DNA of 64,000 nucleotides from contig OZ024934.1 in assembly GCA_964017235.1 (NCBI GenBank), positions 85,216,706 to 85,280,705 on the forward strand. Direction: 5' to 3'. A program made the translations under genes and the position numbers. This document shows positions 1 to 64,000 of this stretch, one piece after another. This DNA comes from Sabellastarte sp. h YS-2021. Taxonomy: Eukaryota > Annelida > Polychaeta > Sabellida > Sabellidae. The notes beneath the pieces were generated by a model. It saw only the letters and a list, made by a program, of their open reading frames with translations, was not told where the DNA came from and did no database searches. Each line of letters starts with the position of its first letter. The first letter of the stretch is position 1.

Positions 1-282
1 TGGTCTATAATGCTGAAATTTGGCCAGAATATAAGGTGGCACATACTAAATCTGACTGAACCGGTTTTAAAATTACATCTGATATAACAGTACCTATAGT
101 TTGGCAATATTGGCTTCAGCTGGCCCCAAATTCCCTTCTGTGGGGCCGCATTAAGATATACTTAAATTTGGCAAAGTAAGACAATTTTAAGGCTGAAAAC
201 CATATTGTTTGCTAGGGCTGGCGCCACTAAATGAGATTCCACAAGAATATTCCTTAAGAAATACATAACTGGTCCAAAATAC
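1..282 (+). repeat. Partial satellite monomer cut by the left window edge
   Basis: This is the last 282 bp of a monomer, continuous with the next one at 283. It carries AAATTCCCTT, GGGGCCGC and GCTAGGGCTGG, the tail combination seen in F-type monomers (for example the tail ending at 5052), as expected if an F monomer closes one HOR before the A monomer at 283. Nothing else is present. Confidence 0.9.
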
Positions 283-603
283 ATGTATTGGAAGTGCAGG
301 TATCGAGGGGGGGATCATATGGCACATCAGTCCAAAACCCCACTTAAACTTCATCAATCTGGCTCAGATTTTCACAGGAAACTCAGTTCATATCACACAT
401 TGATATTGTATTGGCTTGACTTACTCAGGAAACCAATTAAAATTTTCAATTTTCCGGGGTTTGGGGCCAGGCTCAGCCCCCCTCAAATTAGGAAATATCA
501 GGTATATCCTAATACAACCAATCTGAAGCTCTTCTTGAATTTTGCATATGTTTTAACAATAATTGAGGATATATTAGGCCCATTTGGAGCATTACATCTC
601 TGA
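283..603 (+). other. Recurring 106-codon open frame, judged non-coding
   Basis: A frame of 106 codons starting MYWKCRYRGG is open in 84 of 94 monomers; ten others are frameshifted to 80 or 90 codons. It has no signal peptide, membrane segment or domain I recognise. Across the monomers I count 18 residue positions with amino-acid changes (14, 19, 23, 31, 32, 36, 48, 54, 58, 64, 74, 83, 84, 85, 87, 88, 89 and 99) against six silent sites (codons 10, 23, 38, 58, 66 and 67), about the 3:1 expected without selection. Openness is best explained by recent copying of one sequence. A 61-codon frame overlaps its end (584-769 here) and is likewise broken in several types. Confidence 0.8.
463..480. repeat. 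GC-rich inverted repeat, first half of each monomer
   Basis: GGGGC at 463-467 can pair with GCCCC at 476-480 around an 8-base loop, within an otherwise AT-rich monomer. It lies just after CCGGGGTTT. It recurs in essentially every monomer; the D marker GCCCGCC falls in the right arm and weakens it. Function unknown. Confidence 0.6.
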
Positions 604-633
604 AAATAAATTATTTCACCCATATAGTGCTGT

Positions 634-648
634 AAAAATGGTCAAAAA
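634..648. other. Two A5 tracts 10 bp apart (possible bend)
   Basis: AAAAA at 634-638 and 644-648 are spaced by 10 bp, one helical turn, and the motif recurs in nearly every monomer. Phased A-tracts are known to curve DNA and are common in satellites. In B monomers (for example near 6088) the first tract is one base shorter, changing the phase. Whether the DNA is curved is inferred only. Confidence 0.45.
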
Positions 649-804
649 TACATGTAAATTACACCAAACCAGTACCAAATGTTGGTCTATAATGCTGAAA
701 TTTGGCCAGAATATAAGGTGGCACATACTAAATCTGACTGAACCGGTTTTAAAATTACATCTGATATAACAGTACCTATAGTTTGGCAATATTGGCTTCA
801 GCTG

Positions 805-828
805 GCCCCAAATTCGCTTCTGTGGGGC
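805..828. repeat. GC-rich inverted repeat, second half of each monomer
   Basis: GCCCC at 805-809 can pair with GGGGC at 824-828 around a 14-base loop. In monomers with GGGGCCGC (for example 122-127 with 142-147) the stem gains a sixth pair. Monomers with GGGCCTGC lose one pair. No role can be assigned. Confidence 0.55.
813..827 (+). other. Weak CENP-B-box-like match (7 of 9 core positions)
   Basis: The 15 bases at 813-827 begin TTCG and end GGGG; against the CENP-B core pattern TTCGNNNNANNCGGG they match seven of nine fixed positions, missing the central A and the C before GGG. It occurs only in monomers with ATTCGC; others have ATTCCC and lose a further position. Two mismatches make binding by a CENP-B-like protein doubtful. 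Confidence 0.2.
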
Positions 829-2325
829 TGCATTAAGATATACTTAAATTTGGCAAAGTAAGACAATTTTAAGGCTGAAAACCATATTGTTTGCTAGAGC
901 TGGCGCCACTAAATGAGATTCCACAAGAATATTCCTTAAGAAATACATAACTGGTCCAAAATACATGTATTGGAAGTGCAGGTATCGAGGGGGTGATCAT
1001 ATGACACATCAGTCCAAAACCCCACTTAAACTTCATCAATCTGGCTCAGATTTTCACTGGAAACTCAGTTCATATCACACATTGATATTGTATTGGCTTG
1101 ACTTACTCAGGAAACCAATTAAAATTTTCAATTTTCCGGGGTTTGGGGCCAGGCTCAGCCCCCCTCAAATTAGGAAATATCAGGTATATCCTAATACAAC
1201 CAATCTGAAGCTCTTCTTGAATTTTGCATATGTTTTAACAATAATTGAGGATATATTAGGCCCATTTGGAGCATTACATCTCTGAAAATAAATTATTTCA
1301 CCCATATAGTGCTGTAAAATTGTCAAAAATACATGTAAATTACACCAAACCAGTACCAAATGTTGGTCTATAATGCTGAAATTTGGCCAGAATATAAGGT
1401 GGCACATACTAAATCTGACTGAACCGGTTTTAAAATTACATCTGATATAACAGTACCTATAGTTTGGCAATATTGGCTTCAGCTGGCCCCAAATTCCCTT
1501 CTGTGGGGCCGCATTAAGATATACTTAAATTTGGCAAAGTAAGACAATTTTAAGGCTGAAAACCATATTGTTTGCTAGGGCTGGCGCCACTAAATGAGAT
1601 TCCACAAGAATATTCCTTAAGAAATACATAACTGGTCCAAAATACATGTATTGGAAGTGCAGGTATCGAGGGGGGGATCATATGGCACATCAGTCCAAAA
1701 CCCCACTTAAACTTCATCAATCTGGCTCAGATTTTCACAGGAAACTCAGTTCATATCACACATTGATATTGTATTGGCTTGACTTATTCAGGAAACCAAT
1801 TAAAAATTTCAATTTTCCGGGGTTTGGGGCCAGGCTCAGCCCCCCTCAAATTAGGAAATATCAGTTATATCCTAATACAACCAATCTGAAGCTCTTCTTT
1901 AATGTTGCATCTGTTTTAACAATAATTGAGGATATATTAAGCCCATTTGGAGCATTACATCTCTAAAAAAATTATTTCACCCATATAGTGCTGTAAAAAT
2001 GGTCAAAAATACATGTAAATTACACCAAACAAGTACCAAATGTTGGTCTATAATGCTGAAATTTGGCCAGAATATAAGGTGGCACATACTAAATCTGACT
2101 GAACCGGTTTTAAAATTACATCTGATATAACAGTACCTATAGTTTGGCAATATTGGCTTCAGCTGGCCCCAAATTCCCTTCTGTGGGGCCGCATTAAGAT
2201 ATACTTAAATTTGGCAAAGTAAGACAATTTTAAGGCTGAAAACCATATTGTTTGCTAGGGCTGGCGCCACTAAATGAGATTCCACAAGAATATTCCTTAA
2301 GAAATACATAACTGGTCCAAAATAC

Positions 2326-5052
2326 ATGTATTGGAAGTGCAGGTATCGAGGGGGGGATCATATGGCACATCAGTCCAAAACCCCACTTAAACTTCATCAA
2401 TCTGGCTCAGATTTTCACAGGAAACTCAGTTCATATCACACATTGATATTGTATTGGCTTGACTTACTCAGGAAACCAATTAAAATTTTCAATTTTCCGG
2501 GGTTTGGGGCCAGGCTCAGCCCCCCTCAAATTAGGAAATATCAGGTATATCCTAATACAACCAATCTGAAGCTCTTCTTGAATTTTGCATATGTTTTAAC
2601 AATAATTGAGGATATATTAGGCCCATTTGGAGCATTACATCTCTGAAAATAAATTATTTCACCCATATAGTGCTGTAAAAATGGTCAAAAATACATGTAA
2701 ATTACACCAAACCAGTACCAAATGTTGGTCTATAATGCTGAAATTTGGCCAGAATATAAGGTGGCACATACTAAATCTGACTGAACCGGTTTTAAAATTA
2801 CATCTGATATAACAGTACCTATAGTTTGGCAATATTGGCTTCAGCTGGCCCCAAATTCCCTTCTGTGGGGCCGCATTAAGATATACTTAAATTTGGCAAA
2901 GTAAGACAATTTTAAGGCTGAAAACCATATTGTTTGCTAGGGCTGGCGCCACTAAATGAGATTCCACAAGAATATTCCTTAAGAAATACATAACTGGTCC
3001 AAAATACATGTATTGGAAGTGCAGGTATCGAGGGGGGGATCATATGGCACATCAGTCCAAAACCCCACTTAAACTTCATCAATCTGGCTCAGATTTTCAC
3101 AGGAAACTCAGTTCATATCACACATTGATATTGTATTGGCTTGACTTACTCAGGAAACCAATTAAAATTTTCAATTTTCCGGGGTTTGGGGCCAGGCTCA
3201 GCCCGCCTCAAATTAGGAAATATCAGGTATATCCTAATACAACCAATCTGAAGCTCTTCTTGAATTTTGCATATGTTTTAACAATAATTGAGGATATATT
3301 AGGCCCATTTGGAGCATTACATCTCTGAAAATAAATTATTTCACCCATATAGTGCTGTAAAAATGGTCAAAAATACATGTAAATTACACCAAACCAGTAC
3401 CAAATGTTGGTCTATAATGCTGAAATTTGGCCAGAATATAAGGTGGCACATACTAAATCTGACTGAACCGGTTTTAAAATTACATCTGATATAACAGTAC
3501 CTATAGTTTGGCAATATTGGCTTCAGCTGGCCCCAAATTCGCTTCTGTGGGGCTGCATTAAGATATACTTAAATTTGGCAAAGTAAGACAATTTTAAGGC
3601 TGAAAACCATATTGTTTGCTAGAGCTGGCGCCACTAAATGAGATTCCACAAGAATATTCCTTAAGAAATACATAACTGGTCCAAAATACATGTATTGGAA
3701 GTGCAGGTATCGAGGGGGTGATCATATGGCACATCAGTCCAAAACCCCACTTAAACTTCATCAATCTGGCTCAGATTTTCACAGGAAACTCAGTTCATAT
3801 CACACATTGATATTGTATTGGCTTGACTTATTCAGGAAACCAATTAAAAATTTCAATTTTCCGGGGTTTGGGGCCAGGCTCAGCCCCCCTCAAATTAGGA
3901 AATATCAGTTATATCCTAATACAACCAATCTGAAGCTCTTCTTTAATGTTGCATATGTTTTAACAATAATTGAGGATATATTAAGCCCATTTGGAGCATT
4001 ACATCTCTGAAAAAAAATTATTTCACCCATATAGTGCTGTAAAAATGGTCAAAAATACATGTAAATTACACCAAACAAGTACCAAATGTTGGTCTATAAT
4101 GCTGAAATTTGGCCAGAATATAAGGTGGCACATACTAAATCTGACTGAACCGGTTTTAAAATTACATCTGATATAACAGTACCTATAGTTTGGCAATATT
4201 GGCTTCAGCTGGCCCCAAATTCCCTTCTGTGGGGCCGCATTAAGATATACTTAAATTTGGCAAAGTAAGACAATTTTAAGGCTGAAAACCATATTGTTTG
4301 CTACAGCTGGCGCCACTAAATGAGATTCCACAAGAATATTCCTTAAGAAATACATAACTGGTCCAAAATACATGTATTGGAAGTGCAGGTATCGAGGGGG
4401 TGATCATATGGCACATCAGTCCAAAACCCCACTTAAACTTCATCAATCTGGCTCAGATTTTCACAGGAAACTCAGTTCATATCACACATTGATATTGTAT
4501 TGGCTTGACTTATTCAGGAAACCAATTAAAAATTTCAATTTTCCGGGGTTTGGGGCCAGGCTCAGCCCCCCTCAAATTAGGAAATATCAGTTATATCCTA
4601 ATACAACCAATCTGAAGCTCTTCTTTAATGTTGCATCTGTTTTAACAATAATTGAGGATATATTAAGCCCATTTGGAGCATTACATCTCTAAAAAAAATT
4701 ATTTCACCCATATAGTGCTGTAAAAATGGTCAAAAATACATGTAAATTACACCAAACAAGTACCAAATGTTGGTCTATAATGCTGAAATTTGGCCAGAAT
4801 ATAAGGTGGCACATACTAAATCTGACTGAACCGGTTTTAAAATTACATCTGATATAACAGTACCTATAGTTTGGCAATATTGGCTTCAGCTGGCCCCAAA
4901 TTCCCTTCTGTGGGGCCGCATTAAGATATACTTAAATTTGGCAAAGTAAGACAATTTTAAGGCTGAAAACCATATTGTTTGCTAGGGCTGGCGCCACTAA
5001 ATGAGATTCCACAAGAATATTCCTTAAGAAATACATAACTGGTCCAAAATAC
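2326..5052 (+). repeat. Shortened HOR (A/C chimera)-D-E-F, 2,727 bp
   Basis: Monomers start at 2326, 3008, 3690 and 4372. The one at 2326 has an A head (Leu48, Ile54, GAAAATAAATT) but a C-like tail (AAATTCCCTT, GGGGCCGC, TAGGGC), so it appears to fuse A to C and to skip B plus one monomer equivalent: 4,090 minus 2,727 is 1,363, exactly one 682-bp plus one 681-bp monomer. The D monomer at 3008 shows the D marker GCCCGCCTC near 3203; E at 3690 and F at 4372 are ordinary, F having the TAA plus eight-A end. Confidence 0.8.
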
Positions 5053-8000
5053 ATGTATTGGAAGTGCAGGTATCGAGGGGGGGATCATATGGCACATCAG
5101 TCCAAAACCCCACTTAAACTTCATCAATCTGGCTCAGATTTTCACAGGAAACTCAGTTCATATCACACATTGATATTGTATTGGCTTGACTTACTCAGGA
5201 AACCAATTAAAATTTTCAATTTTCCGGGGTTTGGGGCCAGGCTCAGCCCCCCTCAAATTAGGAAATATCAGGTATATCCTAATACAACCAATCTGAAGCT
5301 CTTCTTGAATTTTGCATATGTTTTAACAATAATTGAGGATATATTAGGCCCATTTGGAGCATTACATCTCTGAAAATAAATTATTTCACCCATATAGTGC
5401 TGTAAAAATGGTCAAAAATACATGTAAATTACACCAAACCAGTACCAAATGTTGGTCTATAATGCTGAAATTTGGCCAGAATATAAGGTGACACATACTA
5501 AATCTGACTGAACCGGTTTTAAAATTACATCTGATATAACAGTACCTATAGTTTGGCAATATTGGCTTCAGCTGGCCCCAAATTCGCTTCTGTGGGGCTG
5601 CATTAAGATATACTTAAATTTGGCAAAGTAAGACAATTTTAAGGCTGAAAACCATATTGTTTGCTAGAGCTGGCGCCACTAAATGAGATTCCACAAGAAT
5701 ATTCCTTAAGAAATACATAACTGGTCCAAAATACATGTATTGGAAGTGCAGGTATCGAGGGGGTGATCATATGACACATCAGTCCAAAACCCCACTTAAA
5801 CTTCATCAATCTGGCTCAGATTTTCACTGGAAACTCAGTTCATATCACACATTGATATTGTATTGGCTTGACTTACTCAGGAAACCAATTAAAATTTTCA
5901 ATTTTCCGGGGTTTGGGGCCAGGCTCAGCCCCCCTCAAATTAGGAAATATCAGGTATATCCTAATACAACCAATCTGAAGCTCTTCTTGAATTTTGCATA
6001 TGTTTTAACAATAATTGAGGATATATTAGGCCCATTTGGAGCATTACATCTCTGAAAATAAATTATTTCACCCATATAGTGCTGTAAAATGGTCAAAAAT
6101 ACATGTAAATTACACCAAACCAGTACCAAATTGTGGTCTATAATGCTGAAATTTGGCCAGAATATAAGGTGGCACATACTAAATCTGACTGAACCGGTTT
6201 TAAAATTACATCTGATATAACAGTACCTATAGTTTGGCAATATTGGCTTCAGCTGGCCCCAAATTCGCTTCTGTGGGGCTGCATTAAGATATACTTAAAT
6301 TTGGCAAAGTAAGACAATTTTAAGGCTGAAAACCATATTGTTTGCTAGAGCTGGCGCCACTAAATGAGATTCCACAAGAATATTCCTTAAGAAATACATA
6401 ACTGGTCCAAAATACATGTATTGGAAGTGCAGGTATCGAGGGGGGGATCATATGGCACATCAGTCCAAAACCCCACTTAAACTTCATCAATCTGGCTCAG
6501 ATTTTCACAGGAAACTCAGTTCATATCACACATTGATATTGTATTGGCTTGACTTATTCAGGAAACCAATTAAAAATTTCAATTTTCCGGGGTTTGGGGC
6601 CAGGCTCAGCCCCCCTCAAATTAGGAAATATCAGTTATATCCTAATACAACCAATCTGAAGCTCTTCTTTAATGTTGCATATGTTTTAACAATAATTGAG
6701 GATATATTAAGCCCATTTGGAGCATTACATCTCTGAAAAAAAATTATTTCACCCATATAGTGCTGTAAAAATGGTCAAAAATACATGTAAATTACACCAA
6801 ACAAGTACCAAATGTTGGTCTATAATGCTGAAATTTGGCCAGAATATAAGGTGGCACATACTAAATCTGACTGAACCGGTTTTAAAATTACATCTGATAT
6901 AACAGTACCTATAGTTTGGCAATATTGGCTTCAGCTGGCCCCAAATTCCCTTCTGTGGGGCCGCATTAAGATATACTTAAATTTGGCAAAGTAAGACAAT
7001 TTTAAGGCTGAAAACCATATTGTTTGCTAGGGCTGGCGCCACTAAATGAGATTCCACAAGAATATTCCTTAAGAAATACATAACTGGTCCAAAATACATG
7101 TATTGGAAGTGCAGGTATCGAGGGGGGGATCATATGGCACATCAGTCCAAAACCCCACTTAAACTTCATCAATCTGGCTCAGATTTTCACAGGAAACTCA
7201 GTTCATATCACACATTGATATTGTATTGGCTTGACTTACTCAGGAAACCAATTAAAATTTTCAATTTTCCGGGGTTTGGGGCCAGGCTCAGCCCGCCTCA
7301 AATTAGGAAATATCAGGTATATCCTAATACAACCAATCTGAAGCTCTTCTTGAATTTTGCATATGTTTTAACAATAATTGAGGATATATTAGGCCCATTT
7401 GGAGCATTACATCTCTGAAAATAAATTATTTCACCCATATAGTGCTGTAAAAATGGTCAAAAATACATGTAAATTACACCAAACCAGTACCAAATGTTGG
7501 TCTATAATGCTGAAATTTGGCCAGAATATAAGGTGGCACATACTAAATCTGACTGAACCGGTTTTAAAATTACATCTGATATAACAGTACCTATAGTTTG
7601 GCAATATTGGCTTCAGCTGGCCCCAAATTCGCTTCTGTGGGGCTGCATTAAGATATACTTAAATTTGGCAAAGTAAGACAATTTTAAGGCTGAAAACCAT
7701 ATTGTTTGCTAGAGCTGGCGCCACTAAATGAGATTCCACAAGAATATTCCTTAATAAATACATAACTGGTCCAAAATACATGTATTGGAAGTGCAGGTAT
7801 CGAGGGGGTGATCATATGGCACATCAGTCCAAAACCCCACTTAAACTTCATCAATCTGGCTCAGATTTTCACAGGAAACTCAGTTCATATCACACATTGA
7901 TATTGTATTGGCTTGACTTATTCAGGAAACCAATTAAAAATTTCAATTTTCCGGGGTTTGGGGCCAGGCTCAGCCCCCCTCAAATTAGGAAATATCAGTT

Positions 8001-9142
8001 ATATCCTAATACAACCAATCTGAAGCTCTTCTTTAATGTTGCATATGTTTTAACAATAATTGAGGATATATTAAGCCCATTTGGAGCATTACATCTCTGA
8101 AAAAAAATTATTTCACCCATATAGTGCTGTAAAAATGGTCAAAAATACATGTAAATTACACCAAACAAGTACCAAATGTTGGTCTATAATGCTGAAATTT
8201 GGCCAGAATATAAGGTGGCACATACTAAATCTGACTGAACCGGTTTTAAAATTACATCTGATATAACAGTACCTATAGTTTGGCAATATTGGCTTCAGCT
8301 GGCCCCAAATTCCCTTCTGTGGGGCCGCATTAAGATATACTTAAATTTGGCAAAGTAAGACAATTTTAAGGCTGAAAACCATATTGTTTGCTACAGCTGG
8401 CGCCACTAAATGAGATTCCACAAGAATATTCCTTAAGAAATACATAACTGGTCCAAAATACATGTATTGGAAGTGCAGGTATCGAGGGGGTGATCATATG
8501 GCACATCAGTCCAAAACCCCACTTAAACTTCATCAATCTGGCTCAGATTTTCACAGGAAACTCAGTTCATATCACACATTGATATTGTATTGGCTTGACT
8601 TATTCAGGAAACCAATTAAAAATTTCAATTTTCCGGGGTTTGGGGCCAGGCTCAGCCCCCCTCAAATTAGGAAATATCAGTTATATCCTAATACAACCAA
8701 TCTGAAGCTCTTCTTTAATGTTGCATCTGTTTTAACAATAATTGAGGATATATTAAGCCCATTTGGAGCATTACATCTCTAAAAAAAATTATTTCACCCA
8801 TATAGTGCTGTAAAAATGGTCAAAAATACATGTAAATTACACCAAACAAGTACCAAATGTTGGTCTATAATGCTGAAATTTGGCCAGAATATAAGGTGGC
8901 ACATACTAAATCTGACTGAACCGGTTTTAAAATTACATCTGATATAACAGTACCTATAGTTTGGCAATATTGGCTTCAGCTGGCCCCAAATTCCCTTCTG
9001 TGGGGCCGCATTAAGATATACTTAAATTTGGCAAAGTAAGACAATTTTAAGGCTGAAAACCATATTGTTTGCTAGGGCTGGCGCCACTAAATGAGATTCC
9101 ACAAGAATATTCCTTAAGAAATACATAACTGGTCCAAAATAC
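5053..9142 (+). repeat. 4,090-bp six-monomer HOR, copy 1
   Basis: Order A (5053), B (5735), C (6416), D (7098), E (7780), F (8462), with lengths 682, 681, 682, 682, 682, 681. Private marks are GGTGACAC at about 5487 in the A tail, where the other A copies have GGTGGCAC. Shared only with copy 2 are GCCCGCCTC in D and TTAATAAATA at about 7751 at the end of D, so copies 1 and 2 look closer to each other than to copy 3. The E tail has TACAGCTGG near 8391, the F tail TAGGGCTGG near 9072. Confidence 0.93.
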
Positions 9143-12100
9143 ATGTATTGGAAGTGCAGGTATCGAGGGGGGGATCATATGGCACATCAGTCCAAAACCC
9201 CACTTAAACTTCATCAATCTGGCTCAGATTTTCACAGGAAACTCAGTTCATATCACACATTGATATTGTATTGGCTTGACTTACTCAGGAAACCAATTAA
9301 AATTTTCAATTTTCCGGGGTTTGGGGCCAGGCTCAGCCCCCCTCAAATTAGGAAATATCAGGTATATCCTAATACAACCAATCTGAAGCTCTTCTTGAAT
9401 TTTGCATATGTTTTAACAATAATTGAGGATATATTAGGCCCATTTGGAGCATTACATCTCTGAAAATAAATTATTTCACCCATATAGTGCTGTAAAAATG
9501 GTCAAAAATACATGTAAATTACACCAAACCAGTACCAAATGTTGGTCTATAATGCTGAAATTTGGCCAGAATATAAGGTGGCACATACTAAATCTGACTG
9601 AACCGGTTTTAAAATTACATCTGATATAACAGTACCTATAGTTTGGCAATATTGGCTTCAGCTGGCCCCAAATTCGCTTCTGTGGGGCTGCATTAAGATA
9701 TACTTAAATTTGGCAAAGTAAGACAATTTTAAGGCTGAAAACCATATTGTTTGCTAGAGCTGGCGCCACTAAATGAGATTCCACAAGAATATTCCTTAAG
9801 AAATACATAACTGGTCCAAAATACATGTATTGGAAGTGCAGGTATCGAGGGGGTGATCATATGACACATCAGTCCAAAACCCCACTTAAACTTCATCAAT
9901 CTGGCTCAGATTTTCACTGGAAACTCAGTTCATATCACACATTGATATTGTATTGGCTTGACTTACTCAGGAAACCAATTAAAATTTTCAATTTTCCGGG
10001 GTTTGGGGCCAGGCTCAGCCCCCCTCAAATTAGGAAATATCAGGTATATCCTAATACAACCAATCTGAAGCTCTTCTTGAATTTTGCATATGTTTTAACA
10101 ATAATTGAGGATATATTAGGCCCATTTGGAGCATTACATCTCTGAAAATAAATTATTTCACCCATATAGTGCTGTAAAATGGTCAAAAATACATGTAAAT
10201 TACACCAAACCAGTACCAAATTGTGGTCTATAATGCTGAAATTTGGCCAGAATATAAGGTGGCACATACTAAATCTGACTGAACCGGTTTTAAAATTACA
10301 TCTGATATAACAGTACCTATAGTTTGGCAATATTGGCTTCAGCTGGCCCCAAATTCGCTTCTGTGGGGCTGCATTAAGATATACTTAAATTTGGCAAAGT
10401 AAGACAATTTTAAGGCTGAAAACCATATTGTTTGCTAGAGCTGGCGCCACTAAATGAGATTCCACAAGAATATTCCTTAAGAAATACATAACTGGTCCAA
10501 AATACATGTATTGGAAGTGCAGGTATCGAGGGGGGGATCATATGGCACATCAGTCCAAAACCCCACTTAAACTTCATCAATCTGGCTCAGATTTTCACAG
10601 GAAACTCAGTTCATATCACACATTGATATTGTATTGGCTTGACTTATTCAGGAAACCAATTAAAAATTTCAATTTTCCGGGGTTTGGGGCCAGGCTCAGC
10701 CCCCCTCAAATTAGGAAATATCAGTTATATCCTAATACAACCAATCTGAAGCTCTTCTTTAATGTTGCATATGTTTTAACAATAATTGAGGATATATTAA
10801 GCCCATTTGGAGCATTACATCTCTGAAAAAAAATTATTTCACCCATATAGTGCTGTAAAAATGGTCAAAAATACATGTAAATTACACCAAACAAGTACCA
10901 AATGTTGGTCTATAATGCTGAAATTTGGCCAGAATATAAGGTGGCACATACTAAATCTGACTGAACCGGTTTTAAAATTACATCTGATATAACAGTACCT
11001 ATAGTTTGGCAATATTGGCTTCAGCTGGCCCCAAATTCCCTTCTGTGGGGCCGCATTAAGATATACTTAAATTTGGCAAAGTAAGACAATTTTAAGGCTG
11101 AAAACCATATTGTTTGCTAGGGCTGGCGCCACTAAATGAGATTCCACAAGAATATTCCTTAAGAAATACATAACTGGTCCAAAATACATGTATTGGAAGT
11201 GCAGGTATCGAGGGGGGGATCATATGGCACATCAGTCCAAAACCCCACTTAAACTTCATCAATCTGGCTCAGATTTTCACAGGAAACTCAGTTCATATCA
11301 CACATTGATATTGTATTGGCTTGACTTACTCAGGAAACCAATTAAAATTTTCAATTTTCCGGGGTTTGGGGCCAGGCTCAGCCCGCCTCAAATTAGGAAA
11401 TATCAGGTATATCCTAATACAACCAATCTGAAGCTCTTCTTGAATTTTGCATATGTTTTAACAATAATTGAGGATATATTAGGCCCATTTGGAGCATTAC
11501 ATCTCTGAAAATAAATTATTTCACCCATATAGTGCTGTAAAAATGGTCAAAAATACATGTAAATTACACCAAACCAGTACCAAATGTTGGTCTATAATGC
11601 TGAAATTTGGCCAGAATATAAGGTGGCACATACTAAATCTGACTGAACCGGTTTTAAAATTACATCTGATATAACAGTACCTATAGTTTGGCAATATTGG
11701 CTTCAGCTGGCCCCAAATTCGCTTCTGTGGGGCTGCATTAAGATATACTTAAATTTGGCAAAGTAAGACAATTTTAAGGCTGAAAACCATATTGTTTGCT
11801 AGAGCTGGCGCCACTAAATGAGATTCCACAAGAATATTCCTTAATAAATACATAACTGGTCCAAAATACATGTATTGGAAGTGCAGGTATCGAGGGGGTG
11901 ATCATATGGCACATCAGTCCAAAACCCCACTTAAACTTCATCAATCTGGCTCAGATTTTCACAGGAAACTCAGTTCATATCACACATTGATATTGTATTG
12001 GCTTGACTTATTCAGGAAACCAATTAAAAATTTCAATTTTCCGGGGTTTGGGGCCAGGCTCAGCCCCCCTCAAATTAGGAAATATCAGTTATATCCTAAT

Positions 12101-13232
12101 ACAACCAATCTGAAGCTCTTCTTTAATGTTGCATATGTTTTAACAATAATTGAGGATATATTAAGCCCATTTGGAGCATTACATCTCTGAAAAAAAATTA
12201 TTTCACCCATATAGTGCTGTAAAAATGGTCAAAAATACATGTAAATTACACCAAACAAGTACCAAATGTTGGTCTATAATGCTGAAATTTGGCCAGAATA
12301 TAAGGTGGCACATACTAAATCTGACTGAACCGGTTTTAAAATTACATCTGATATAACAGTACCTATAGTTTGGCAATATTGGCTTCAGCTGGCCCCAAAT
12401 TCCCTTCTGTGGGGCCGCATTAAGATATACTTAAATTTGGCAAAGTAAGACAATTTTAAGGCTGAAAACCATATTGTTTGCTACAGCTGGCGCCACTAAA
12501 TGAGATTCCACAAGAATATTCCTTAAGAAATACATAACTGGTCCAAAATACATGTATTGGAAGTGCAGGTATCGAGGGGGTGATCATATGGCACATCAGT
12601 CCAAAACCCCACTTAAACTTCATCAATCTGGCTCAGATTTTCACAGGAAACTCAGTTCATATCACACATTGATATTGTATTGGCTTGACTTATTCAGGAA
12701 ACCAATTAAAAATTTCAATTTTCCGGGGTTTGGGGCCAGGCTCAGCCCCCCTCAAATTAGGAAATATCAGTTATATCCTAATACAACCAATCTGAAGCTC
12801 TTCTTTAATGTTGCATCTGTTTTAACAATAATTGAGGATATATTAAGCCCATTTGGAGCATTACATCTCTAAAAAAAATTATTTCACCCATATAGTGCTG
12901 TAAAAATGGTCAAAAATACATGTAAATTACACCAAACAAGTACCAAATGTTGGTCTATAATGCTGAAATTTGGCCAGAATATAAGGTGGCACATACTAAA
13001 TCTGACTGAACCGGTTTTAAAATTACATCTGATATAACAGTACCTATAGTTTGGCAATATTGGCTTCAGCTGGCCCCAAATTCCCTTCTGTGGGGCCGCA
13101 TTAAGATATACTTAAATTTGGCAAAGTAAGACAATTTTAAGGCTGAAAACCATATTGTTTGCTACAGCTGGCGCCACTAAATGAGATTCCACAAGAATAT
13201 TCCTTAAGAAATACATAACTGGTCCAAAATAC
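9143..13232 (+). repeat. 4,090-bp six-monomer HOR, copy 2
   Basis: Order A (9143), B (9825), C (10506), D (11188), E (11870), F (12552), lengths identical to copy 1. D carries GCCCGCCTC and ends with TTAATAAATA at about 11841 as in copy 1. The F tail at about 13162 reads TACAGCTGG, elsewhere the E-tail form, in place of the TAGGGCTGG of other F monomers; a short conversion tract copied from the neighbouring E monomer would explain it. Confidence 0.93.
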
Positions 13233-16200
13233 ATGTATTGGAAGTGCAGGTATCGAGGGGGGGATCATATGGCACATCAGTCCAAAACCCCACTTAAACT
13301 TCATCAATCTGGCTCAGATTTTCACAGGAAACTCAGTTCATATCACACATTGATATTGTATTGGCTTGACTTACTCAGGAAACCAATTAAAATTTTCAAT
13401 TTTCCGGGGTTTGGGGCCAGGCTCAGCCCCCCTCAAATTAGGAAATATCAGGTATATCCTAATACAACCAATCTGAAGCTCTTCTTGAATTTTGCATATG
13501 TTTTAACAATAATTGAGGATATATTAGGCCCATTTGGAGCATTACATCTCTGAAAATAAATTATTTCACCCATATAGTGCTGTAAAAATGGTCAAAAATA
13601 CATGTAAATTACACCAAACCAGTACCAAATGTTGGTCTATAATGCTGAAATTTGGCCAGAATATAAGGTGGCACATACTAAATCTGACTGAACCGGTTTT
13701 AAAATTACATCTGATATAACAGTACCTATAGTTTGGCAATATTGGCTTCAGCTGGCCCCAAATTCGCTTCTGTGGGGCTGCATTAAGATATACTTAAATT
13801 TGGCAAAGTAAGACAATTTTAAGGCTGAAAACCATATTGTTTGCTAGAGCTGGCGCCACTAAATGAGATTCCACAAGAATATTCCTTAAGAAATACATAA
13901 CTGGTCCAAAATACATGTATTGGAAGTGCAGGTATCGAGGGGGTGATCATATGACACATCAGTCCAAAACCCCACTTAAACTTCATCAATCTGGCTCAGA
14001 TTTTCACTGGAAACTCAGTTCATATCACACATTGATATTGTATTGGCTTGACTTACTCAGGAAACCAATTAAAATTTTCAATTTTCCGGGGTTTGGGGCC
14101 AGGCTCAGCCCCCCTCAAATTAGGAAATATCAGGTATATCCTAATACAACCAATCTGAAGCTCTTCTTGAATTTTGCATATGTTTTAACAATAATTGAGG
14201 ATATATTAGGCCCATTTGGAGCATTACATCTCTGAAAATAAATTATTTCACCCATATAGTGCTGTAAAATGGTCAAAAATACATGTAAATTACACCAAAC
14301 CAGTACCAAATTGTGGTCTATAATGCTGAAATTTGGCCAGAATATAAGGTGGCACATACTAAATCTGACTGAACCGGTTTTAAAATTACATCTGATATAA
14401 CAGTACCTATAGTTTGGCAATATTGGCTTCAGCTGGCCCCAAATTCGCTTCTGTGGGGCTGCATTAAGATATACTTAAATTTGGCAAAGTAAGACAATTT
14501 TAAGGCTGAAAACCATATTGTTTGCTAGAGCTGGCGCCACTAAATGAGATTCCACAAGAATATTCCTTAAGAAATACATAACTGGTCCAAAATACATGTA
14601 TTGGAAGTGCAGGTATCGAGGGGGGGATCATATGGCACATCAGTCCAAAACCCCACTTAAACTTCATCAATCTGGCTCAGATTTTCACAGGAAACTCAGT
14701 TCATATCACACATTGATATTGTATTGGCTTGACTTATTCAGGAAACCAATTAAAAATTTCAATTTTCCGGGGTTTGGGGCCAGGCTCAGCCCCCCTCAAA
14801 TTAGGAAATATCAGTTATATCCTAATACAACCAATCTGAAGCTCTTCTTTAATGTTGCATATGTTTTAACAATAATTGAGGATATATTAAGCCCATTTGG
14901 AGCATTACATCTCTGAAAAAAAATTATTTCACCCATATAGTGCTGTAAAAATGGTCAAAAATACATGTAAATTACACCAAACAAGTACCAAATGTTGGTC
15001 TATAATGCTGAAATTTGGCCAGAATATAAGGTGGCACATACTAAATCTGACTGAACCGGTTTTAAAATTACATCTGATATAACAGTACCTATAGTTTGGC
15101 AATATTGGCTTCAGCTGGCCCCAAATTCCCTTCTGTGGGGCCGCATTAAGATATACTTAAATTTGGCAAAGTAAGACAATTTTAAGGCTGAAAACCATAT
15201 TGTTTGCTAGGGCTGGCGCCACTAAATGAGATTCCACAAGAATATTCCTTAAGAAATACATAACTGGTCCAAAATACATGTATTGGAAGTGCAGGTATCG
15301 AGGGGGGGATCATATGGCACATCAGTCCAAAACCCCACTTAAACTTCATCAATCTGGCTCAGATTTTCACAGGAAACTCAGTTCATATCACACATTGATA
15401 TTGTATTGGCTTGACTTACTCAGGAAACCAATTAAAATTTTCAATTTTCCGGGGTTTGGGGCCAGGCTCAGCCCCCCTCAAATTAGGAAATATCAGGTAT
15501 ATCCTAATACAACCAATCTGAAGCTCTTCTTGAATTTTGCATATGTTTTAACAATAATTGAGGATATATTAGGCCCATTTGGAGCATTACATCTCTGAAA
15601 ATAAATTATTTCACCCATATAGTGCTGTAAAAATGGTCAAAAATACATGTAAATTACACCAAACCAGTACCAAATGTTGGTCTATAATGCTGAAATTTGG
15701 CCAGAATATAAGGTGGCACATACTAAATCTGACTGAACCGGTTTTAAAATTACATCTGATATAACAGTACCTATAGTTTGGCAATATTGGCTTCAGCTGG
15801 CCCCAAATTCGCTTCTGTGGGGCTGCATTAAGATATACTTAAATTTGGCAAAGTAAGACAATTTTAAGGCTGAAAACCATATTGTTTGCTAGGGCTGGCG
15901 CCACTAAATGAGATTCCACAAGAATATTCCTTAAGAAATACATAACTGGTCCAAAATACATGTATTGGAAGTGCAGGTATCGAGGGGGTGATCATATGGC
16001 ACATCAGTCCAAAACCCCACTTAAACTTCATCAATCTGGCTCAGATTTTCACAGGAAACTCAGTTCATATCACACATTGATATTGTATTGGCTTGACTTA
16101 TTCAGGAAACCAATTAAAAATTTCAATTTTCCGGGGTTTGGGGCCAGGCTCAGCCCCCCTCAAATTAGGAAATATCAGTTATATCCTAATACAACCAATC

Positions 16201-17322
16201 TGAAGCTCTTCTTTAATGTTGCATATGTTTTAACAATAATTGAGGATATATTAAGCCCATTTGGAGCATTACATCTCTGAAAAAAAATTATTTCACCCAT
16301 ATAGTGCTGTAAAAATGGTCAAAAATACATGTAAATTACACCAAACAAGTACCAAATGTTGGTCTATAATGCTGAAATTTGGCCAGAATATAAGGTGGCA
16401 CATACTAAATCTGACTGAACCGGTTTTAAAATTACATCTGATATAACAGTACCTATAGTTTGGCAATATTGGCTTCAGCTGGCCCCAAATTCCCTTCTGT
16501 GGGGCCGCATTAAGATATACTTAAATTTGGCAAAGTAAGACAATTTTAAGGCTGAAAACCATATTGTTTGCTACAGCTGGCGCCACTAAATGAGATTCCA
16601 CAAGAATATTCCTTAAGAAATACATAACTGGTCCAAAATACATGTATTGGAAGTGCAGGTATCGAGGGGGTGATCATATGGCACATCAGTCCAAAACCCC
16701 ACTTAAACTTCATCAATCTGGCTCAGATTTTCACAGGAAACTCAGTTCATATCACACATTGATATTGTATTGGCTTGACTTATTCAGGAAACCAATTAAA
16801 AATTTCAATTTTCCGGGGTTTGGGGCCAGGCTCAGCCCCCCTCAAATTAGGAAATATCAGTTATATCCTAATACAACCAATCTGAAGCTCTTCTTTAATG
16901 TTGCATCTGTTTTAACAATAATTGAGGATATATTAAGCCCATTTGGAGCATTACATCTCTAAAAAAAATTATTTCACCCATATAGTGCTGTAAAAATGGT
17001 CAAAAATACATGTAAATTACACCAAACAAGTACCAAATGTTGGTCTATAATGCTGAAATTTGGCCAGAATATAAGGTGGCACATACTAAATCTGACTGAA
17101 CCGGTTTTAAAATTACATCTGATATAACAGTACCTATAGTTTGGCAATATTGGCTTCAGCTGGCCCCAAATTCCCTTCTGTGGGGCCGCATTAAGATATA
17201 CTTAAATTTGGCAAAGTAAGACAATTTTAAGGCTGAAAACCATATTGTTTGCTAGGGCTGGCGCCACTAAATGAGATTCCACAAGAATATTCCTTAAGAA
17301 ATACATAACTGGTCCAAAATAC
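13233..17322 (+). repeat. 4,090-bp six-monomer HOR, copy 3
   Basis: Order A (13233), B (13915), C (14596), D-like (15278), E (15960), F (16642), with the same lengths. It differs from copies 1 and 2 mainly in the fourth monomer, which has GCCCCCCTC instead of GCCCGCCTC, TTAAGAAATA instead of TTAATAAATA and TAGGGCTGG (about 15890) instead of TAGAGCTGG. B, E and F look like those of the other copies. Confidence 0.93.
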
Positions 17323-20300
17323 ATGTATTGGAAGTGCAGGTATCGAGGGGGGGATCATATGGCACATCAGTCCAAAACCCCACTTAAACTTCATCAATCT
17401 GGCTCAGATTTTCACAGGAAACTCAGTTCATATCACACATTGATATTGTATTGGCTTGACTTACTCAGGAAACCAATTAAAATTTTCAATTTTCCGGGGT
17501 TTGGGGCCAGGCTCAGCCCCCCTCAAATTAGGAAATATCAGGTATATCCTAATACAACCAATCTGAAGCTCTTCTTGAATTTTGCATATGTTTTAACAAT
17601 AATTGAGGATATATTAGGCCCATTTGGAGCATTACATCTCTGAAAATAAATTATTTCACCCATATAGTGCTGTAAAAATGGTCAAAAATACATGTAAATT
17701 ACACCAAACCAGTACCAAATGTTGGTCTATAATGCTGAAATTTGGCCAGAATATAAGGTGGCACATACTAAATCTGACTGAACCGGTTTTAAAATTACAT
17801 CTGATATAACAGTACCTATAGTTTGGCAATATTGGCTTCAGCTGGCCCCAAATTCGCTTCTGTGGGGCCGCATTAAGATATACTTAAATTTGGCAAAGTA
17901 AGACAATTTTAAGGCTGAAAACCATATTGTTTGCTAGAGCTGGCGCCACTAAATGAGATTCCACAAGAATATTCCTTAAGAAATACATAACTGGTCCAAA
18001 ATACATGTATTGGAAGTGCAGGTATCGAGGGGGTGATCATATGACACATCAGTCCAAAACCCCACTTAAACTTCATCAATCTGGCTCAGATTTTCACTGG
18101 AAACTCAGTTCATATCACACATTGATATTGTATTGGCTTGACTTACTCAGGAAACCAATTAAAATTTTCAATTTTCCGGGGTTTGGGGCCAGGCTCAGCC
18201 CCCCTCAAATTAGGAAATATCAGGTATATCCTAATACAACCAATCTGAAGCTCTTCTTGAATTTTGCATATGTTTTAACAATAATTGAGGATATATTAGG
18301 CCCATTTGGAGCATTACATCTCTGAAAATAAATTATTTCACCCATATAGTGCTGTAAAATGGTCAAAAATACATGTAAATTACACCAAACCAGTACCAAA
18401 TTGTGGTCTATAATGCTGAAATTTGGCCAGAATATAAGGTGGCACATACTAAATCTGACTGAACCGGTTTTAAAATTACATCTGATATAACAGTACCTAT
18501 AGTTTGGCAATATTGGCTTCAGCTGGCCCCAAATTCGCTTCTGTGGGGCTGCATTAAGATATACTTAAATTTGGCAAAGTAAGACAATTTTAAGGCTGAA
18601 AACCATATTGTTTGCTAGAGCTGGCGCCACTAAATGAGATTCCACAAGAATATTCCTTAAGAAATACATAACTGGTCCAAAATACATGTATTGGAAGTGC
18701 AGGTATCGAGGGGGGGATCATATGGCACATCAGTCCAAAACCCCACTTAAACTTCATCAATCTGGCTCAGATTTTCACAGGAAACTCAGTTCATATCACA
18801 CATTGATATTGTATTGGCTTGACTTATTCAGGAAACCAATTAAAAATTTCAATTTTCCGGGGTTTGGGGCCAGGCTCAGCCCCCCTCAAATTAGGAAATA
18901 TCAGTTATATCCTAATACAACCAATCTGAAGCTCTTCTTTAATGTTGCATATGTTTTAACAATAATTGAGGATATATTAAGCCCATTTGGAGCATTACAT
19001 CTCTGAAAAAAAATTATTTCACCCATATAGTGCTGTAAAAATGGTCAAAAATACATGTAAATTACACCAAACAAGTACCAAATGTTGGTCTATAATGCTG
19101 AAATTTGGCCAGAATATAAGGTGGCACATACTAAATCTGACTGAACCGGTTTTAAAATTACATCTGATATAACAGTACCTATAGTTTGGCAATATTGGCT
19201 TCAGCTGGCCCCAAATTCCCTTCTGTGGGGCCGCATTAAGATATACTTAAATTTGGCAAAGTAAGACAATTTTAAGGCTGAAAACCATATTGTTTGCTAG
19301 GGCTGGCGCCACTAAATGAGATTCCACAAGAATATTCCTTAAGAAATACATAACTGGTCCAAAATACATGTATTGGAAGTGCAGGTATCGAGGGGGGGAT
19401 CATATGGCACATCAGTCCAAAACCCCACTTAAACTTCATCAATCTGGCTCAGATTTTCACAGGAAACTCAGTTCATATCACACATTGATATTGTATTGGC
19501 TTGACTTACTCAGGAAACCAATTAAAATTTTCAATTTTCCGGGGTTTGGGGCCAGGCTCAGCCCCCCTCAAATTAGGAAATATCAGGTATATCCTAATAC
19601 AACCAATCTGAAGCTCTTCTTGAATTTTGCATATGTTTTAACAATAATTGAGGATATATTAGGCCCATTTGGAGCATTACATCTCTGAAAATAAATTATT
19701 TCACCCATATAGTGCTGTAAAAATGGTCAAAAATACATGTAAATTACATCAAACCAGTACCAAATGTTGGTCTATAATGCTGAAATTTGGCCAGAATATA
19801 AGGTGGCACATACTAAATCTGACTGAACCGGTTTTAAAATTACATCTGATATAACAGTACCTATAGTTTGGCAATATTGGCTTCAGCTGGCCCCAAATTC
19901 GCTTCTGTGGGGCTGCATTAAGATATACTTAAATTTGGCAAAGTAAGACAATTTTAAGGCTGAAAACCATATTGTTTGCTAGAGCTGGCGCCACTAAATG
20001 AGATTCCACAAGAATATTCCTTAAGAAATACATAACTGGTCCAAAATACATGTATTGGAAGTGCAGGTATCGAGGGGGTGATCATATGGCACATCAGTCC
20101 AAAACCCCACTTAAACTTCATCAATCTGGCTCAGATTTTCACAGGAAACTCAGTTCATATCACACATTGATATTGTATTGGCTTGACTTATTCAGGAAAC
20201 CAATTAAAAATTTCAATTTTCCGGGGTTTGGGGCCAGGCTCAGCCCCCCTCAAATTAGGAAATATCAGTTATATCCTAATACAACCAATCTGAAGCTCTT

Positions 20301-23300
20301 CTTTAATGTTGCATATGTTTTAACAATAATTGAGGATATATTAAGCCCATTTGGAGCATTACATCTCTGAAAAAAAATTATTTCACCCATATAGTGCTGT
20401 AAAAATGGTCAAAAATACATGTAAATTACACCAAACAAGTACCAAATGTTGGTCTATAATGCTGAAATTTGGCCAGAATATAAGGTGGCACATACTAAAT
20501 CTGACTGAACCGGTTTTAAAATTACATCTGATATAACAGTACCTATAGTTTGGCAATATTGGCTTCAGCTGGCCCCAAATTCCCTTCTGTGGGGCCGCAT
20601 TAAGATATACTTAAATTTGGCAAAGTAAGACAATTTTAAGGCTGAAAACCATATTGTTTGCTAGGGCTGGCGCCACTAAATGAGATTCCACAAGAATATT
20701 CCTTAAGAAATACATAACTGGTCCAAAATACATGTATTGGAAGTGCAGGTATCGAGGGGGGGATCATATGGCACATCAGTCCAAAACCCCACTTAAACTT
20801 CATCAATCTGGCTCAGATTTTCACAGGAAACTCAGTTCATATCACACATTGATATTGTATTGGCTTGACTTACTCAGGAAACCAATTAAAATTTTCAATT
20901 TTCCGGGGTTTGGGGCCAGGCTCAGCCCCCCTCAAATTAGGAAATATCAGGTATATCCTAATACAACCAATCTGAAGCTCTTCTTGAATTTTGCATATGT
21001 TTTAACAATAATTGAGGATATATTAGGCCCATTTGGAGCATTACATCTCTGAAAATAAATTATTTCACCCATATAGTGCTGTAAAAATGGTCAAAAATAC
21101 ATGTAAATTACACCAAACCAGTACCAAATGTTGGTCTATAATGCTGAAATTTGGCCAGAATATAAGGTGGCACATACTAAATCTGACTGAACCGGTTTTA
21201 AAATTACATCTGATATAACAGTACCTATAGTTTGGCAATATTGGCTTCAGCTGGCCCCAAATTCGCTTCTGTGGGGCTGCATTAAGATATACTTAAATTT
21301 GGCAAAGTAAGACAATTTTAAGGCTGAAAACCATATTGTTTGCTAGAGCTGGCGCCACTAAATGAGATTCCACAAGAATATTCCTTAAGAAATACATAAC
21401 TGGTCCAAAATACATGTATTGGAAGTGCAGGTATCGAGGGGGTGATCATATGGCACATCAGTCCAAAACCCCACTTAAACTTCATCAATCTGGCTCAGAT
21501 TTTCACAGGAAACTCAGTTCATATCACACATTGATATTGTATTGGCTTGACTTATTCAGGAAACCAATTAAAAATTTCAATTTTCCGGGGTTTGGGGCCA
21601 GGCTCAGCCCCCCTCAAATTAGGAAATATCAGTTATATCCTAATACAACCAATCTGAAGCTCTTCTTTAATGTTGCATATGTTTTAACAATAATTGAGGA
21701 TATATTAAGCCCATTTGGAGCATTACATCTCTGAAAAAAAATTATTTCACCCATATAGTGCTGTAAAAATGGTCAAAAATACATGTAAATTACACCAAAC
21801 AAGTACCAAATGTTGGTCTATAATGCTGAAATTTGGCCAGAATATAAGGTGGCACATACTAAATCTGACTGAACCGGTTTTAAAATTACATCTGATATAA
21901 CAGTACCTATAGTTTGGCAATATTGGCTTCAGCTGGCCCCAAATTCCCTTCTGTGGGGCCGCATTAAGATATACTTAAATTTGGCAAAGTAAGACAATTT
22001 TAAGGCTGAAAACCATATTGTTTGCTAGGGCTGGCGCCACTAAATGAGATTCCACAAGAATATTCCTTAAGAAATACATAACTGGTCCAAAATACATGTA
22101 TTGGAAGTGCAGGTATCGAGGGGGTGATCATATGGCACATCAGTCCAAAACCCCACTTAAACTTCATCAATCTGGCTCAGATTTTCACAGGAAACTCAGT
22201 TCATATCACACATTGATATTGTATTGGCTTGACTTACTCAGGAAACCAATTAAAATTTTCAATTTTCCGGGGTTTGGGGCCAGGCTCAGCCCCCCTCAAA
22301 TTAGGAAATATCAGGTATATCCTAATACAACCAATCTGAAGCTCTTCTTGAATTTTGCATATGTTTTAACAATAATTGAGGATATATTAGGCCCATTTGG
22401 AGCATTACATCTCTGAAAATAAATTATTTCACCCATATAGTGCTGTAAAAATGGTCAAAAATACATGTAAATTACACCAAACCAGTACCAAATGTTGGTC
22501 TATAATGCTGAAATTTGGCCAGAATATAAGGTGGCACATACTAAATCTGACTGAACCGGTTTTAAAATTACATCTGATATAACAGTACCTATAGTTTGGC
22601 AATATTGGCTTCAGCTGGCCCCAAATTCGCTTCTGTGGGGCTGCATTAAGATATACTTAAATTTGGCAAAGTAAGACAATTTTAAGGCTGAAAACCATAT
22701 TGTTTGCTAGAGCTGGCGCCACTAAATGAGATTCCACAAGAATATTCCTTAAGAAATACATAACTGGTCCAAAATACATGTATTGGAAGTGCAGGTATCG
22801 AGGGGGTGATCATATGGCACATCAGTCCAAAACCCCACTTAAACTTCATCAATCTGGCTCAGATTTTCACAGGAAACTCAGTTCATATCACACATTGATA
22901 TTGTATTGGCTTGACTTATTCAGGAAACCAATTAAAAATTTCAATTTTCCGGGGTTTGGGGCCAGGCTCAGCCCCCCTCAAATTAGGAAATATCAGTTAT
23001 ATCCTAATACAACCAATCTGAAGCTCTTCTTTAATGTTGCATATGTTTTAACAATAATTGAGGATATATTAGGCCCATTTGGAGCATTACATCTCTAAAA
23101 AAAATTATTTCACCCATATAGTGCTGTAAAAATGGTCAAAAATACATGTAAATTACACCAAACAAGTACCAAATGTTGGTCTATAATGCTGAAATTTGGC
23201 CAGAATATAAGGTGGCACATACTAAATCTGACTGAACCGGTTTTAAAATTACATCTGATATAACAGTACCTATAGTTTGGCAATATTGGCTTCAGCTGGC

Positions 23301-23458
23301 CCCAAATTCCCTTCTGTGGGGCTGCATTAAGATATACTTAAATTTGGCAAAGTAAGACAATTTTAAGGCTGAAAACCATATTGTTTGCTAGGGCTGGCGC
23401 CACTAAATGAGATTCCACAAGAATATTCCTTAAGAAATACATAACTGGTCCAAAATAC
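17323..23458 (+). repeat. Expanded HOR, nine monomers, 6,136 bp
   Basis: Monomers A (17323), B (18005), C (18686), then D-like (19368), E (20050), D-like (20732), E (21414), D-like (22096) and an F-like monomer of 681 bp (22778). The excess over 4,090 bp is 2,046 bp, exactly three 682-bp monomers, and lies in an alternating D-like/E series of 1,364-bp dimers. The F-like monomer keeps the TAA and eight-A end but has Tyr89 and Gly99 and a GGGGCTGC tail, so it is mixed with the right-hand family. The A tail at about 17866 combines CGCTT with GGGGCCGC, another mixed combination. A private T lies in TTACATCAAAC near 19746. Confidence 0.85.
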
Positions 23459-25504
23459 ATGTATTGGAAGTGCAGGTATCGAGGGGGTGATCATATGGCA
23501 CATCAGTCCAAAACCCCACTTAAACTTCATCAATCTGGCTCAGATTTTCACTGGAAACTCAGTTCATATCACACATTGATATTGTATTGGCTTGACTTAC
23601 TCAGGAAACCAATTAAAAATTTCAATTTTCCGGGGTTTGGGGCCAGGCTCAGCCCCCCTCAAATTAGGAAATATCAGGTATATCCTAATACAACCAATCT
23701 GAAGCTCTTCTTTAATTTTGCATATGTTTTAACAATAATTGAGGATATATTAGGCCCATTTGGAGCATTACATCTCTGAAAATAAATTATTTCACCCATA
23801 TAGTGCTGTAAAAATGGTCAAAAATACATGTAAATTACACCAAACCAGTACCAAATGTTGGTCTATAATGCTGAAATTTGGCCAGAATATAAGGTGGCAC
23901 ATACTAAATCTGACTGAACCGGTTTTAAAATTACATCTGATATAACAGTACCTATAGTTTGGCAATATTGGCTTCAGCTGGCCCCAAATTCGCTTTTGTG
24001 GGGCTGCATTAAGATATACTTAAATTTGGCAAAGTAAGACAATTTTAAGGCTGAAAACCATATTGTTTGCTACGGCTGGCGCCACTAAATGAGATTCCAC
24101 AAGAATATTCCTTAAGAAATACATAACTGGTCCAAAATACATGTATTGGAAGTGCAGGTATCGAGGGGGTGATCATATGTCACATCAGTCCAAAACCCCA
24201 CTTAAACTTCATCAATCTGGCTCAGATTTTCACAGGAAACTCAGTTTATATCACACATTGATATTGTATTGGCTTGACTTACTCAGGAAACCAATTAAAA
24301 ATTTCAATTTTCCGGGGTTTGGGGCCAGGCTCAGCCCCCCTCAAATTAGGAAATATCAGGTATATCCTAATACAACCAATCTGAAGCTCTTATTTAATTT
24401 TGCATATGTTTTAACAATAATTGAGGATATATTAGGCCCATTTGGAGCATTACATCTCTGAAAATAAATTATTTCACCCATATAGTGCTGTAAAAATGGT
24501 CAAAAATACATGTAAATTACACCAAACCAGTACCAAATGTTGGTCTATAATGCTGAAATTTGGCCAGAATATAAGGTGGCACATACTAAATCTGACTGAA
24601 CCGGTTTTAAAATTACATCTGATATAACAGTACCTATAGTTTGGCAATATTGGCTTCAGCTGGCCCCAAATTCGCTTCTGTGGGCCTGCATTAAGATATA
24701 CTTAACTTTGGCAAAGTAAGACAATTTTAAGGCTGAAAACCATATTGTTTGCTAGGGCTGGCGCCACTAAATGAGATTCCATAAGAATATTCCTTAAGAA
24801 ATACATAACTGGTCCAAAATACATGTATTGGAAGTGCAGGTATCGAGGGGGTGATCATATGGCACATCAGTCCAAAACCCCACTTAAACTTCATCAATCT
24901 GGCTCAGATTTTCACAGGAAACTCAGTTCATATCACACATTGATATTGTATTGGCTTGACTTACTCAGGAAACCAATTAAAAATTTCAATTTTCCGGGGT
25001 TTGGGGCCAGGCTCAGCCCCCCTCAAATTAGGAAATATCAGGTATATCCTAATACAACCAATCTGAAGCTCTTCTTTAATTTTGCATATGTTTTAACAAT
25101 AATTGAGGATATATTAGGCCCATTTGGAGCATTACATCTCTGAAAATAAATTATTTCACCCATATAGTGCTGTAAAAATGGTCAAAAATACATGTAAATT
25201 ACACCAAACCAGTACCAAATGTTGGTCTATAATGCTGAAATTTGGCCAGAATATAAGGTGGCACATACTAAATCTGACTGAACCGGTTTTAAAATTACAT
25301 CAGATATAACAGTACCTATAGTTTGGCAATATTGGCTTCAGCTGGCCCCAAATTCGCTTTTGTGGGGCTGCATTAAGATATACTTAAATTTGGCAAAGTA
25401 AGACAAATTTAAGGCTGAAAACCATATTGTTTGCTAGGGCTGGCGCCACTAAATGAGATTCCACAAGAATATTCCTTAAGAAATACATAACTGGTCCAAA
25501 ATAC
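21414..25504 (+). repeat. 4,091-bp block E-D'-F'-G-H-I, copy 1 (spans the family switch)
   Basis: Monomers at 21414, 22096, 22778, 23459, 24141 and 24823, overlapping the end of the expanded HOR. The first three belong to the left family (Ile54 or Phe48 forms), the last three to the right family (Asn54 with Phe87). G at 23459 keeps the Trp32 marker of B; H at 24141 introduces Ser14, Leu36 and a tail with GGGCCTGC, CTTAACTTT and CCATAAG. Private sites are TACGGCTGG near 24071, CATCAGATATAAC near 25298 and GACAAATTT near 25402. Confidence 0.85.
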
Positions 25505-28500
25505 ATGTATTGGAAGTGCAGGTATCGAGGGGGTGATCATATGTCACATCAGTCCAAAACCCCACTTAAACTTCATCAATCTGGCTCAGATTTTCACAGG
25601 AAACTCAGTTCATATCACACATTGATATTGTATTGGCTTGACTTATTCAGGAAACCAATTAAAAATTTCAATTTTCCGGGGTTTGGGGCCAGGCTCAGCC
25701 CCCCTCAAATTAGGAAATATCAGTTATATCCTAATACAACCAATCTGAAGCTCTTCTTTAATGTTGCATATGTTTTAACAATAATTGAGGATATATTAAG
25801 CCCATTTGGAGCATTACATCTCTGAAAAAAAATTATTTCACCCATATAGTGCTGTAAAAATGGTCAAAAATACATGTAAATTACACCAAACAAGTACCAA
25901 ATGTTGGTCTATAATGCTGAAATTTGGCCAGAATATAAGGTGGCACATACTAAATCTGACTGAACCGGTTTTAAAATTACATCTGATATAACAGTACCTA
26001 TAGTTTGGCAATATTGGCTTCAGCTGGCCCCAAATTCCCTTCTGTGGGGCCGCATTAAGATATACTTAAATTTGGCAAAGTAAGACAATTTTAAGGCTGA
26101 AAACCATATTGTTTGCTAGGGCTGGCGCCACTAAATGAGATTCCACAAGAATATTCCTTAAGAAATACATAACTGGTCCAAAATACATGTATTGGAAGTG
26201 CAGGTATCGAGGGGGGGATCATATGGCACATCAGTCCAAAACCCCACTTAAACTTCATCAATCTGGCTCAGATTTTCACAGGAAACTCAGTTCATATCAC
26301 ACATTGATATTGTATTGGCTTGACTTACTCAGGAAACCAATTAAAATTTTCAATTTTCCGGGGTTTGGGGCCAGGCTCAGCCCCCCTCAAATTAGGAAAT
26401 ATCAGGTATATCCTAATACAACCAATCTGAAGCTCTTCTTGAATTTTGCATATGTTTTAACAATAATTGAGGATATATTAGGCCCATTTGGAGCATTACA
26501 TCTCTGAAAATAAATTATTTCACCCATATAGTGCTGTAAAAATGGTCAAAAATACATGTAAATTACACCAAACCAGTACCAAATGTTGGTCTATAATGCT
26601 GAAATTTGGCCAGAATATAAGGTGGCACATACTAAATCTGACTGAACCGGTTTTAAAATTACATCTGATATAACAGTACCTATAGTTTGGCAATATTGGC
26701 TTCAGCTGGCCCCAAATTCGCTTCTGTGGGGCTGCATTAAGATATACTTAAATTTGGCAAAGTAAGACAATTTTAAGGCTGAAAACCATATTGTTTGCTA
26801 GAGCTGGCGCCACTAAATGAGATTCCACAAGAATATTCCTTAAGAAATACATAACTGGTCCAAAATACATGTATTGGAAGTGCAGGTATCGAGGGGGTGA
26901 TCATATGGCACATCAGTCCAAAACCCCACTTAAACTTCATCAATCTGGCTCAGATTTTCACAGGAAACTCAGTTCATATCACACATTGATATTGTATTGG
27001 CTTGACTTATTCAGGAAACCAATTAAAAATTTCAATTTTCCGGGGTTTGGGGCCAGGCTCAGCCCCCCTCAAATTAGGAAATATCAGTTATATCCTAATA
27101 CAACCAATCTGAAGCTCTTCTTTAATGTTGCATATGTTTTAACAATAATTGAGGATATATTAGGCCCATTTGGAGCATTACATCTCTAAAAAAAATTATT
27201 TCACCCATATAGTGCTGTAAAAATGGTCAAAAATACATGTAAATTACACCAAACAAGTACCAAATGTTGGTCTATAATGCTGAAATTTGGCCAGAATATA
27301 AGGTGGCACATACTAAATCTGACTGAACCGGTTTTAAAATTACATCTGATATAACAGTACCTATAGTTTGGCAATATTGGCTTCAGCTGGCCCCAAATTC
27401 CCTTCTGTGGGGCTGCATTAAGATATACTTAAATTTGGCAAAGTAAGACAATTTTAAGGCTGAAAACCATATTGTTTGCTAGGGCTGGCGCCACTAAATG
27501 AGATTCCACAAGAATATTCCTTAAGAAATACATAACTGGTCCAAAATACATGTATTGGAAGTGCAGGTATCGAGGGGGTGATCATATGGCACATCAGTCC
27601 AAAACCCCACTTAAACTTCATCAATCTGGCTCAGATTTTCACTGGAAACTCAGTTCATATCACACATTGATATTGTATTGGCTTGACTTACTCAGGAAAC
27701 CAATTAAAAATTTCAATTTTCCGGGGTTTGGGGCCAGGCTCAGCCCCCCTCAAATTAGGAAATATCAGGTATATCCTAATACAACCAATCTGAAGCTCTT
27801 CTTTAATTTTGCATATGTTTTAACAATAATTGAGGATATATTAGGCCCATTTGGAGCATTACATCTCTGAAAATAAATTATTTCACCCATATAGTGCTGT
27901 AAAAATGGTCAAAAATACATGTAAATTACACCAAACCAGTACCAAATGTTGGTCTATAATGCTGAAATTTGGCCAGAATATAAGGTGGCACATACTAAAT
28001 CTGACTGAACCGGTTTTAAAATTACATCTGATATAACAGTACCTATAGTTTGGCAATATTGGCTTCAGCTGGCCCCAAATTCGCTTTTGTGGGGCTGCAT
28101 TAAGATATACTTAAATTTGGCAAAGTAAGACAATTTTAAGGCTGAAAACCATATTGTTTGCTAGAGCTGGCGCCACTAAATGAGATTCCACAAGAATATT
28201 CCTTAAGAAATACATAACTGGTCCAAAATACATGTATTGGAAGTGCAGGTATCGAGGGGGTGATCATATGTCACATCAGTCCAAAACCCCACTTAAACTT
28301 CATCAATCTGGCTCAGATTTTCACAGGAAACTCAGTTTATATCACACATTGATATTGTATTGGCTTGACTTACTCAGGAAACCAATTAAAAATTTCAATT
28401 TTCCGGGGTTTGGGGCCAGGCTCAGCCCCCCTCAAATTAGGAAATATCAGGTATATCCTAATACAACCAATCTGAAGCTCTTATTTAATTTTGCATATGT

Positions 28501-29595
28501 TTTAACAATAATTGAGGATATATTAGGCCCATTTGGAGCATTACATCTCTGAAAATAAATTATTTCACCCATATAGTGCTGTAAAAATGGTCAAAAATAC
28601 ATGTAAATTACACCAAACCAGTACCAAATGTTGGTCTATAATGCTGAAATTTGGCCAGAATATAAGGTGGCACATACTAAATCTGACTGAACCGGTTTTA
28701 AAATTACATCTGATATAACAGTACCTATAGTTTGGCAATATTGGCTTCAGCTGGCCCCAAATTCGCTTCTGTGGGCCTGCATTAAGATATACTTAACTTT
28801 GGCAAAGTAAGACAATTTTAAGGCTGAAAACCATATTGTTTGCTAGGGCTGGCGCCACTAAATGAGATTCCATAAGAATATTCCTTAAGAAATACATAAC
28901 TGGTCCAAAATACATGTATTGGAAGTGCAGGTATCGAGGGGGTGATCATATGGCACATCAGTCCAAAACCCCACTTAAACTTCATCAATCTGGCTCAGAT
29001 TTTCACAGGAAACTCAGTTCATATCACACATTGATATTGTATTGGCTTGACTTACTCAGGAAACCAATTAAAAATTTCAATTTTCCGGGGTTTGGGGCCA
29101 GGCTCAGCCCCCCTCAAATTAGGAAATATCAGGTATATCCTAATACAACCAATCTGAAGCTCTTCTTTAATTTTGCATATGTTTTAACAATAATTGAGGA
29201 TATATTAGGCCCATTTGGAGCATTACATCTCTGAAAATAAATTATTTCACCCATATAGTGCTGTAAAAATGGTCAAAAATACATGTAAATTACACCAAAC
29301 CAGTACCAAATGTTGGTCTATAATGCTGAAATTTGGCCAGAATATAAGGTGGCACATACTAAATCTGACTGAACCGGTTTTAAAATTACATCTGATATAA
29401 CAGTACCTATAGTTTGGCAATATTGGCTTCAGCTGGCCCCAAATTCGCTTTTGTGGGGCTGCATTAAGATATACTTAAATTTGGCAAAGTAAGACAATTT
29501 TAAGGCTGAAAACCATATTGTTTGCTAGAGCTGGCGCCACTAAATGAGATTCCACAAGAATATTCCTTAAGAAATACATAACTGGTCCAAAATAC
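25505..29595 (+). repeat. 4,091-bp block E-D'-F'-G-H-I, copy 2
   Basis: Monomers at 25505, 26187, 26869, 27550, 28232 and 28914 repeat the previous block at a constant offset of 4,091 bp. Shared rare marks include the Trp32 codon in G, CGCTTTTG in the G tail, Leu36 in H, and GGGCCTGC, CTTAACTTT and CCATAAG in the H tail. The first monomer is chimeric: T at 25544 (Ser14, a right-family mark) but T at 25646 (Phe48) and Val87 as in E, which places a joint between those two positions. Confidence 0.87.
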
Positions 29596-30958
29596 ATGTA
29601 TTGGAAGTGCAGGTATCGAGGGGGTGATCATATGGCACATCAGTCCAAAACCCCACTTAAACTTCATCAATCTGGCTCAGATTTTCACAGGAAACTCAGT
29701 TCATATCATACATTGATATTGTATTGGCTTGACTTACTCAGGAAACCAATTAAAAATTTCAATTTTCCGGGGTTTGGGGCCAGGCTCAGCCCCCCTCAAA
29801 TTAGGAAATATCAGTTATATCCTAATACAACCAATCTGAAGCTCTTATTTAATTTTGTATATGTTTAACAATAATTGAGGATATATTAGGCCCATTTGGA
29901 GCATTACATCTCTGAAAATAAATTATTTCACCCATATAGTGCTGTAAAAATGGTCAAAAATACATGTAAATTACACCAAACCAGTACCAAATGTTGGTCT
30001 ATAATGCTGAAATTTGGCCAGAATATAAGGTGGCACATACTAAATCTGACTGAACCGGTTTTAAAATTACATCTGATATAACAGTACCTATAGTTTGGCA
30101 ATATTGGCTTCAGCTGGCCCCAAATTCGCTTCTTTGGGCCTGCATTAAGATATACTTAACTTTGGCAAAGTAAGACAATTTTAAGGCTGAAAACCATATT
30201 GTTTGCTAGGGCTGGCGCCACTAAATGAGATTCCACAAGAATATTCCTTAAGAAATACATAACTGGTCCAAAATACATGTATTGGAAGTGCAGGTATCGA
30301 GGGGGTGATCATATGGCACATCAGTCCAAAACCCCACTTAAACTTCATCAATCTGGCTCAGATTTTCACAGGAAACTCAGTTTATATCACACATTGATAT
30401 TGTATTGGCTTGACTTACTCAGGAAACCAATTAAAAATTTCAATTTTCCGGGGTTTGGGGCCAGGCTCAGCCCCCCTCAAATTAGGAAATATCAGGTATA
30501 TCCTAATACAACCAATCTGAAGCTCTTATTGAATTTTGCATATGTTTTAACAATAATTGAGGATATATTAGGCCCATTTGGAGCATTACATCTCTGAAAA
30601 TAAATTATTTCACCCATATAGTGCTGTAAAAATGGTCAAAAATACATGTAAATTACACCAAACCAGTACCAAATGTTGGTCTATAATGCTGAAATTTGGC
30701 CAGAATATAAGGTGGCACATACTAAATCTGACTGAACCGGTTTTAAAATTACATCTGATATAACAGTACCTATAGTTTGGCAATATTGGCTTCAGCTGGC
30801 CCCAAATTCGCTTCTGTGGGCCTGCATTAAGATATACTTAACTTTGGCAAAGTAAGACAATTTTAAGGCTGAAAACCATATTGTTTGCTAGGGCTGGCGC
30901 CACTAAATGAGATTCCATAAGAATATTCCTTAAGAAATACATAACTGGTCCAAAATAC
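29596..30958 (+). repeat. Monomers U and K linking to the large duplication
   Basis: U (29596, 681 bp) lacks one T in GTTTAAC near 29863, which shifts the long frame after 90 codons, and has a unique CTTTGGGCCTGC tail near 30133. K (30277) has Leu36 and an unusual TTATTGAAT near 30528. U-K followed by L (30959) recurs as R-K-L at 37734, 38414 and 39096, including the same TTATTGAAT near 38665, so this trio was copied from or to the inside of the large unit. Confidence 0.8.
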
Positions 30959-31640
30959 ATGTATTGGAAGTGCAGGTATCGAGGGGGTGATCATATGGCA
31001 CATCAGTCCAAAACCCCACTTAAACTTCATCAATCTGGCTCAGATTTTCACAGGAAACTCAGTTCATATCACACATTGATATTGTATTGGCTTGACTTAC
31101 TCAGGAAACCAATTAAAAATTTCAATTTTCCGGGGTTTGGGGCCAGGCTCAGCCCCCCTCAAATTAGGAAATATCAGGTATATCCTAATACAACCAATCT
31201 GAAGCTCTTCTTTAATTTTGCATATGTTTTAACAATAATTGAGGATATATTAGGCCCATTTGGAGCATTACATCTCTGAAAATAAATTATTTCACCCATA
31301 TAGTGCTGTAAAAATGGTCAAAAATACATGTAAATTACACCAAACCAGTACCAAATGTTGGTCTATAATGCTGAAATTTGGCCAGAATATAAGATGGCAC
31401 ATACTAAATCTGACTGAACCGGTTTTAAAATTACATCTGATATAACAGTACCTATAGTTTGGCAATATTGGCTTCAGCTGGCCCCAAATTCGCTTTTGTG
31501 GGGCTGCATTAAGATATACTTAAATTTGGCAAAGTAAGACAATTTTAAGGCTGAAAACCATATTGTTTGCTAGAGCTGGCGCCACTAAATGAGATTCCAC
31601 AAGAATATTCCTTAAGAAATACATAACTGGTCCAAAATAC

Positions 31641-33671
31641 ATGTATTGGAAGTGCAGGTATCGAGGGGGTGATCATATGTCACATCAGTCCAAAACCCCA
31701 CTTAAACTTCATCAATCTGGCTCAGATTTTCACAGGAAACTCAGTTCATATCACACATTGATATTGTATTGGCTTGACTTACTCAGGAAACCAATTAAAA
31801 ATTTCAATTTTCCAGGGTTTGGGGCCAGGCTCAGCCCCCCTCAAATTAGGAAATATCAGGTATATCCTAATACAACCAATCTGAAGCTCTTCTTTAATTT
31901 TGCATATGTTTTAACAATAATTGAGGATATATTAGGCCCATTTGGAGCATTACATCTCTGAAAATAAATTATTTCACCCATATAGTGCTGTAAAAATGGT
32001 CAAAAATACATGTAAATTACACCAAACCAGTACCAAATGTTGGTCTATAATGCTGAAATTTGGCCAGAATATAAGGTGGCACATACTAAATCTGACTGAA
32101 CCGGTTTTAAAATTACATCTGATGTAACAGTACCTATAGTTTGGCAATATTGGCTTCAGCTGGCCCCAAATTCCCTTCTGTGGGGCTGCATTAAGATATA
32201 CTTAAATTTGGCAAAGTAAGACAATTTTAAGGCTGAAAACCATATTGTTTGCTAGAGCTGGCGCCACTAAATGAGATTCCACAAGAATATTCCTTAAGAA
32301 ATACATAACTGGTCCAAAATACATGTATTGGAAGTGCAGGTATCGAGGGGGTGATCATATGGCACATCAGTCCAAAACCCCACTTAAACTTCATCAATCT
32401 GGCTCAGATTTTCACAGGAAACTCAGTTCATATCACACATTGATATTGTATTGGCTTGACTTACTCAGGAAACCAATTAAAAATTTCAATTTTCCAGGGT
32501 TTGGGGCCAGGCTCAGCCCCCCTCAAATTAGGAAATATCAGGTATATCCTAATACAACCAATCTGAAGCTCTTCTTTAATTTTGCATATGTTTTAACAAT
32601 AATTGAGGATATATTAGGCCCATTTGGAGCATTACATCTCTGAAAATAAATTAGTTCACCCATATAGTGCTGTAAAAATGGTCAAAAATACATGTAAATT
32701 ACACCAAACCAGTACCAAATGTTGGTCTATAATGCTGAAATTTGGCCAGAATATAAGGTGGCACATACTAAATCTGACTGAACCGGTTTTAAAATTACAT
32801 CTGATATAACAGTACCTATAGTTTGGCAATATTGGCTTCAGCTGGCCCCAAATTCGCTTCTGTGGGGCTGCATTAAGATATACTTAAATTTGGCAAAGTA
32901 AGACAATTTTAAAGCTGAAAACCATATTGTTTGCTAGAGCTGGCACCACTAAATGAGATTCCACAAGAATATTCCTTAAGAAATACATAACTGGTCCAAA
33001 ATACATGTATTGGAAGTGCAGGTATCGAGGGGGTGATCATATGTCACATCAGTCCAAAAGCCCACTTAAACTTCATCAATCTGGCTCAGATTTTCACAGG
33101 AAACTCAGTTCATATCATACATTGATATTGTATTGGCTTGACTTACTCAGGAAACCAATTAAAAATTTCAATTTTCCGGGGTTTGGGGCCAGGCTCAGCC
33201 CCCCACAAATTAGGAAATATCAGTTATATCCTAATACAACCAATCTGAAGCTCTTCTTTAATGTTGCATATGTTTTAACAATAATTGAGGATATATTAGG
33301 CCCATTTGGAGCATTACATCTCTGAAAATAAATTATTTCACCCATATAGTGCTGTAAAAATGGTCAAAAATACATGTAAATTACACCAAACAAGTACCAA
33401 ATGTTGGTCTATAATGCTGAAATTTGGCCAGAATATAAGGTGGCACATACTAAATCTGACTGAACCGGTTTTAAAATTACATCTGATATATTCCAATATT
33501 GGCTTCAGCTGGCCCCAAATTCGCTTCTGTGGGGCTGCATTAAGATATACTTAAATTTGGCAAAGTAAGACAATTTTAAGGCTGAAAACCATATTGTTTG
33601 CTAGAGCTGGCGCCACTAAATGAGATTCCACAAGAATATTCCTTAAGAAATACATAACTGGTCCAAAATAC
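31641..33671 (+). repeat. Nested trimer M-N-O, 2,031 bp, first copy
   Basis: M (31641) carries CCAGGGTTT and GATGTAAC; N (32323) carries CCAGGGTTT and TTAGTTCACC; O (33005) has AAAAGCCCA near 33056, GGCACCACT in the previous tail, and the 15-bp shortening at 33491. The same trio follows directly at 33672, and corresponds to 42506-44536 in the second large unit. Confidence 0.85.
33485..33498 (+). repeat. O-monomer deletion with 3-bp filler (18 bp replaced by TTC)
   Basis: Ordinary monomers read GATATA, then 18 bp beginning ACAGTACC and ending GTTTGG, then CAATATTGG. Here GATATA is followed by TTC (33491-33493) and CAATATTGG, a net loss of 15 bp giving the 667-bp monomers. The same scar lies at 35522, 36871, 44356 and 46387, always in O monomers, so it arose once and was multiplied with the surrounding blocks. 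Confidence 0.92.
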
Positions 33672-35702
33672 ATGTATTGGAAGTGCAGGTATCGAGGGGG
33701 TGATCATATGGCACATCAGTCCAAAACCCCACTTAAACTTCATCAATCTGGCTCAGATTTTCACAGGAAACTCAGTTCATATCACACATTGATATTGTAT
33801 TGGCTTGACTTACTCAGGAAACCAATTAAAAATTTCAATTTTCCAGGGTTTGGGGCCAGGATCAGCCCCCCTCAAATTAGGAAATATCAGGTATATCCTA
33901 ATACAACCAATCTGAAGCTCTTCTTTAATTTTGCATATGTTTTAACAATAATTGAGGATATATTAGGCCCATTTGGAGCATTACATCTCTGAAAATAAAT
34001 TATTTCACCCATATAGTGCTGTAAAAATGGTCAAAAATACATGTAAATTACACCAAACCAGTACCAAATGTTGGTCTATAATGCTGAAATTTGGCCAGAA
34101 TATAAGGTGGCACATACTAAATCTGACTGAACCGGTTTTAAAATTACATCTGATGTAACAGTACCTATAGTTTGGCAATATTGGCTTCAGCTGGCCCCAA
34201 ATTCCCTTCTGTGGGGCTGCATTAAGATATACTTAAATTTGGCAAAGTAAGACAATTTTAAGGCTGAAAACCATATTGTTTGCTAGAGCTGGCGCCACTA
34301 AATGAGATTCCACAAGAATATTCCTTAAGAAATACATAACTGGTCCAAAATACATGTATTGGAAGTGCAGGTATCGAGGGGGTGATCATATGGCACATCA
34401 GTCCAAAACCCCACTTAAACTTCATCAATCTGGCTCAGATTTTCACAGGAAACTCAGTTCATATCACACATTGATATTGTATTGGCTTGACTTACTCAGG
34501 AAACCAATTAAAAATTTCAATTTTCCAGGGTTTGGGGCCAGGCTCAGCCCCCCTCAAATTAGGAAATATCAGGTATATCCTAATACAACCAATCTGAAGC
34601 TCTTCTTTAATTTTGCATATGTTTTAACAATAATTGAGGATATATTAGGCCCATTTGGAGCATTACATCTCTGAAAATAAATTAGTTCACCCATATAGTG
34701 CTGTAAAAATGGTCAAAAATACATGTAAATTACACCAAACCAGTACCAAATGTTGGTCTATAATGCTGAAATTTGGCCAGAATATAAGGTGGCACATACT
34801 AAATCTGACTGAACCGGTTTTAAAATTACATCTGATATAACAGTACCTATAGTTTGGCAATATTGGCTTCAGCTGGCCCCAAATTCGCTTCTGTGGGGCT
34901 GCATTAAGATATACTTAAATTTGGCAAAGTAAGACAATTTTAAAGCTGAAAACCATATTGTTTGCTAGAGCTGGCACCACTAAATGAGATTCCACAAGAA
35001 TATTCCTTAAGAAATACATAACTGGTCCAAAATACATGTATTGGAAGTGCAGGTATCGAGGGGGTGATCATATGTCACATCAGTCCAAAAGCCCACTTAA
35101 ACTTCATCAATCTGGCTCAGATTTTCACAGGAAACTCAGTTCATATCATACATTGATATTGTATTGGCTTGACTTACTCAGGAAACCAATTAAAAATTTC
35201 AATTTTCCGGGGTTTGGGGCCAGGCTCAGCCCCCCTCAAATTAGGAAATATCAGTTATATCCTAATACAACCAATCTGAAGCTCTTCTTTAATGTTGCAT
35301 ATGTTTTAACAATAATTGAGGATATATTAGGCCCATTTGGAGCATTACATCTCTGAAAATAAATTATTTCACCCATATAGTGCTGTAAAAATGGTCAAAA
35401 ATACATGTAAATTACACCAAACCAGTACCAAATGTTGGTCTATAATGCTGAAATTTGGCCAGAATATAAGGTGGCACATACTAAATCTGACTGAACCGGT
35501 TTTAAAATTACATCTGATATATTCCAATATTGGCTTCAGCTGGCCCCAAATTCGCTTCTGTGGGGCTGCATTAAGATATACTTAAATTTGGCAAAGTAAG
35601 ACAATTTTAAGGCTGAAAACCATATTGTTTGCTAGAGCTGGCGCCACTAAATGAGATTCCACAAGAATATTCCTTAAGAAATACATAACTGGTCGAAAAT
35701 AC
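33672..35702 (+). repeat. Nested trimer P-N-O, 2,031 bp, second copy
   Basis: P (33672) is an M-type monomer: it has CCAGGGTTT and the GATGTAAC tail near 34152, but Ala14 and the Ile64 change at 33861. N (34354) and O (35036) repeat those at 32323 and 33005. The O tail ends GGTCGAAAAT near 35692, where nearly all other monomers read GGTCCAAAAT. The counterpart in the second large unit is 44537-46567. Confidence 0.85.
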
Positions 35703-37051
35703 ATGTATTGGAAGTGCAGGTATCGAGGGGGTGATCATATGGCACATCAGTCCAAAACCCCACTTAAACTTCATCAATCTGGCTCAGATTTTCACAGGAA
35801 ACTCAGTTCATATCACACATTGATATTGTATTGGCTTGACTTACTCAGGAAACCAATTAAAAATTTCAATTTTCCAGGGTTTGGGGCCAGGCTCAGCCCC
35901 CCTCAAATTAGGAAATATCAGGTATATCCTAATACAACCAATCTGAAGCTCTTCTTTAATTTTGCATATGTTTTAACAATAATTGAGGATATATTAGGCC
36001 CATTTGGAGCATTACATCTCTGAAAATAAATTAGTTCACCCATATAGTGCTGTAAAAATGGTCAAAAATACATGTAAATTACACCAAACCAGTACCAAAT
36101 GTTGGTCTATAATGCTGAAATTTGGCCAGAATATAAGGTGGCACATACTAAATCTGACTGAACCGGTTTTAAAATTACATCTGATATAACAGTACCTATA
36201 GTTTGGCAATATTGGCTTCAGCTGGCCCCAAATTCGCTTCTGTGGGGCTGCATTAAGATATACTTAAATTTGGCAAAGTAAGACAATTTTAAAGCTGAAA
36301 ACCATATTGTTTGCTAGAGCTGGCACCACTAAATGAGATTCCACAAGAATATTCCTTAAGAAATACATAACTGGTCCAAAATACATGTATTGGAAGTGCA
36401 GGTATCGAGGGGGTGATCATATGTCACATCAGTCCAAAAGCCCACTTAAACTTCATCAATCTGGCTCAGATTTTCACAGGAAACTCAGTTCATATCATAC
36501 ATTGATATTGTATTGGCTTGACTTACTCAGGAAACCAATTAAAAATTTCAATTTTCCGGGGTTTGGGGCCAGGCTCAGCCCCCCTCAAATTAGGAAATAT
36601 CAGTTATATCCTAATACAACCAATCTGAAGCTCTTCTTTAATGTTGCATATGTTTTAACAATAATTGAGGATATATTAGGCCCATTTGGAGCATTACATC
36701 TCTGAAAATAAATTATTTCACCCATATAGTGCTGTAAAAATGGTCAAAAATACATGTAAATTACACCAAACCAGTACCAAATGTTGGTCTATAATGCTGA
36801 AATTTGGCCAGAATATAAGGTGGCACATACTAAATCTGACTGAACCGGTTTTAAAATTACATCTGATATATTCCAATATTGGCTTCAGCTGGCCCCAAAT
36901 TCGCTTCTGTGGGGCTGCATTAAGATATACTTAAATTTGGCAAAGTAAGACAATTTTAAGGCTGAAAACCATATTGTTTGCTAGAGCTGGCGCCACTAAA
37001 TGAGATTCCACAAGAATATTCCTTAAGAAATACATAACTGGTCGAAAATAC
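35703..37051 (+). repeat. Extra N-O dimer, 1,349 bp, only in large unit copy 1
   Basis: Monomers N (35703, 682 bp) and O (36385, 667 bp) repeat 34354-35702, including the GGTCGAAAAT end (near 37041). The second large unit goes from its second O (45901) directly to Q (46568), so this dimer is either a recent tandem gain here or a loss there. Confidence 0.87.
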
Positions 37052-40000
37052 ATGTATTGGAAGTGCAGGTATCGAGGGGGTGATCATATGGCACATCAGT
37101 CCAAAACCCCACTTAAATTTCATCAATCTGGCTCAGATTTTCACAGGAAACTCAGTTTATATCACACATTGATATTGTATTGGCTTGACTTACTCAGGAA
37201 ACCAATTAAAAATTTCAATTTTCCGGGGTTTGGGGCCAGGCTCAGCCCCCCTCAAATTAGGAAATATCAGGTATATCCTAATACAACCAATCTGAAGCTC
37301 TTATTTAATTTTGCATATGTTTTAACAATAATTGAGGATATATTAGGCCCATTTGGAGCATTACATCTCTGAAAATAAATTATTTCACCCATATAGTGCT
37401 GTAAAAATGGTCAAAAATACATGTAAATTACACCAAACCAGTACCAAATGTTGGTCTATAATGCTGAAATTTGGCCAGAATATAAGGTGGCACATACTAA
37501 ATCTGACTGAACCGGTTTTAAAATTACATCTGATATAACAGTACCTATAGTTTGGCAATATTGGCTTCAGCTGGTCCCAAATTCGCTTCTGTGGGCCTGC
37601 ATTAAGATATACTTAACTTTGGCAAAGTAAGACAATTTTAAGGCTGAAAACCATATTGTTTGCTAGGGCTGGCGCCACTAAATGAGATTCCACAAGAATA
37701 TTCCTTAAGAAATACATAACTGGTCCAAAATACATGTATTGGAAGTGCAGGTATCGAGGGGGTGATCATATGGCACATCAGTCCAAAACCCCACTTAAAC
37801 TTCATCAATCTGGCTCAGATTTTCACAGGAAACTCAGTTCATATCACACATTGATATTGTATTGGCTTGACTTACTCAGGAAACCAATTAAAATTTCAAT
37901 TTTCCAGGGTTTGGGGCCAGGCTCAGCCCCCCTCAAATTAGGAAATATCAGGTATATCCTAATACAACCAATCTGAAGCTCTTATTTAATTTTGTATATG
38001 TTTAACAATAATTGAGGATATATTAGGCCCATTTGGAGCATTACATCTCTGAAAATAAATTATTTCACCCATATAGTGCTGTAAAAATGGTCAAAAATAC
38101 ATGTAAATTACACCAAACCAGTACCAAATGTTGGTCTATAATGCTGAAATTTGGCCAGAATATAAGGTGGCACATACTAAATCTGACTGAACCGGTTTTA
38201 AAATTACATCTGATATAACAGTACCTATAGTTTGGCAATATTGGCTTCAGCTGGCCCCAAATTCGCTTCTGTGGGCCTGCATTAAGATATACTTAACTTT
38301 GGCAAAGTAAGACAATTTTAAGGCTGAAAACCATATTGTTTGCTAGGGCTGGCGCCACTAAATGAGATTCCACAAGAATATTCCTTAAGAAATACATAAC
38401 TGGTCCAAAATACATGTATTGGAAGTGCAGGTATCGAGGGGGTGATCATATGGCACATCAGTCCAAAACCCCACTTAAACTTCATCAATCTGGCTCAGAT
38501 TTTCACAGGAAACTCAGTTTATATCACACATTGATATTGTATTGGCTTGACTTACTCAGGAAACCAATTAAAAATTTCAATTTTCCGGGGTTTGGGGCCA
38601 GGCTCAGCCCCCCTCAAATTAGGAAATATCAGGTATATCCTAATACAACCAATCTGAAGCTCTTATTGAATTTTGCATATGTTTTAACAATAATTGAGGA
38701 TATATTAGGCCCATTTGGAGCATTACATCTCTGAAAATAAATTATTTCACCCATATAGTGCTGTAAAAATGGTCAAAAATACATGTAAATTACACCAAAC
38801 CAGTACCAAATGTTGGTCTATAATGCTGAAATTTGGCCAGAATATAAGGTGGCACATACTAAATCTGACTGAACCGGTTTTAAAATTACATCTGATATAA
38901 CAGTACCTATAGTTTGGCAATATTGGCTTCAGCTGGCCCCAAATTCGCTTCTGTGGGCCTGCATTAAGATATACTTAACTTTGGCAAAGTAAGACAATTT
39001 TAAGGCTGAAAACCATATTGTTTGCTAGGGCTGGCGCCACTAAATGAGATTCCATAAGAATATTCCTTAAGAAATACATAACTGGTCCAAAATACATGTA
39101 TTGGAAGTGCAGGTATCGAGGGGGTGATCATATGGCACATCAGTCCAAAACCCCACTTAAACTTCATCAATCTGGCTCAGATTTTCACAGGAAACTCAGT
39201 TCATATCACACATTGATATTGTATTGGCTTGACTTACTCAGGAAACCAATTAAAAATTTCAATTTTCCGGGGTTTGGGGCCAGGCTCAGCCCCCCTCAAA
39301 TTAGGAAATATCAGGTATATCCTAATACAACCAATCTGAAGCTCTTCTTTAATTTTGCATATGTTTTAACAATAATTGAGGATATATTAGGCCCATTTGG
39401 AGCATTACATCTCTGAAAATAAATTATTTCACCCATATAGTGCTGTAAAAATGGTCAAAAATACATGTAAATTACACCAAACCAGTACCAAATGTTGGTC
39501 TATAATGCTGAAATTTGGCCAGAATATAAGGTGGCACATACTAAATCTGACTGAACCGGTTTTAAAATTACATCTGATATAACAGTACCTATAGTTTGGC
39601 AATATTGGCTTCAGCTGGCCCCAAATTCGCTTTTGTGGGGCTGCATTAAGATATACTTAAATTTGGCAAAGTAAGACAATTTTAAGGCTGAAAACCATAT
39701 TGTTTGCTAGAGCTGGCGCCACTAAATGAGATTCCACAAGAATATTCCTTAAGAAATACATAACTGGTCCAAAATACATGTATTGGAAGTGCAGGTATCG
39801 AGGGGGTGATCATATGTCACATCAGTCCAAAACCCCACTTAAACTTCATCAATCTGGCTCAGATTTTCACAGGAAACTCAGTTCATATCATACATTGATA
39901 TTGTATTGGCTTGACTTACTCAGGAAACCAATTAAAAATTTCAATTTTCCGGGGTTTGGGGCCAGGCTCAGCCCCCCTCAAATTAGGAAATATCAGTTAT

Positions 40001-40459
40001 ATCCTAATACAACCAATCTGAAGCTCTTCTTTAATGTTGCATATGTTTTAACAATAATTGAGGATATATTAGGCCCATTTGGAGCATTACATCTCTGAAA
40101 ATAAATTATTTCACCCATATAGTGCTGTAAAAATGGTCAAAAATACATGTAAATTACACCAAACCAGTACCAAATGTTGGTCTATAATGCTGAAATTTGG
40201 CCAGAATATAAGGTGGCACATACTAAATCTGACTGAACCGGTTTTAAAATTACATCTGATATAACAGTACCTATAGTTTGGCAATATTGGCTTCAGCTGG
40301 CCCCTAATTCGCTTCTGTGGGGCTGCATTAAGATATACTTAAATTTGGCAAAGTAAGACAATTTTAAGGCTGAAAACCATATTGTTTGCTAGAGCTGGCG
40401 CCACTAAATGAGATTCCACAAGAATATTCCTTAAGAAATACATAACTGGTCCAAAATAC

Positions 40460-41141
40460 ATGTATTGGAAGTGCAGGTATCGAGGGGGTGATCATATGGC
40501 ACATCAGTCCAAAACCCCACTTAAACTTCATCAATCTGGCTCAGATTTTCACAGGAAACTCAGTTCATATCACACATTGATATTGTATTGGCTTGACTTA
40601 CTCAGGAAACCAATTAAAAATTTCAATTTTCCGGGGTTTGGGGCCAGGCTCAGCCCCCCTCAAATTAGGAAATATCAGGTATATCCTAATACAACCAATC
40701 TGAAGCTCTTATTTAATTTTGCATATGTTTTAACAATAATTGAGGATATATTAGGCCCATTTGGAGCATTACATCTCTGAAAATAAATTATTTCACCCAT
40801 ATAGTGCTGTAAAAATGGTCAAAAATACATGTAAATTACACCAAACCAGTACCAAATGTTGGTCTATAATGCTGAAATTTGGCCAGAATATAAGGTGGCA
40901 CATACTAAATCTGACTGAACCGGTTTTAAAATTACATCTGATATAACAGTACCTATAGTTTGGCAATATTGGCTTCAGCTGGCCCCAAATTCGCTTCTGT
41001 GGGCCTGCATTAAGATATACTTAACTTTGGCAAAGTAAGACAATTTTAAGGCTAAAAACCATATTGTTTGCTAGGGCTGGCGCCACTAAATGAGATTCCA
41101 TAAGAATATTCCTTAAGAAATACATAACTGGTCCAAAATAC
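40460..41141 (+). repeat. Chimeric U/V monomer, one-monomer contraction
   Basis: The start of this monomer matches U (Ser36, CAGTTCATAT at about 40561), whereas from about 40720 on it matches V: GCATATGTTTTAAC without the U frameshift, then GGGCCTGC, CTTAACTTT, the rare GGCTAAAAACC near 41050 and CCATAAG. In the second large unit the same marks are split over 49976 (U) and 50657 (V, with GGCTAAAAACC near 51247). A crossover between about 40567 and 40721 that removed one 681-bp monomer fits all of these. Confidence 0.82.
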
Positions 41142-41686
41142 ATGTATTGGAAGTGCAGGTATCGAGGGGGTGATCATATGGCACATCAGTCCAAAACCCC
41201 ACTTAAACTTCATCAATCTGGCTCAGATTTTCTCAGGAAACTCAGTTCATATCACACATTGATATTGTATTGGCTTGACTTACTCAGGAAACCAATTAAA
41301 AATTTCAATTTTCCGGGGTTTGGGGCCAGGCTCAGCCCCCCTCAAATTAGGAAATATCAGGTATATCCTAATACAACCAATCTGAAGCTCTTCTTTAATT
41401 TTGCATATGTTTTAACAATAATTGAGGATATATTAGGCCCATTTGGAGCATTACATCTCTGAAAATAAATTATTTCACCCATATAGTGCTGTAAAAATGG
41501 TCAAAAATACATGTAAATTACACCAAACCAGTACCAAATGTTGGTCTATAATGCTGAAATTTGGCCAGAATATAAGGTGGCACATACTAAATCTGACTGA
41601 ACCGGTTTTAAAATTACATCTGATATAACAGTACCTATAGTTTGGCAATATTGGCTTCAGCTGGCCCCAAATTCGCTTTTGTGGGG

Positions 41687-41706
41687 CTGCATTAAGATAT
41701 ACTTAA
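41687..41706 (+). other. Joint of the 10.9-kb tandem duplication
   Basis: Two linked sites normally travel together: GGGCCTGC with CTTAACTTT, or GGGGCTGC with CTTAAATTT. In the tail of the monomer at 41142 the first site is G at 41686 (with CGCTTTTG, as in the equivalent monomer at 51339), but the second is C at 41707, followed by CCATAAG as in the monomer tail at 30821-30958. The two sources lie exactly one 10,865-bp unit apart, so the exchange that created the duplication falls between these two sites. Confidence 0.8.
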
Positions 41707-41823
41707 CTTTGGCAAAGTAAGACAATTTTAAGGCTGAAAACCATATTGTTTGCTAGGGCTGGCGCCACTAAATGAGATTCCATAAGAATATTCCTTAAGA
41801 AATACATAACTGGTCCAAAATAC

Positions 41824-44800
41824 ATGTATTGGAAGTGCAGGTATCGAGGGGGTGATCATATGGCACATCAGTCCAAAACCCCACTTAAACTTCATCAATC
41901 TGGCTCAGATTTTCACAGGAAACTCAGTTCATATCACACATTGATATTGTATTGGCTTGACTTACTCAGGAAACCAATTAAAAATTTCAATTTTCCGGGG
42001 TTTGGGGCCAGGCTCAGCCCCCCTCAAATTAGGAAATATCAGGTATATCCTAATACAACCAATCTGAAGCTCTTCTTTAATTTTGCATATGTTTTAACAA
42101 TAATTGAGGATATATTAGGCCCATTTGGAGCATTACATCTCTGAAAATAAATTATTTCACCCATATAGTGCTGTAAAAATGGTCAAAAATACATGTAAAT
42201 TACACCAAACCAGTACCAAATGTTGGTCTATAATGCTGAAATTTGGCCAGAATATAAGATGGCACATACTAAATCTGACTGAACCGGTTTTAAAATTACA
42301 TCTGATATAACAGTACCTATAGTTTGGCAATATTGGCTTCAGCTGGCCCCAAATTCGCTTTTGTGGGGCTGCATTAAGATATACTTAAATTTGGCAAAGT
42401 AAGACAATTTTAAGGCTGAAAACCATATTGTTTGCTAGAGCTGGCGCCACTAAATGAGATTCCACAAGAATATTCCTTAAGAAATACATAACTGGTCCAA
42501 AATACATGTATTGGAAGTGCAGGTATCGAGGGGGTGATCATATGTCACATCAGTCCAAAACCCCACTTAAACTTCATCAATCTGGCTCAGATTTTCACAG
42601 GAAACTCAGTTCATATCACACATTGATATTGTATTGGCTTGACTTACTCAGGAAACCAATTAAAAATTTCAATTTTCCAGGGTTTGGGGCCAGGCTCAGC
42701 CCCCCTCAAATTAGGAAATATCAGGTATATCCTAATACAACCAATCTGAAGCTCTTCTTTAATTTTGCATATGTTTTAACAATAATTGAGGATATATTAG
42801 GCCCATTTGGAGCATTACATCTCTGAAAATAAATTATTTCACCCATATAGTGCTGTAAAAATGGTCAAAAATACATGTAAATTACACCAAACCAGTACCA
42901 AATGTTGGTCTATAATGCTGAAATTTGGCCAGAATATAAGGTGGCACATACTAAATCTGACTGAACCGGTTTTAAAATTACATCTGATGTAACAGTACCT
43001 ATAGTTTGGCAATATTGGCTTCAGCTGGCCCCAAATTCCCTTCTGTGGGGCTGCATTAAGATATACTTAAATTTGGCAAAGTAAGACAATTTTAAGGCTG
43101 AAAACCATATTGTTTGCTAGAGCTGGCGCCACTAAATGAGATTCCACAAGAATATTCCTTAAGAAATACATAACTGGTCCAAAATACATGTATTGGAAGT
43201 GCAGGTATCGAGGGGGTGATCATATGGCACATCAGTCCAAAACCCCACTTAAACTTCATCAATCTGGCTCAGATTTTCACAGGAAACTCAGTTCATATCA
43301 CACATTGATATTGTATTGGCTTGACTTACTCAGGAAACCAATTAAAAATTTCAATTTTCTAGGGTTTGGGGCCAGGCTCAGCCCCCCTCAAATTAGGAAA
43401 TATCAGGTATATCCTAATACAACCAATCTGAAGCGCTTCTTTAATTTTGCATATGTTTTAACAATAATTGAGGATATATTAGGCCCATTTGGAGCATTAC
43501 ATCTCTGAAAATAAATTAGTTCACCCATATAGTGCTGTAAAAATGGTCAAAAATACATGTAAATTACACCAAACCAGTACCAAATGTTGGTCTATAATGC
43601 TGAAATTTGGCCAGAATATAAGGTGGCACATACTAAATCTGACTGAACCGGTTTTAAAATTACATCTGATATAACAGTACCTATAGTTTGGCAATATTGG
43701 CTTCAGCTGGCCCCAAATTCGCTTCTGTGGGGCTGCATTAAGATATACTTAAATTTGGCAAAGTAAGACAATTTTAAAGCTGAAAACCATATTGTTTGCT
43801 AGAGCTGGCACCACTAAATGAGATTCCACAAGAATATTCCTTAAGAAATACATAACTGGTCCAAAATACATGTATTGGAAGTGCAGGTATCGAGGGGGTG
43901 ATCATATGTCACATCAGTCGAAAAGCCCACTTAAACTTCATCAATCTGGCTCAGATTTTCACAGGAAACTCAGTTCATATCATACATTGATATTGTATTG
44001 GCTTGACTTACTCAGGAAACCAATTAAAAATTTCAATTTTCCGGGGTTTGGGGCCAGGCTCAGCCCCCCTCAAATTAGGAAATATCAGTTATATCCTAAT
44101 ACAACCAATCTGAAGCTCTTCTTTAATGTTGCATATGTTTTAACAATAATTGAGGATATATTAGGCCCATTTGGAGCATTACATCTCTGAAAATAAATTA
44201 TTTCACCCATATAGTGCTGTAAAAATGGTCAAAAATACATGTAAATTACACCAAACAAGTACCAAATGTTGGTCTATAATGCTGAAATTTGGCCAGAATA
44301 TAAGGTGGCACATACTAAATCTGACTGAACCGGTTTTAAAATTACATCTGATATATTCCAATATTGGCTTCAGCTGGCCCCAAATTCGCTTCTGTGGGGC
44401 TGCATTAAGATATACTTAAATTTGGCAAAGTAAGACAATTTTAAGGCTGAAAACCATATTGTTTGCTAGAGCTGGCGCCACTAAATGAGATTCCACAAGA
44501 ATATTCCTTAAGAAATACATAACTGGTCCAAAATACATGTATTGGAAGTGCAGGTATCGAGGGGGTGATCATATGGCACATCAGTCCAAAACCCCACTTA
44601 AACTTCATCAATCTGGCTCAGATTTTCACAGGAAACTCAGTTCATATCACACATTGATATTGTATTGGCTTGACTTACTCAGGAAACCAATTAAAAATTT
44701 CAATTTTCCAGGGTTTGGGGCCAGGATCAGCCCCCCTCAAATTAGGAAATATCAGGTATATCCTAATACAACCAATCTGAAGCTCTTCTTTAATTTTGCA

Positions 44801-47800
44801 TATGTTTTAACAATAATTGAGGATATATTAGGCCCATTTGGAGCATTACATCTCTGAAAATAAATTATTTCACCCATATAGTGCTGTAAAAATGGTCAAA
44901 AATACATGTAAATTACACCAAACCAGTACCAAATGTTGGTCTATAATGCTGAAATTTGGCCAGAATATAAGGTGGCACATACTAAATCTGACTGAACCGG
45001 TTTTAAAATTACATCTGATGTAACAGTACCTATAGTTTGGCAATATTGGCTTCAGCTGGCCCCAAATTCCCTTCTGTGGGGCTGCATTAAGATATACTTA
45101 AATTTGGCAAAGTAAGACAATTTTAAGGCTGAAAACCATATTGTTTGCTAGAGCTGGCGCCACTAAATGAGATTCCACAAGAATATTCCTTAAGAAATAC
45201 ATAACTGGTCCAAAATACATGTATTGGAAGTGCAGGTATCGAGGGGGTGATCATATGGCACATCAGTCCAAAACCCCACTTAAACTTCATCAATCTGGCT
45301 CAGATTTTCACAGGAAACTCAGTTCATATCACACATTGATATTGTATTGGCTTGACTTACTCAGGAAACCAATTAAAAATTTCAATTTTCCAGGGTTTGG
45401 GGCCAGGCTCAGCCCCCCTCAAATTAGGAAATATCAGGTATATCCTAATACAACCAATCTGAAGCTCTTCTTTAATTTTGCATATGTTTTAACAATAATT
45501 GAGGATATATTAGGCCCATTTGGAGCATTACATCTCTGAAAATAAATTAGTTCACCCATATAGTGCTGTAAAAATGGTCAAAAATACATGTAAATTACAC
45601 CAAACCAGTACCAAATGTTGGTCTATAATGCTGAAATTTGGCCAGAATATAAGGTGGCACATACTAAATCTGACTGAACCGGTTTTAAAATTACATCTGA
45701 TATAACAGTACCTATAGTTTGGCAATATTGGCTTCAGCTGGCCCCAAATTCGCTTCTGTGGGGCTGCATTAAGATATACTTAAATTTGGCAAAGTAAGAC
45801 AATTTTAAAGCTGAAAACCATATTGTTTGCTAGAGCTGGCACCACTAAATGAGATTCCACAAGAATATTCCTTAAGAAATACATAACTGGTCCAAAATAC
45901 ATGTATTGGAAGTGCAGGTATCGAGGGGGTGATCATATGTCACATCAGTCCAAAAGCCCACTTAAACTTCATCAATCTGGCTCAGATTTTCACAGGAAAC
46001 TCAGTTCATATCATACATTGATATTGTATTGGCTTGACTTACTCAGGAAACCAATTAAAAATTTCAATTTTCCGGGGTTTGGGGCCAGGCTCAGCCCCCC
46101 TCAAATTAGGAAATATCAGTTATATCCTAATACAACCAATCTGAAGCTCTTCTTTAATGTTGCATATGTTTTAACAATAATTGAGGATATATTAGGCCCA
46201 TTTGGAGCATTACATCTCTGAAAATAAATTATTTCACCCATATAGTGCTGTAAAAATGGTCAAAAATACATGTAAATTACACCAAACCAGTACCAAATGT
46301 TGGTCTATAATGCTGAAATTTGGCCAGAATATAAGGTGGCACATACTAAATCTGACTGAACCGGTTTTAAAATTACATCTGATATATTCCAATATTGGCT
46401 TCAGCTGGCCCCAAATTCGCTTCTGTGGGGCTGCATTAAGATATACTTAAATTTGGCAAAGTAAGACAATTTTAAGGCTGAAAACCATATTGTTTGCTAG
46501 AGCTGGCGCCACTAAATGAGATTCCACAAGAATATTCCTTAAGAAATACATAACTGGTCGAAAATACATGTATTGGAAGTGCAGGTATCGAGGGGGTGAT
46601 CATATGGCACATCAGTCCAAAACCCCACTTAAATTTCATCAATCTGGCTCAGATTTTCACAGGAAACTCAGTTTATATCACACATTGATATTGTATTGGC
46701 TTGACTTACTCAGGAAACCAATTAAAAATTTCAATTTTCCGGGGTTTGGGGCCAGGCTCAGCCCCCCTCAAATTAGGAAATATCAGGTATATCCTAATAC
46801 AACCAATCTGAAGCTCTTATTTAATTTTGCATATGTTTTAACAATAATTGAGGATATATTAGGCCCATTTGGAGCATTACATCTCTGAAAATAAATTATT
46901 TCACCCATATAGTGCTGTAAAAATGGTCAAAAATACATGTAAATTACACCAAACCAGTACCAAATGTTGGTCTATAATGCTGAAATTTGGCCAGAATATA
47001 AGGTGGCACATACTAAATCTGACTGAACCGGTTTTAAAATTACATCTGATATAACAGTACCTATAGTTTGGCAATATTGGCTTCAGCTGGTCCCAAATTC
47101 GCTTCTGTGGGCCTGCATTAAGATATACTTAACTTTGGCAAAGTAAGACAATTTTAAGGCTGAAAACCATATTGTTTGCTAGGGCTGGCGCCACTAAATG
47201 AGATTCCACAAGAATATTCCTTAAGAAATACATAACTGGTCCAAAATACATGTATTGGAAGTGCAGGTATCGAGGGGGTGATCATATGGCACATCAGTCC
47301 AAAACCCCACTTAAACTTCATCAATCTGGCTCAGATTTTCACAGGAAACTCAGTTCATATCACACATTGATATTGTATTGGCTTGACTTACTCAGGAAAC
47401 CAATTAAAATTTCAATTTTCCAGGGTTTGGGGCCAGGCTCAGCCCCCCTCAAATTAGGAAATATCAGGTATATCCTAATACAACCAATCTGAAGCTCTTA
47501 TTTAATTTTGTATATGTTTAACAATAATTGAGGATATATTAGGCCCATTTGGAGCATTACATCTCTGAAAATAAATTATTTCACCCATATAGTGCTGTAA
47601 AAATGGTCAAAAATACATGTAAATTACACCAAACCAGTACCAAATGTTGGTCTATAATGCTGAAATTTGGCCAGAATATAAGGTGGCACATACTAAATCT
47701 GACTGAACCGGTTTTAAAATTACATCTGATATAACAGTACCTATAGTTTGGCAATATTGGCTTCAGCTGGCCCCAAATTCGCTTCTGTGGGCCTGCATTA

Positions 47801-50800
47801 AGATATACTTAACTTTGGCAAAGTAAGACAATTTTAAGGCTGAAAACCATATTGTTTGCTAGGGCTGGCGCCACTAAATGAGATTCCACAAGAATATTCC
47901 TTAAGAAATACATAACTGGTCCAAAATACATGTATTGGAAGTGCAGGTATCGAGGGGGTGATCATATGGCACATCAGTCCAAAACCCCACTTAAACTTCA
48001 TCAATCTGGCTCAGATTTTCACAGGAAACTCAGTTTATATCACACATTGATATTGTATTGGCTTGACTTACTCAGGAAACCAATTAAAAATTTCAATTTT
48101 CCGGGGTTTGGGGCCAGGCTCAGCCCCCCTCAAATTAGGAAATATCAGGTATATCCTAATACAACCAATCTGAAGCTCTTATTTAATTTTGCATATGTTT
48201 TAACAATAATTGAGGATATATTAGGCCCATTTGGAGCATTACATCTCTGAAAATAAATTATTTCACCCATATAGTGCTGTAAAAATGGTCAAAAATACAT
48301 GTAAATTACACCAAACCAGTACCAAATGTTGGTCTATAATGCTGAAATTTGGCCAGAATATAAGGTGGCACATACTAAATCTGACTGAACCGGTTTTAAA
48401 ATTACATCTGATATAACAGTACCTATAGTTTGGCAATATTGGCTTCAGCTGGCCCCAAATTCGCTTCTGTGGGCCTGCATTAAGATATACTTAACTTTGG
48501 CAAAGTAAGACAATTTTAAGGCTGAAAACCATATTGTTTGCTAGGGCTGGCGCCACTAAATGAGATTCCATAAGAATATTCCTTAAGAAATACATAACTG
48601 GTCCAAAATACATGTATTGGAAGTGCAGGTATCGAGGGGGTGATCATATGGCACATCAGTCCAAAACCCCACTTAAACTTCATCAATCTGGCTCAGATTT
48701 TCACAGGAAACTCAGTTCATATCACACATTGATATTGTATTGGCTTGACTTACTCAGGAAACCAATTAAAAATTTCAATTTTCCGGGGTTTGGGGCCAGG
48801 CTCAGCCCCCCTCAAATTAGGAAATATCAGGTATATCCTAATACAACCAATCTGAAGCTCTTCTTTAATTTTGCATATGTTTTAACAATAATTGAGGATA
48901 TATTAGGCCCATTTGGAGCATTACATCTCTGAAAATAAATTATTTCACCCATATAGTGCTGTAAAAATGGTCAAAAATACATGTAAATTACACCAAACCA
49001 GTACCAAATGTTGGTCTATAATGCTGAAATTTGGCCAGAATATAAGGTGGCACATACTAAATCTGACTGAACCGGTTTTAAAATTACATCTGATATAACA
49101 GTACCTATAGTTTGGCAATATTGGCTTCAGCTGGCCCCAAATTCGCTTTTGTGGGGCTGCATTAAGATATACTTAAATTTGGCAAAGTAAGACAATTTTA
49201 AGGCTGAAAACCATATTGTTTGCTAGAGCTGGCGCCACTAAATGAGATTCCACAAGAATATTCCTTAAGAAATACATAACTGGTCCAAAATACATGTATT
49301 GGAAGTGCAGGTATCGAGGGGGTGATCATATGTCACATCAGTCCAAAACCCCACTTAAACTTCATCAATCTGGCTCAGATTTTCACAGGAAACTCAGTTC
49401 ATATCATACATTGATATTGTATTGGCTTGACTTACTCAGGAAACCAATTAAAAATTTCAATTTTCCGGGGTTTGGGGCCAGGCTCAGCCCCCCTCAAATT
49501 AGGAAATATCAGTTATATCCTAATACAACCAATCTGAAGCTCTTCTTTAATGTTGCATATGTTTTAACAATAATTGAGGATATATTAGGCCCATTTGGAG
49601 CATTACATCTCTGAAAATAAATTATTTCACCCATATAGTGCTGTAAAAATGGTCAAAAATACATGTAAATTACACCAAACCAGTACCAAATGTTGGTCTA
49701 TAATGCTGAAATTTGGCCAGAATATAAGGTGGCACATACTAAATCTGACTGAACCGGTTTTAAAATTACATCTGATATAACAGTACCTATAGTTTGGCAA
49801 TATTGGCTTCAGCTGGCCCCTAATTCGCTTCTGTGGGGCTGCATTAAGATATACTTAAATTTGGCAAAGTAAGACAATTTTAAGGCTGAAAACCATATTG
49901 TTTGCTAGAGCTGGCGCCACTAAATGAGATTCCACAAGAATATTCCTTAAGAAATACATAACTGGTCCAAAATACATGTATTGGAAGTGCAGGTATCGAG
50001 GGGGTGATCATATGGCACATCAGTCCAAAACCCCACTTAAACTTCATCAATCTGGCTCAGATTTTCACAGGAAACTCAGTTCATATCACACATTGATATT
50101 GTATTGGCTTGACTTACTCAGGAAACCAATTAAAAATTTCAATTTTCCGGGGTTTGGGGCCAGGCTCAGCCCCCCTCAAATTAGGAAATATCAGGTATAT
50201 CCTAATACAACCAATCTGAAGCTCTTATTTAATTTTGTATATGTTTAACAATAATTGAGGATATATTAGGCCCATTTGGAGCATTACATCTCTGAAAATA
50301 AATTATTTCACCCATATAGTGCTGTAAAAATGGTCAAAAATACATGTAAATTACACCAAACCAGTACCAAATGTTGGTCTATAATGCTGAAATTTGGCCA
50401 GAATATAAGGTGGCACATACTAAATCTGACTGAACCGGTTTTAAAATTACATCTGATATAACAGTACCTATAGTTTGGCAATATTGGCTTCAGCTGGCCC
50501 CAAATTCGCTTCTGTGGGCCTGCATTAAGATATACTTAACTTTGGCAAAGTAAGACAATTTTAAGGCTGAAAACCATATTGTTTGCTAGGGCTGGCGCCA
50601 CTAAATGAGATTCCACAAGAATATTCCTTAAGAAATACATAACTGGTCCAAAATACATGTATTGGAAGTGCAGGTATCGAGGGGGTGATCATATGGCACA
50701 TCAGTCCAAAACCCCACTTAAACTTCATCAATCTGGCTCAGATTTTCACAGGAAACTCAGTTTATATCACACATTGATATTGTATTGGCTTGACTTACTC

Positions 50801-52020
50801 AGGAAACCAATTAAAAATTTCAATTTTCCGGGGTTTGGGGCCAGGCTCAGCCCCCCTCAAATTAGGAAATATCAGGTATATCCTAATACAACCAATCTGA
50901 AGCTCTTATTTAATTTTGCATATGTTTTAACAATAATTGAGGATATATTAGGCCCATTTGGAGCATTACATCTCTGAAAATAAATTATTTCACCCATATA
51001 GTGCTGTAAAAATGGTCAAAAATACATGTAAATTACACCAAACCAGTACCAAATGTTGGTCTATAATGCTGAAATTTGGCCAGAATATAAGGTGGCACAT
51101 ACTAAATCTGACTGAACCGGTTTTAAAATTACATCTGATATAACAGTACCTATAGTTTGGCAATATTGGCTTCAGCTGGCCCCAAATTCGCTTCTGTGGG
51201 CCTGCATTAAGATATACTTAACTTTGGCAAAGTAAGACAATTTTAAGGCTAAAAACCATATTGTTTGCTAGGGCTGGCGCCACTAAATGAGATTCCATAA
51301 GAATATTCCTTAAGAAATACATAACTGGTCCAAAATACATGTATTGGAAGTGCAGGTATCGAGGGGGTGATCATATGGCACATCAGTCCAAAACCCCACT
51401 TAAACTTCATCAATCTGGCTCAGATTTTCACAGGAAACTCAGTTCATATCACACATTGATATTGTATTGGCTTGACTTACTCAGGAAACCAATTAAAAAT
51501 TTCAATTTTCCGGGGTTTGGGGCCAGGCTCAGCCCCCCTCAAATTAGGAAATATCAGGTATATCCTAATACAACCAATCTGAAGCTCTTCTTTAATTTTG
51601 CATATGTTTTAACAATAATTGAGGATATATTAGGCCCATTTGGAGCATTACATCTCTGAAAATAAATTATTTCACCCATATAGTGCTGTAAAAATGGTCA
51701 AAAATACATGTAAATTACACCAAACCAGTACCAAATGTTGGTCTATAATGCTGAAATTTGGCCAGAATATAAGGTGGCACATACTAAATCTGACTGAACC
51801 GGTTTTAAAATTACATCTGATATAACAGTACCTATAGTTTGGCAATATTGGCTTCAGCTGGCCCCAAATTCGCTTTTGTGGGGCTGCATTAAGATATACT
51901 TAAATTTGGCAAAGTAAGACAATTTTAAGGCTGAAAACCATATTGTTTGCTAGAGCTGGCGCCACTAAATGAGATTCCACAAGAATATTCCTTAAGAAAT
52001 ACATAACTGGTCCAAAATAC
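41824..52020 (+). repeat. Large HOR unit copy 2, 15 monomers, 10,197 bp
   Basis: Monomer starts: 41824, 42506, 43188, 43870, 44537, 45219, 45901, 46568, 47250, 47930, 48612, 49294, 49976, 50657 and 51339. Its length follows from copy 1 by removing one N-O dimer (1,349 bp) and adding one 681-bp monomer: where copy 1 has a single chimeric monomer (40460), this copy has separate U (49976) and V (50657). Private marks are TTTCTAGGG near 43367, AAGCGCTTC near 43431 and CAGTCGAAAAG near 43915. K of copy 1 is represented at 47930 by a V-like form with TTATTTAAT. Confidence 0.9.
49294..52020 (+). repeat. Four-monomer unit T-U-V-W, 2,727 bp
   Basis: T (49294) has Ser14, CATATCATAC, Leu74, Val87 and CCCCTAATT near 49816; U (49976, 681 bp) has the GTTTAAC frameshift near 50243; V (50657) has Leu36 and the GGGCCTGC tail; W (51339) has the CGCTTTTG tail. 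It ends the second large unit and is the model for the shorter T-U-V units to its right. Confidence 0.82.
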
Positions 52021-54065
52021 ATGTATTGGAAGTGCAGGTATCGAGGGGGTGATCATATGTCACATCAGTCCAAAACCCCACTTAAACTTCATCAATCTGG
52101 CTCAGATTTTCACAGGAAACTCAGTTCATATCATACATTGATATTGTATTGGCTTGACTTACTCAGGAAACCAATTAAAAATTTCAATTTTCCGGGGTTT
52201 GGGGCCAGGCTCAGCCCCCCTCAAATTAGGAAATATCAGTTATATCCTAATACAACCAATCTGAAGCTCTTCTTTAATGTTGCATATGTTTTAACAATAA
52301 TTGAGGATATATTAGGCCCATTTGGAGCATTACATCTCTGAAAATAAATTATTTCACCCATATAGTGCTGTAAAAATGGTCAAAAATACATGTAAATTAC
52401 ACCAAACCAGTACCAAATGTTGGTCTATAATGCTGAAATTTGGCCAGAATATAAGGTGGCACATACTAAATCTGACTGAACCGGTTTTAAAATTACATCT
52501 GATATAACAGTACCTATAGTTTGGCAATATTGGCTTCAGCTGGCCCCTAATTCGCTTCTGTGGGGCTGCATTAAGATATACTTAAATTTGGCAAAGTAAG
52601 ACAATTTTAAGGCTGAAAACGATATTGTTTGCTAGAGCTGGCGCCACTAAATGAGATTCCACAAGAATATTCCTTAAGAAATACATAACTGGTCCAAAAT
52701 ACATGTATTGGAAGTGCAGGTATCGAGGGGGTGATCATATGGCACATCAGTCCAAAACCCCACTTAAACTTCATCAATCTGGCTCAGATTTTCACAGGAA
52801 ACTCAGTTCATATCACACATTGATATTGTATTGGCTTGACTTACTCAGGAAACCAATTAAAAATTTCAATTTTCCGGGGTTTGGGGCCAGGCTCAGCCCC
52901 CCTCAAATTAGGAAATATCAGGTATATCCTAATACAACCAATCTGAAGCTCTTATTTAATTTTGTATATGTTTAACAATAATTGAGGATATATTAGGCCC
53001 ATTTGGAGCATTACATCTCTGAAAATAAATTATTTCACCCATATAGTGCTGTAAAAATGGTCAAAAATACATGTAAATTACACCAAACCAGTACCAAATG
53101 TTGGTCTATAATGCTGAAATTTGGCCAGAATATAAGGTGGCACATACTAAATCTGACTGAACCGGTTTTAAAATTACATCTGATATAACAGTACCTATAG
53201 TTTGGCAATATTGGCTTCAGCTGGCCCCAAATTCGCTTCTGTGGGCCTGCATTAAGATATACTTAACTTTGGCAAAGTAAGACAATTTTAAGGCTGAAAA
53301 CCATATTGTTTGCTAGGGCTGGCGCCACTAAATGAGATTCCACAAGAATATTCCTTAAGAAATACATAACTGGTCCAAAATACATGTATTGGAAGTGCAG
53401 GTATCGAGGGGGTGATCATATGGCACATCAGTCCAAAACCCCACTTAAACTTCATCAATCTGGCTCAGATTTTCACAGGAAACTCAGTTTATATCACACA
53501 TTGATATTGTATTGGCTTGACTTACTCAGGAAACCAATTAAAAATTTCAATTTTCCGGGGTTTGGGGCCAGGCTCAGCCCCCCTCAAATTAGGAAATATC
53601 AGGTATATCCTAATACAACCAATCTGAAGCTCTTATTTAATTTTGCATATGTTTTAACAATAATTGAGGATATATTAGGCCCATTTGGAGCATTACATCT
53701 CTGAAAATAAATTATTTCACCCATATAGTGCTGTAAAAATGGTCAAAAATACATGTAAATTACACCAAACCAGTACCAAATGTTGGTCTATAATGCTGAA
53801 ATTTGGCCAGAATATAAGGTGGCACATACTAAATCTGACTGAACCGGTTTTAAAATTACATCTGATATAACAGTACCTATAGTTTGGCAATATTGGCTTC
53901 AGCTGGCCCCAAATTCGCTTCTGTGGGGCTGCATTAAGATATACTTAAATTTGGCAAAGTAAGACAATTTTAAGGCTGAAAACCATATTGTTTGCTAGAG
54001 CTGGCGCCACTAAATGAGATTCCACAAGAATATTCCTTAAGAAATACATAACTGGTCCAAAATAC
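52021..54065 (+). repeat. Three-monomer unit T-U-V, 2,045 bp, copy 1
   Basis: T (52021), U (52703, 681 bp) and V (53384). It repeats 49294-51338 at an offset of 2,727 bp. The T tail has CCCCTAATT near 52545 and a private G in AAAACGATATT near 52617. The V tail differs from 50657: it has GGGGCTGC, CTTAAATTT, TAGAGC and CCACAAG, so it has taken an X-like tail and W is skipped. Confidence 0.83.
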
Positions 54066-56110
54066 ATGTATTGGAAGTGCAGGTATCGAGGGGGTGATCA
54101 TATGTCACATCAGTCCAAAACCCCACTTAAACTTCATCAATCTGGCTCAGATTTTCACAGGAAACTCAGTTCATATCATACATTGATATTGTATTGGCTT
54201 GACTTACTCAGGAAACCAATTAAAAATTTCAATTTTCCGGGGTTTGGGGCCAGGCTCAGCCCCCCTCAAATTAGGAAATATCAGTTATATCCTAATACAA
54301 CCAATCTGAAGCTCTTCTTTAATGTTGCATATGTTTTAACAATAATTGAGGATATATTAGGCCCATTTGGAGCATTACATCTCTGAAAATAAATTATTTC
54401 ACCCATATAGTGCTGTAAAAATGGTCAAAAATACATGTAAATTACACCAAACCAGTACCAAATGTTGGTCTATAATGCTGAAATTTGGCCAGAATATAAG
54501 GTGGCACATACTAAATCTGACTGAACCGGTTTTAAAATTACATCTGATATAACAGTACCTATAGTTTGGCAATATTGGCTTCAGCTGGCCCCTAATTCGC
54601 TTCTGTGGGGCTGCATTAAGATATACTTAAATTTGGCAAAGTAAGACAATTTTAAGGCTGAAAACCATATTGTTTGCTAGAGCTGGCGCCACTAAATGAG
54701 ATTCCACAAGAATATTCCTTAAGAAATACATAACTGGTCCAAAATACATGTATTGGAAGTGCAGGTATCGAGGGGGTGATCATATGGCACATCAGTCCAA
54801 AACCCCACTTAAACTTCATCAATCTGGCTCAGATTTTCACAGGAAACTCAGTTCATATCACACATTGATATTGTATTGGCTTGACTTACTCAGGAAACCA
54901 ATTAAAAATTTCAATTTTCCGGGGTTTGGGGCCAGGCTCAGCCCCCCTCAAATTAGGAAATATCAGGTATATCCTAATACAACCAATCTGAAGCTCTTAT
55001 TTAATTTTGTATATGTTTAACAATAATTGAGGATATATTAGGCCCATTTGGAGCATTACATCTCTGAAAATAAATTATTTCACCCATATAGTGCTGTAAA
55101 AATGGTCAAAAATACATGTAAATTACACCAAACCAGTACCAAATGTTGGTCTATAATGCTGAAATTTGGCCAGAATATAAGGTGGCACATACTAAATCTG
55201 ACTGAACCGGTTTTAAAATTACATCTGATATAACAGTACCTATAGTTTGGCAATATTGGCTTCAGCTGGCCCCAAATTCGCTTCTGTGGGCCTGCATTAA
55301 GATATACTTAACTTTGGCAAAGTAAGACAATTTTAAGGCTGAAAACCATATTGTTTGCTAGGGCTGGCGCCACTAAATGAGATTCCACAAGAATATTCCT
55401 TAAGAAATACATAACTGGTCCAAAATACATGTATTGGAAGTGCAGGTATCGAGGGGGTGATCATATGGCACATCAGTCCAAAACCCCACTTAAACTTCAT
55501 CAATCTGGCTCAGATTTTCACAGGAAACTCAGTTTATATCACACATTGATATTGTATTGGCTTGACTTACTCAGGAAACCAATTAAAAATTTCAATTTTC
55601 CGGGGTTTGGGGCCAGGCTCAGCCCCCCTCAAATTAGGAAATATCAGGTATATCCTAATACAACCAATCTGAAGCTCTTATTTAATTTTGCATATGTTTT
55701 AACAATAATTGAGGATATATTAGGCCCATTTGGAGCATTACATCTCTGAAAATAAATTATTTCACCCATATAGTGCTGTAAAAATGGTCAAAAATACATG
55801 TAAATTACACCAAACCAGTACCAAATGTTGGTCTATAATGCTGAAATTTGGCCAGAATATAAGGTGGCACATACTAAATCTGACTGAACCGGTTTTAAAA
55901 TTACATCTGATATAACAGTACCTATAGTTTGGCAATATTGGCTTCAGCTGGCCCCAAATTCGCTTCTGTGGGGCTGCATTAAGATATACTTAAATTTGGC
56001 AAAGTAAGACAATTTTAAGGCTGAAAACCATATTGTTTGCTAGAGCTGGCGCCACTAAATGAGATTCCACAAGAATATTCCTTAAGAAATACATAACTGG
56101 TCCAAAATAC
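54066..56110 (+). repeat. Three-monomer unit T-U-V, 2,045 bp, copy 2
   Basis: T (54066), U (54748, 681 bp) and V (55429) repeat the preceding 2,045-bp unit, including the X-like V tail (GGGGCTGC and TAGAGCTGG near 55970-56050). CCCCTAATT of T lies near 54590. Confidence 0.85.
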
Positions 56111-58155
56111 ATGTATTGGAAGTGCAGGTATCGAGGGGGTGATCATATGGCACATCAGTCCAAAACCCCACTTAAACTTCATCAATCTGGCTCAGATTTT
56201 CACAGGAAACTCAGTTCATATCACACATTGATATTGTATTGGCTTGACTTACTCAGGAAACCAATTAAAAATTTCAATTTTCCGGGGTTTGGGGCCAGGC
56301 TCAGCCCCCCTCAAATTAGGAAATATCAGGTATATCCTAATACAACCAATCTGAAGCTCTTATTTAATTTTGCATATGTTTAACAATAATTGAGGATATA
56401 TTAGGCCCATTTGGAGCATTACATCTCTGAAAATAAATTATTTCACCCATATAGTGCTGTAAAAATGGTCAAAAATACATGTAAATTACACCAAACCAGT
56501 ACCAAATGTTGGTCTATAATGCTGAAATTTGGCCAGAATATAAGGTGGCACATACTAAATCTGACTGAACCGGTTTTAAAATTACATCTGATATAACAGT
56601 ACCTATAGTTTGGCAATATTGGCTTCAGCTGGCCCCAAATTCGCTTCTGTGGGCCTGCATTAAGATATACTTAACTTTGGCAAAGTAAGACAATTTTAAG
56701 GCTGAAAACCATATTGTTTGCTAGGGCTGGCGCCACTAAATGAGATTCCACAAGAATATTCCTTAAGAAATACATAACTGGTCCAAAATACATGTATTGG
56801 AAGTGCAGGTATCGAGGGGGTGATCATATGGCACATCAGTCCAAAACCCCACTTAAACTTCATCAATCTGGCTCAGATTTTCACAGGAAACTCAGTTCAT
56901 ATCACACATTGATATTGTATTGGCTTGACTTACTCAGGAAACCAATTAAAAATTTCAATTTTCCGGGGTTTGGGGCCAGGCTCAGCCCCCCTCAAATTAG
57001 GAAATATCAGGTATATCCTAATACAACCAATCTGAAGCTCTTCTTTAATTTTGGCTATGTTTTAACAATAATTGAGGATATATTAGGCCCATTTGGAGCA
57101 TTACATCTCTGAAAATAAATTATTTCACCCATATAGTGCTGTAAAAATGGTCAAAAATACATGTAAATTACACCAAACCAGTACCAAATGTTGGTCTATA
57201 ATGCTGAAATTTGGCCAGAATATAAGGTGGCACATACTAAATCTGACTGAACCGGTTTTAAAATTACATCTGATATAACAGTACCTATAGTTTGGCAATA
57301 TTGGCTTCAGCTGGCCCCAAATTCGCTTTTGTGGGGCTGCATTAAGATATACTTAAATTTGGCAAAGTAAGACAATTTTAAGGCTGAAAACCATATTGTT
57401 TGCTAGAGCTGGCGCCACTAAATGAGATTCCACAAGAATATTCCTTAAGAAATACATAACTGGTCCAAAATACATGTATTGGAAGTGCAGGTATCGAGGG
57501 GGTGATCATATGTCACATCAGTCCAAAACCCCACTTAAACTTCATCAATCTGGCTCAGATTTTCACAGGAAACTCAGTTCATATCATACATTGATATTGT
57601 ATTGGCTTGACTTACTCAGGAAACCAATTAAAAATTTCAATTTTCCGGGGTTTGGGGCCAGGCTCAGCCCCCCTCAAATTAGGAAATATCAGTTATATCC
57701 TAATACAACCAATCTGAAGCTCTTCTTTAATGTTGCATATGTTTTAACAATAATTGAGGATATATTAGGCCCATTTGGAGCATTACATCTCTGAAAATAA
57801 ATTATTTCACCCATATAGTGCTGTAAAAATGGTCAAAAATACATGTAAATTACACCAAACCAGTACCAAATGTTGGTCTATAATGCTGAAATTTGGCCAG
57901 AATATAAGGTGGCACATACTAAATCTGACTGAACCGGTTTTAAAATTACATCTGATATAACAGTACCTATAGTTTGGCAATATTGGCTTCAGCTGGCCCC
58001 TAATTCGCTTCTGTGGGGCTGCATTAAGATATACTTAAATTTGGCAAAGTAAGACAATTTTAAGGCTGAAAACCATATTGTTTGCTAGAGCTGGCGCCAC
58101 TAAATGAGATTCCACAAGAATATTCCTTAAGAAATACATAACTGGTCCAAAATAC
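56111..58155 (+). repeat. Irregular trio U'-W-T, 2,045 bp
   Basis: U' (56111, 681 bp) has the one-base loss in GTTTAAC but GCATATG instead of the GTATATG of U, so it mixes U with another type. W (56792) has a private TTTGGCTATG near 57051. T (57474) is ordinary, with CCCCTAATT near 58000. Confidence 0.8.
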
Positions 58156-60882
58156 ATGTATTGGAAGTGCAGGTATCGAGGGGGTGATCATATGGCACAT
58201 CAGTCCAAAACCCCACTTAAACTTCATCAATCTGGCTCAGATTTTCACAGGAAACTCAGTTCATATCACACATTGATATTGTATTGGCTTGACTTACTCA
58301 GGAAACCAATTAAAAATTTCAATTTTCCGGGGTTTGGGGCCAGGCTCAGCCCCCCTCAAATTAGGAAATATCAGGTATATCCTAATACAACCAATCTGAA
58401 GCTCTTCTTTAATTTTGTATATGTTTAACAATAATTGAGGATATATTAGGCCCATTTGGAGCATTACATCTCTGAAAATAAATTATTTCACCCATATAGT
58501 GCTGTAAAAATGGTCAAAAATACATGTAAATTACACCAAACCAGTACCAAATGTTGGTCTATAATGCTGAAATTTGGCCAGAATATAAGGTGGCACATAC
58601 TAAATCTGACTGAACCGGTTTTAAAATTACATCTGATATAACAGTACCTATAGTTTGGCAATATTGGCTTCAGCTGGCCCCAAATTCGCTTCTGTGGGCC
58701 TGCATTAAGATATACTTAACTTTGGCAAAGTAAGACAATTTTAAGGCTGAAAACCATATTGTTTGCTAGGGCTGGCGCCACTAAATGAGATTCCACAAGA
58801 ATATTCCTTAAGAAATACATAACTGGTCCAAAATACATGTATTGGAAGTGCAGGTATCGAGGGGGTGATCATATGGCACATCAGTCCAAAACCCCACTTA
58901 AACTTCATCAATCTGGCTCAGATTTTCACAGGAAACTCAGTTCATATCACACATTGATATTGTATTGGCTTGACTTACTCAGGAAACCAATTAAAAATTT
59001 CAATTTTCCGGGGTTTGGGGCCAGGCTCAGCCCCCCTCAAATTAGGAAATATCAGGTATATCCTAATACAACCAATCTGAAGCTCTTCTTTAATTTTGCA
59101 TATGTTTTAACAATAATTGAGGATATATTAGGCCCATTTGGAGCATTACATCTCTGAAAATAAATTATTTCACCCATATAGTGCTGTAAAAATGGTCAAA
59201 AATACATGTAAATTACACCAAACCAGTACCAAATGTTGGTCTATAATGCTGAAATTTGGCCAGAATATAAGGTGGCACATACTAAATCTGACTGAACCGG
59301 TTTTAAAATTACATCTGATATAACAGTACCTATAGTTTGGCAATATTGGCTTCAGCTGGCCCCAAATTCGCTTCTGTGGGGCTGCATTAAGATATACTTA
59401 AATTTGGCAAAGTAAGACAATTTTAAGGCTGAAAACCATATTGTTTGCTAGAGCTGGCGCCACTAAATGAGATTCCACAAGAATATTCCTTAAGAAATAC
59501 ATAACTGGTCCAAAATACATGTATTGGAAGTGCAGGTATCGAGGGGGTGATCATATGGCACATCAGTCCAAAACCCCACTTAAACTCCATCAATCTGGCT
59601 CAGATTTTCACAGGAAACTCAGTTCATATCACACATTGATATTGTATTGGCTTGACTTACTCAGGAAACCAATTAAAAATTTCAATTTTCCGGGGTTTGG
59701 GGCCAGGCTCAGCCCCCCTCAAATTAGGAAATATCAGGTATATCCTAATACAACCAATCTGAAGCTCTTCTTTAATTTTGCATATGTTTTAACAATAATT
59801 GAGGATATATTAGGCCCATTTGGAGCATTACATCTCTGAAAATAAATTATTTCACCCATATAGTGCTGTAAAAATGGTCAAAAATACATGTAAATTACAC
59901 CAAACCAGTACCAAATGTTGGTCTATAATGCTGAAATTTGGCCAGAATATAAGGTGGCACATACTAAATCTGACTGAACCGGTTTTAAAATTACATCTGA
60001 TATAACAGTACCTATAGTTTGGCAATATTGGCTTCAGCTGGCCCCAAATTCGCTTCTGTGGGGCTGCATTAAGATATACTTAAATTTGGCAAAGTAAGAC
60101 AATTTTAAGGCTGAAAACCATATTGTTTGCTAGAGCTGGCGCCACTAAATGAGATTCCACAAGAATATTCCTTAAGAAATACATAACTGGTCCAAAATAC
60201 ATGTATTGGAAGTGCAGGTATCGAGGGGGTGATCATATGGCACATCAGTCCAAAACCCCACTTAAACTTCATCAATCTGGCTCAGATTTTCACAGGAAAC
60301 TCAGTTCATATCACACATTGATATTGTATTGGCTTGACTTACTCAGGAAACCAATTAAAAATTTCAATTTTCCGGGGTTTGGGGCCAGGCTCAGCCCCCC
60401 TCAAATTAGGAAATATCAGGTATATCCTAATACAACCAATCTGAAGCTCTTCTTTAATTTTGCATATGTTTTAACAATAATTGAGGATATATTAGGCCCA
60501 TTTGGAGCATTACATCTCTGAAAATAAATTATTTCACCCATATAGTGCTGTAAAAATGGTCAAAAATACATGTAAATTACACCAAACCAGTACCAAATGT
60601 TGGTCTATAATGCTGAAATTTGGCCAGAATATAAGGTGGCACATACTAAATCTGACTGAACCGGTTTTAAAATTACATCTGATATAACAGTACCTATAGT
60701 TTGGCAATATTGGCTTCAGCTGGCCCCAAATTCGCTTCTGTGGGGCTGCATTAAGATATACTTAAATTTGGCAAAGTAAGACAATTTTAAGGCTGAAAAC
60801 CATATTGTTTGCTAGAGCTGGCGCCACTAAATGAGATTCCACAAGAATATTCCTTAAGAAATACATAACTGGTCCAAAATAC
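58156..60882 (+). repeat. 2,727-bp four-monomer HOR U-W-X-X, copy 1
   Basis: Monomers at 58156 (U, 681 bp), 58837 (W), 59519 (X, with a marker C at 59587 in AACTCCATC) and 60201 (X). U here has CTTCTTTAAT rather than the CTTATTTAAT of the next copy. The unit repeats at an exact 2,727-bp offset. Confidence 0.88.
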
Positions 60883-63609
60883 ATGTATTGGAAGTGCAGG
60901 TATCGAGGGGGTGATCATATGGCACATCAGTCCAAAACCCCACTTAAACTTCATCAATCTGGCTCAGATTTTCACAGGAAACTCAGTTCATATCACACAT
61001 TGATATTGTATTGGCTTGACTTACTCAGGAAACCAATTAAAAATTTCAATTTTCCGGGGTTTGGGGCCAGGCTCAGCCCCCCTCAAATTAGGAAATATCA
61101 GGTATATCCTAATACAACCAATCTGAAGCTCTTATTTAATTTTGTATATGTTTAACAATAATTGAGGATATATTAGGCCCATTTGGAGCATTACATCTCT
61201 GAAAATAAATTATTTCACCCATATAGTGCTGTAAAAATGGTCAAAAATACATGTAAATTACACCAAACCAGTACCAAATGTTGGTCTATAATGCTGAAAT
61301 TTGGCCAGAATATAAGGTGGCACATACTAAATCTGACTGAACCGGTTTTAAAATTACATCTGATATAACAGTACCTATAGTTTGGCAATATTGGCTTCAG
61401 CTGGCCCCAAATTCGCTTCTGTGGGCCTGCATTAAGATATACTTAACTTTGGCAAAGTAAGACAATTTTAAGGCTGAAAACCATATTGTTTGCTAGGGCT
61501 GGCGCCACTAAATGAGATTCCACAAGAATATTCCTTAAGAAATACATAACTGGTCCAAAATACATGTATTGGAAGTGCAGGTATCGAGGGGGTGATCATA
61601 TGGCACATCAGTCCAAAACCCCACTTAAACTTCATCAATCTGGCTCAGATTTTCACAGGAAACTCAGTTCATATCACACATTGATATTGTATTGGCTTGA
61701 CTTACTCAGGAAACCAATTAAAAATTTCAATTTTCCGGGGTTTGGGGCCAGGCTCAGCCCCCCTCAAATTAGGAAATATCAGGTATATCCTAATACAACC
61801 AATCTGAAGCTCTTCTTTAATTTTGCATATGTTTTAACAATAATTGAGGATATATTAGGCCCATTTGGAGCATTACATCTCTGAAAATAAATTATTTCAC
61901 CCATATAGTGCTGTAAAAATGGTCAAAAATACATGTAAATTACACCAAACCAGTACCAAATGTTGGTCTATAATGCTGAAATTTGGCCAGAATATAAGGT
62001 GGCACATACTAAATCTGACTGAACCGGTTTTAAAATTACATCTGATATAACAGTACCTATAGTTTGGCAATATTGGCTTCAGCTGGCCCCAAATTCGCTT
62101 CTGTGGGGCTGCATTAAGATATACTTAAATTTGGCAAAGTAAGACAATTTTAAGGCTGAAAACCATATTGTTTGCTAGAGCTGGCGCCACTAAATGAGAT
62201 TCCACAAGAATATTCCTTAAGAAATACATAACTGGTCCAAAATACATGTATTGGAAGTGCAGGTATCGAGGGGGTGATCATATGGCACATCAGTCCAAAA
62301 CCCCACTTAAACTCCATCAATCTGGCTCAGATTTTCACAGGAAACTCAGTTCATATCACACATTGATATTGTATTGGCTTGACTTACTCAGGAAACCAAT
62401 TAAAAATTTCAATTTTCCGGGGTTTGGGGCCAGGCTCAGCCCCCCTCAAATTAGGAAATATCAGGTATATCCTAATACAACCAATCTGAAGCTCTTCTTT
62501 AATTTTGCATATGTTTTAACAATAATTGAGGATATATTAGGCCCATTTGGAGCATTACATCTCTGAAAATAAATTATTTCACCCATATAGTGCTGTAAAA
62601 ATGGTCAAAAATACATGTAAATTACACCAAACCAGTACCAAATGTTGGTCTATAATGCTGAAATTTGGCCAGAATATAAGGTGGCACATACTAAATCTGA
62701 CTGAACCGGTTTTAAAATTACATCTGATATAACAGTACCTATAGTTTGGCAATATTGGCTTCAGCTGGCCCCAAATTCGCTTCTGTGGGGCTGCATTAAG
62801 ATATACTTAAATTTGGCAAAGTAAGACAATTTTAAGGCTGAAAACCATATTGTTTGCTAGAGCTGGCGCCACTAAATGAGATTCCACAAGAATATTCCTT
62901 AAGAAATACATAACTGGTCCAAAATACATGTATTGGAAGTGCAGGTATCGAGGGGGTGATCATATGGCACATCAGTCCAAAACCCCACTTAAACTTCATC
63001 AATCTGGCTCAGATTTTCACAGGAAACTCAGTTCATATCACACATTGATATTGTATTGGCTTGACTTACTCAGGAAACCAATTAAAAATTTCAATTTTCC
63101 GGGGTTTGGGGCCAGGCTCAGCCCCCCTCAAATTAGGAAATATCAGGTATATCCTAATACAACCAATCTGAAGCTCTTCTTTAATTTTGCATATGTTTTA
63201 ACAATAATTGAGGATATATTAGGCCCATTTGGAGCATTACATCTCTGAAAATAAATTATTTCACCCATATAGTGCTGTAAAAATGGTCAAAAATACATGT
63301 AAATTACACCAAACCAGTACCAAATGTTGGTCTATAATGCTGAAATTTGGCCAGAATATAAGGTGGCACATACTAAATCTGACTGAACCGGTTTTAAAAT
63401 TACATCTGATATAACAGTACCTATAGTTTGGCAATATTGGCTTCAGCTGGCCCCAAATTCGCTTCTGTGGGGCTGCATTAAGATATACTTAAATTTGGCA
63501 AAGTAAGACAATTTTAAGGCTGAAAACCATATTGTTTGCTAGAGCTGGCGCCACTAAATGAGATTCCACAAGAATATTCCTTAAGAAATACATAACTGGT
63601 CCAAAATAC
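60883..63609 (+). repeat. 2,727-bp four-monomer HOR U-W-X-X, copy 2
   Basis: Monomers at 60883 (U, 681 bp), 61564 (W), 62246 (X, marker C at 62314, exactly 2,727 bp from 59587) and 62928 (X). The shared private substitution in the third monomer shows that the four monomers were copied as a unit. Confidence 0.9.
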
Positions 63610-64000
63610 ATGTATTGGAAGTGCAGGTATCGAGGGGGTGATCATATGGCACATCAGTCCAAAACCCCACTTAAACTTCATCAATCTGGCTCAGATTTTC
63701 ACAGGAAACTCAGTTCATATCACACATTGATATTGTATTGGCTTGACTTACTCAGGAAACCAATTAAAAATTTCAATTTTCCGGGGTTTGGGGCCAGGCT
63801 CAGCCCCCCTCAAATTAGGAAATATCAGGTATATCCTAATACAACCAATCTGAAGCTCTTATTTAATTTTGCATATGTTTAACAATAATTGAGGATATAT
63901 TAGGCCCATTTGGAGCATTACATCTCTGAAAATAAATTATTTCACCCATATAGTGCTGTAAAAATGGTCAAAAATACATGTAAATTACACCAAACCAGTA
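63610..64000 (+). repeat. Start of a third 2,727-bp HOR, cut by the right window edge
   Basis: The monomer at 63610 is U-like, with the one-base loss in GTTTAAC near 63877 but GCATATG as in the monomer at 56111. It sits where the 2,727-bp period predicts the next U. The array continues past the window end. Confidence 0.85.

Follow-up and report, generated by a model that had tools for sequence, protein, structure and literature searches.

Within the 64,000-base stretch of DNA analyzed here (the window), a block of satellite monomers is followed directly by a second copy of itself in the same orientation, forming a tandem duplication. Across three registers combined, 9,510 of 9,516 bases are identical between the adjacent copies (6 mismatches, 0.063%). 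As the initial annotation had claimed of this duplication, its joint can be confined to 20 bp, with the exchange lying between positions 41686 and 41707. The duplication is observed as two adjacent copies, a joint interval, a hybrid monomer, a monomer register that is kept throughout, copy-number differences between the copies, and six base differences. The best reading of these features, to which we give odds of roughly two in three, is an unequal homologous exchange or break-induced replication followed by two smaller events.

Unless it is an error of assembly, the duplication adds one more instance to a process already well known, an ordinary trace of satellite-array growth, and it opens no new question. 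It offers a clean worked example of such growth, in which the edges, the joint, and the likely later edits are legible from one sequence. If reads support the duplication, the joint would also provide a marker for tracking one array haplotype through a population.

The satellite array and its higher-order units

A BLAST search of the monomer against the window reveals that 682-bp monomers fill its entire length head-to-tail, 93 of them full and 2 partial.

1 to 64000, plus strand: satellite array of 682-bp monomers with no other sequence (gapless single-strand monomer tiling)

In the BLAST tiling, full monomers measure 667 to 682 bp and share 95.9 to 100% identity with the monomer at 41142. 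The 93 full monomers comprise 49 distinct sequences, and their alignment contains 77 variable columns (gap columns counted), 14 of which deviate in a single monomer; the mean pairwise difference over all pairs is 9.25 per monomer. Multimers are more alike than their constituent monomers, as seen at a lag of 4,090 bp and in the variant table, which identifies the array as a higher-order-repeat satellite. The left-hand higher-order unit is a 6-mer of 4,090 bp that is 99.76% alike over 14,965 bp; it spans 1996-21050 in between four and five copies. The right-hand unit is a 4-mer of 2,727 bp with the monomer types P-Q-R-S (47423-64000), and similarity at this lag is 99.67% over 47423-52271 and 99.71% over 56379-61273. 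Between the left 6-mer and the right 4-mer sits a block without periodicity, in which five of the monomers are 667 bp long. Two monomers within the 4-mer region, at 53384 and 55429, are identical to each other and are likely P/Q deletion hybrids. The joint interval of the one at 53384 (M79) is 6 bp wide if its right parent is Q and widens to columns 251-544 with a consensus-type right parent.

Higher-order structure of this kind is widespread, with clear cases reported by PMC4053949 in 76 of 171 animal and plant species with Sanger data. The present satellite likewise builds multimers within multimers from variant monomers, among them truncated ones; unlike the satellites of that report, its monomer was matched to no named family. 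A description of the 682-bp satellite was not found in the open-licence literature.

Primate alpha satellite has a monomer of about 171 bp. No period below 682 bp was detected here up to 500 bp, and the 682-bp consensus contains no internal repeat apart from an 11-bp inverted match, which sets the array outside alpha satellite. The CENP-B box motif has nine fixed bases, and on both strands of the consensus monomer the best site departs from the motif at 2 of the 9. This weak CENP-B-box-like site, with 7 of 9 fixed bases, occupies columns 530-544 of the consensus (e.g., 41672-41686).

Nine of the 10 monomers overlapping 38000-44000 carry a 106-amino-acid open frame in columns 0-320; the tenth, M56, has single-base deletions. 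Since single-base deletions at columns 156 and 268 disrupt this frame elsewhere in the array as well, we do not regard it as a gene. Its version in M61 matched no Pfam family at E values up to 1. In 41000-44000, none of the Rfam families scored at or above its gathering threshold. Searches of plasmids and of phages with the monomer returned no match, nor did exact searches of viral contigs with a 43-base pattern or of bacterial and archaeal genomes with a 32-base pattern; as these are all collections of non-eukaryote sequence, the result says little about which eukaryote is involved. G+C content is 36-37% throughout the window. CpG stands at 0.21 of expectation, while TpG and CpA in the consensus stand at 1.21 and 1.30; the low CpG suggests a methylated eukaryote genome.

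Correspondence between the two copies

The limits of the two copies were drawn from the variant comparison, the copying model described below, and the three-register alignment.

30822 to 41686, plus strand: copy 1, 10,865 bp, 16 monomers (M46-M61)
41687 to 51883, plus strand: copy 2, 10,197 bp, 15 monomers (M62-M76), with its right end anywhere in 51883-51903
33005 to 33671, then at 35036, 36385, 43870, and 45901, plus strand: 667-bp monomers, marked by a 15-bp deletion

The segment limits of the three-register comparison were taken from the monomer variant table and the copying model. In the first register, 30822-35702 corresponds to 41687-46567 at a lag of 10,865 (4 mismatches in 4,881 bp); in the second, 37052-40566 corresponds to 46568-50082 at a lag of 9,516 (1 mismatch in 3,515 bp); and in the third, 40567-41686 corresponds to 50764-51883 at a lag of 10,197 (1 mismatch in 1,120 bp). 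The lag shifts beyond about 35702 because copy 1 is longer by a 1,349-bp dimer at one place and copy 2 by a monomer at another.

These registers revise the extent given in the initial annotation, which had described a 10,865-bp unit with a second copy reaching 52020. The period holds for 30822-35702 but is replaced beyond it by lags of 9,516 and then 10,197, and 10,865 bp is the present length of copy 1. Copy 2 ends at about 51883-51903, position 52020 being simply the end of M76. Two pairs of rare variants had been cited for the 10,865-bp spacing: the pair at 33861/44726 is exact (column 189 of M50 and M66), and the pair placed at 31391/42256 has the correct spacing but lies at 31394/42259 (column 435 of M46 and M62). 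The copy-against-copy alignment that had been proposed does give 6 mismatches in 9,516 bp, but the dimer and the monomer break any single register. An alignment of the whole copies with one large gap (49 mismatches in 10,195 bp, 99.52%) was rejected, as it pairs unlike monomer types after 35703.

All 14 block-restricted variants with at least two carriers are found in both copies and in the same order, and these variants are absent from all full monomers outside both blocks. In this count the 15-bp deletion is a single variant together with the two changes at its edges. Some of the 14 are linked through sharing one monomer type, so the number of independent marks is smaller. The 667-bp monomers, which combine the 15-bp deletion with two nearby substitutions, number five and occur window-wide only in the two copies.

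For 7-monomer blocks paired at a lag of at least 7 monomers (3,239 pairs), the median difference is 69 events, as against 4 events (lag 16, from M46) and 1 event (lag 14, from M53) for the duplicated block. Blocks of the same size in the left 6-mer array differ by 4-7 events at lags 12 and 18. High similarity alone is thus not special in the window, because the left 6-mer array is equally homogeneous; the variants restricted to the two copies are what set the duplicated block apart. As a weak control, the longest matching run was 7 in the observed order and 5 in 300 shuffles of monomer order. Long higher-order units do exist elsewhere, with a 59-mer and a 58-mer named for orangutan, and the block might by analogy be an ordinary 16-mer unit of which the window holds two copies of many. 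We find this hardly credible: no third copy lies next to either side, and the block-restricted variants do not extend to any full monomer beyond the two blocks.

The joint monomer and the exchange interval

The two copies meet within a single monomer, M61, whose two parts resemble the monomers at the outer edges of the block.

41142 to 41823, plus strand: hybrid joint monomer M61, with a Q-type head (as 51339-52020) and a P-type tail (as 30277-30958) (column comparison)
41687 to 41706, plus strand: exchange interval, 20 bp, the same in both parents (column comparison and copying model)
30277 to 30958, plus strand: left-edge monomer M45, P type, whose identity to M61 starts after column 544 (30821)
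51339 to 52020, plus strand: right-edge monomer M76, Q type, whose identity to M61 stops before column 565 (51904)

The initial annotation had recognized that the monomer at 41142 mixes marks of two sources, and the column comparison bears this out: it is M76-like to column 544 and M45-like from column 545. Over columns 0-544, M61 differs from M76 at one private base, and from column 545 onward it does not differ from M45 at all; the crossed comparisons give 6 differences (head versus M45) and 3 differences (tail versus M76). The break falls between 41686 and 41707 because the match to M45 starts after column 544 and the match to M76 ends before column 565. These left- and right-edge constraints are compatible with each other, as in a mosaic with a single switch. 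The exchange interval reads CTGCATTAAGATATACTTAA. M61 alone among 94 monomers pairs T537 of CGCTTTTG with C565 of CTTAACTTT, as opposed to the ordinary linkage of GGGGCTGC with CTTAAATTT; T537 is present in 11 of the 94 and C565 in 19, the final partial monomer stopping short of both columns. M61 is 682 bp long and in phase, so the homologous monomer register continues unbroken across the joint. Its head is matched equally well by M43, M58, M72, and M76 and its tail by M36, M42, M57, M71, and M45. Since the Q head and the P tail are each a common type, the parents are set by context and not by the joint monomer alone.

The copying model, in which any other monomer was usable as a template, was run with no coordinates supplied and with one penalty setting. 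It placed switches in the region at 30821/30822, 35695/35696, 40566/40567, 41686/41687, 45211/45212, and 50149/50150. The switch at 41686/41687 is resolved to 20 bp, and that at 30821/30822 is the left end of an interval of 572 bp, because M57-M58 fit M45-M46 equally well to 31393 (M46 column 435). Restricted to left templates, the model marked no switch at 30822. The 20 switch intervals across the window range from 6 to 1,437 bp, three of them (6, 10, and 10 bp) narrower than 20 bp. The precision of the joint, which had been called unusual, is therefore not so in this window, and for human alpha satellite PMC3694981 credits Warburton et al. 1993 with breakpoints of about 20 bp.

The joint also has to be weighed as a product of assembly, in which two haplotypes or two places in the array were joined tandemly via near-identical monomers. 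We consider this unlikely. An unbroken register is no safeguard against misassembly, since an assembler's false joins occur where sequence is shared. The copies differ at just 0.063% of bases and their differences are clustered, both of which favor an artifact, and six differences in 9.5 kb also fits two haplotypes falsely placed in tandem. On the other side, the dimer, the monomer, and the six base differences make a duplicated single read path unlikely; the structural differences count against such a path and not against two haplotypes placed in tandem. The marks at columns 537, 544, and 565 fall within 29 bp, a span that accurate long reads should resolve.

A first duplication could instead have been larger, with a Q-to-P exchange deleting at least three monomers and removing the original joint, in which case the 20-bp interval would belong to that later deletion and not to the first duplication. 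A three-monomer deletion in a P-Q-R-S array yields a Q head and a P tail, at 53384 the same two types probably form a hybrid left by deletion of one monomer, and M60 marks a further loss in copy 1. This account is nevertheless quite improbable, as it requires one additional event and finds no further close flank match at the block lags (the M45 head has 6 differences, and M44 and M60 differ), while M62 and M77 differ at 8 bases.

We regard as very doubtful the idea that exchange favors a segment around columns 537-577, beside the CENP-B-box-like site and including the inverted repeat TTAAGATATACTTAA. Just as doubtful is its corollary, that one hotspot gave rise both to the 20-bp joint in M61 and to the 6-bp joint at 53384. 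Seventeen joints from the 20 switches entered the test, with M45 merged with M61, M66 merged with M52, and M11 dropped as exceeding a monomer. The best 40-bp window, at 538, had a P of 0.0135-0.016 (0.002 for a window fixed after the fact). Dropping M90 gave 0.01, and dropping M37 gave 0.042 with the peak shifted to 222; dropping pairs gave 0.10 (M37 and M90) and 0.032 with the peak at 222 (M37 and M85), and dropping all three gave 0.28. Inspection of the variant table indicated that M37 and M85 are not clear hybrids. We thus rejected the hotspot as a finding, as P rises to as much as 0.28 without M37, M85, and M90, the peak moves when M37 is dropped alone or with M85, and the 6-bp joint of M79 is parent-dependent. 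The exchange interval contains an inverted repeat with 5-bp arms, one of 15 such repeats in the consensus versus 8.7 (s.d. 3.7) in shuffles; we discount it as evidence of mechanism.

Differences between the copies and their probable history

Two structural differences separate the copies.

35703 to 37051, plus strand: additional dimer of 1,349 bp in copy 1 (M53-M54), with the same sequence as 34354-35702 and 45219-46567
40460 to 41141, plus strand: M60, a hybrid with an S head and a P tail, counterpart of two copy-2 monomers (49976-51338)
50083 to 50763, plus strand: 681 bp of copy 2 without a copy-1 counterpart, placement flexible within the joint interval (three-register comparison)

The 1,349-bp dimer occurs once in copy 2, and the direction of this change cannot be polarized because all three dimers are identical. 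The loss of one monomer likely left M60 as its scar, and the joint within M60 falls between columns 106 and 262. The arrangement R-S-P'-Q of copy 2 is likely older than R-(S/P')-Q of copy 1, because the usual rightward order is P-Q-R-S.

Of the six base differences, the one at 38668 is common to M45 and the other five are each private to one monomer: A200 of M49 (33205) and T91 of M61 (41233) in copy 1, T172 (43360) and G247 (43435) in M64, and G50 (43920) in M65. Four of the six fall within 711 bp (copy-1 positions 32495, 32570, 33055, and 33205), a clustering with P of about 0.02 under uniform placement in a test chosen post hoc. Simple point mutation accounts for the cluster poorly; conversion, clustered mutation, or a local error in the sequence could each have produced it.

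From these features we infer recombination rather than assembly as the origin of the joint, along with an order of events and a pathway. Homologous recombination is indicated by the way near-identical monomers are joined in register. Out-of-register copies of one satellite array, on sister chromatids, on homologues, or through a re-invading strand, would have recombined at a 20-bp stretch identical between a Q-type and a P-type monomer, duplicating some 15 or 17 monomers in tandem and leaving a Q/P hybrid where the copies meet. Then, or in the same episode, copy 1 would have lost one monomer by a second in-register exchange that left the S/P hybrid M60, and the 1,349-bp two-monomer unit would have been either gained by copy 1 or lost by copy 2. 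The original exchange most likely spanned either 15 monomers (10,197 bp), if copy 1 gained the dimer later, or 17 (11,546 bp), if copy 2 lost it later; the present-day 16 monomers (10,865 bp) would be the net result of later events. The same joint results from unequal exchange between sisters or homologues, from conversion-like synthesis, or from break-induced replication, and these pathways are indistinguishable from the sequence here. The duplicated block is without evident function and is a by-product of concerted evolution.

Comparable changes have been reported in human alpha satellite, where PMC12240836 lists 18 de novo structural changes in 150 centromere transmissions, 13 of the 18 in higher-order arrays and 680 to 12,228 bp in size. 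Those changes and the present one are whole repeat multiples, and the human size range covers the block; the human changes were seen directly from parent to child, whereas ours is read from one assembled sequence with a 682-bp monomer. The same source gives a human centromeric rate of 1.01e-7 per base per generation, at which 0.063% divergence would correspond to about 3,000 generations, a figure that is only illustrative, as the rate in the host may differ. PMC11034957 describes change in human arrays within about 20 cell divisions of an ALT-positive line, with RAD52 and PIF1 required, and suggests that break-induced replication can act. In the human D8Z2 hybrid monomer (PMC8099727), 87 bp of A are joined to 84 bp of E; there, as in M61, the joint is intramonomer and the parents are read from diagnostic bases, but the alpha-satellite hybrids are recurrent unit variants, whereas the joint here closes a block duplication in a different satellite. 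The array itself contains other copy-number products, namely the 6-mer of 4,090 bp, the 4-mer of 2,727 bp, and the likely P/Q deletion hybrid at 53384.
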